NCBI GenBank assembly: GCA_034620365.1
Contig: JAQGEQ010000048.1
Location: 1,550,001 to 1,614,000 of the forward strand
DNA length: 64,000 bases
Direction of reading: 5' to 3'
Source: Pegea sp. RAD2-039
Lineage: Eukaryota; Chordata; Thaliacea; Salpida; Salpidae
Below are positions 1 to 64,000 of the stretch, one piece after another. How positions within the stretch are numbered: position 1 is the first letter of the stretch; each line of letters starts with the position of its first letter. The notes under the pieces are model-generated. The model did not search any database and was not told where the DNA came from. It saw only the letters and a list, made by a program, of their open reading frames with translations. Both the position numbers and the translations under genes were made by a program.

Positions 1-2
1 TT

Positions 3-3000
3 TGTGAAGATGAAATGGTTGCGGATATCATTTTGGTCTTGGATTCAGTTTCAATAAATACAAATAATTCAAATACGATATTTGATACCGCACTACAAAT
101 TATTCGTAGTATTGATAAAGAAGACAATGAAGATATTAAAGTTGCACTTGTACTTCATACTGATGGAGAAGAACCGAAATATTTCACTTCAACAGAAGAT
201 GTAAGACTTGAGGATGTAATTTGGAAAACAAAACACGAAGGAAGACCAACTAATGAAACTTCTAGCTTAGCAGATATTTCACCAACACTTGATCATCTTC
301 AGCGTGAACCAATTCTTCCTAGAAGCTATGTGCCAGCAAGTAAAGTCATTATTGTACTGACAGATCGTGAGCTAGATGCAAGCACCAGCTCACCTTTAAA
401 GACTAACTTGAAAGAGTTAGAAAACGAAAACATAACATCAATAATAGCTGGTCCAAATGCTCTCGACATTATTGAACCAAATACTCAGTCACCGTACATT
501 AGTGGTTTGAAAATAGAAAAATCATATGGACCAAAGAAAGTTATAAGTAAAGCTAAGACAATACTGAACTTGGCTTGTAAGGCGCCAAAACGCCCATTAA
601 TAGAAGATGTTTGTGAGGCTGAAGTTGAAGTAGCATTTATCGTTGATGGAGAGCTGTCAAGTGGTTACTCTCAGATGCAAGAAGTAAAAGCATTTATGAA
701 GAAAATCTCAGCAAAGATGAGCTTCAAAACTCCTCGCACAGTGTTTAGCACGGCTGATTTCAGCTTTGAAAAAGCAAAATACAAATTGAGTAAATTAGAA
801 TCGTATGAAGAAAATTTCCCTGGAATGGAAGCCTTGGCAAACGTCGCTGAATTATTTAATCAGTCTACCAAAGTTGCTCGTCGTGTGGCTGTTATCCTAT
901 CTAAGACTCCATCAGATGCTGAAAATATACAACAGATTCGTCAATCATTAATTGATTTGCGGGTTAAAGTAATATCTGTTACCATTGGAATAAATTATTT
1001 CTTGCCAAAGTTTGAAGATCAGTTGGATTATAAAGAAATTCATGTGACGTCCAATGACGAATTGTCAGCTATTGTTGCTGGAGTAGTTTCCTTGGCATGT
1101 GAGCCAACGCCAGTAGTTGATGAGCCTGAGAAACAGGACAACATAGTATGTGCAGCCGGACAAATGACCTTCCTGTACGATGTATCGCTCTTTAGTCCAA
1201 TGAGAGATGGACGTAAAGTGAACAGATTCCTAAAAAGATTGATGAAATTGGTTGGATACGGAAGTACACATACGCGTGCAACTCATTTTGAGGGTGTTGT
1301 GTTTGGAAGGGATACTAAAAATGAGTTTTCAGCAGACACTAATGACCTTATAGAAGTAACAAAAATATACGAAGAAATAGATACAATGACACATAATGTT
1401 GTTCCATATAACTTACCATTTGCTGGCAAAGCCTTAAACTATGCAGTTTCGCAATCTCTTCCCGAAGTAACTGGACAAGAAACAAACTTTATTATACTTT
1501 TAATTGGGCGCGATAGTTATGATAATTTGACCGAATCTGTTGCTAGGGCTAAGCAAGCTGGTGTATCAGTGATTACTTTTTACATTGGTGGCTTAGAATT
1601 TAAAAATCCTGATGCTCTTTCAACTATAGATTACGGCTCAATTAAAGTTGAACGATTGTATGATCTAGAAAACCTTGAATATGAAGTGTTAGAATTAATA
1701 TGTTCAACTCAACCGACTACAACTGCACCTCCGACTACCACTGTTCCTCTACCAGAACCAACAATGCCTTGTAAAGTCGATTTGTTTCTGTTAGTTGATG
1801 ACTTTTACATGCAAAACCCTCGATCAAGAAGAGCTATAAAGACTTTCTTAATGGAGTTTGGAAAATCTTTACTGATTAGCCCAGAACAAACCAATGTTGC
1901 ATTAGCTATTATGGGCAAGAGAACTAAAGTTATCAATCAAAAGATGATGAAAAACAAAAGAGCTTACCAGAAAACAGTTAATCGTGCAGTAGTTTCAAGA
2001 ACCGTAACTGGACCACTTAAGTTTACTTCAAGTTTATCTTCAGCTGTTAAATACTTGGATAATTATGGAAGAGATGATAGTAATGATGTCCAGCGTTTAG
2101 TATTTATTATAACAAAACGTAGACCTAAGAGAAATCTACTGAAACCAAGAAAGCTGGAAAACTATAAAATTACTGGTATTAATGTAGCTTCAGTAGTATC
2201 AGATGATGCAAGCTTTCTACAAGAAGATGTACTTACAAATTTTGGTCAAGTTATCAATGCCAAAAGGTAAGCATTCTTTTTGACGTAATCAAAGTAATAA
2301 AAAAAATTAAAGTAATTAAATTGTTGCCTTAGTAGTTGATGCTTATCAACTGGCGGACATAATATTCTCTTAGAAACTGAATAAATTTTCTAACAATAAA
2401 TTGTTTTGCAGAACGCCCCACTTGCCTTATTTTGCTAAGTCAGCAGCTTCAGTTATTTGGGAGCCTATTTGTGAATACACATCTAAGCCAAGCATACTAA
2501 TACCTCCGACCTTGCCTCCAAGTGTACCACCTTTTCCACCTGAAAAATATTTTTGTTCAGAGCCAATGGATATTGTATTCTTGGTTGATAGAAGAGAAAT
2601 GGTAAAGCAAAAAACTGTAGATCCAATTAAAGCTTTTATCCGAGAAATTGTTCAACAAATGGATGTGAAGGTTATAAAAACATTTTATATTACCTATTGA
2701 TACAGTATCTACTAAAATATTACCTATTTTTGCTGCTTATAGAACGTTTAAATTAATTTGTTTGTTAATCTTTTACAGCCAAGCAAAACTCGATTTGCTG
2801 TCATTGAGTTCGGATCTGCCCCTTTAACTCTTGTTGGACTGCAACAATCTAGTAACGCAGTAGAAGCTAGGGAATTTATTGAAAATATTCAGAAGCAATC
2901 TAGACCAGCAGAAAAAAAAGTTTTTATGGTGCCTGCTCTAAATTTAATTACTGAGACTATTCTGCTTGGAGAGGGAGTAAGATCTGTTGGAACCAAGGCT

Positions 3001-3190
3001 GTCATAATAATATCAGACAAAGAATCAGACGACCTATCTATAATAAAGAAAGAAATGTTAGAAGATATGGAAACAGAATTTGAAATAGATGTTTTTGAAG
3101 TGCATCAAAACGAGTTAACTAGTGAAAAAGCTGAGGAAGTGGGTGAAAAACTATGTGGACCAATTACAACAACACCATCATACACCACAG
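3..3190 (+). repeat. vWA block A1-A5, first copy of an intragenic duplication
   Basis: Five Cys-bracketed vWA domains start at about 3, 612, 1149, 1770 and 2554. The first four lie in one large exon and A5 is split over two. The exon layout (a large exon ending in phase 2, then about 255 bp ending in phase 0, then about 410 bp ending in phase 1) is the same as at 5761-9030. A3 here and A9 there share strings such as FLKR and ITFYIGG, and the A5/A11 split falls before the same PSKTRF motif. Confidence 0.85.
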
Positions 3191-6100
3191 GTATAAACCA
3201 AATTATCTAAAAAATGATTTCGCTATAAATAACATTACAACTAGTTCTCATTGTATACTTATTAAAATTCTATAGTGTTTGTTTTGAAAGAATCTCAATA
3301 CGCTTACTTTGATCTATCGAAGCAAAAAGTTATTTCAGTTTGTGTAAACTTTTATTAAGGTGTGTAGTTTTAATTTCATTAAAAAAACTGCTATTTTGAA
3401 GGGGTTAATCAACGAAGGCCAGAATTTGATACAACAACAACTGCAGAAACAACACCTGGAACAGGTGTATCAACTGAACCAACACCTGGAACAGAAACTC
3501 CAACCACTAAAGAACCATTTGAATCAACTAAATCAACACCTGGAACAGATACTCCATCCACTAAAGAACCACGTGTATCAACTGAACCAACACCTGGAAC
3601 AGATACTCCAGCCACTAAGGGACCATTTGAATCAACTGAACCAACACCTGGAACAGATACTCCAGCCACTAAAGAACCAGTTGAATCAACTGAACCAACA
3701 CCTGGAACAGATACTCCATCCACTGAGGAACCAGTTAAATCAACTGAACCAACACCTGGAACAGATACTTCATCCACTAAGGAACCATTTGAATCAACTA
3801 AATCAACACCTGGAACAGATACTCCAGCCACTAAAGAACCACGTGTATCAACTGAACCAACACCTGGAACAGATACTCCATCCACTAAGGAACCATTAAA
3901 ATCAACTAAATCAACACCTGGAACAGATACTCCATCCACTAAAGAAACAGGTGTATCAACTGAACCAACACCTGGAACAGATACTCCATCCACTAAGGAA
4001 CCAGTTGAATCAACTGAACCAACACCTGGAACAGATACTTCATCTACTAAGGAACCATTTGAATCAACTAAATCAACACCTGGAACAGATACTCCAGCCA
4101 CTAAAGAACCACGTGTATCAACTGAACCAACACCTGGAACAGATACTCCATCCACTAAGGAGCCAGTTGAATCAACTGAACCAACACCTGGAACAGATAC
4201 TCCATCCACTAAGGAACCAGTTGAATCAACTGAACCAACACCTGGAACAGATACTCCATCCACTAAGGAACCATTAGAATCAACTAAATCAACACCTGGA
4301 ACAGATACTCCAGCCACTAAAGAACCACGTGTATCAACTGAACCAACACCTGGAACAGATACTCCATCCACTAAGGAGCCAGTTGAATCAACTGAACCAA
4401 CACCTGGAACAGATACTCCATCCACTAAAGAACCAGGTGTATCAACTGAACCAACACCTGGAACAGATACTCCAACCACTAAAGAACCAGGTGTATCAAC
4501 TGAACCAACACCTGGAACAGATACTCCATCCACTAAAGAACCAGACCTATCAACTGAACCAACACCTGGAACAGATACGCCAGCCACTAAAGAACCAGAC
4601 CTATCAACTGAACCAACACCTGGAACAGATACTCCATCCACTAAAGAACCAGTCCTATCAACTGAACCAACACCTGGAACAGAAACTACTTCTAGCCCTA
4701 CCACCACAATAGCAACTACAACTCCCATTCCCTTGTGTTCGATTCCATCAGAACTTTTATTTGTCATTGATGAAGAATTCTTTTTCCAAGAACCTATTGT
4801 TAGTACTCACGAAGCTATATCAATGTTCGTTGAAGCAGCACTAAATGGTTTAGAAGTTTCTGATTCTGCTGTACAAGTGAGTTAGTGTCGTGTTTTGTAA
4901 TACAACGACTGTAGTATTTTTGTAGAAGTGTTATGTATGATAAAAAAATACTTATGCCAATTAATGGATATCTCATATTTAAATTAATATCGCAGTTGTT
5001 TGCTTGTTTAGCAGTATTTGCATCATCAAACTAATGAATAGTCTGTTCAACACTAATTCACTACCTGTTTAAAGTTTACCAAATTTTGTAATCTACATTT
5101 AGCAGATTAACTGCAAGACTGTTCTTTTAGGTATCCATCTATAGTGCTGGACGAAATACTCTTCAACAACTCGTTAAATTCACCCCTTATTATACTACTT
5201 CACAAACAATTCTAAGAGATTTTGAACAAGCAATGGATCGTTTTAGCAAACGCGATAAGCTAAAGCTTGGCGATATCAACTCTACAAGAATTATGAATCT
5301 CGCAATAGAATCTCTAAGCTCAAATAGAGATTTAAAGCAATCGATTGTAGTAAGTGCTTCTTCCTATTTTCTTATTAATAATTTTTCTAAGAATAAAGTG
5401 TTTAATTTTGCTTTTTAATACTAGAAAGCAAAGAATTCAAACTTACATGAATTTTGTTTATTTAAAATTGAATGTTGAACAATTCACTAAAGGCATTAAA
5501 CTCATTTTCAGCTTTTGACTCTACGCAAAATTCTTCCGGTGAGCAATGACATCATTCGTACGTTGTATGATGACGACATTATTGTATCTGTATTTGCTGA
5601 CGATGACGTCTCTGCTGGATCAACAGCTCGTACACTTGCTTCTAATCCAAAGCTATATGTACCGGTACTTGGTAGAGCAGAACTTGCAGACAACGGCAAA
5701 CTCGCAATTAGAACAGTTTGTGAGAACATACCTTTACAACCACCAACAGTTTCACTTCCATGTAGAGAAGATTTACGAACAGATATAGTTTTTCTCATTG
5801 ATCGTGTCTCTTACCTTTTAAACACGACAGACAGTGTAATTGATCTTGCCCTACAACTAACTCGAGTGTTGAATGTAGATAATAACCAGATCCGTGTAGT
5901 GACCGTGTTCCATTCAGACTCTAAAGATCCACATGTTCACGTACCCACTGCTGATGTAACTTTAGAAGATGTATTATGGGAAGAAAAACGGCATGCTGAA
6001 GAACTAGATGGTGATGGGCTAATCACAAAAACAGTTGATTTTACATCTACCTTAAGATTTATGAGAAAAGATCCGCTGTTCAGTCGACGGTTTGATGCTT

Positions 6101-9100
6101 ACTCAAAAATATTTGTAGGAATTTCTGGAAGACCAATTGAATCGAATAACTCAACCAGAGAATACTTGAAAGTTTTTGACGAAGAGGATTATGTTACAAT
6201 TTTTGCAGCACCAAATAGCGATGACTTACTCTCGAGTGAGCTACCTCGTTTAAATAGTATACCGTTTAAAGGAGCAGCAACTCCGAAAGAAGTTTTTGAT
6301 GGAACAAATAAAATTATTGACATAGTTTGCCAAACTCCACAAAATCCTGTATCTGAGAGTATTTGTGAAGCACAAGTAGAAGTAATATTTGCTGTTGATG
6401 GCTTGATTTTTAACAATCAAAAGTACCGGAAAGACTTGCAGAATTTCTTCAAAGAGACTTCTATTCTTTTTGGCTTTGATTCTGCACGACCTGTAGTGCT
6501 AGTTGGAATAAGTAATGTAAAACTTGGCTCAACATATGAGATTGAAGAGTTTGCAAATGATGAAGATAAGTTTCCTCTTAGTGTGATACTTAATAAAACA
6601 GCAAACATGTTTGTAGAAGATTCAACTACTACCCGAAAGGTGATAGTGGTAGTCTCAATGCGTCAGGCTAACTCAATAGATCTAAAGGAAACAAGAAACT
6701 ATTTGTCATCCCAAAATATATCTTTGATCGCATTATCAATTAACAACGAATATTTCATGCCTTCTTTCGATGATAATTTGAACGTTAAAACAATTAAAGT
6801 GTTTGAAGATGCAATTTTGCCGAAGGTTGCTTCCTCAGTTGTAATACATGCTTGTTCCCCGTACACCCCACCGTCCCCACTACCTCGTGTCAATCCTGAT
6901 GATAGGCGTATATCTTGTCCTGCAGGAGAAATTACCTTCTTGTATGACATCGCCTTGTTCAGTCCACCGCGTGATGGAAGGAAGATCACCTCCTTTTTGA
7001 AGCGAATTATTGATCTTGTTGGTGATGGAAGTGTTTACGCTAGAGCAACAAGGTTTAATGGGCGAAGCTTTGGTGCTACATCAGCTGAAGAGTTTTCTGT
7101 AGAGACCAAAAATCTACTAAAAGTTGCTGATACTAAGCATTATCTCGAAAAGATGGATCATGACGGGATTGAACGAGTCTCACCAGCTAATGCCGGTCAA
7201 GCATTGAAAGATACAGTAAATGCCTTAGAGTCTCACCAAGACACACAATATGTACTTCTCATGATTGGTCGTAACAGTTTTGATGATTTGGAAAGAGCTG
7301 TTCAGTATGCCGAGAAAAATAACATTAAAGTCATTACTTTCTACATCGGTGGTCTAAAGTTTAAACCTAATCAGCAAATGTCAACTGTAGAAAACGGTGA
7401 AATTATTGCACAGCGTCTTTATGATCTGATTAATCTTGAATATGAGCTTATTGAGTTGTTATGTGATACACAACCTGCAACACTTCCCCCAGATCCTCCT
7501 ACTATTAATCCAACTTTTATCCCGCCGACAATGGATTGTAAGCTAGATATAGTACTTGCTATTGACGACGCATTGTTACATTATTCGAAACGATTACAGC
7601 ACTTGCGCTTGTTTTTCAAAATTTGGATTCCTTCTCTGTATTATGGCGAAGATCAGGTGATGATTTCTGCTTTTAGATTTGGCAAAAAGGCTAGATATCT
7701 CTTTAAAGGCTTTATGGATAATGAATCAGATCTGAAAACAGCGCTTGTAAAAAGACTTAAGCCGAAAACGGCAACTGGGCCATTTTCATTTACTGTTGGA
7801 GCAAACCGGGCTATGAAGACTCTTAAAGGTTCTAGAAGAGCAGGTACAGATGTCAAAAAGCTGATCATCTTTATCGCTGCGAGAGGAAGCAAGTCAGCAC
7901 TATCTCCATCCAAGCTTTCTCAGTTAACAGAAAACAATATTTTGGTAACAAGTGTTGTAATGATGAATGCAGCTAAACTACTACCAGAACAATTAAGCAA
8001 TTTCAACAGTGTCCTTAATGTAGGAAGGTAAGATACTATTTGTATGTTATTAGAGTCAAAGATTCAGTGTTATATTGAAATATTTTCTTAAACGTTGTTA
8101 GTGAAAAACTTTGTATACTAATTTAACTAGAATCATTTAATACTTGAAAGTAGGTTATGTTTTCAATTAAAGTTATTTAACAAAATGCATTAATAATAAT
8201 ATTCAAGTTTATTAAAATTCAAATCTTTCAAATTTTAATTTTAGAGTTAGCAGTTTACCCTACTATGCAAGACAACTGACTTCAGTGGCATGGATAGATG
8301 TTTGTGATGAAGTATTGCCTGTGGTTCCAACTATTGTTATACCAACTGAAAAGCCAGATATTATAGTCAAACAATTTTGCTCGGTATCTTTGGACGTAAT
8401 AGTTCTAATAGATGAACGAATTCTTGCAGAACAATATAAGCGCAATAAGATAATAGCATTCTTGAAAGAAGTATTAGTTGCTATTGATATCGAGGTAAGT
8501 TATCAAAAATTAAAGACACTTATGATAATTAACTCAAATTGTATGTCTACATTTTATAAGATAATAAAATATAACTCATAGTAATTCTCACCTGAATTCC
8601 TATTATTCTTATAATTTACAGCCGAGCAAAACAAGATTTGATGTTGTGCAATACAACACAGCTCCACAAATTCTTTTAGAGTTTCATGAAAGTTCTAACT
8701 CAGGAGAAGCTATTGAAAACCTTGAATCAATACAAGTATCCACTGCATCTGCTGAGAGCAGCACACTTTTACATCCAACCATTAATCTTGTAATTGAAAC
8801 AATGATTATGGGCAGTGAAAGTAGAAAAGATGTGCGAAAATCAGTTTTGATTTTCTATGATGAGCAGCCTGATGACTACAACCAGCCTTTGTTTGACTCA
8901 TTGGACTCAGTTAGGGATCTACATGTCCCAATTTTATTCTTTGATAGTCAAGCTTTGACAGAAGAAAACGTAAATACAACACGTGAAGTCTTATGTAACC
9001 TTGCAATTGAGCCTACTCCTGCTCCTACTAGTAAGTTTACCAAAATGAAATTTTGAAAATAAATTATGTAAATATAACTCAGTAGACGAACATACTGAAT

Positions 9101-12100
9101 AAAATTCACTTTTTCAGCAGCAACAACCCCTGTTAAGTATACTACCTTACCAACAACTACAAAGCCATTAGAAGATCAGTGTGAAGAGATCAAAGATGTT
9201 TTATTCCTAATTGATGTAGCTGGTATTAGTGAGAATAACTTAAATCTGTTAAAAGACTATCTGATTGATATATCACGTGAAATACCTTTGAATGGCAAAG
9301 AAAACCAGGTCACTTGAGTTTATATAAATATAACTTTTGTAAAATATAAATAGAAATTTAACTAACAATACGATTAAAAATATTATTTATTATCTTTACT
9401 GGTATGATTATTAAACAATTTAAAGTTTTGAATAAATTACAATTTTTAGGTCAACAATGTTTCAATTTCTTCTAAAACTGATCTTAATATTAAATAAACT
9501 GATCAACAACCATTGAATAGAACCGATTACCAAAAATTTTATTTAAGTTTTAATCAAAGCTATTTACTTCAAATTTGTCTTCAAAACTGCTATGCAAGAC
9601 AGTAATTATACCATTGTGATAAAAATCACAACGAAACTGTTTTACGAACGTAATTTGACATTATCTCTTCTAAAGATTGGAGTAATTCCTTACGCATCTA
9701 CTCCATTACCTGGAAGTCTATTTAACTCTACTGATCTTGATGACGTAATAGAAGCAATAAAAAATCTAAAAGCAAAGGAACCGTCAAGGCTAAATACAGG
9801 AAGAGCAATAGTTTATGCCTTAAAACAGTTTAACCTGCTTGGACGTAAAAATGCTGGATGGTATCTTTTCCTTATCACTGACGGCAGAGCAAAGGTTAAT
9901 TTAATTGAGCTTCTTAAATAAAGTAATAATAGTTATTATAAATATTTAATTAAGATTATAACTAATAGAGTGTTGGGTGTTAGAAATGTATAGTTAAATT
10001 TAACAAATCAGTAAAAATGTAAATCTCAAAACTTTTGTTATTTTTGATTTTAAGGATAACTTGACTCAAGCAATTAATGACCTTGATGAGACTAAGTCAA
10101 GTCACTTCTGTGGCTTTAAAGTTGGAGCCTTAGGAATTGGTGCAGCAAACGATACTGAACTCGAAAAATTTACTTCAAATGTAACGACTATTGACAATCA
10201 TGATAAACTGAATAATACTAAAAATAGTACTGAGGATTTTATTAAAGATAGATATAAAGTTCGTCCAACAAGACCATTAACAAGTGAGAATTGCTATTTC
10301 ATTATTATATTAAATTAATTATAAAACGATAATTTAACGCAGCAACTGCTCCTGGAAAAGTGAAAATAACAACTTCACCAATTGGCACTCAGCCTTGTGA
10401 ATGTAGATGGACAGGTAACTTTTTAACAACCTAACAAGAAAGTTAATTGCAAATTTTTAAATATTTCACTAAGAATAAACTTAAATCACTTTCCTTATTT
10501 CACACTAAATTAATTTCAATGGAACTTTAGGGTGGAGAAACTCTGACTCGCCTAGTAAGAATTCGATGGGCGATTACGAACTATGGGCAGATAGTACTTT
10601 AGATTATGATGGAATGTGTGATGATGGATTTACTGCTTACGACATTGAATGCAGAGTAAGAAAAAACTGTTTCTTATTTTCAAATAATAAGCTTTCTATA
10701 TAGTTTGGCGACAATTTTTTTATGATATAAACAACATTTAAGTTTTAAAACAAAAAGCTTTTTAATGATTGAACTTAAACTCTACACTATTGAATGCTTA
10801 GATAACTAAGTTATTAATCAAAGTAAATTAACGATATTTGTAAAACACTGAAATGTAAGAGATCTGTTCAGACTAAAATCGAATTTACTCACTTCATATG
10901 TGAACGTTACACTTTTTTGTATTGTTAGAGTGACAGAGGAATCATGCAGGACAATGTTATCTGTAGTTACTTTGTTCCGTTGATGTGTGACCATCTTTCA
11001 GTTCCCCTAAGACAAGGTCCGTGGTGTTATGATTACAGTGCGAGGGTTAAATGTTGCAGCCCTGGCTGTGGTAGTCCACCAACTTTACCTACTTTTACAA
11101 CTACTGCTCCAGGTAAAACGCAGCAACCTGAATTAAAACGATTTAATAAAAAGCATCAACTCATACTTAAATATTTCAGTTGAATATACTGTTTGTAATT
11201 GTCATATCGTATACGACCTCATCACTATTGTCGACACTGCGACTGATTCTGAGCTTGAGCTGAGACAGATGGCTGCATTTGCATATAAACTTCAACGTGA
11301 TATGAAAGTTGGTAAAAACTGTTCTCGAGGAAGTCTTGTCACATACGATAGCGAAGGAGCTGAGGTTACAGCTTTTAAAACAACATTAAGGATGCTTTTT
11401 ATCAACACTTGCATTATAAAATAGGTTGTTGTAGAGCTAAGTGATGATTTAGTGTCAATAGATCAAGCTCTTAATCAATTGAGGCCAAGTCCTCCAGAAG
11501 ACAGTGATGTTTCAAAAGCCTTGAAAGTAGTCAAAGAAAATCTTGTTCGAAAAGTTCGACATATTACTGATGACGGACGAGAAGTGGACCAGGTATGTTT
11601 TATTATGAATATCAAACTTTCTATCAGCTGAAGCTTAACACCATTCCAACTTATAAAGGCTATTGTTGTAATATCCAATTCATACACCACTGGAATGGTT
11701 GAAGACTTAGTTGATGACTTGTTCATAAATCATGACTTCAAGATCGCTGCTGTTGGAATAAACAATGCAAGAAAGAATCTCTTGAATAGAATGTCAACAT
11801 TTGGCGAAGATGGAGTATTTAAACCGGACCCTCTTGACTTGCAAGAAACAGCTCAAAATGTATCAGACCTTTACTGCAAGCCAAGTGAGTCAATTACAAC
11901 TAGTTTAAATGAGCTAAGATTTCTCTTATGCTAGCTTTTAAATTAAACTTTTAAATTCAAAGTTATGTTAGTCAGAGCTGCAAAACCAGAGTATGTTATA
12001 AATTTCAATTCCTAGACTAAAGTAAAAAATGTTTTAATCTTTAAAACAACTTGGAATTTCTATCCAATGTCTGTTTAAAACATGCAAATAACAAGTTAAT

Positions 12101-15100
12101 ATTATTATTATAACTGACGTCGCGTCTTATGAATCTTATTTTTTACAACAGAACCAACAACAACTTCTCAACCTGATACTTTATCAACAACATCTGCAAG
12201 CACACCAACTACCACAAAAGCAACTTCGGAACCAACGACTTTAATTTCAACAACTACTACAAGTCAACCTACAACTCTACCAGAAAGATATTGCGAATTT
12301 TTCAATGAAACAACTTCAAAAACAACAGTAAGAAAATAGTTTAAAATCTGGTTAAAAATATCATTTGCAAACTTTTTTTTGTATTTATTCTACATTCTAA
12401 CTTAAGAAATTTATTTTAACAAATAAATGTTACAAGGCTGCTCAAATAATTCGAACATATTTAAAATAAACATTTATCCATTTTTCAATTTATGCAATAT
12501 TTTTTTTAGATCTTAGAGCCATATCAGATAGTTTATCCTGATCCAGACAACAGATGCAAGTATTTTGAATGTGAAGAAAACGGAGCTATTCGCTTCCAAA
12601 ATAAACGAGTTTTATGTGAGAAGAAAAATAAACCGCAATGTGAGAATGGATTTAAGGCTGTTCTTTATCTTGATGAAGAGTGTAATTGTCAATGGGAGTG
12701 CCAATGTAAGCAATACTTTTTTTTTTTAACTCTGATATTTTAACGTTTTTAATGATTATTTGAACTTTTTGTAAAAACATTTCCTGGTAATGTTTTACTT
12801 CACAGCTTCTGATTACCATTTTTATAAACAATGAACAAGTATATGTATGAAAATTCAAAAATGCTTTATTCAAACTTTGATGAAAACCTCCAAACTTACA
12901 AGATTATTGTTTATACGTAGGCTACTGTGTGTTGGGAGGTGATTCAGCTTTCCATACATTTGATGGAACATATTACTCACTTCCACCTCCAATCAGCGGG
13001 GAATGCGGTGAAAGAATCTTATCAAAATCAATTCCTCAAATAGATCGTTCACAATATACAATAACATATAAGGCGGAACCATGTGAAAATGACCATAAGT
13101 CTTCTTGTATTGTTAGTCTCACGCTTGAAACCAGAAATAGAACTTATATCTTAGGAAAAAATCTGACCGTGAGTTTTTTTTCAATTAGTACGATATGCAA
13201 GAGATTAAAAAAGAAGTTAACAAATTTTGTTTGTTAATTTCGATTAAAAAATAACTAATATTATATTTATATATATTATATTTCATTATTTTTTTAAGTA
13301 TAACTTGAATAGATAAATTTCAGCTTGAAACTGACATTTTTCTATTTCAGGTTACTGTTGATACAACTGTAGTGGAACTTCCTTATGGTGAAGGAGTAGG
13401 TAGCTCAGAGATGAGTATAACGAAAGTTGGTGGCATATCTCTGTACTTGCGTGCTTATAAAATTGGACTTGAGTTAGAATTTAACCCATACGATCACTTG
13501 ATTACAACTTCACTACCAGCATATCTGTGGGATAGTAGAGTTGAGGGTTTGTGTGGTACGTTATCAAATAAATTGAAAGTAGTGTAAGCAGGAATAAGTT
13601 TCAACTATCTAATTTTATTGTCGTTAAGGTGATTGTAATCGAGATAAAGATGATGAAATGAAACTACAAAATGGAACTCTAGCACCAAGTCCTGCAGCAC
13701 TTGTCCAGGACTGGCTTACTATCGAGGTATATTTCTAGAAATTGTTATCTTACAGGATCAGTTATTCATAAAACTACTTTTCTAAGTTAAAGTAGAGTTG
13801 AAAGTTATTTGCAAATAATCTTTGTAATATTTCATACTAATTTTGAAAAATTATCTAAGGACAAATCTGTCTGTGACGATATTTCTGAAAAACCAAAAAT
13901 ATGTGAAGATAATTACGATAAGCAATGTGAAGAAATTTTGAATAATCCAAATTTTGAGAACTGCAGAAACGTAGTTGGCTACGGTTAGTTTATTTGTTCA
14001 TTATGATATAATAAAAAACAGAGACAACAATTGTTTGCTTGTACAGAAAAATATTTTCAAGCTTGTCAAGTAGATACCTGCAACGGTACGCACAGTGCCT
14101 GCAATTCGATTGCTTCTTTCGCAGAAGCGTGTAAGCATGCTGGAGAATGTATTGACTGGAGATCATATGAATGCGGTTTGTAATACTAACTTTGCTAAAA
14201 TCTGAAGTATAAGTTTCACTTTTTGTTTATAGCACTAGAATGTGAAGAAGGAAAATTGTATGAAGCTTGTCGAAGTCAACCATTTGAGAGAACTTGTAGT
14301 AACCTTCTAGACAATCGATTTTCAAACGAAAAGGCAGAAGGATGTTTTGTTAATTGTGAGCTCGGTGAAGTTGTTATCGATGGAAAATGCATGGACGAAA
14401 CTTTCTGTCAGATGTGCTTTGATGAAAAAACTGGAACTTACCGTGAAGTAAATTAGTTTCTAATCAAAACTACAACTAAGTACGAGTAGTTAAAAATTAA
14501 AAATGTAAACTATCAACAGCCGAGTGATACATGGGTTGATAGTGACGACAAGTGTATCATATACACATGCAATGCAAGGACATTAGCAATACAAGAAACT
14601 GATCAGTCTTGTGATGAAATTGAAACTGTGTCATGTGGTGAATGTGAGATATCTACTATAGTTGTTGGATCAAACCCTTGTTGTCCTAAACATGAATGCG
14701 GTAAATATTTTATTTAAACTTTAATTAAAATTTCTTTCTAAGTTCATAAAATCTTTTCTTTTATGTTTATTTGAAAATGTTATTGTTTGTTCAGTTTGTG
14801 ATACAACCTGTCCTGCTATAAGACCACAACATTGCAACGATGGAATGGTAGAACGTCTAAACACAAGTGTCACTGGTTGTAAGCCTGTATACAGCTGTGT
14901 TTGTGATTTATCTCAATGTACTGAGTCGTATATTCAATGTGAAGAGCCATTTGTACCAACAACTATCGCAACTTCTTGTTGTAATGAAAAAAAATGTCAA
15001 TGTCCTAACGAATGTCCTCCAGGATCAGTTAAAGGACTAGATGAAAACTTCAAATGCGACGTGGTTAGTAGCATCAGAATAAATCAAAATAATACTTTTG

Positions 15101-18048
15101 ATTTTAAACTCTATACTCAAATAAAAACTAATAATGAAATTACTCACAGGGTGAAGTTTCGCGTCGACTGGTTGATGCTTGTGGTTGTTCAGAATACTAT
15201 TGTGGTAAGAATTTGAAGTGGAATTCGAAGCTGAAACTAAAACTCTAAACTAACTTTTGGTTAATTCATTATAGAAACGTTGCCTGTTTGTGTCTTCGAG
15301 AACTTGAATAGTAATGATAAATTAGTCAAGTATGAAAACGAAACCTGGATTGATGAAAATGATCCATGCCTAGTTTATGTTTGTAAGAGTCTTAATGGTG
15401 TATTTACAATTGATCAAAAGGATTTAAGCAATGATTGTAAGATTTGTCCGGAAGTAAGTTTATAATTCATGAATGATACTATTGTTACAAAAAGCAAATA
15501 TTCTTGACATATAATAATCTTAGAAACTTTTAAATCTAGAATTTAAATTTGCTTAATATATTTAAGATAGCTTTAGAAGTAATGATTATGTGACACAAGT
15601 CTTAAAATTATCCTTTTTATTATAAATTAGGGCTACGCTGAAGACTTCGAGCCAGGAAAATGTTGCCCAACTTGCATTCTAGAAGATTGTGTTGTGGATA
15701 CTGAATATGGAATTGACTATTACAAAGTAGCTTCAATAATTTAAATTTTTAAATTTGAAATCATGATAAACGCGGAATGCTAAATAAAACAGTACTCAAA
15801 ACACTATAGAAAACAGACACATTACTGTCAATATCTGTATTCTTTAAGATAACAAGTAATTGAGCTGACTTTTTATTAATTTTCACAGATTGGCGATTCA
15901 TGGGTTGATGAGGATCAATGTGGCGAGCATATTTGCGAATTAATCAACTCAAAACCTACTATTGCTTATAAAAAGTTCGATTGCAAAGAAGAAGAAATTG
16001 CTAATTGCTCATTTGGTTATTATAAAGCTTGTGACACAAGTGGTTGCTGTCCAGTATGTAGATGTGGTAAGTTTCATATATAAAATTTATAGTAGGAAAA
16101 TGAAACAATAAAATTTTTAACAAATAAAATCTGGTTTGAATTTTACCTTCAAAGATTTATAAAGAAATCTCTTTAATTTTTAGAACCGGAAGAGATTTGT
16201 TTAATTGGGCCAAACTGGGACAAGTCAATGGTAAACAATTTTATTAATCAACTTTTAACGTATATAAAACATTCTTTTCTTTTAGCTAAGATTATAAAAG
16301 TTTATCTTGATTTTTATTTTATTCAATAAGGAAGCTGTAAAATATACAAATGTAATTTTTTTTTGAAATATCCAATCTGAATGTTTTCATACAGAAACCT
16401 GGCGCCGAATGGTCGCCAGATGCTTGCACAAGCTGCATTTGTACAGAGATAAAGGGCCAAGATGGATTCCATCAAACCGAATGCACAGCTAGCACTTGTC
16501 AAGAATGCCCTGAAGTAAACATCTCTTTTAAACTACAATTTATACAAAATAATTTGCTGGCTAACTAAGATTTTCGATATCTAAATTGAATACTATTTTT
16601 CATCAGGGATTTGCGTCTGAGGAAGTTTCAGGAGAGTGCTGTGGAATTTGCCGTCCAACTCAATGTGAGGTTGTCATAGATGACCACCCTGAGCTTAACA
16701 GTACAATTTTGATGGTATTTTCTCATTATTATTCATTTAATACAATTTTTTACTTAGGTTTTTGATCAGATCTTTTATATACAATTTTTATTATAATTGT
16801 AAACTATTTCAGGGACAAAATTGCTTACAATGTAAAGTGCTCTGAAAATTTACAGTTTTCGCTTAAAAATCAGAATACAATTTTTTTTTGATATTTTACA
16901 CCAACTTACAGAGATAATCTTTCTTACTTTGAAGTATTTGTCAGTTGACAAAGGTTTACACATCAATATCATTATTCAAATTATCACTTTATTTCAGATT
17001 GGAGATAGTATTAGACACAAGTGTGATATTTATGAATGTATGAGCGATAGCAGAGGATTTGCTATCAATTATAGACAAAGAGTTAATTGTCCAGCATTTG
17101 ATAACAGCAAATGCTTCCAACAAGGAGTATGTTGTTACTAAAATATCTCACATTACTAATGATTAATCTTAATGGTTTTTTTATTACATACTTCACGCTA
17201 ATTAAACTGCATTATCTGAAAATAAATTATATTTTATCTAGGGTAAAGTTTCAATGGATCAAGATGGTTGCTGCCGTGAATGTAAGTGAAAACGATAAGT
17301 GAGCGTTCAACATTTTATTATGCTACTTTCCTCGAGTAGGTGTCATTCAGAACAAGCCTTGTGAACTAACCTCTGTAGAGTTGCAACATTATTACTTCGG
17401 CAAATGCTTTACAATCAAACCAATTTCTTTCACCTACTGTAGTGGAGACTGTGGTAGTGGTGCTTATTACCATGAAGAAACAGGCCAACTTATACAACAA
17501 TGTACCTGTTGTAGACCACTTGCTTACCGTAATAAAACGGTTAAAGCTAAATGCTTAGACGATAGCGTAGTAAGTACAGTTTCCATAATAATTAACTTTA
17601 ACACACTAGATTATAAAACAAAGCATTTTATTTTCAGATTGATGTAACTTACAGCATAATTGACTCATGTATATGTAATAGCAATGTGACGTGTACAGAT
17701 AAGTACAGTTCAGGTGTAACATCACAGCCAATATTTAATGGATACGGTCAAGAAGTAGAAGCTAATATACCAACTGGTTTTGAAAGCATTTTTGCAGCCA
17801 AATCAGCGCTAAGTCAATTCTCACAGATATCAATTCCACACTCTGATGAGGTAAAGGCGTAGAATGATTTCAGCCGTATAATCATGTTATCATCTTAATT
17901 ATTAATTTTTTAGAACGAAAATGGCTCAGGTCGATCTAGAACAACAGATGCTTTGCGGCAATGTTTTGATGAAGCTTTGCAAAAGGATAGAGATCAAAGC
18001 AAATCACCAGAGCTTATACTTCAACAATCTTATGTTGATGAAAACTGA
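3..18048 (+). CDS. Giant secreted vWA / gel-forming-mucin-like protein (5' partial)
   Basis: The gene continues upstream: residues before the first in-window Met (15) already read as the Cys-led start of a vWA domain. The 39 exons are 3-2266, 2412-2670, 2779-3190, 3423-4876, 5131-5349, 5512-8027, 8245-8494, 8622-9030, 9118-9308, 9676-9894, 10055-10283, 10343-10414, 10531-10655, 10929-11112, 11180-11364, 11425-11592, 11659-11884, 12152-12327, 12510-12705, 12921-13168, 13351-13555, 13629-13726, 13860-13983, 14047-14175, 14233-14447, 14520-14700, 14795-15063, 15150-15204, 15275-15453, 15631-15726, 15889-16066, 16184-16230, 16395-16514, 16607-16714, 16998-17126, 17242-17281, 17340-17569, 17638-17850, 17914-18048. 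All junctions are GT..AG and phases agree, giving about 4,250 residues. Domain order: 13 vWA (A1-A5, Thr/Pro array, A6-A12, then A13 after WxxW), WxxW 10405-11080, VWD 12921-13726, C8 13860-14175, TIL 14233-14400, VWC-type modules to 17281, cystine knot 17340-17710. By family this is a secreted, disulfide-linked polymer or matrix protein; its tissue role is unknown. Most likely error: exact ends of the smallest exons. Confidence 0.88.
3482..4669 (+). repeat. Coding minisatellite: 22 units of 54 bp (PTS/mucin-type array)
   Basis: Twenty-two units of exactly 54 bp (18 residues) encode a Thr/Ser/Pro/Glu-rich sequence with the core TPGTDTPSTKEP, with partial copies on both sides. Unit length never varies, so the frame is kept from exon start 3423 to donor 4877. 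The frame is fixed by the downstream vWA start (Cys at 4736) and by the phase-1 junction at 3190. The sequence is suited to dense O-glycosylation, as in mucin PTS regions. Unit subtypes repeat in blocks of five, then four, which points to unequal exchange of multi-unit blocks. Confidence 0.95.
5761..9030 (+). repeat. vWA block A7-A11, second copy of the duplication
   Basis: Domains start at about 5761, 6364, 6916, 7537 and 8378, matching A1-A5 one for one in order and spacing. The following introns sit at the same places in the same phases. The copies differ at many residues (roughly 60% identity by eye in A3/A9), so the duplication is old. Domain A6 and the Thr/Pro array lie between the two blocks. 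Confidence 0.85.
9115..9120 (+). promoter_or_regulatory. NAGNAG tandem splice acceptor
   Basis: The acceptor of the exon ending at 9308 reads cagcag. Using the first AG adds one Ala codon relative to the second; both keep the frame after the phase-1 donor at 9031. Such sites often give two isoforms differing by one residue. Confidence 0.6.
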
Positions 18049-18139
18049 GATTAGAGCTAGAGTTTTACATCTATAATCAAGTCATCTTTGTTTGTTTTTT
18101 AATTTTATAAATTTATTGTTGCATTATAAATTAGCCAAT

Positions 18140-18145
18140 AATAAA
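18140..18145 (+). terminator. Polyadenylation signal of the mucin-like gene
   Basis: AATAAA lies about 92 bp after the TGA at 18046-18048 and is the first canonical signal downstream. It supports this as the true 3' end of the gene. Confidence 0.6.
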
Positions 18146-20269
18146 AGAGGCTTACCAAATTTTGCAGTTTGCATTTTTTTCATATTTTAGTTAGAAAGAA
18201 TAGACTAAGTTATGCTAATCCATTTACAAACAGTGTTTATTAAGTTAAGCTTACATAATAACGAAAATATCAAATAAGAATGATCAACAAACAAATGAAA
18301 AACTGAAATATATCGTAATAGTTAATTATGAAAAATAAAACATCTTTTTGATATTGACAACGGTGGTTATATTTCAAAATTTATAGAAGTTGAAATGAAT
18401 TTAGCCTATTATACAGGTTAACCAAATAGTAAAAAATAGTTTCTTTCTTTGCTTAGTAGGCTAACTAAACTCGCGAACAAATAAAAGTTTCATTATTTTT
18501 TAACAAATAAACGATTTTTGTAATCAAACAAAAAAATGAACTTATCAAATTTGAAATGAACTTTGAAACTTTTATAAAAATTGATAGCCTCCTGAATTTA
18601 GGATCTTATATTTATTTTAATTATATAACTATTGACTCAGCGAGCTTTGTGTTTGTCCAATTAATTATGTAAGTAATAGTTATGTAATAAGATATTATTT
18701 GAAGCTAGCATAACTTTTTATGTGTTTTCTGTAAATAAATGTCAAAATTTGTGTCTAACTTTTCAAATGTTCTTTTTATATCATTTATTACTTTTCAAAT
18801 CATTATTGTCGTAAAATTTTCTTTTTTGACGCAGATGGTGAAACTCTTCAAAGTAGATTGACAGAGCTTTTAACACTCAGCACACAGCAAGGGGGTTTCA
18901 ACTCTTTCCACCAAGTACTGATAACTTTTCATTTACAAATAAAAAATTTCTGTTCGTCGGTCTGAAGCTTTAAATTTCATTCAACCATACTGAGCCGAGT
19001 TTATCGATATCTGATTTCTGTCAAGAACTGATAAATGATAAGGATGAAACTTTTTAACTAACAAGCTGAAGATAGCAGTTAGATTTATCTTAAAAGATTG
19101 AGCGTAAATGCTGATTAAATAAATCATATTGAAATTATAATTATTCGTAATAATTTCATACAAATAAATTTATAGTTATTAGTCATTATGTCTTTATAAG
19201 TAACCAAACTTGTAGTGAATTTTATAAGAAGTTACGTAAATTATGATAATAATAATAATGCAATAAATATTCTAAAACCGATACTAGAAGCTTTTATCTA
19301 TTTAATGTAATTACAACTCACTTATCATTAATTTTCTATTTTTACAGTATTTACACTTATGAAGGAAATTCTCCTTACCTAAATAAATGTTATGACGTTT
19401 TGCGCACAATTCTATCCGGTTATCTTCCTTTTAACTTTGAAATAAACCATACAAAGTTATTTAGGTTTCTTGCACAACACACATGAAATAATCAACTGTA
19501 GTTATATAAGTTTACTTCAAAAACAATGTGTTTACTTTATCAGCTAATCTAAAAAATTTTATAAACTTATCTTTTCTTTGAATATTTTTTGAAAAAGGAA
19601 ACGTAAGCTTTGGTTATTTTGAATTAGTTATTTAAAGCATAATTTTGGGATACTAAAAATTCAATCTGACAAAAAATTTTAATGCAAGTAATATAAATAT
19701 TTTCTTCAAGATTAATTACTTCACAGTTTTTTCTTCAAACTTTGCTACTTTAACAAATACTTGAATATCTTTTTAAGTTATAAAAATAAAATTTATTGAC
19801 GAGTATTTTTACAACTATATAAAGTGCTCGAAGAAAAATTGGACGTTAAAGCTATTGTCGTTGCTATCCATTTTATAAACTAAAACTTTGGGAAGATAAA
19901 TTATTTTAAAAAATTAGACTAAAACAAACAAACTCTAACTTGGTTTATATTTTGATTTGATATGATAATAAGATTCTAATGCGAATTATTCTATCAATTT
20001 TTAGTACACTAAGCGAAAACGTAATTTTCAATCATTCATTATTCTACACTTCTTTCTGCTACAATAATAACTACTATTTCTGTTTGTGACAAAATATATA
20101 TAAGTAAATTTTGTGATGTGATAATACTAGCTAATCTAAAAGAGGCAAAAGACTTCGAAAACGATGTATTCTTTGTGTGAGTAAGAAACTCATGAAATTA
20201 AAATGAATATGATACGATTTAAATTTAATACATTTATTAACAGTGATTGAAGAGCAAATATAAAAAAAA
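18146..20269. other. Intergenic, AT-rich
   Basis: No gene recognised between the plus-strand mucin-like gene and the convergent minus-strand membrane protein gene. The only coding-like patch is an isolated exon-like stretch near 18.83-18.92 kb, listed as a finding. Confidence 0.6.
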
Positions 20270-22541
20270 TCAAATATTTAAGATTAAACTATTTGGTTCA
20301 TAAGGAGAAATGAATTTATCATTCTGAAGTTTAACATAAACTTCTCGTCTTTTTATGGCACAAATTTCTGCTATAAAATAAATCACTACAGAAAGAGTTA
20401 GTAAAAGATGCAAAAGGGCGTTATGATTGAAAAATCGCGGTAATGGGCAAGAGTTTTCCTTTACATGATCATTATCAGAACAGCCTATCATTCCCAAAGC
20501 AAACTGAAGAGCTCCTAGAATTTTAGAAATTGATTAAACATTTAGTCTGTAAACTTGAGTTAAGAATACAAAAATTCAAAAACTTTTGTACATGTCATGG
20601 TCCTTAATAGCGTATTATTAAAAGTTTTATTTTACGCGGGGTTTAAAGCAGATTTACTAGCATAACAAATCAAAACTGTTATTCTGTTGCTAGTCTAGCT
20701 CATAAAAGTGTCTGACATATATCGTATATGTCGATTTACAGATAATAATAATTTGAGTAAATATGTAGTAAATAATTTTAGCCAATATTCTAAGTTGGTA
20801 ATGATAGCTGAATTTTCACCGTAAATATTAATCTTGTTAGATATATTAACGTAAGCGGCCAAATATTCTACCGCTGCCTAATATAGATATACCACACTTG
20901 TAAAGCACATAAAAACTAAACATTGTAGAGTATCGATAGTTGTTTATAGATATCTAGAAGTTATTCAAAACTTACCTGCAAGTATAAAAATGAATGAAGC
21001 AAGAAAATGTAATATTAAATCTTTTATTAGCTTCATTCTTTGTATAAACACATGGAAAGTCGATTTAAACTTATCATCTAAACTTAATTCATGTAGATTT
21101 TTAATTTTTTTCCCATCTGAAATTTAATATTTAGAAACTAATTACTGTTATAAGATTTTTATATATTTCAAAATCTTATATAATTTATTATAGTTTCATA
21201 GCAGACTTGTTCGAATATTTCAATAATTTTGTAATTTGTAAAAAAAGTACTTAAATTCAAGTTATTTTTTTACTGAGATGAATTTGTAAGTTGCTACATT
21301 ATTTTCAATAATATATTCGATGTAAAAAAAATTCCACTTACTTATCAAACCTTGATTAATTTTATTATTACGGTAATACACTGCAAACAAGATCATGATT
21401 GCTTGAACTAAGACACCTTGTAAAAAACAAAATATATAAATTGAAATCACTTCTTATAAAAAAACTTACAACACTTTGATACATAAATACTAATATTTAA
21501 AATTACTGAAATAAATAACAACTAGAATTTGTTAGTTTGAACTTATCTATTTAATCGATACTAATTGTTTATACTTACTTCCGTAAACGATAAGAAATAC
21601 TGATTTTAAACTCCAAGGATCATGATTTTTAAAAATCATTGAGATTGAATGACCTGATATAATTATTGAAAATATTGCCAGCACACCATAAAAGCAGTAG
21701 GTCTTATATTTGTCCATCTTTAATCCCTCGTTGATTAACTAACATTAAAAAAACTGTATTTAAACTAATTTTAAGATTTTTGAGCATGGTTTTAAAAAGC
21801 TTTAAAATATTGACTGATTTTCTTTTCGCAATCATAAGTATCAACTATTAGCTCATTAGAGCATACAAGCACTTCTTATCAATATCAATGTCATTAGTAG
21901 ATATCGATAACATCTGAATAAGCAAATAGAATAACATTAAGAGTAACTTGAAGAATGATTTAATATTTGCTTTTATTTATATTTGATTTTATATTACATG
22001 AAATTAGAATTAATTTGAAGTTAATTCTTACTATTTGCTGCCCTAAAAGAATAATTAAAAAGCAAAAGCATCCACTGAAAGTTGCAGCTATTCTCCATAC
22101 CGCCAACCAACCAATTACATCACTTACTGATGTGTATGGTTCTACCTGTTTTACAAAAACTCATTTTATACAACTTTATACTACTACTTTAGTTTTATTG
22201 AATAAGCTTAATAATGATTGTATATGTTTTGTAAATAACTAATAATTACTTGCCGTTTGTAGATACTGGTGAACTAATCCACACATAAATGTTGATATGG
22301 ATATCAAAAACAATGCTAATATAACTGAATAAGTAGTTTTGTATGATATTGAATCTTTTACTAATAGCCCATCATTAATACTGTACTTAGATTTATTCTT
22401 TTTACTTTTGTAAATAACACCACATAAAATAACAGCCAGACATGCGCTAACAAATGATTGCACATAATCAGTCACAAAAGTCCCAATTTGATCATCAACG
22501 CCTCGATGATATAGCAACTTCCTTCCAGTAAACATTTTCAA
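20270..22541 (-). CDS. Seven-span membrane protein, DUF6962/CREST-like (tentative)
   Basis: Six exons in transcript order: 22541-22250, 22159-22032, 21738-21579, 21416-21342, 21116-20976, 20514-20270. Phases are compatible throughout and give 346 residues from the ATG at 22541 to the TGA at 20270. Seven hydrophobic stretches are visible. His residues sit in span 2 (GLVHQYL) and span 7 (FFNHNALLHLL), with a Cys/Pro motif (SCPLPR) before span 7. Paired membrane histidines of this kind occur in the CREST superfamily (alkaline ceramidase, PAQR, TMEM8). The FNHN..H signature also recalls bacterial/animal DUF6962 proteins. Both are from memory, so no enzyme activity is claimed. The exon 2 acceptor (after 22160) has a poor pyrimidine tract and is the weakest junction; the others are strong. 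The gene is convergent with the mucin-like gene. Confidence 0.75.
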
Positions 22542-25500
22542 AAATAATTTTGGTATTTTATTTTAAAAACTAAGCCTTCAATAAAAAATATTTAATCTTA
22601 GTAAGGTTTATTAAGCAAATTACTAAAAAATAAATTCTTAAGTAGCTTTCGAGATGCTTTTATACAAAATAATTTGCGCGCAACTTTTGATAGACAATCT
22701 TTTATATTAAATGTTTTCTTTGTTCTTTGTCCAGAAGATTTTGATTTTTGAGGTTTTGAGATGTAATTTGTTCGTATACAACACTGAGTAATATTTACAC
22801 ATTCTTATGACTTGTATCGGCTACCAACATTAAGTGAAAAGATTTTCAAAGTTTTTATTGTAAACGTAATGCCATAAAAAGTTTAATAAAAGATTGTGTC
22901 ACGTGTAATCGCACCGCACATTAGGAGAAATCTTCATAAAAAGCTCCAGATATAATAAAATGTTTGAACAACTTGTACAAAGTAAATGAAGCAAAATCTT
23001 GAGTTTTACAAAAAATTCTTTGTGTTATTTTACTTATAATTTGAAAAGTTCATTTTATTTTAGGAAGTTTTAAAGAGTAAAAATAGATAAGGTTTAAACA
23101 TGCAAAAATGAGTTTGGATATAAGAAAATGTAAACACTTAGTTAAAGTCTAAAAAAATAACAGTTGTTTTTTTATATAATATTTAAAGCTTTAAACTTTA
23201 GACTTCTTACCCTGAATATATCTTACATTAAAATCAAATAAACTGAGTTTAATGCTTCAACAGCCCGTTTATTTGAAATTATATTACCAGAAATAAAACC
23301 ACGCTTATCATTGCTTTTAAAAAGATTTTCGATTTAATCGTTTTAATAAAAATTCATTGACTCAAGTTTCTTTAACTATAAATATTGTAATCTATTTAAT
23401 TATATCTGAGCTCACAATTTACCTATGTACGTAAGAAGCACTAATAAACTATTTGATCAAAACTAAGGATTACTTCAGTATAAAAAGTTAACTAGATTAC
23501 CTTTTGTAAGATATAATAAATGATACCTCAAAGAAAGAAGGCGAAGTTAAGCATAATAAAAAAGTATAGATTTGTATAAATATTATAAAATAATCTACGT
23601 ACAATTTAAGTATAAAAACATATATCAGAAAGTGTGAAAAGTTTTTTCAATAAAACGAAATATCTTTACTATCTCTATATATGGTTATGTAAAGCATTAT
23701 TGGTCCACATACAAAATCTTAACTAAGATATTAAGTGTCATTCAAATTGTTTGACAGCTAGTTACTGACTGAGAACTAGAAGCAAGCAAAATAGAATTTT
23801 GACATGATTTAAGCAATTCTTATAAACAATATAATGCATTACTACAGTAAATTCTCAAAACATTCTAATGGAAATAGATCTACAGCCTACGATTTTAAAC
23901 AGAAAATAAGCTAACATACTTTACTAAAAGTTCAAACACTTAATTTGAATTTTCGCTTTAGAATTAAATAATGATCAAAAAATAATCAATAAAAAAATCT
24001 TTTTTTTTAATTCAATTCTAAAAGTGATGTAAAATAAAGAAGAGTTGAAATTTTGAAGAAATAAATTCAAGTAATCCATTTATTACAAGAATACGAAAAT
24101 CTTTTTTGTTACTCTTGCAACTCTTGTGAAATTTTAAAGTAATTACGCTCCGTTGTAACTTTGATAAAAAACGGACAATCTTTAAGAAGTCGATTGCTAA
24201 AAAAGGATCAAGATTAAGCTTGTTTAAGTTTTCTCAAACTTATTATGTCTTCAATTGTCCTTTGTGACTTTAATAAGACAGTATCTTGTTACGTTAAAAG
24301 GTTTACTTTAGAATAAAATTAGATTAAGATCTTTTAATTTATGTCTTCATCTTTAATCTCGTTTCAATTTTCTATCATACTGTTTAGTGAATAACCCCTT
24401 TTATTTAAAAAGTAAAACTATTATGGTACTTGATATTACAAATGAGATTGAATACAACATTGTAAAATCTTACCAAAATGTAGCTCAGCTAAAGTGGCTG
24501 AACGATTGGTTATTTTATCAATTTATGCAAGTGTTATTCTTGCTTACTTTCACAAAAGAGCATATGATATGAGTTTCAAAATAGTTATGTTAAGTTGTGG
24601 TTAAATATATCACATAACATGAAAATGCATAGCATTTAACTGTTTATACTTACACAATGTAAATCTTTATAAGATGTTAACAGCGTAATAGATTCAAGTA
24701 AAATAGTTCTGTTCTATAAAATTTCCTAAAACATCTTTTGGAAATAAAATAAATGATTGCCAAAAACAATGTAATTGTTCACTCTGTAATATATAATTAA
24801 GCTGACCAAGAAAAACTAGAAATAACATTTACAACCACAAATGTTCAAGGACTCTCAACTGTCTACTTATAACTTATAGTCAACGCAAAAGTACCATGCT
24901 TTATATAAAGAACTTTTCAAGCTTCGCTGACTTTTCATTGTTTTTTCAACCTTTTTTCCGGGTGTGCATCTTTTTACTAGTAATGAGAATCAAAATGCTT
25001 TATAAAAGAAACTAAACCTCATGTACTACTTTAAATTACAACAGTGAGATTTAAAGCTTTATTTCACAAACAAATATAAAATAAGAATTACTTTAAGTAC
25101 AAACTTAAACTGTAAGTCAATGAAACAGTGTTTGAACTTGATAATTTCAACAATTTATGCTTTTTATTTTGAAATAAGGAAAATGAAATGTTAAGAGGTC
25201 AAAAGTTGAAATGAGAAAAAATCAATAGGAACTTTCTTATAGAAATAATACATCATTGTTATTTTTATTTATTTTAGAAAATATTGTTTTATTTAGAATA
25301 TTTATAGTACGATTCCTGTAAATATTTGTTTTAATTTATTTAAACTGATTTCTAAAAATTAAAAGTGGTATAGAGAGTTTTATTATTTTCTAAAACTAAA
25401 GCAAAATACAGTTTTTTGTTGTTTTTTCTTTCAAATTTTAAAGTCCTCAACTTTTTCTAAAAGTTATATTCAAATGTTAGGCACTGCATACAGATACTTA

Positions 25501-28500
25501 TTTTGTGGACTAACTAGAAATTAGAAACAGTACTACCCAAAATTCAGAAAGGACATAAAACATTTCTTTGTGTAAGGGTTTTTAAATAAATTAAACAGAA
25601 CATTTATCTGAAATCTGATCAAAAAATAAGATCTGCTAACACACTTCTTAAAGAATAAAACAATCGAAATGACATCTTATTTAAACACATTTATCTACAA
25701 AATGATGATTTTGTAACCCGTATTATTCAAAAACATTTTAAAATCTAACTTTATTTTTAATATCTTTAACCATACTTTTTGTTGAGGGTGTGTAGATTGC
25801 ATTACCATTTCGTAGATTATTAATTTAGAACCCAAAATACATTATCTATCGCCTTTCACAATACAAATTCAAAAGAAATACTGCTAGAAAATGAATTCAA
25901 TAAAAACTACTTTTGGTAAAGCTTATGTTTGATAATATTTCTAACAGTAATAATAGTTTAAGTTGAAAAACGTTACTCGCTGTCTCTTTTATTGTACTTC
26001 AACATTTAAAAACTTTAGAGTACAATTACATCTGAAAATCATATCGTTGAAATTTTTTTCTTTCCAAAAATATTTTTCGAAATACTTTTAAAGCTGCAAA
26101 TCTTAAACAAATAGCCTTTAACAACTTCAGCTGGTGATTTCACAGTCAATTTCTTGCTTAAACGTCCAGGTATAGGCATTTAGCTTGTCTCATACATTTT
26201 AAGCTTACGTAGCAAAGCAAATAAATCTGTCAGTAAAAGTTTTCATAAACCTTGTAATTCTCTATGCTATTACGACAGAAGCTTGCAACAAACGTAAATC
26301 TGTGTGGCTGACAGAGCTAAGCCTTAACACTGTACCAGCGTACAATCCTTAATCATCATATGCAAATAAAGGTTTTGGCGTTTTTCACTGTCTAAAAATT
26401 GAAGTAAATACTCTTTGATCCGCCAACCAAAGCTAAAGCTTTCTTATTATGTTCTAACTGTTCAGTATTTACAGTAAATTATAGATTTAGTCGGATGCTG
26501 ATCTGTATGAGTTTGGATTATATTGCACTACATCATCACTCAATGGTTGTTAGCAAAGTTTTAGCTATTTGTTTCACTATCTCATTATCATGGAGATTAT
26601 CTTGAAATCAAATCTTACACAAGTTTCAAGTTACTTTTTAAGTAGAAAATTTTTATCATACTCAGCAAACAAAGCAAGTCTAAATCTAATATCGTAAAAA
26701 TAGATATGAAATTTAATGACCAACTCACGTATACAATTTAATAAGAGTTCAAAAAGTTTATCTAACAAGAAAAACTGATAATAATTTTGCATGATCCTTA
26801 CACTGTTTTAAGCATGTTTTCTGTGAAAACTGTTTTTTTCCAACTGGCTTTTGAATTTTTATTTTTTCAGCTTTTTGTTTAAAATTTTGTTTTGATTTTA
26901 AGCAAAGGCTCTCAAATTTCGAGTACTTTTAACTTTTTGATGATTTACATTTCTAATTTTTCTCTTTCTGGTTATCTTTAAATATAATTCAAGTTTTTCT
27001 AGTAAAAACAAGTTTGTTTGTCATCGCAATGTTGATCGATCATAAGACAAACAAAGTTCTTTTCATTTTATCAAATCTTTAAAGCTTGGTTTTATGACAT
27101 ACGTATTTATTACTTTAGAAATCAATTATAAAACCAAATAATTTAAATCAGCTAAAGTGAAATTTATTAACTTCTTAAAACGAATTCGAAAATAAAAATA
27201 TTCTGAAAAAAAAGGTTTTTACAAATTCAGCAGATTTAAAATCTTAAAAGTAAATAAAGATTTTACTTTAAAAATTTTAGAAATAAATCGATTGTCACTG
27301 AGCTGTACTTTTCTTGATCAAAAAATTGTATTTTACACTGTTTAAGCTACAGTCAGAAATTACCTATTTTAGCTTTATTAGGTTATTCGACTTATTTTAC
27401 TAATTTTTACTCTAAATTTAATTTTTTAGAAATAACAATTTATTAAGCTGTAACTGAGACAGAAATAAATAGCTGAAAATAATTTAAAATTTTAATTTTT
27501 ATTATTACACTCAAAAGTTTAAGTGAGGGCACGATTTATGTAAAAGTATTGGGTATACTATAAACGACTGCTTAGTATTGATCTACTGTAAACAAAAACT
27601 CTATCTATCATCATTTAATCAGTAACTAGTTTTCTTATCATTCTTTTTTTTAAATCAAACAAACCATGTTTCAACAATTTTGATAGATAAATAGATATTT
27701 TTTGAAAATTTTTGCTTGACATTTTTATAAACCCAAAATGTAAAGTATATGAACTTGCTGTATTAAAAATAGATGAGAAATTTAAACACTACTTGAAGTT
27801 TTAAAATCTTTAAGATTTTTAGCAATGTTTAATATTAGATACTAAAATTTTACCAGTATTGAAGGATTTTTTTCTTAAAATTAAAAAAAGTTGAATTTTT
27901 ACCTTGCAAATCTCCTTTTACTATAAGCTTATTTTGCTTTTTAATCTGAAAAAAGTATCTTCATATATAAGGTGTAAACAAAACAAATTTGATTCACTCT
28001 ATAAATTTTTGGCAACAACTAAAGAATTTGAGAAGTATAATGAAAACTTTATTTATTTAAGAATTTTTGCTATGTATTAAATGTAAACAAAGTTAAAGCT
28101 AAGAGATTTTAGGTCACTTATAGTAGCCAATTTATAAACTAAGGAGATTGCTGGTAAGCTTTAAATTGTTTAGAATATTGCACAAACTTTGCAAAAAGTG
28201 AGGTGAAATATACATAATTTCAAATTGAAATATTTTTAACAAATCCAAATATTATATCTTATATATGGCAATCCTTTATTTGCAATGGTTTATATTTAGA
28301 ATCATTTACATTAGTATTTTTCAATGTTATAATAATTCAATGTCATAAGTTATATTTAAGGGTTGTTACTTTACAAAGTTATTTTTTAGCTGACATAGCA
28401 TAGTAACCGATATGAAACAACATCTAAATTGTTGGCTTAACTACGTAGCTCAAATAAAACCTTACTTTAAATATCAAGAAATTACATATTAACTAATGTT

Positions 28501-31500
28501 ATCCATCCAGTTAAAAAAATTTTCAGAAAATTATTACTTTATATTTAGCAACTATTGCTGAAATGTTTTATGATTAGAAAATTTGTATATTTTCACTGTC
28601 AGTGTAAACAGTCAAACTATTTTGCATTTTAGTTGATGTGTTAATTTATAATAGATGATTTTTTTAATTTAATAAATTTTGTATTGCTATAAAAGCAGGA
28701 TCGATGATTTACTGAATATTGATTGTTCTAAATAATCACATCAGATACTGAGATAGGTCACTTTTAAATATTTGAAAATTGATTGTATTTGTTTTCTACA
28801 CAAACTTCTACACACAGAAATTCGGTTGAAAATATTCTTAAAGTGTTGTGTGTTTATCTAGAATCCAAAAATATGGTAATTAGTATTCCTTTTAGCATTT
28901 TAAACAAACACGATGTAAGGGTTGACATCTTAGTTTAAACAACAATCAGTAAAAAATAATAAAAAATAATAAAACCGATTGACAACTTAATTTACAAAAA
29001 AATATTAATTACTTATTTTACAAATATTTTCAACTAATTTAAATTTTTTTCGAATTTAATTAGGTTTTTAAACAAATAAAAACGTACAAGCTGAAGCGAA
29101 CTAAACAAATATCAAATGAATTATCTTTTCGTTTAGTTGGTCTAAAGTAGAGTAATTGTTTCTTAGCTTTAATTACTAAAAAAGGTTTCGTGGTTTTGCG
29201 GAGTCTCTTATTATTGGGATTATAATATCTTTAGTTGAGATAACAGCCTAAAATAGCTCGTTTTAAGCATGACACCTGCTCTTGGTGGAAAATGTTCCAC
29301 TTCACTTCCCAAGAACACCTTCAACCTATCTCATTTACGCTCCAGTGCGCTTATCAGACTTCACAAGCTTTAAAGTTTTGTTTTTACAGTCACTAGCTCA
29401 ATTATAGAAGAAATAAAAGAAACTTTCACACTTTGTTTGTTTAGAAATCAATTTGCTGGTTGTTAATATATTTGTGGAGCTATCAGTAATGACTTGCTTC
29501 TATCAACACTTTTTCAACAAGCTTTCAAACTAAGTACTAAAAGTACATTTTGACTTTGTATGCATATATTCAAACACTCACGAACGTTGAAACCAGTTTA
29601 TTATCTTATTTTCTGTTGCTTTCTCAATGATGTCTATTTAAACTTTCCAGACGTTCCTTTCTTTTGAGGTTTTGATGAAACAGAGAGTGACGTCAAAGTT
29701 TTTTTTTACTTAGATTCAATTGTTGTTTCCTGATTTAGGGTGCTATTTACGTATTCATTGTTCCTGCATCCTGAACATTCTCACAACATGATAGTATTTA
29801 TAAATTAAATTAAATTAATATTTTCTAATTTCTTTTACTAGACTTTTTAAATCATTTACTTCAAGTTTCTGAAATTATTACACTCAAAATTGAGTAAGAT
29901 TTATATAGAATCTAAATGTCTACACAGTGATATATATAAATTATTTACGATACTTCTTAGTTTCTAACATTAGTTTTCTCAAAACGAACTACTTCCTTAT
30001 CAGATCGCTCGTTAGCTATATGATCATAGAAGAATTGTTTCAGACATTTTAAAAGCGTATGAATATAGAACTACCTAATTAACAAAATCTTTCAACTTTT
30101 ATTAAAATTCATTTTATTTTTTTTAAGTTTTAATTATATGTTTATCATTTATAATGAACGATAGATTAAAATGTATCAACGTTAGACGTAGTTGATTTTT
30201 GTTAAAAATTTTTATCAATAATTTAAATTCGAATTTGTTAATAAGCATTTTATGCATAACTTTTTTGATGAGTTTTTTAGCACTTATATAATATGATTTC
30301 TTGGATTTCGACTGGCAAACTAATAAAACTAATTTTGTTCGTTTAACAAAAATGACAAGTTTAATTAAAATCATAAATTGTGTAGCATGTCACAATGTTA
30401 TTTTCAACAAATGGCTTAAAATTGAATGCAAATGAATTAATCTTTTACTTGAAATATGTTTTTCCTAGATACAGTATTCAGCTTCGTTTCTTTCCAGCAT
30501 TTTATTCAGCAAAGTACTATTTATAAATAATTAAATTTAACGCATGGTCTCAGTACTTTTGTATTTAAGATATACTTCTTAGATGTCCTACTTATTGTAA
30601 TAAAGTAGTGCAAGACTTTGCAGATACGATCTGATTTGCATTATAAAAGTATAAAATTAATTATAGTTGTATCTTTCCTTCCTATGATTGAAACTGGCCT
30701 ATTTTTTTTTAAAATTGATCACCTTAATTTGTTAAGATTTTTACTAAAATATTAAAACAGATTTTTTTTTTTGAATATAGTTGAAATTAAAATTTATTTA
30801 TTCTGATTTTATTTATAAATCAAACAGTGATGATAATTAAAAACTTGTTTATTGAAAAAATAAAAGATATAACGAAACTGTAAAATGGTTTATCGTTTAT
30901 AAAGTACCAAGCAATAAAACCAAAACATATTTCTTATCTGATTTAAATACGCCACAATAACGTGTTTACTCTGCAAGCTTCACGTAAATTATGTTAAAAA
31001 ACTTACCCGAAGACCGCCTGACATCTTTGTTAAGACTGTTAATGCGACATAAATAGGATTATATCATCAGCAGCCTCTTTATAGGAAATTCTATGCAGGT
31101 AAAGACCAAAACTGACTTTAATCTTCAGTTTAAACGAGTTTTATGTGCAATTTTACCTATATTTACGTGAGTAATAAGAAGCCATGTTAATTTTTCTTTG
31201 TAGTTATGTTCTTTGTAAAGATGATGTTAATCCGCTACGGAAATAATAAAACCGAAAAAATTGAATAATTTAGAGTAAGTAGGACTAATTGATACATAAT
31301 GCTTGCACTTTCGCAAGATCTCGCAATGTTTACTTGTTAATAAAAATAGTTCTTTGATCGCTGAGGTTTAGGGTGGTTGTAATTATGCTCAAATATCCTC
31401 TATGAAAATAATTGGGTTAACTCGAATAAAGAGTTAGAATACTACCTTTTTGGTTAAAAGTGTGTACATATTAAGAAATCTATTAAAATTAATATGTTTT

Positions 31501-31860
31501 TTTATCACTTTATAAACTATAAGATTGTGTCACTGCTGGCTGTTTAGTCATAAGTGGTTCCAGTGATTTAAAAATTTCAACACTTAAAAAATAACTTAAA
31601 TATTCAAAGTAGAACTTGTATCATAGAGCATTTCTTTAGATGGCTTCGATTTATGGTGAAGTCGAATCGATTATATTTATTAATTCTAAATCTATCAGCA
31701 GCGAAATTTAAGGCTATAGCAGTTAGATCGTTTTAATATTGCTTCAATTTTCATTTCTAAACTTTAATTATTTTTAATATTATTTTAATATGTTAATATG
31801 CACTGTTATATTATGTGAACACTCCCGAATTGAAATGTGCTGCTTCTATTTTTTTATTTT
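22542..31860. other. Long gene-free AT-rich interval
   Basis: About 9.3 kb with no gene I can support. The two longest open frames (24387-24572 +, 30123-30374 -) are Lys/Leu/Asn-rich and look like chance. Two stretches with less biased, coding-like translations (about 26.06-26.60 kb minus, about 29.27-29.75 kb plus) are reported as findings. Confidence 0.55.
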
Positions 31861-31869
31861 CAGCTCATA

Positions 31870-31932
31870 TTGTTTATGAGAATGTGTAATAGCGAGACGT
31901 GCCCCTTTTCAGGCATATTTATGTAATAAACA
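31870..31932 (+). mobile_element. LINE 3' end fragment (same family as the 44-kb copy)
   Basis: This short stretch matches the 3' UTR and tail of the LINE at 43948-44889 (reverse strand). Shared words are GAGAATGTGT, TAGCGAGA, an AGGCA arm and GTAATAAA, in the same order and spacing. The region between, which folds as a short stem-loop, is kept. Upstream sequence is too eroded to align by eye, so only the terminal part is claimed. Confidence 0.6.
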
Positions 31933-32888
31933 AGTTAGTATCAAACTTATTAGTTTAAGATTTAATTAAATACAGTTTAATCGTATAAACCTTAATGGTC
32001 AATTTTCAATGAAGAGTTGATGTGTTACTTTTTCATGAAATTGTAATTGATTCAAGCAATGTTTGCAATTCATCCTTCAGTTTTTCGATACAAATTATTC
32101 AGTCGCATGGTGGCGATGTTGAAGCTCGATGAAAACAGAACTATCACAAATTAGCACGAAGCCCACAGGAATTATGTCAAAGGTTAGGAAGAACCTTAAT
32201 AAGCAACCAGGAGTTATGTAAAAACAATCTTTTCTAAAAAGAAAGTCTATTGAAAATTTTTTTCCTATTGAATTTGCATATAAAAAAGAATTTTATTTGC
32301 TCAATGAGGAAGTTATTTCAAATATGTATTTTGACAAAGGTAATTACTAAATAAAGACTTTCTGAAATTTATAAGATAGGGTTTGAAAATTATTTTAATA
32401 TAGATAACAAATTTATTACTAGTTAAATAATAAGGAGTTAATGTTAAAACTTTGTTTAGCATTTTACACAGATATTTATCAATTATCTAAAGCTTTGATA
32501 TCAAAGTTAAAAGCTACTCCTTCTGCTACTAATCAAATAGTTTTTCTCAGTAATAAAACATTTTGAAATTTCATTTGTCAATTTAAAATACTTAATATAC
32601 TAAATATTCTTCCAATAAAATTGCTCACAAGTTTTTGAAATATTTAACCAGTAATTTTTTTTTAGCTTGGTTCTTAAGACGACCCTTACCCTGCCTGTCT
32701 AGTAAACCATTAACAGACAAACATCAGAGATCTTTATCATTCAGCAGTATCCTTAATATTTACGCAACATGATGGTATTTGTCAACTTAATGAATATGTT
32801 TATGATAAACTTAAGCAATAGCAAATTAACTATCCTTGAAATAAGAAAGCTCTAAGAATTATGTAGTGAATAAATGAAAACATACAAC
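31933..32888. other. Intergenic; patch of unclear coding-like sequence
   Basis: No gene recognised. A patch at about 32.05-32.25 kb is less AT-biased and translates in pieces in two plus frames, but I recognise no family and see no exon structure. Confidence 0.45.
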
Positions 32889-34421
32889 TCAATTTTCAAC
32901 AGAATCATTGCTTATAGCAAGCTTCTGTTTTGAAGCATCATACATTTTGAGGGAAGTATGAGATCTTGCTCTTAGAAGCAATACAATCGGATGCACAGAA
33001 GTTAAAAGACAGATTATCACAAACGCAATATTAATACTGGTAAAATCTCCATTCAGCGTACGTGTTACAAGAGAATGTAAGGGAAATTGCAGTAAACCAA
33101 CTATACCACCAACAGTCATGTTTACACCATAGAGTTTTCCAAAATATTTACCAGGATAAAAAGTTGCAATGTAGTTAGAATTCCCTCCATAAAGAAAAGA
33201 TCGAAACACTACTTGAAGAACAAATGTAACATATTGAACATAAATGTTTGGTATTACACAAGCAATAGAGAAAGCAACACCAAGACAAGTTGTCAATAAG
33301 CTTGAACACCCTACTGCTTTATATCTTACAATAAGATCACTTTTAATAGTTTTACTGAAGATAGAAGTCAGACGATCGATCAAAAGCCCATTTAGAGGAG
33401 CAGTAAAAATGCCAAAAAGCTGACAAGTACCAAATACATTTAGATAAAAACTTGTTTTACCAGCACCGACTATAGACTCTAGATGGAAGAAAACAGTTGC
33501 AAAATAGAAGTAACAACGAAGTTGTAAGAGACTTAGCTGCACACAGTTGAGCCAGAATGAAACATCACGCAAACATTGCTTAAAATCTTTTGTTTGATTA
33601 TCATTGTCGTCTTCTTCTTTTTCTTCTAATGGAGCTTTTTCTTCAGTAAGCTCATCCAACTGTGTACTTGGTTTTGGGCTTTTATGATTTCGCGTTTTCC
33701 AGTAGTAGAAAAAACCATAATTATAGTTTTTACGTTTAGGCAAAGGAAAAGGAATAAACTTATAAGGCATCAAAAAGAAAGTCCGTATGATTTGAAAAGC
33801 TGTTAGACATGCTATCCCTATAAAAATTGATGATAATGCTACTCCTGAGTCAGACACAAGTTTAATAAGTAAAAATATAAATGAAGAAGAATCTAATGCA
33901 CCATTGAACAAAGTTATTATAGAAGATCTTGCATGCAAAAACAAGTTACCAAGTTGTATGTTAGTGATGAGAAGTATAATGCCACCAACAGCATATAAGC
34001 ACATAGCCACGTACAGTAATTTGGAAGTTGTTGGGGTGGAAACTATCATTAATATACTGGCAATAAGAAACATAAAAGAAGCAATCATTCTGCAAAAGAA
34101 AGTGCCAAAACGATCAAACAAAAAGCCATTTAATATAGTTGAAAAACTGAGCATAGTAGAAGCTACAGCAAAAACAAAATTTAAACTCTCTTGTTGAGTT
34201 GGACATTTAACATCAGCATTACTCAAGTTGCCCAAATGAGAGGTATTTGCTGAACTTGTACTCATATTTGTAGCATTACCAGGATTACTAACAGTTGTGG
34301 CACAAGCAAAATATTCTTCTTTAATAAGAACAGATGATAAGGAAGACCAACCAAAGATTAGCCCAGCACACATCAAACATTCTAGAGCACCACTAATAAT
34401 GCTTAGTATAGGTTTTATCAT
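32889..34421 (-). CDS. SLC43-like major facilitator transporter
   Basis: A single uninterrupted frame of 510 residues. About twelve hydrophobic spans are visible in two halves, separated by a cytosolic loop rich in Glu, Asp and Lys (about residues 230-275). The loop between spans 2 and 3 carries an MFS-type motif, GFLFDRFG. The first extracellular loop has several Asn-glycosylation sites and a KCP motif. The second half (FVLQ.VFRSF, then FYPGKYFG, then GLLQFPL) matches the SLC43 family (LAT3, LAT4, EEG1). In vertebrates these move large neutral amino acids or purine bases at the plasma membrane; the substrate here is not readable. The ATG at 34421 opens directly into span 1, as in the family. 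There are no introns, unlike the intron-rich neighbours. Confidence 0.88.
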   Translation of the reverse strand: MIKPILSIISGALECLMCAGLIFGWSSLSSVLIKEEYFACATTVSNPGNATNMSTSSANTSHLGNLSNADVKCPTQQESLNFVFAVASTMLSFSTILNGFLFDRFGTFFCRMIASFMFLIASILMIVSTPTTSKLLYVAMCLYAVGGIILLITNIQLGNLFLHARSSIITLFNGALDSSSFIFLLIKLVSDSGVALSSIFIGIACLTAFQIIRTFFLMPYKFIPFPLPKRKNYNYGFFYYWKTRNHKSPKPSTQLDELTEEKAPLEEKEEDDNDNQTKDFKQCLRDVSFWLNCVQLSLLQLRCYFYFATVFFHLESIVGAGKTSFYLNVFGTCQLFGIFTAPLNGLLIDRLTSIFSKTIKSDLIVRYKAVGCSSLLTTCLGVAFSIACVIPNIYVQYVTFVLQVVFRSFLYGGNSNYIATFYPGKYFGKLYGVNMTVGGIVGLLQFPLHSLVTRTLNGDFTSINIAFVIICLLTSVHPIVLLLRARSHTSLKMYDASKQKLAISNDSVEN

Positions 34422-36076
34422 AGTGTTCAGTTGATGTAACTTCTAAGAAAAATAATTTATCAAATGTTGAGTTATCTTTTTAAAAATATAGCAAATGTTT
34501 AAAAATCTCTTCACACAATATTATATAACTATTAAAAATATAACCAAATATTTGGTTTCAAGGAAAACAATTCAGTAAATATAGAAAATAACTAAATTAA
34601 TAGATCTACTCAAAGTTTATTAATTAGACTAACTAAATGTTTAATTATGCTTAATAAACAAAATTGAAATATTTGTTAACCAGACAAACAACATTTACTA
34701 TAGATGATATACTGCAAAGTTGAAAACTTACTTACTTAACATTTTTGAGGCTATTTATAAAAGCAAAAACAAATTAATTGACAAAACTTAATTATAAATA
34801 TATAACTTACAAATGCTATCAAATCAATGTAACCTATAATTATAGACTTTAATTCAACAAATTTTATATAAAATCAATGCTTACAATTTCATAAGAAGTT
34901 GCTACAGTAAAATACTGTGTAACTATTTTTGACTAAAAGATTTGTGAAATGAAAAGATTAAAAATCTTAAATTTCAAAAACTGTTGTAAAATCTTATGAG
35001 TTATTTGAAGTAAATTAATATAAATATATCATAAAGACTTCTTATTTTTCAGTTAAATTGAATGTATTTCATGTTGCCTTGTTTTTATAAATTCACATTG
35101 ACAAATCAAAACAAATTACTATTTGCAGAATTACTACTTCTACTACTAATTTTATATTCGGTGAAAACAAAGTGAAAACAAGTTTATAATCAAGCAACTA
35201 CTTGATGAAAGTAAAATGTATACTTAGTTAGTAAGTCAGAATTTCTTAGTAATTTCAGTAACAATTTTAATGAATTAAAAATAGCTATTAATAAAAATAG
35301 GTTATATTTTTAATGTTAAATTTACGTAGTTTGCAAAATTGTGAATTATTGAAAATTTATTAGAATTGTTAAAAATTAAAAATAATTGATTTGAAACGTT
35401 TTGATTTATCCCTTAATATATTATCTACATCTACTATCAGAAAAAATTTAGCACTTTTTACACTAACACCTGTTTATAATTAACGACAACAACCAATGAA
35501 TAAAAAATCTTTTCAGCCGAACTAGATGTGTAGTAATAAAGTACCCACGCCCGCGCAGAGTAAAAAAATGGCTCTAAGCAAGGTTGTATTTAATTGTTTC
35601 TTAAAAGTTGAAAGTTTCTATTTACAAAAAGTCTATTTTCAGATTAATTTTTGTTATTTTTAAAACTAACTAAAAATTTAATCTATTGAATTATTATTTC
35701 CTAGTGTTCATTACATTTTCTATTTATTTTAATAATATAGTTTTTTTTAATGTTTCCAATATTTTTAAAACTACAAGAATTTTACCAAAAAATAACTGAA
35801 TTGATTTGGATCTTGACCATCTTAAGACTTTTGGCATAAAATAACAAACTTAGAAAATTTAATTTATGGACAAATCTATCAATTGGCATTTGGTGGTGCT
35901 TAATATAGGGATAGTTGAACGTCTGAGTCAAAGCTTGCGTTTGAGCTCCTTACAAAAATCAAAAGTAATTTACTTATGTAGTTTTTATTCAGACTATCTA
36001 AAGAATTAGAATGATTTAGATATTAGATTACCTATAATATAAGCAATGACTTAATAACTTCTTGTCAGCTTTGCTG
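34422..36076. other. Intergenic, AT-rich
   Basis: This lies upstream of the SLC43-like gene and would hold its promoter. No motif stands out. A short GC-richer patch near 35.55-35.57 kb has an ATG with five codons before a GT, which is too little to call an exon. Confidence 0.5.
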
Positions 36077-37795
36077 TCAGTTTAAATTTAAAGGTTGTGC
36101 AACTTGTCGGAGCAGGAAAGAGAAGTAGTATTAACATCATTGGTTATAAAAACGTTATTAAATTGATTGTTTATCAATAGAGCTTTATTCTCTGGATCAA
36201 TCACATGCTGGTTGCTGTTATCAAGCATCAAGCAAGGGAGGTATTTGAGATCTCGCCTTAAGCTTGTGATTTATGAAGCTAAAAAACGTTGTTTTGCTAG
36301 TTGAAGATAAGACTGCAATTTCTCTTCATAAACAGAAATTAGAAAGAGATTTCTTGTAAACTATACAAAGATCTCTTTACAGAGATTGATGGAAGGGTCT
36401 GCTTTAGTTTGTTTGTATAGGAGGCTTTTTAAATGTTTTAAATTCCTTAAACATTTCGGCAAATGTGGCTTTTTGTTGATCTTATAAAAAGGTATAAATT
36501 TCTCAATGGACTCTTTAACGATGTAGGTAAATCTTAAGTAAATAGTATTGATGGCTTTGATAGAGTTAAAAACAGAAATCCAGTCAACACCTGATAAAAA
36601 CTTATTGATACCATCATTATTTCCACGATAAGCATTGCCTTTGCTTGGAGTTTTAACGTTCATGGAAAAAGTTTTATGGAACTTGAATTCAATAATTTTG
36701 TGACTGCATGTCGGAGCAAAAGGCTCTTTTTGATCAACGTAGATAATGTTCTGAGGGTTTGATGTGATAAGAAAATCTAAAATGTTACCACTAACTTGGC
36801 TTAGAAAAGTAATCATCTGAAATAGGCTATTGGCATTGAGGAAGCTTATAAAGGCATGACTCAAAATGGATGAATTAGGATCATCACTATCCAAGTTAAA
36901 CGATTTTCCCATAAATGCTGAATTCGGGTTATTTCAATCAATTTTACTAAAATTAAAACCCCCCAAAGTATATAACTCCGGACACACAACACTCTTCAAA
37001 ACCTTCAATTAGGCCTTAATAGTAACCTCATCATTAATTTTAGAAGGTGGTAGGTAGGTACATATAAAACGAGAAAATTTGGACTTTGAGTAATGAAAAT
37101 CATAAGCGATAATCTCAAACCCTGGAAAATTAATGGGATCGATCTGAATTCTAGAGATCATGGGTACAAGCGATGTTTTGTAAATTACGCAAACAACGCC
37201 GCCTCTATCATACAGTCTGTCACAACGCAAAACACAAAAAAGACTACTGTCAACTAGAAAAGAATCAGAATAAAACGGTTTCAATCAAGTTTAAGTTAAT
37301 GGGGATACAAATGTTTCAAACAAGTTTGTTGTCAAACAACAAAAAAATCAATGAAATCTTGAGAATACAAAAGTGTTTTCAAATGGAAAATTTTGTTAAT
37401 AATCGACCGCGCTAAAGATCATACTTAATGTTATAGTAAAATTGTTTTTTTGACGCTTTTGAGATATGATCATAGGCTTCTTTGAATTAATATTTTAGGA
37501 GGGAAGAATGGTATTCACAATTGTGTGTGGAAAGAATGTGAAAAAAGAAGAACTTAAACTGTTGGAACTTGTGGAGCTTGAACTTTTTATTTGAAACCAG
37601 TTGGTTGTTCATTCTGATTTCGGTTATACGGATCTTTTAGAAGACCCTTATTTTCTAAGCGATCATCTTCACACTTGTCATGCGCTATTCTAATGCGCTC
37701 GAACTTTTTTTCAAGCTTTAGCTTATATAGCTTGGTAAGAAACTGGCCTTTGTCCCATATAAACATCGTATATATAAAAGAACAAAATAAAAGAG
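36077..37795 (-). mobile_element. CR1/Jockey-like LINE fragment: ORF1 end and ORF2 endonuclease half
   Basis: Read on the minus strand from 37795. An open stretch of about 65 codons to 37592 (Lys/Glu-rich, resembling a LINE ORF1 C-terminus) is followed by a spacer. Endonuclease (EEP) sequence then runs from about 37425 to 36361. Recognisable parts are ARSIINK near the start (37400), the RLYDRGGV motif (about 37210), FICTYLPPS (about 37060) and the linker VDWISVFNSI (about 36580). The linker continues in other frames to about 36077 (FINHKL, then IPPLL). At least two frame changes and several stops make it non-functional. The reverse transcriptase that should follow is absent, so the element is internally or 3' truncated. 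Confidence 0.75.
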
Positions 37796-39090
37796 TTTTT
37801 TTAAATTGTAAATAATATTCTAAGTCTAAAGTTAGATTAAAAAATGCTCACATAATGTTATTGCAATTAATCTACGTAACTTTCAAAGACTTAAATATAA
37901 TTCTAAAGAATATCAAAAACCTTATCTATTTGTAAGTTTTTCTTTAAAGGTTAAAATAATTTCAAATAGAAAGCAATATAACAAAAATATTAGTTTTTTC
38001 TTATTGAAATGACCAAATTTTAATAAAATGAAAGTTTTCATTTTCTTAATAGTATAAGGACTTTCATATTTAGGTATTTTCATGATAAGTAATTAAGTAT
38101 TTCTTTGTTCAGTTACCAAAGTAATATGATTTTAGAGGCATATAAACAGTTGCATAAGTTACTTATTAAATTAACGTTAAGTTTTTCGACGGTCAATAAT
38201 TAGAAGTAAACAATTAAAAGCCCAAAAAAGTCAATTCACATCTGGCATCTGTAAATCATTACGTAGTAATTAGAGTTGATTTATGTTTATAAATTTTATT
38301 ATTTTATACTTACTGCAGAAGTTTGCTTTATAAGTTTTTATGTAAATTTCGTTTTTGTTTAGTTATCATTTTTATGTTCAAAATATTATAAAGATTAATA
38401 TTTTATTTAAATTGCTAAATATTTGAAAGCAACTTTCTTTACAAAAGTAATTTAAGGTTTTGTAAAAGTTTTTCTTTTTACTAAAGTTTTTGAAAAGTAT
38501 TTTAATGATTATAATGAAAAATAAGCTTTGTTAAGTAAAAAAAATTTTTGAAAAGTCATTTGGTATGTTATTAAATAAATTTTATTCTTTTAATTACTTT
38601 AAATGCTTGAAAGGAAAAATATTTAATTCATTTTAAAGTTTATCTTAATTTGTGTACTTTATTTGAACTTAATTTAAATTTAGCTTGTAAAATTGTTAGC
38701 TATTTTATATGAGTATATGTATTCAAATCAAGGTTGTTAAAATTATCAAAACTAATTCAAACGTTTTTTTTATATCTACTTATGTTTGTTATAACCTGTT
38801 AAGAATTCATGAATTCATTCTAATTATATATTTCAATAAAAAACTAATAGTTGATTGATGTTAAAAATAGTAGATAGATGAATGGGATATATGTCTAAAG
38901 ATAATTTTATTTTAAGTCTTTATTATATTATTTACTGTATGATTTATCATATAATTAAATTTTTTTTTCTATTTAGTATAACTGTTTATATCTATGATAT
39001 ATATATTAATTTAATATTATTAACTATACAAAAAAGAACATATAAAGCATTATTATAAACTTTTTGACATCTGACTATATTTTAGAAGTT
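37796..39090. other. Intergenic, AT-rich; upstream of HBS1L
   Basis: No gene or repeat recognised. The HBS1L promoter should lie at its right end. Composition is extremely AT-rich between 38.3 and 39.05 kb. Confidence 0.5.
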
Positions 39091-42000
39091 ATGTCTAGAC
39101 ATAGGAATATTCGTAAACAAAATTATGATGATTATAGAGATGATTATGATGATGATTATTATGATGATTATGATGAATATAGTACTTCACCTTCCACATT
39201 GAGCCAATACACACACCCAAGTCAACATGCTCTGAACACAAGTAGAGACCTTCAATTAGAATCTTGCATTCAAGCTGTTAGGGATGTTGTTGGTGATATT
39301 TATACTTACAAACATGTCCAAGAAACTGTTCTGAGTTTTGATTATAATATTGAAAGGTCTTTAGATTTTCTACTGAATGAAAAAGAAAAAAACTCAAAAA
39401 CTGATTTATCGAAACCTGTATCAACTACAGTTGTACCTCAATCACAAACAAACACTCCAAATAAATCAGCTAACTTTGATACAGTTTCAAAAGACACAAA
39501 CAAACTTGTAAAGGTTTGACTGTTTTATAAATGGCTTTTTTTTGTAAGTGAATGTTTGATTTATATTTTAGAAAGAACCTCAAAAACCTGTTTCTTATAA
39601 ATCTTCTTCATCTAATGTTTGTAAGTCTTCAGTAAATCAAATTCAAACACCAAACAAAGCTTCTAAAAATAGAATCAATTTTGTGGTAAGTTTCAGGGTT
39701 TTATAGATTTTATTATTATATGTGGATTATTCTTCCATGTTTAGATGATTATACCCACAATACATTTCTTGTGAATTATAGAAATAGTAAAATTTGTGAC
39801 AGTGGCTCATCACGTAAATTTAAAAAATCTTCTTAATTTAAATTAGATTTCTGCTTATCTGAACAAAAATTTATATCTCAGTGATCTATTCTATAATACA
39901 ATCTGTATTACAGCTCTTTAATTCTTCATTATCCTCTAGTTAACTTACCTTTCTACTGGAAGAGTTCCGTCATTTTCATAGTACATAAAAAGGGGATAGA
40001 AATAAGCCTCTCAACTACCAATCAATTTCTAGCAGCTTTGTCGGATCTTTGAATTGATTCTTTCACAAAAATTCTACTCCACAAAAATTTGTATTGTGAA
40101 TATCAATTTGGGTTTCTACCTCAAAAACTCTCTATTTAATCAGCTGTTGTCATGTCTCCACCAGCGGCTATATTCCTCAGCAAATAATTTAGTAACTAGT
40201 ATCATCTATAGAGACATTCGCTTTTGATTCAGTTTCCCATCCTGTTTTACTATAAAAGCCTCTCTTTTTTCATAAAATCTTCGGATTGAAGGTTCGTCAT
40301 TCGAAATTAACCCAATTAACTTTAATAACACCTATTAGATTAACAGCTTTTAAAATAAGGTAACTGTGGCTTGAAATAATCTTTCAGATTCCATCACTAC
40401 ATCAAAATCTATCACTTTTTTAAAGTTTTGTGTAAAAATATGATTTTAGTAATTTTCTTAAAAAGTAATATAAGATATATTGATCGATATGATGATATAT
40501 AAGATATACTTCTCACATCTCTTCATTTTCTTCACTTTTTCTATTATTTTCTACTTTTGATTTATAACTTATGTTTTCTCATGCCTCTGTAGTGAATGTT
40601 GCTGTTTTTTTCACATTATTTATGTTGAAATGTGGTACTTAAGACCTTTCCATCATCTTTCTGTATCCATGTGCAATTGTTTATTTGCGATATACATCGA
40701 ACAAATAAGTGAATAAAATAATAAATTTGATCTTTGTTATTATTATTTTTATACATTTAATTTTTGTTTGATTTTGAATAATTTTTTAGGATGAATACAA
40801 CAAACAGAAAAAAGGCAAACAAAATATTTCTTTGGTGGTAATAGGTCATGTGGACGCAGGAAAGTCGACTCTGATGGGAAACTTACTGTTTAAAGTCGGA
40901 GTAGTTGATAAAAAAGTCATTCATAAATACGAACAGGTTTCCGGTTTCCAAATCAAATTTCCATCAAAACTCATTTCATAAATTCCAGGATTCAAAAAAG
41001 CTCGGTAAAGCTTCATTTGCATATGCGTGGGTGTTAGACGAAACTGAGGAAGAACGCAATAGAGGCGTTACCATGGATATAGCTTCAAACTGTTTCGAGA
41101 CTGAAACATACAAAGTGATGCTAATGGACGCCCCTGGTCACCGTGATTTCATTCCAAATATGATCACAGGTCACATGATTGAGATGGTGGTGATGATTTC
41201 AACTCTCTGCTTTTGTAGGAGCCTCACAAGCCGACGTTGCTCTTCTGGTTGTTGCTGCTTCATCTGGTGAATTTGAATCTGGTTTTTATCTTGGTGGACA
41301 AACCAGAGAGCACGCCTTACTGGTCCGAACTTTTGGTATTTCACAACTTGCTGTTGCTGTCAATAAACTCGATAGTATTGATTGGGATGAACAGAGGTTT
41401 TTATCTTTACCTGATCTACATCTTCTGATCCTCATCTGCTGATCTTTTTTAGATTCAACGAAATTGTCAAAACTTTGAAACGTTTTTTGAAACAAGCTGG
41501 CTATCGAGAAGCTGACCTCACATTTGTGCCCACAAGTGGTTTGCTTGGTGAAAATCTGACCACAAAATCGTCCAATGAAAAACTAGCTTCCTGGTACAAT
41601 GGTCCAACTTTGTTAGAGGTCAACTAATTTGCATATCTAGCCGAATAAGGAGTTTTGCGTTTTCAGGTCATCGACTCCTTCCGCCTGCCAGATCGTCCAA
41701 TCAGCGGTCCGTTTCGTTTCACTGTCAATGACGTATTCAAAACGCAAACTGGCAGCGTAAGCGGTATCTCCATATATGGTAAAATCGAGTCGGGCGGAGT
41801 CTGCAACAACACAAAGGTAAAAAGATCAAACTTTGATTTGAAACTTTCATATTTTCACGTTTTAGGTGGTCTCGTTGCCAAGTGGTGAAAAGGGAATTAT
41901 TAAAATGATTGAAATCGAAAAAAAGAAAGAAAAATTTGGATTGGCTGGCCACCACGCCACCCTTCAGCTAAACGGGGTCGATTCCACAAAAGTTGTCACC

Positions 42001-42469
42001 GACCATGTCATTTGTGATGTCACCAAACCAATTCCAGTTGTTTCGAAGTTTAAAGCGCGGTTTGTGGAATTTAAATTCAAAATAATTTACATAAAAATTG
42101 AATTTTTTTTTAGAATTGTTGTTTTTGACGATACAATCCCAATAACTGAAGGATTTCAATTTGAACTTCATCATAAATCTACAACCACACCAGCCACCAT
42201 TTGTAAGTTGATGGTTCTGTTGGACAAGTTAACTGATGAAGTCATTCAGAAGAGACCTCGAATTTTAAACAAAGTGAGATCTGAGATGATTTCAAAATCA
42301 TTTTTTTCATTATTTTATTTGAAAGGGAGGAAATGCTTTCGTGAAAATCAAACTTTACCAAAAGATCTGTATGGAAGAGTACGACACACTGAAAGATTTG
42401 GGAAGGTTTACGTTGAGATATGGAAGTAGAACTGTCGCTGCTGGAATACTTGTCAAAATAATATCCTAA
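39091..42469 (+). CDS. HBS1L: HBS1L-type translational GTPase
   Basis: Ten exons: 39091-39513, 39572-39685, 40790-40936, 40989-41169, 41219-41396, 41453-41618, 41667-41816, 41866-42059, 42114-42273, 42326-42469. All phases agree and give 618 residues. HBS1L with Pelota (Dom34) dissociates stalled ribosomes in no-go and non-stop decay in the cytosol. The start MSRHRNIRK matches the family start MARHRNVR and is followed by an acidic Asp/Tyr tract. An HBS1 N-terminal domain lies at about residues 55-95. GTPase motifs are complete: GHVDAGKST (about 198), RGVTMD, DAPGH and NKLD. EF-Tu-like domains 2 and 3 follow, ending in LGRFTLRYG and TVAAG. NKLD replaces the commoner NKMD and still fits the NKxD consensus. 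Most introns are 49-58 bp; intron 2 (1.1 kb) holds a LINE relic. Confidence 0.96.
39930..40400 (+). mobile_element. Decayed LINE reverse-transcriptase fragment in HBS1L intron 2
   Basis: Pieces in several plus frames resemble the finger and palm region of non-LTR reverse transcriptases. They are a KGDRN..LNY stretch (about 39992-40020), a FG.....[12 protein letters not shown]-like stretch (about 40105-40165) and FAFDSVSHP (about 40220-40245). It has many stops and frame changes, so it is an old copy. It runs in the same direction as the host gene and does not touch exons. Sequence from 40400 to about 40720 ends in AATAAA-like repeats and may be its 3' UTR, but I cannot show this. Confidence 0.65.
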
Positions 42470-42615
42470 TTTTCATTCATACACAATTTATTTATTTTAG
42501 TTTTTCTTTCTGTATTTTCCTTCTTTTGGAGGTTTTCAGATTTCTTTCTAGATTCGGCTTCTAAATGAAATTATTAACACGAAATAATTTAAAAACTAAG
42601 TTTTATTAGTTGAAG

Positions 42616-42621
42616 AATAAA
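42616..42621 (+). terminator. Polyadenylation signal of HBS1L
   Basis: AATAAA about 147 bp after the stop codon at 42467-42469, the first canonical copy downstream. Confidence 0.5.
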
Positions 42622-43947
42622 TATTGTTGCTTAACCTTAAAGAGCTTAAGAATTTAATTTTGAAAAGTTAGTTTAGTAATTTAGAATATTTAATTTTAAG
42701 TGATACTTCATATCTTTTGCAAAATATTTTCACAAAATTGGAAACATTTGGAGTCAAAGTTGGCGAAGTAGCTTCATAGTTTCATTGTCTTGAAAATAAA
42801 TATCTTGCAAAATAAAAGTGATGTTGAATCAATCCTTTGGTATTTACACAATTTGTAGTTACATTTGAAGTTACAATTGATAAATTCTTATGAATGAAAA
42901 TTAGATTAACCTAAATAAGAAAAAATATTCATTTAAAAGTCAACAAATTGGCATCTAGTCAACAGTTTTACTTTCAAAGTTGTTGTAACTTCTTCTTCCA
43001 ATATTTATACAAACATTAAATTTACATTTAGTTAGATTTTTTTTTAATTGAAATAAAGAGCTGATCTATATGGTTGACTAAATATAAATTTCTTATAACT
43101 ATTATAATAATATTAAGTTAAAAACGTAATGAAAAAAATCATTTTCTTAGTTTTAAGAAATATGCAGTATTAAGATTATTTCTTAATTTTAGAATAAATT
43201 TATTTGAAGATTGTTAAACCTTCTTAACTAGTTTCAGTCAGAAATTATAATTGAAAAGAGTTATTCTAAAAATCTAAAGCAGAAAATTTGCAAACTTACT
43301 TTATGTCTATGAGAGGTCTTAAAAACCGACAAAAGTTGTGTACCAAACTGCAAAACAAATGTTTTCCTATGATTTATAAAAGTCAGTCAATCAAGTTTTG
43401 TTTCAATTTTAACAGTGTCTTCTCAAAAACCACAAAAAACAAACAATTACTAAACAATTTTTTATATTGTATGACTAAAAGTGTCCAACAAGACTCTCTT
43501 AAGATTATTTCTAAACTTAAATTTTTACAGCAAAAGTTATCAGCAAGTAATCATACTTTTGATGCAATTATTGATTGATGCAGAAAGCTAAAATTAAAAT
43601 TTGTAACTGTTTACTGGTTGCCAGTTAACTAACTTCTTCAGTTCATTTTAATTTTATGGACACTTTTATTCAAATTTAAATGAATTGAAATGATTACTTA
43701 ATAAATTTAGCTTTGATAACATTCCTGATTTTGTGACAGTTTATCAACTAACTGATACTTTTTCTAAAACTTATTAGTTATTAAAACTTTAAAGAGTTTT
43801 TTTTGAGGTAAACCAAAGAATTTTTAAAATAGAAGCAAGCTTATAAAAGAATATTATTGATTTTTCAAAAACATTTATAATTTGATAAAACTGTTCATTT
43901 CGTTTTGAAAACTTTATTTGTAGATTCTATGAAAAAAGTAATAGTTG
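42622..43947. other. Intergenic, AT-rich
   Basis: No gene I can support. One plus-strand open frame of 96 codons (43288-43578) is rich in Lys, Asn, Gln and Ser, matches nothing I recognise and has no ATG at its first codon. Confidence 0.5.
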
Positions 43948-43978
43948 AATATTTATTTATTTATTTATTTATTTATTA
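43948..43978. repeat. (ATTT)n microsatellite tail of the LINE
   Basis: About seven tandem ATTT units; AAAT units read on the LINE's own strand. It marks the 3' terminus of the element. Confidence 0.85.
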
Positions 43979-44889
43979 CAATAAATGTGAAGGAGGGTGC
44001 CTAAAAAGAGCACCTCTCGCTAACACACATTCTCACAAATTAGATCTATTTGACGTGTAAACGAAAAAGCATATGACAATGAAGAACTGCACAGAATCAT
44101 AGTATTGTAAAAGAGAAAAATTCACAGTTTAGAAATGGCAATGTTGGCGATATTATAACAATTCAGCTTTTTCTTGAACAGCATAAGTGATTTTGACATG
44201 ACAATCTCTGATGGCAGATTGTTCCATGTACTGATTATGCGGTATGAGAAAAAACTTAATCTGGTTAACGTAGCTGGTGGAGTGGGCTTATTAAGATGTA
44301 ATTTATGTCTTCTAAGTTGATATAACTTGAGGGAGGGACTAATGGAGAAAAAGTCATCAAACTGAAGATCAATTAGGTTGTGAATAATTTTAAAAATCAG
44401 AATAAGGTCGTATTTGATTCTTCGGATTTCCAAAGAATCTAGATTGAAGAAGCTGAGACGATGGTTATAACTCCCGTATTTGATATTAAGTTTCCTGCAA
44501 ACCAATCTCGTAAATGTTGCCTGAACAGATTCGATTTTTCTGATATCACCAACTTGATATGGCATCCATGCACTGATATTGTATTCAAGAATAGGGCGTA
44601 TGTACAGTTTGAAAAGGTTGACGAAAAACCATGGATCTTTAGAATTAAAAGTCTTTATGATGAGGTGGACAAGCTTGATAGATTTTCCAAAGATTCTGGA
44701 AACATAACTGTGCCATTTGAAGTCAGATGTCAGAGTAATGCCGAGGTCTATGACTGAGGATACTCGTTCAAGAATGGATCCATTGATGTAGTATTGGTTG
44801 CTGAAGTTGGCCGCTGGCTTACGGGAGAATGTTATAACTTCAGACTTTGTTGGCTGGATTTTAAGTTGCCATATGTGAGTTCTCTGCAT
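43948..44889 (-). mobile_element. 5'-truncated CR1/Jockey-like LINE: 3' end of ORF2, 3' UTR and tail
   Basis: An open frame (44889-44122) of 255 codons covers the part of ORF2 after the reverse-transcriptase core. It has the thumb (WQLKIQPTKSEV), then VIDLGITLTSDFKW, then YIRPILEYNISAW, then ESVQATFTR, and a C-terminal FFSYRIISTWNNLP, all typical of CR1/Jockey-type ORF2. The frame has no stops, so this copy is younger than the other LINE pieces here. The catalytic YxDD region is missing: the element starts just downstream of it. After the stop comes a UTR of about 120 bp, a short hairpin (43993-44013) and a tail of ATTT/AAAT units (43948-43978), the usual end of this LINE class. Confidence 0.85.
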
Positions 44890-46230
44890 TAAAACAAATT
44901 CATATTAATCTTTTCTGAAGAAGTTAAAACACTTTTCATTGCGGATTATCACCAATGATAAATATATCAAATAAAAGCCTGAAAGAACTGATTGCATTTT
45001 GAATGTTTTTCAAACTAGTTTTGATAATGAGAACAGTTAGCCAATAATCTTTTGCTAAATCTGGTTTTGCATTTAACAATGTATTTGTCAAGTTTTGATT
45101 TATACAAACTTAGAAGTTTAAAATTTATAAACTTAAGTTGTAAATATTTGCAAATTAAAGTTGAAACTTTTTTATTGACAAATTTTATTTGTTTTTGATG
45201 AGTCATCAAAGTTTGTGTGAGATGTAGTTCACGAAAGATAAGAAATTACAACTTTAATCTTTTATTGCTAGTAGGTTAAAAATCAATTTTTTTCAATTTC
45301 AAAAACAATAAAGTTTTTTTTTAACATATTACATCGAATCTAGAAATGTTTAAAACTTTTTTTAAGCTTAGAATTCCCAGTGGATGACTGTAGGAAGTTT
45401 TTTGGAGTAGAATTGAACCAATACAAATGCAAAAGCTGATGATTAGAAAGTTTAAAACATAAAATTTGAAACAAGTCTGTAAGATGATTGGATATTTATA
45501 ATAATCAAATAAATCGGAAAGTTGTCATTTGAGTGCAAATAGATATTTGGTGAAATTATTTGATACATAAATGATGTTTGCTCATCTACTTCAGATAAAT
45601 GTAAACTGAAATTAAATCATTCAAAAAATTGAAGTCAAAATGAAATTATTTTTCTTGTCTCCAAAAACGGAGTTGAAAAAATAATCTTTGTTTTGACTTT
45701 TTTTATTCCTGAATAACACTTGTAGTTATAAAATTATTTTGTTTGTTTACATAAGTTGAATCCGAAAAATGTTGACTTTTCGTTTTTTCATAAACATGTT
45801 GACATCTGGTGGTATAAATTCGAAGAAAACTTTGACACAAAAACACTTTCAAGTTATTTATTACATTCAAAATCGCATAAATGAATTTTTTTAGTTCTTT
45901 TAAATTTGTTTATAAAATTCTATTTTGTTTAAAAAAGTCAAAATTTCAATAGAATGTGAATCAAAAGTTAAAATCTCTCAAAAAGATTCTTTTGAGTCGT
46001 AAGCTCAGTGATTTAGTATCTCAATCCACAAAATATAAACAAAACTGCGGTTTAGAAAAAAAATGGAAGCTTTATTCAAAAGTTCTGTAAAAACACCCAA
46101 CAAGCAAACCTACGAATAATAAAAGTGGTTCTAGCTGACAGCGATTTAGTTGAAATGGAAACATAAAACCATCTGACACCAAGCAGGGGGTTAAAATAGA
46201 AATAAAAGAAATCAGCTTCTGATATATTGC
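44890..46230. other. Intergenic, AT-rich
   Basis: Nothing recognised between the LINE's truncated 5' edge and the 3' UTR of GABARAP. The minus frame at 45015-45209 is low-complexity. Confidence 0.5.
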
Positions 46231-46235
46231 TTCTG

Positions 46236-46241
46236 TTTATT
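46236..46241 (-). terminator. Polyadenylation signal of GABARAP
   Basis: AATAAA on the minus strand, about 86 bp after the stop codon at 46329-46327. Confidence 0.6.
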
Positions 46242-46326
46242 TGAATCAACGTTACAGGAACCTTTGCAGCTGGAAAGGTTGTTTGTAGACAATTGCAGAC
46301 AAAAGCAAAAAAAAAGAGATTTGAAA

Positions 46327-48764
<2,438 letters not shown>

Positions 48765-49390
48765 CTCTTATTGTTATTGGATCTTCTTTAATGGATTTTA
48801 CCATGGTTTTGATAATGACTTCGACCTAGGCAGCTTAAGGAGGTACTAATAAATTATTTTGTCCCTTAATTAAATCTTCAAACTTTAACCCACCATCATT
48901 TAATTTCCATTTAAAAAAACAAAATTTCCTGCCATTGGAAACTTGGGTGTTTTCAACTTCTATGATTTCAAATAAGCTCATCGCGCCAACTACTTGTTTA
49001 AAAGTAGTTTAGTTGATTCACAACTAATTCTTGAATCCATTATAAGCATAAATATATGGACGTTCGTTTCAAGTTAGATATAAATTCTTCTAAATTGAAT
49101 CCTAACCTTAAAAAAGATATTCTAAATTTTGATTTCGTTCAATATTCGTTTACTTAAAAAGTTTTTTTTAGATACTCTATTTCTCATGCGAAGACTCTCT
49201 ATATAAGCACACTATTAAATCTTTGCAATATCGACACTTTTTTCTCTGACCCCGTATTGCTTTCAAAAAATATTATTAGTTTTTTCTCATCTTAACTTTG
49301 ATGACTTCTTACAGACTGCAATCTTTCCTAGGTTTTCAGGGTTGCGCCATTCAAAAATAACCCGATTACAATTTTTAAAAAGATCCAGTA
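48765..49390 (+). mobile_element. Heavily decayed LINE fragment (endonuclease end and linker)
   Basis: Plus-strand pieces resemble the second half of a LINE endonuclease domain. A DFxxxWFDNDFDLGSL-like stretch (about 48790-48840) is followed by FKLDINSSKLNP, then KKDILNFDFVQYSF (about 49075-49155), then linker-like sequence to about 49390. Many stops and frame shifts are present. The order agrees with the better-preserved copy at 36-37.8 kb. The call rests on motif order only. Confidence 0.4.
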
Positions 49391-51304
49391 GTTAAATAGT
49401 ACCATAATATATATAATATTTAATATATCATCACTAAATCATTAGTAAATATTAACTCATACTAATTAATAAATTAAAATATATATATTTTTTTAATTTT
49501 AGGTACAAATAACATCATTTATTTCTTTATCACTAGTTTGTGTTTTATAATTATTATTTTCTCTGGATTAGAAATAACAAATTTAAAGTAATAACTAATT
49601 TATTCACAACGGTATTTTCCAAACATATAATTTTTAAAGATTATTAATAATTTAAATGTTTCAACTGAAAAATAAAATTCTGCAGATAAATATTTGAATA
49701 TTAGTTTATATGAAATCTCTTATCTCAATAATTTTTCTCTGAAGTTTTTTCATATTTAAAAAAAATTGTAAACTAAATAATTCATTTTTTTAAAAATGTT
49801 CAAATTTTCAAAATATTTTTAATCGATTTATTTCAAAAGTTACAAAAAACAGCTTTAAAACTATTTTTTATTAATTTTTAATAAAAACAGAACCAGTAAA
49901 AAAATAATAAAATTTGATGTAATTTCAGAACATAGATTGCTTCAGGCAATATTCTTCTTTCGATAAAATACTAAACATCATTTACTTCAAATTTTAGCAG
50001 TAAAGAGAGCAGAGTGAAGAAAGGAATTGTTAACAGCTATTCTACCTAATCGATTGTTTCAACTTCTTACCTTCAGTTTGTAGTGCCTCCATGGAGGATT
50101 GTAGTTTCAGATGTTTTCAGTAAATGAAGACTTTAAAATTTTAACAAAAGTATTTTTGAAAGGATTTTCAATAGGAAATAGGATCTCAAATTAATTTTAT
50201 TTTGAAAAGTTTAGCTTTTGGTTTGCTTCATTTTGAAATATTTTTTGTTATTATCAAGTCAATTTTAGATCATTTATTCACGTTGATTGAGTTGATCAAA
50301 TTAACTTGTATACAATTTTTATTCGTGTGTTTAATTTGTTGACATAATTATCAGCAATTTATTATAATAAATAAACAGTTAAATAGATTTTAGGATCAAA
50401 TCAAAAAACTTAAAAGCATTTGTAGTAACTTACTAAATCTTTATACAAAACTGCAACAAGTTTACAACTAAGTTTTTTATGTAAAAAATAACACAAACAT
50501 AAAACAAATTTGTAGCTTCTTTGTAACTTTTTGTTATTTGCATTTAACTCAGTTTAATTTTCATTAAGGATATAAATTTAGCTTAATTGACTTTTTATCA
50601 TTGATTTTATTTATAAAATCTTTTAGATTAAATTTATTCGCAAATGAAAGTCTATGTGAAGACTTTACAGCCATCAATATCTTTCTCAAATATCAATCAA
50701 AGTCCAAAAGTTAAATTGATTTTTAACGGATTTTCAGTCCATATTAAATTATCTCATTCTAAGGTTAGTAGAAAACAGATATCAAATTTATTTTAAGTCA
50801 CCAATTTTTATGAATAATAAAGTCTTGTAAATAATCGATTTGCTTATTTATTTTCTGAAAGTTTTTTTCTTAATATAGAAACTAATTTCTTGCGAATTAT
50901 TGATGAACAAAATTAGGAAAAATGAATCATGAATTTTAGTTGACCCAGCAACAAATGACCTTAGATTATAAACATTTGTTCTGAAATCTAACCAAAAATT
51001 TGTTATCATAAGTTTAGATAGAAATCGTAATTTTGTAATTGGTTGATAAGATATGAATCATTTAAGTTTGGAATTAGATAAACCCTATTTCGTTTTATGT
51101 TCTGTTTATTAATAATATTTTAATAATTTAATAAGTTTGTTTGACATTTAATTTTAAAATAAATACAAATTTTTAGATGTTTTATTTTTGATCTGAATTT
51201 TTGTTCGATTTCAGACCATGAGAAATGTTTACAACGAATTTCTTTGATTTTTTAAACTGAGCAGATTATTATCAAAGCCTCAAATTTTCGCATCAAATTA
51301 TCGG
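49391..51304. other. Intergenic, AT-rich; upstream of the claudin gene
   Basis: No gene recognised. The claudin promoter should be at the right end. A 12-bp perfect palindrome sits at 50086-50097 in otherwise ordinary sequence. Confidence 0.5.
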
Positions 51305-54300
51305 ATGGTTGCTGGAGCAATTCAATTAACCGGTTACATTCTTGGAGTAGTAGCGTGGGTGGGGATGATTGGAACGTGTGCCTCGCCTGAATGGAGGAAG
51401 AATAGTCAAGGCAACTCAATTATGGCAACAATACAAAGGTTTTCGAAATATAATTCAATCAGATATTCTTTTTTAAATATTATTTCATAATTGAACCAAA
51501 ATGGTCAAGAATGTTTCTAATCTTAATCTTTCTAATTTTGATCTTTAGTTTCTTGATCTTTTTGATATTTATTAAATTCTGTTCATTTTAATCCACATAT
51601 TTCTAATCTTAATCTTTCTTATCCTGATAAACTCAATCCTGATCTTTATTTCTTAATCTCTTTATTTTATTGATATATTTTATTGTTTTTTAATTTCATT
51701 TCATTTTTGTCATATATTTTTTTTACCAAAATATTTGAACTAATTGTTTTTTTAAATAATCAATTTGATTCAATTCTAAAAACTTTGATAACTCATTAAG
51801 TTTTTATCGTTTTATATTAAAGTAAGCTTTGTTAAATATATTCTTAGAGGTTGATATTTTGATCTAGTTACGACGGTTTATGGCTGAGATGTAAATCATT
51901 CCCTGATGGAAACACAAATTGTGTCAAATATAAAGCTTTTTATGTTGGACTTTCTAGTAAGTTTTTCACTTCTTTATCCTATTTATTTTTTACGATTTCT
52001 GTGAAAAGAAAGTTTTGATTAATAGATTACAGAACCCATTGGCAAAGTAAATTTTAAAAAGTAAGTAAAATGACCAAAGAACATGACCAAATTTAAATTT
52101 GCAATAAAAATGCAAATTTTTACATTTGAACTTTATTCTTCACTTAATTCCAAGTTTACAACTATTTACTCAGTTAAAATATGAAACTAGTTCTGAGCTA
52201 TTCAATTGTAGTTATTAAAAGTTATATTTGTAGAAAAAGTTGTTATGGTTTCATTGAACAATTCAAAGACTTACTTTATTGTGAGTTTTATCTTGAAATT
52301 AAATTGGAAATGGTATAAGTGAATATTTTAGAAATGTATCTTGAAAATCTTACAATTGAATGACTGCAAATTGAGCAAAGCATTAAATGTACTTTTAGAA
52401 ATTAGGATATTTTTACTTTTTAAAGACTTTCTTATAGATCTAAATTTGTTACATTTTATATTACATCGTTCATAAGGATATTATTTAAGACAAATTTTAA
52501 TCTTAAAGAACATTTGCATGGTAATATTGTAAGGTAGCGCAATAATAGCTTTGATTTATGATTTTTTAGTGAAGTAAAGCAGAGTTCAAAAGCTAAAACT
52601 CTAATAAAAACTCAGTTGTTTTAATTTTTGACCTTGATACTCAATTCTGTATTATGTTTCATCTTTTTGTTTGTAGAAACTTTACAAGTTTGCAGATCAT
52701 TAATGATTACATCATTGTGTTTGGGATTTATTGGTGTCATCATCACTTCTTGTGGGTTGAAATGTGTCACATTAGCGTCTAATCATCAACGAGTAAAAGC
52801 AAAAGTTGCTATCGTTGGAGGATTTATGTTTGGTGCTTCAGGTTCACGTTCTATTTTGCTACATTTCAAAATAAATTTGTGATCTTAACTACTTACAAAA
52901 TTAGCTGCTGAACTTTCTGTGATAATTTGTTTTTTAATTTCCTTGTTTTTAGCCGTTTTTACTGGAGCTGCAGTTTCTTATTATGCTCAGGGGGTAGTTC
53001 AAGAGTATTACAATCCTTCTCTTTCAACAGGATCTCATTTTTACTTAAGATTTGAATATGGATACTCACTATTTGTTGGTATGATTATAAAGTTTGATGT
53101 TTTTAGGATTTGATTTTAATGTTTTTGAGTCATAGTTTAGTAAATTTAACATTTTAAATCAATTTTTTTAATGACAGCAATCATCAAAGCTGTGAATACT
53201 TTTGACATTTTATAGTTTAATTGTCGATAAAAGTTGTTGATTCTCAAATCAAAATAATTGCAACTAAAATCAATACATTTAAAGAACAATGGAGAAAAAT
53301 ATTGATGCAAAAATATAAGAAGTTAATTTAAGACATTTTTTTGAGCCTTTTTCCAAAATATTCTTGAAAATACTCACTAGAACTTTACTTGTATTCATTT
53401 TCATCGTTACAAATTTAAACCTTTCTATCTGACCTGAGGCTATTGTAAGAAATAATATTGAAAGAAATTTTATGATTTCTATTTTTTTACATTTTTACTT
53501 TTGAACCAAATGTAAAAATGCCAAAATAGATTAAATCCTTATTTAATGTTTTATATATTTTTAACGTTATGTAATATTCTAAGATCGATATAATTCATAA
53601 TTGTTGTTCAAATTATAAACAGAGTTTTCAATTAAAGTAATAAACTGTTTCAACAAAATATTTATCATTTTTAGCATATTGTTGTATATAGCTAATGACA
53701 AAATCTTTCCTGCACTAATTTATAAGTTAAACAAAAGTTAATTTATCTATTAACTTTATTGACAATTTTAGCAATTATCTTCTTTTACATTAGGAATTTT
53801 TAAAAAGTCTTAAAGCTCTATAAGCATTTAGAAAAAAAATTAATTTAAAATTTGGAAATATTCTACCAGGTTCATATTACTTGATTTGATTCAATCAATA
53901 TTTTTATGAAAAGATTGAAATATCATTTATAGCATAATTAAAATCATAAGACTAAGATAAGATTTAAACATAAATTTGAACAGACAAATGTTTTTTATAG
54001 GATGGGCAACTTTGGTAGTTGGAATTGTAAGCAGCATGCTTATTATAGGAGGTAGTGTCGCCATTCACATAAAAAGATCTCAGTCCCCAGAAGCACAACC
54101 TGTCTCTATCCTCACCAAGCCTCCAGCTGTGCCTTTGCATAGTATCTACAGACTCCCAACGACTCATCTCAACAACCAATCGCAACATAGACAGGTTCGA
54201 ATCAGTAAAGCCCCGTCGTCGGCGTCTTCATCAAAAAAGTCATCTAAGAGAGACAATTTTGTTGTGAATAATGAGCTTCGAGCTTCTCAAAGAAGTCGAA

Positions 54301-54356
54301 ATATCTTTTCACTAAACAGTTCTCAAAGTCCAGAAAGGTTTCAGGAATATGTCTGA
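51305..54356 (+). CDS. Claudin with C-terminal PDZ-binding Tyr-Val
   Basis: Five exons: 51305-51438, 51868-51956, 52677-52841, 52953-53078, 54001-54356; phases agree, 289 residues. Claudins are four-span membrane proteins that form tight or septate junctions and set paracellular permeability. Span 1 covers about residues 6-27. The first extracellular loop has the family signature GLW (48-50), Cys53 and Cys63. Span 2 (LMITSLCLGFIGVII), span 3 and the second loop QEYYNPSL (claudins have QDFYNP) are followed by GY.LFVGWA in span 4. The cytosolic tail of about 100 residues is Ser/Arg/Lys-rich, longer than in most vertebrate claudins, and ends EYV, the class of C-terminus that binds ZO-type PDZ proteins. 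Introns are 111-922 bp. Intron 1 contains a 20-bp direct repeat. Confidence 0.95.
51514..51619. repeat. 20-bp direct repeat in claudin intron 1
   Basis: The same 20-base pyrimidine-rich word occurs at 51514-51533 and 51600-51619, within a run of looser TCTTTAAT-like words. It looks like local slippage or duplication; no function is suggested. Confidence 0.7.
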
Positions 54357-56520
54357 AAGAAAAAGTTTTCAGATTCTTGAAACTCATCAGCATAATTGAA
54401 TCAAATTTTTTTGTTTCAAATTTTTTTAAGCTAAATTTACCAAAAACGATTTGTCGAAAATATGCAAACTAAGAGAAAATAATTAGAGGTGTTTTCTTAT
54501 ATTGTAAAATTTATTCTAAATTTTTTATTTAAAGTTTTAACGGAAAATGAAAAATAATTTAATAACCTCTAAGATAGAAACGTACTGAATTATTGATTTT
54601 AGAATTAAATTTTTGCGGAGCCTAATTTGATAATTGTTTTCGTCAATAAACTTAGTAAGACTTTGAGAAAACTTGAGATTAAACAAGTTTTTGAAATATA
54701 AAATCTGTTTTATGATTTTATTAACTTTTTTGGATCAATGGTATTGATCAGATGAATTATTTTTTACTTATGATAATAATAAACTAATCACATTTAATTA
54801 TTTTTTAAATATTAAAGAAACTGGAAAATAATAAACTGAAATTACCTTTGTTATTTTTTGATGATGAGTTTATTCAGAAGTTTTTTCAGCAAATTATTTT
54901 TATTTCAGATATCATCAACAATTTCTTTTAGCATTTTGAAATAATTCAAAATTAATAAATTAGCTTTTTTTCAATTTGCAATCAATTTTGTGCAAATCAA
55001 AATGTAAATGAAGACAAAAGCAATATTTGTAATTAAACCAATTGTGGTTAAAGTCACTTATATTTGAAAAGGAAATCGCTTGTTGTTCGAAATGTTACCT
55101 TTTCTTATTTTTCACACATTTTGTGAATTAGTTTTCAATTAAATTTCGAAACTAGTTTTGGTGAAAATCGATTGGGTTAAGTTTATTACTTAAAAATAAT
55201 TATTATCGATTAGTTGAAAAACTAAACCATAATTTAAAAAACGATTTCATAAATATCATTCTGCTAAGACAATACGAAAATGGCTGGTTTTTACGCAATA
55301 GAATAAAATTAATAAATTTGCAATCAGAATGAACTTAAAATTTCTAAACTTTCATTCGAAAAATTATTTTCTATTACGATATTTAACAAATCGTAAATTA
55401 CAATTTAAACTTTAATCGTTAGACAGAATTTGATTAATTAAAAAAATGATATCAAACAAATTAACTTTTACAACAGAAAATTGAATAATCGAATAGTCTC
55501 TTAAAATTCACAAAAATTAGTTCAAAAACAACTTTTATTGAAATACATCAGAGAGTTGGAAATTAAGTACCAGTCACCATATGTCAACTGAAAGTAATTC
55601 ATTTTGTTCAGTTTAAACAAGTTTGAAAAATGTGAAATATTCACCGTATTCACGTACATCAAATAAATCAGACTTTATCAAATTTTTAAAGATTGAGGCC
55701 CCAGATTTTTCAGTAAAATAACCATAAGAATTATTGATAAAAAATGATTCAAAATTTTAATTGACAATTTTCTAACAAAAAGCAGCACATCAGAAAAAAG
55801 TCGAATAATCGGTTTCTATAAATTGAATTTTAACAAACTGGTCACTTTTCAACTTCAACTATTTCTTCTTTATTAAGAATTATTATTATTAGGACAAATG
55901 AAAATGATTTCCAAGAGAAGTTTGTCCAAAAGCATATTATATTTTTAATTAAATATAAAAAATAACCTTTCAACTTTAAGCCTAAGATTTTGTTACGAAT
56001 TGAGGAATAAGAGTTATATAATAGTCTTCAAACAAGCCTTTAATAATTTTAATTAAACAAAGAATGTTATTATAAAGACATTTGTTATAAATACAATGAA
56101 ATTTACTGAAATATATGGATAAATATTCTAATATATCAAATTATAAATAACGCTATTAGATTATACATACAACAGACTTTATAATCAACAGCTTGAAGTT
56201 TTAAATAAAGCTTATATACGCTACTGAAAGAAAATATGCAATATAAACAAAAAACTTAAGTAAAAATTTATTATTAAAAATAATTTTGTAGTTAAACTGA
56301 AAGTAGTTCATTAAAATTAAATATCTTGATAAATAATAAATTTAAAAGAGATCTGATTGTAAGGTTTGAAAAACTGGCATAAAGGAAAATTATTGCTGAT
56401 GTTTAATAGTATCCAAAAACTAAAGCTATTATAAAAAAGCTTAGCACTATTGACCAGAATTAACTGCTACCGTCAATTCAATTTACAATTACGGTACTGA
56501 TTTTTATTTGCAAGTTTTTT
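54357..56520. other. Claudin 3' UTR and AT-rich intergenic sequence
   Basis: An AATAAA at 54645-54650 may end the claudin transcript. Beyond that nothing is recognised. Confidence 0.5.
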
Positions 56521-56523
56521 TAA

Positions 56524-56739
56524 GTGATAGAGTATAAATGTTTAATGCTTAATCGAAAAGTCGATGAAAATGCGATGATAGTAGATTGGGAACACTCTCG
56601 CACCTTGCCTGGTTGGATTCCTTGCAGATTGGGCGGTGGTTTCGGTGGTAAACGCGAATCTGGTCAGCTTCGGTTTGGCTGCAGAGATAAACCTTTCATA
56701 AGACCATTAGATTTTGTTAAAGATAAATCATCTTGTTAA
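56524..56739 (+). other. GC-richer island with a 71-codon open frame, unclassified
   Basis: An open frame with balanced codon use (Gly, Arg, Pro, Trp) sits in a desert of A/T. From its first ATG it encodes about 64 residues including a glycine-rich [11 protein letters not shown] stretch. Molybdenum hydroxylases (xanthine dehydrogenase) carry GGGFGGKE, but neighbouring residues do not follow that family, so the match may be chance. A TTGCAG precedes the Gly-rich part and could be a splice acceptor. It could be an exon of an unseen gene, a relic, or a structured RNA. Confidence 0.3.
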
Positions 56740-57940
56740 TTTAAATTACTTGCAGAAGTTTAAAATGTGACATCGTTCACATGCTTATTTATTTTCTAAA
56801 TTGCATTATTTGAATTGTAACTTTCCAAATTTGATATAAATACAATGACATTCTGTGCACTAGTTTAGTACTACTGTATAATAGGATTGAAAAATTGTAC
56901 TGAAAACTACAGTCGTTATTAATCTTTTGTATAAAAGTCGACGTTTACTGTTTATTAATCTGCATTTAACAAAATATACTTATAGTTTTAGAATAAGACT
57001 GCAAGCAGATAGATATACAAAACAGTCCCTTATTTTTAAACATTTACTAAAATTATAATTATAGATTTTTCATCTAAAATCTATTGAGTTTTTGGCAATT
57101 TAAAAAAGCAGACTATAATGGTATACCAAGTATATATTTTAAGTAACTAAAAAAGTGTTTTATCTTCTTAATTAAAAAAATCATAGGTAAGCATAAACAT
57201 AAGTCACCTGTTTCTACTTTTTGTGATTACTTTGACAAGACTAATATAACTTATTAATTTCAGATAAAATATTTGTGAATAGGTAAGGATAACTTTTAGA
57301 GTCTTCAGATGGTAACAAAAAGTTACGATAAGACGGCGAGCTTGATGGTTTTATTACGGTATAACTTTTTTGTTTGAGTTGATACTTCGTTAAAAAAATC
57401 AAAACTTTAGCAAAAATTCATCCATGAAAATGCTATCAAAAATTTTTTTAAAGATCTAAAAATTCAACTAAATCATAATGAATTGAGTTTGATCGCTTAA
57501 AATTCTATAAGCACATGTGATATATTAAAAAATTATTGTTTAATTTCTAGTTCTAATGAAGTAATATAATATAATTGAATTTAAATAAAGTAATATATAT
57601 TATTTCAGAAAACTAGTTATAAAATAAGTTCACATACTTAAGCTACCAATTAAGCTTTCATTTGTAATAGTCAGCTGATAAAAGTCAAAGAGTTCTAAAA
57701 AAGAGATATAAGTTTGAAAGTGATAAAAATCGAAGCTTCTGACGGGATTAAATTAAGTCATTTCTTCCAAAAGCTTGTGAACCACTATGTTAATATTAAA
57801 CTTCTATACACTTATAAAAACAGATAGTTGAAAGCACTAAAAGACAAAATCCTATTTGTTACTATTTTTTCTGTAAAAAAGTGCAAGCACTTGAATATTT
57901 TTGATAGCTTTAATATTAATGAAATTGGTGTTTGACTGCG
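56740..57940. other. Intergenic, AT-rich
   Basis: Nothing recognised between the two GC-richer islands. Confidence 0.5.
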
Positions 57941-58215
57941 CCAATGAAAGCAAGCGTAAAATGGCCTTGTTAGCCAGTTTTATGGCAACGTTTCTAGGAG
58001 ACACAGAACTCTGAATCTAAAGTAAGAGTTAAAGTCTCGTAGGCAATTTGTCACTGTACTCAGTGTCCACCTGACAGTCCCTGCTACGCCAGGTAGGCGT
58101 GGCCGTATCAGTTTTTCTGTCCCACTTCATACCTTGATAGCGTAGAATATGGAACGCTGTATGGGCAGTGACTTGATTTCCATAATTTCGACCCTGGCTT
58201 TCAGCATGACAAGCA
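57941..58215. other. GC-richer island with several stem-loops, candidate structured RNA
   Basis: About 270 bp of near-balanced composition in AT-rich surroundings. It contains a hairpin at 58084-58102 (7-bp stem CTACGCC/GGCGTGG with one G-T wobble, loop of 5) and another at 58052-58065 (CACTG/CAGTG, loop of 4). A GGC..GCC pair is also present near 57963-57975. Open frames exist on both strands but neither looks like a known protein. The strand is unknown. A structured non-coding RNA or an old RNA-derived insertion is possible. Confidence 0.35.
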
Positions 58216-59379
58216 AGTTTTAGAATGCTAACTAAAATTGCTGGTAAAAATTAAAGTAATTATCCCGCAATAGATCTTTTGAATTTTGTAATTTTTTTTA
58301 CAAATATAACTACAAGTATATGCAGCAAATTAGTTGTTTGATAAATAAGAAAAATATCTTCGGAAACTAAATTTCCACCAACATCAAAATTTAAAAGTCA
58401 ATAATTCTTTACTTGCAACCAAGAACAATTTACTACCTACAAAAAAAGCACTTACTTTGACTTATTTTGAATAAAGTTTCTCAATCAGATTTGCTCTAAA
58501 ATTAAATATTTAATTATTTAATATACAATTATATTTTTTTTTTCGAAACTTTTCAATTTTTATAGAATAATTTAATTTCAATGGTAAAGCTAGTTTTCTT
58601 TAATAATAATTTATTAATTTTTAGAACAATTTTTATATTGATAAAATTTAAAAAAATTGTGATTTTCAGTTACGCTGAAAAATATTTACTTATAAAATTA
58701 CTTTACTCAAAATAAAAACTGATTCCATTTTGACCTTTAGTCATTAAAGTTATTTAAAGAAGTGTTTAAAAAAAGCTATAACTACAAGGGTACATGTGGT
58801 ATCTTGTAAACATGATTATGAGGAATTTTTTTATATTTGAATCCTCATAATGTTTTTGTTAGGTTTTATTTAAGCCAAAATTATGAAGAATCACAATTAA
58901 TTTGAGTCACTTAGTATTAGTAAAAAAATTTTGTTAAACTTTTGGTTTGAATACCATTGAACAGTTTATTTGATTAAAAGGTTTATCTTAATTGTATACC
59001 TCAATAAGAAAGTCTAAAACTCTGATAATTTAATCTTGCAATTTTAAAGTAAATCAATTTACTTAGATATTTTAATTTAAAGTTTCCTTAAAGCCATACA
59101 AGTTGTCTTTTATTGTATAAAACTAGTCAATACATGTATCTCCATGATTTTTTCTTGTTTAGTTTTTATTTGTCCAAATATACTGTTTTTCTTTTAGTTT
59201 ATCTCTTGAAAAATACAAAGTTTTTGTAAAGAACTGATTTTTAATAGAATTAAAAATATTTTCTAAGCTTATTGCTTTTTGAAGTAATAAATAATTTTAA
59301 TCTTAATCATTTTCAAGTTTTATCAAATAAAAATAAGCTCTAACTTAACTTTTACCTTGAAGCTGATGTAAATTAAATC
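58216..59379. other. Intergenic, AT-rich; upstream of TMEM126
   Basis: No gene recognised. A small hairpin (7-bp stem TTTTCAG/CTGAAAA, loop TTACG) lies at about 58663-58681; it is isolated and may be chance. Confidence 0.5.
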
Positions 59380-60749
59380 ATGGATGCTTATTTAAAGAAC
59401 TTTAAAGAAGATTTGCATTCGCCAATAACTAATGCAAGTAGTGTAGATGAATTTATGAATTTTAAATTATCACAAGAACCAAAACATAAGAGGTAATATT
59501 TCTGATAATTTGGAAATTACTATAATTGAAATGTTTATATAGTTATTGCTATCTTAAAACATCACTAAAATTTATAATTTTTATAAAAACTTGTTTAGGT
59601 GTTTATGCATCAACGTTTTTAAATCAAAAGTGATTAAAATTTATTTGAAGTTTTTTTTCTAAAGTAATATACATTATATATATTTTAAAGTTTGTAGGTA
59701 CTTTCATTAACCAGTTTTAAGGCTGGTGTTCATTAGAAAAATTAAAACTGCAAAAAATGATTAATTTCAGTTTACCAACTGTAATTAATATACTATTTAA
59801 GACGTTAGACAGATTAAGATTTTTTTTAAGCAAACTTTTCATTACATATAGATTTTGGTTTAACAAAGATCTAAACATGGGTGGATTTGGTTTAGTTTCT
59901 GTTGGAACAGTCATTATTTCTAATCTGTTCTTTAGAAGAGCTTTATTGTTATATGAAGGATCTATAGTTTCTTATGGGCTAAATTCATTGGTTGCTGGAT
60001 TTTCAAATGGATTTGTTCAAAGCTATATATTTCAACCCAAAATTTTACGAGGTCAAAAAAAATTGAATAATAATTTAGTCATTGATTTTTATATAAACAT
60101 CTTAAAATTTTGATAATTTTAATGATTAATATAATTTTGGGATAATTATAGTCTTTAGAATCTTTTATAATTTGGCTGGTTTAGTCTTCCTATTGAGTAT
60201 TTCAATTATCATTTCTAACAGCTTATAAACAATTATTTAATTTGAAAATATTATCAAGTTCTAAAGCATAAAAACTGAATAAGTTGATTTTGTTTCTTTG
60301 ATTTTAGGTGAATTTCAGTGTCAGTTGTGCTGCAGTATCAGAGGAGGTCTATATCAAGGAATTTTAGGGTATATCGTCCCTCAAGTTATATGCTTTGCTG
60401 GAAGCTGTGCAGTAGCTCAAAGGTTTTTGTCTTTATTCAACATTTATTTTGTTTATTAACTTATATTTTGAAACACGTAGTTCATATTGTTTGAAATTTT
60501 AGCTAAAACTTAATTTATAGATTTGGCGTTGGAAAATTATTTGGTGTTGCTGAAAGAAAAGAAGCCATAGCGTTTTGGAAACCACGTTTGTTGTCTATTT
60601 TCAGGAAAACTAAACCAATTTTACTGTTGAATGTTGGCCTTGGTGCTTTGATAGCCTTTAAACAATTTGAAATATCGAAAGATGTTGCAAGAAAAATTAC
60701 AAAAGAAGAATATCAAGGCTTAGTAGAGCAGATTAAGATGGGAATTTAG
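59380..60749 (+). CDS. TMEM126: TMEM126 family mitochondrial membrane protein
   Basis: Four exons: 59380-59492, 59771-60051, 60308-60422, 60521-60749; phases agree, 245 residues. Vertebrate TMEM126A and TMEM126B are inner-membrane proteins involved in biogenesis of respiratory complex I (TMEM126B in the MCIA assembly complex). Shared features are the first hydrophobic segment followed by NLFFRRALLL (human NSLFRRIL), the GEFQCQLC motif (human GDLDCETC), the stretch RGGLYQG.LGYIVP (human RSGLTGLVIGGLYP), and a basic FWKPRLLSIFRKTKPI region (human YWIRTSKPVFRK) before the last span. The N-terminus is about 40-50 residues longer than in human TMEM126A. One gene is seen here, and I cannot tell whether it precedes the A/B split. 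Downstream the gene is convergent with SSUH2. Confidence 0.9.
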
Positions 60750-61113
60750 ATAAAATTTAAAATCATGATTAGAAAATTGTTTTGTTTTATCGAATGTATC
60801 TATTTTTATTTTTGTGATAAACTCAATTTCATCTTCTAACAGTCAAATTTACATTTTTTTTATTATATGATTCTATTTCTCTACAGAACAAATTAGTGTT
60901 TATTTATTTTATTGGGTAGTGAAAAAAGTAATTAAAAAGAAATGTATTAAGTATAGTTAAGAGATAGAAGTGCTTATAATATCTACAAAGTTGAAAGATT
61001 TTTATCGACAATTCAAAGAGCTAGTATGATTAAGAAAAATGTAAAGAGCAACAAAGGTAAATACTGCATTTAGAATCACCAGCAATTTAAAAGTACACAA
61101 ACTTATGAAATGT
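60750..61113. other. Short convergent intergenic gap
   Basis: It holds the 3' UTRs of TMEM126 (+) and SSUH2 (-). Nothing else seen. Confidence 0.6.
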
Positions 61114-64000
61114 TTACATAATGCAACAGAAGCCACAACAAGTTTGAGGGTAGTCTTCAGTAAAAACTTTATTTTCTAATCCATAAACCCAAAATCTACA
61201 AATCAAAAGTTACCAAAATTTCAAGTTTACAATAATAAATATAATAATAAGTAATCTATTAAAACAATTTTACAAAAAAAAACAGATTTTAAACGTATAT
61301 ACCTTCCTTTACTATCCTTATATTTAAATTCACATTCAAACACTGGAACTTCTTGCAAAACTTGCTTCTAAAAGAGATGAGAAACAGGTAAAATAGTAGA
61401 AGAATATTATCGGTTAACCTGTTGTAGAATTCTTCCATACATATTTTTACACTTTCCTTGATGTTCATCAACAAACATTTGAGATTTGTCATCAATCTCT
61501 CTGTTTGGAAATCCTACCACTGCTGGAACCTGGAAGACATTTTCACTTCAATTTTTTGAAGGAAAAAATGCTTTTTAAAAGCTTTGAGAACGAATACAAT
61601 AAACTTGACATACCATAACAGCAGCTTGATTAAATATTTCTTTACCATTTACATCTTTAATCAAAACATCCGGAAGATCTGTCATCTCAATAACATGAGA
61701 AGACTTCAAATTTGTACTGAAATTATACAAACAAATTAGAAGCAGTAGTAGACAACGTTTATATTTACAATCAATTATTGATTAATTTAGGTGGGCTCAC
61801 AATTTTATTGTTAGTAAAATGAAATGTCGATTGCTACCAGCTCCGAGACATTCTTTACATTGTATTACTCCACGACCGCTACAACGAGAACAGCTGTAAA
61901 ACAACAAAATTTAAATTACAAATTAAATTGATTAACTTTAAAAATAAAAAAATCTGTATCTACTGAATATTGAGCTGCCGAGTTTTAGAATAAGTAAGTT
62001 TGGTTCTAATGGTATTTGAGCAATTTGAAATATCAAACTTGAAGAAAAGTATCAAAAACAAACAGTGCAAGTTTTCGAGAAGATTGAAATTAATCTGCAG
62101 CAAGAAGTTGATATTTATTTACAGAAAACTAAACTATATTAAACTAAAGTGATTCAAATGGCAAATTAAATGCAACAGTCTGAAAGAGTTTTTAAGAAAA
62201 GAAAAGTTCAGATGCCGATTTAAGAGATCACTAAATATATGATAATAAACAGTAGTGGTGATTAAAAACAATTAAAAGTTCAGTAGTAGTAATAACATCA
62301 GTGGTAGTTTTAAAATATAAATAGTTGTATGAATGCTATCTTTTAACTTCATACATATGAAATTTCAATTATTCGTTTTTTTTAGTTAATTGATGAAAGT
62401 AAAAATAGCTGTAGACCTTACAAATCCCCGCCCGTGGCATTTAGTACAATCTCTACCACTACAGAAAGTGCATCTTGTTGTCCGGCTTCCACTACAGAGA
62501 CTGCAAACACGAGTTCCATTTCCACAACACCAAGTACATCTCTGAACAAACAATTATTTAATATTTTAGAGCTTGTTAATAAAGGTGAACGGTAGCCTAT
62601 TAATGATTTCCAAAATTATTTGCTGTATATAAAAACTTCAAACTACTAGAAAATAGTTATCTACAAGCAAAGTACTTATCTAACCTTTACTACTGCAGTA
62701 TGCGGAACCTCCATTAAACAAGTCTCATTGATAAAATGTTGTTGTGGATTATAAGCCAAATCCCAGGGTCTAGGAGGTGCCCCATTATTTGGTCCATCCA
62801 CAAAACCACCTTTATCACAAAAAATAGAAGTCAAGTAAATAAAAAAAATATGTTATTTATAAATCGTTTGCTTGATAAATATATTTTATTAATTAATGAC
62901 CTCTATAAGGTTGCTTTGACCATCTAGTAGTTCGAGTTTCAACAAAAGTGTCCAAAGTATACTAAAATAGAAGATTTAAAAATTCAAATATGAAAAGATA
63001 GATGAATTTTTGATCAGCTAGTTTGTTCTTATCTGATGCTAAGCAGAAATTCTGGTATAAGCCATCTGCATTAGATTTGCTGATTAAAACTCATCAAGAA
63101 GTCTACGGCAAATAATTGAAAAAATATATATATCTTCATTAGAAAACTGTTTTTCAAAAGATTGCATTCAAACTTCAATAAACAGAAATTAAATAATAAT
63201 TAATTAATGATTATATAATAGCAGATCACACTTTCTGTTAAAGCTAGAAGCTTATTTCAAAAATTTCAACCATATCTAATATGTTTTAAAATAATAACAT
63301 GTAGAAGATGTTTTGAGATGCAAATAGATTACATAACTCATACAAAAGCTTAAATAAAAACAGATAAACAACTAGCAACAAATATTTTTCAAAACTGTTT
63401 TACAAACATGTAGAGCTGATGAAGAACTGATCTTTTTCAGAGACATTTTTACAACAGGATCTTTACCATAGCAGCAATGCTCTGATACATACTGTTGAAG
63501 AGCTGCTCTAGCTTCATCTTCTGATAAAACGCTTTACAAAAGAGACATCTTATAAGTCTATTCAATAACTGTGTACATTATAATTAGCATTTAATACAAT
63601 TAAAGAAAACAAATTCTAAATAATGAATATTATAGTTTTATAACAAGTTGATTAAGCAAAAAAGTTGAAACTAACTCTATTATAAACTAAACAGTTATCA
63701 AATAACATTTATTTCAGAGAAATATAGTCTAAAATATCAGATTAAAACAATCAGGTAAAATATACTATAAATGTAGCTTACATAAATTTTACAAATTTAA
63801 AGTTCTAAGTACCAATAGCAAACCTACCATTGATTATTTTGATCTTTATAAGCCGATGATGGCATTTCAAAATCATTATATTGAGGTGGGGGGTCAGAAA
63901 AACCTAATAACAAAAAACACTGTTTGAAATTAAAGCATTGTTTTAAGTACAGATAGAAGCACCTTCAGTGTTGGAATTAATATTTTCATAACCAGCTATT
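61114..64000 (-). CDS. SSUH2: SSUH2 homologue (5' partial)
   Basis: Eleven exons in transcript order: 64000-63963 (cut by the window edge), 63903-63828, 63531-63408, 62961-62901, 62809-62685, 62541-62417, 61893-61801, 61716-61614, 61529-61419, 61367-61303, 61195-61114. Phases agree. Features shared with vertebrate SSUH2 and nematode ssu-2 include SEDEAR..L (about 63520), YTLDTFVE.RT and EVPHTAVVK. A zinc-binding region of repeated CxxCxGxG/CxxC motifs (62541-61801) resembles the DnaJ cysteine-rich fold. The end is FWVYG, then DYP, then a Cys-rich CCGFCC tail. Human SSUH2 is linked to tooth development; the molecular role is not settled. The donor of exon 62541-62417 is ambiguous: a GTAAGG five bases earlier looks stronger, but only GTCTAC keeps the frame and the CxxCxGxG spacing. 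Confidence 0.93.

Follow-up and report, generated by a model that had tools for sequence, protein, structure and literature searches.

VWF is built from D1-D2-D'-D3, A domains, D4, VWC modules and a CTCK, with intersubunit cysteines and a basic site between D2 and D'. Its A domains are three in number (A1-A2-A3, between D3 and D4) and are bracketed by cysteines. The gel-forming mucins MUC2, MUC5AC and MUC5B combine D1-D2-D'-D3 with PTS, CysD (WxxW), D4, VWC and CTCK. A tandem array of A domains is found in collagen VI alpha 3, which has a collagen triple helix and is not known to have D assemblies, PTS or CysD, and two A domains are found in PTMP1 of the mussel byssus, a small protein not known to have D assemblies or a CTCK. 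PTS (in mucins) and A domains (in VWF) have been described as alternative fillings of one scaffold, which is known outside vertebrates from Ci-GFM1 of Ciona, a protein with all five intersubunit cysteines and with extra domains added; the parts of that account on which we draw give Ci-GFM1 2,880 aa, a 50-residue PTS and a chitin-binding domain, and describe no A-domain array in it (PMC6109156). VWF has been tied to the vertebrate vasculature, and CysD together with PTS has been placed in Deuterostomia (PMC9169620). Mlig-ap2, a giant secreted adhesive protein of a flatworm (14,794 aa), has VWD, TIL and a long repeat array; in the portions of the source used here its 255- and 221-aa repeats are not described as A domains, thrombospondin repeats are reported, and D1-D3 together with a CTCK are not described (PMC6410801).

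The gene that we describe here, from Pegea sp. RAD2-039, is predicted to encode a signal peptide, six EGF-like modules, D1-D2-D'-D3, 57 A domains with four large PTS arrays, a WxxW domain, D4, VWC-like modules and a CTCK. We refer to it as the giant. Unlike VWF it has both PTS arrays and CysD, and it has six EGF modules where VWF, to our knowledge, has no N-terminal EGF domains; its 57 A domains compare with the three of VWF and fill most of the centre, where MUC2, MUC5AC, MUC5B and a mucin encoded elsewhere in the same genome (C88, see below) have PTS. Its 16,033 aa compare with 2,813 aa for VWF (PMC6109156). Among the open-licence papers listed, most of them judged by title and the start of the abstract, we found no description of a protein that combines D1-D3 with many A domains, PTS, CysD, D4 and CTCK. 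Every domain of the giant is known; its combination and scale may be undescribed, and it may have no described relative.

The window (the whole stretch of DNA that was analysed, 64,000 bases, C262:1550001-1614000) opens inside this gene, and its positions 3-18048 make up the 3' quarter of it, on the + strand. The 80 kb upstream of the window were read with a small gene finder that uses codon and intron statistics and splice-site weights, and the resulting model, which is ab initio and partly self-trained, was corrected by hand at two A domains and throughout the cysteine-rich regions at either end; alternative or missed exons are possible in it. In the final model the gene comprises 138 exons, all with GT-AG introns, and spans C262:1497097-1568048, starting about 53 kb upstream of the window and stopping at C262:1568046-1568048. 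The 48,099 coding bases predict a product of 1.76 MDa before glycosylation, with 383 cysteines and 97 N-glycosylation sequons. The longest intron has 770 bases and the median is 133; GC content is 37.5% in the coding exons, 23.1% in the introns and about 25% in the intergenic part of the window.

The preliminary description of the window had assigned the A, PTS, WxxW, D4 and cystine-knot parts to one gene with its stop inside the window and its 5' end outside, and had allowed that more A domains or D1-D3 assemblies might precede it. These parts do lie in a single open, correctly spliced reading frame, whose first exon in the window is truncated by the window edge (C262:1549754-1552266) and which ends with TGA at 18046-18048, and upstream of the window we found another 44 A domains, preceded by a head of EGF modules and D1-D2-D'-D3. 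The proposed minimum of 13 A domains in the window became exactly 13 with our self-built profile, with independent support from Pfam VWA. The proposed order (A run-PTS-WxxW-A-VWD-C8-TIL-VWC-knot) was borne out by Pfam and the open frames, TIL in D4 and VWC being the weaker labels.

The predicted start of the protein, MKLLLLMLVCILF, resembles a signal peptide by eye and lies upstream of the EGF exons. Six EGF-like modules, one per exon (counted by eye; Pfam EGF_2 matched four stretches, and the best EGF model scored 93.8 bits), are followed by D1, D2 and D'-D3, in each of which VWD, C8 and TIL exceed the Pfam cut-offs. (Pfam scans were run piecewise, on the head, the tail and the window frames.) In MUC2 the D3 intersubunit disulfides involve C1088 and C1130, which align with C1097 and C1142 of VWF, and C1099 of VWF was earlier taken as an interface residue (PMC6739602). 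The giant has a cysteine at all three D3 intersubunit positions when aligned directly with VWF (GGDCECFC against GDCACFC, and YDCTWHY against YECEWRY, with cysteine numbering taken from the PDB chain). The CGLC motif is kept in D2 and D3, and D1 has GGLC. In the CTCK the giant reads QCTCC where VWF has QCSCC, residues that form intersubunit bonds in the VWF knot. As judged from these alignments, the giant conserves the cysteines through which VWF and mucin chains are linked to each other.

The 57 A domains (58 hits, with one split domain joined) were found at E<0.01 with a profile built iteratively from the giant itself. Ten lie ahead of the first of seven copies of a six-domain block (a-f), which together account for 42 domains, and 15 are singles. 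Domains of the same class are on average 36.8% identical across blocks, versus 14.4% for different classes within a block, and the seven whole blocks are 31-57% identical to each other. In the window (all coordinates without a contig name are window positions, on the + strand), exon 100 (3-2266, from C262:1549754) holds domains b (12-599), c (612-1112), d (1149-1721) and most of e (from 1770) of block 6, with a Pfam VWA score of 96.4 bits over four stretches; the end of e6 and domain f6 (from 2554) follow in exons 101-102 (2412-3190), as seen in the open frames and with the profile. Block 7 (4736-9030, exons 103-107, from the profile and the gene model) has domains starting at 4736 (a7), 5776 (b7), 6364 (c7), 6916 (d7), 7537 (e7) and 8378 (f7). 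A single A domain (from 9180) in exons 108-110 (9118-10283) and the final one in exons 114-116 (11180-11884), both also found with the profile, scored 59.5 and 47.2 bits once spliced, above the Pfam VWA cut-off. Among ten open frames of the window, five exceeded that cut-off (96.4, 53.1, 38.4, 27.4 and 26.8 bits), a sixth fell below it (15.9 bits) and four gave no match. Within the whole gene, at least 22 exon-level Pfam VWA matches were above the cut-off in a search of the whole assembly of 105.7 Mb in 387 contigs, in which 150 of 211 candidates were scored.

The A-domain profile, the profile search of the PDB and the fold job used single-exon A domains (26 of the 57 in alignment A1, and 15 of these in alignment A2). 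The best PDB match to the profile was collagen VI alpha 3. A Rossmann-type A-domain fold was supported, and the one A domain that was modelled had VWF A1 as its nearest fold. The A domains of the blocks are bracketed by cysteines. The MIDAS motif D-x-S/T-x-S is kept in 5 of the 57, two of which are a near-identical pair, so most of these A domains cannot bind ligand through the classical MIDAS metal. Note that many true A domains, VWF A1 for example, lack MIDAS. To judge from their sequences, many A domains of the giant may be spacers. A protein search of the genome with one MIDAS-bearing A domain returned the giant gene itself in all ten matches, and a family search found many other VWA loci in the genome, among them a separate VWA gene family at C58:265309-414188 (at least 21 exon-level VWA matches, lying on both strands and some of them evenly spaced at about 5.1 kb). 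Two local features of the array are worth recording. A 2.6-kb stretch with two A domains (C262:1510000-1512600) recurs 5,036 bases on (1515036-1517636) with 98.7% identity, which may reflect a recent tandem duplication or an assembly duplicate, and domain b is 99% identical between blocks 1 and 2. One A domain (C262:1532119-1532637) contains a Ser-Gly-rich insert (15-bp unit, 4.7 copies; L015:2355-2424), which we take to resemble glycosaminoglycan attachment stretches.

Four large PTS arrays break up the A-domain array, two of them made of a 54-bp minisatellite in 35.2 and 22.7 copies. The second of these, identified by repeat analysis and in the gene model, lies in the window at 3402-4735 (22.7 copies at 3462-4687; 30% Thr, 20% Pro) and shares its exon with the start of a7. 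The WxxW (CysD) domain occupies exons 111-113 (10343-11112), with its WTGW motif split by an intron, and was identified by PF13330 (35.4 bits, cut-off 22.4) and by its match to the MUC2 CysD (E=1.1e-4). Beyond the final A domain the gene model has a short Thr-rich linker into the start of the D4 region (12152-12327, exon 117). D4 itself (12510-14447) comprises an N-terminal Cys-rich module (exon 118), VWD (12903-13726, 66.8 bits), C8 (13860-14175, 47.1 bits) and a TIL-like module (14233-14447). No Pfam TIL was found in D4 at E<=0.01, and the TIL label rests on cysteine spacing and on the alignment with MUC2, the best PDB match of the D4 region (95.9 bits), which spans VWD through TIL. A search of the genome for a second copy of the D4 region gave one match, the region itself. 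Exons 125-135 (14520-17281) encode Cys-rich modules, about five of them VWC-like by cysteine pattern (by eye), with a VWC score of 26.7 bits, just below the cut-off of 27.6. The CTCK and the beginning of the tail follow in exons 136-137 (17340-17850; PF00007, Cys_knot, 35.6 bits; human VWF CTCK, E=6.7e-7), then the last coding exon with the stop codon (17914-18048; open frames and gene model) and, about 90 bases past the stop, an AATAAA sequence as a candidate poly(A) signal (18140-18145). When unspliced tail frames were scanned with Pfam, six of ten pieces gave no match or unrelated weak ones, beside two VWD halves and the knot; the tail is mostly without a Pfam match on unspliced frames because its domains are split by introns.

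The same genome encodes a gel-forming mucin at C88:250694-262163, with D1-D2-D'-D3, PTS, D4, VWC-like modules and CTCK and with no A-domain hit in the model. (This model is ab initio, without hand correction and without the true start, and false exons are possible in D4.) Across the 1,231 positions of D1-D3 that align, the giant shares 34% identity with C88. Just after the CTCK of C88, within C88:247368-262163 (L017/L018), lies a 1,079-aa open frame with SGSGDSFSTTPEAPVVTTTTPVKTTTEEE repeats and a strong WxxW match (81 bits), so that CysD occurs next to PTS at least twice in the genome. Further D3-bearing loci are found elsewhere. Outside the giant, VWD and VWA matches were never closer than about 48 kb (on C3), among the 150 of 211 VWA and all 105 VWD candidates that were scored. 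Paired VWD/C8 loci on C40/C57 and on C3/C5, with near-identical scores and spacing, look like uncollapsed haplotypes.

On balance we favour the reading that a single gene encodes a secreted adhesive or mechanical glycoprotein of about 16,000 aa that polymerises through disulfides, and that its mucin-type scaffold acquired the A domains independently of vertebrate VWF. The part of this reading that concerns one gene with the described architecture is very probable. Two or more genes read as one would be very unlikely, and single exons bridge several of the joints: exon C262:1507711-1510010 holds the end of D3 and the first three A domains, and exons C262:1534620-1536733 and 1553402-1554876 each combine PTS repeats with the start of an A domain. 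Frame and splice phases are moreover continuous, no non-coding gap exceeds 770 bases, C88 has the same D3...D4-CTCK layout, and the signal-peptide-like start precedes the EGF exons. What speaks for several genes is that internal starts or signal peptides are possible in the predicted gene model, and that the last A domain and the VWD of D4 have no exon in common and are separated by three short introns (267, 182 and 197 bases); that joint therefore rests on frame, spacing and the C88 layout. The near-identical 2.6-kb stretches and the pair of b domains would fit an assembly error that inflated the length of the gene, which we regard as extremely improbable: 55 A domains are left without the near-identical stretch, and the low identity of the seven blocks as wholes argues that they are distinct copies. 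Unlikely, but more worth weighing, is that the giant is a plain gel-forming mucin of the gut or body surface in which the A domains are spacers with no adhesive role. It shares its scaffold, PTS and CysD with gel-forming mucins, its PTS arrays are large and the MIDAS motif is lost in most of its A domains; against this, A domains take up much more of the protein than PTS does, and a mucin built on this scaffold is already encoded at C88, in addition to the further D3-bearing loci.

As to descent, the giant could be a true VWF orthologue, in which case an A-bearing VWF would have existed in the bilaterian ancestor, to be retained in this lineage and in vertebrates and lost in all others. The domain order is that of VWF, with A domains right after D3, and the highest PDB score of a 1,250-aa query covering D1-D3 was that of human VWF (741 bits, E=1.6e-221), followed by MUC5B (711), MUC5AC (704) and MUC2 (669). 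With separate constructs, VWF was favoured in D1-D2 (458 versus 362 for MUC5B), and the mucins in D'D3 (MUC5AC 355, MUC5B 346, MUC2 310, VWF 284). C88 showed the same split (431/340 in D1-D2, VWF favoured; 350/256 in D'D3, mucins favoured), and its whole D1-D3 matched FCGBP first (767 bits), then MUC5AC, MUC5B, VWF and MUC2. Because the A-less C88 shares it, the preference for VWF in D1-D2 is uninformative on A domains, and we dropped the D1-D3 scores as evidence of orthology. The D2/D' junction (SNKRRSADC in the giant, RSKRSLSC in VWF) has a basic cluster, KRR, exactly at the place of VWF propeptide cleavage; no basic cluster is found at this place in C88, and in the comparison of VWF with MUC2 given in the sections used here a furin site is present only in VWF (PMC9169620). 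The site of the giant has no Arg fourth before the cut, where the strict furin consensus R-x-K/R-R has one. The cysteine brackets of the block A domains and the A1-like modelled fold likewise point to VWF, as does the knot, whose best PDB match was VWF in a list that may hold few mucin knots. Against orthology, the D4 region had eight matches in the PDB, to mucins and FCGBP and none to VWF, and one MIDAS-bearing A domain matched collagen VI and integrins in the PDB, VWF being absent from the 60 of 82 matches listed. In the D3 C8 region (about 84 aligned residues) identity of the giant reaches 55% with C88 and 51-55% with three human mucins, against 39% with VWF. (A C8-3 tree of 11 sequences and about 84 columns had inner supports of 22-65, with three groups near the tips at 95-98 and no supported VWF grouping, and we used the identity table only.) Because its D3 C8 region is closer to C88 and the human mucins than to VWF, the giant is most likely, as far as sequence can tell, a mucin-type scaffold that gained A domains in its own lineage, in parallel to VWF, and we consider VWF orthology improbable. 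There is a small but appreciable chance that the VWF architecture, basic site after D2 included, did not originate in vertebrates and is present here in an invertebrate, in giant form and joined with PTS and CysD; in that case the ancestor of VWF and the mucins may have carried A domains as well as PTS, later divided between the families. The preliminary description had called the gene a chimera of VWF and gel-forming mucin; the parts of both are indeed present, and the term is best taken without implying descent from VWF, given the D3 C8 region.

On the favoured reading of an adhesive or mechanical polymer on a mucin-type scaffold, chains would, as in VWF and the mucins, pair through the cystine knot in the ER, and D1-D2 would align the D3 domains so that D3 intersubunit disulfides form. 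The product would be a very long, disulfide-linked and highly glycosylated secreted polymer, in which PTS arrays, O-glycosylated and stiff, would space A domains that act as ligand-binding or mechanically extensible beads. Most likely it would serve, by analogy, in adhesion or cohesion, for instance as a glue of foot or pedal glands, as attachment material or as mucus. The direct basis of this proposal is genomic structure, domain order, the conservation of cysteines and, from a model of one domain, the A-domain fold; from these we infer multimerisation, glycosylation, tissue and use. That the giant forms a disulfide multimer is likely, and an adhesive rather than a mucus role is a tentative suggestion, somewhat short of an even call; GGLC in place of CGLC in D1 and the presence of DxSxS in only 5 of the 57 A domains speak against an adhesive polymer. 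With PTS, 57 A domains and CysD in one gene, the locus is well suited to asking whether the layout of VWF had one origin or two. The giant may also be an underwater adhesive or mechanical polymer of unusual size and, if made at full length, its mass of about 1.76 MDa before glycosylation bears on the limits of protein size and on bio-inspired materials.

Downstream of the giant gene, the window holds three further open frames or genes. A 260-aa open frame on the - strand (44125-44904) resembles the end of a reverse transcriptase by eye and has no Pfam match at E<=0.01. Another frame on the - strand (32892-34442, 517 aa) matches MFS_1 with 66.2 bits and probably belongs to a transporter gene. 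On the + strand, HBS1_N, GTP_EFTU and eEF1A C-terminal matches follow each other in this order at 39046-42426 and mark a gene for an HBS1-like translation GTPase.
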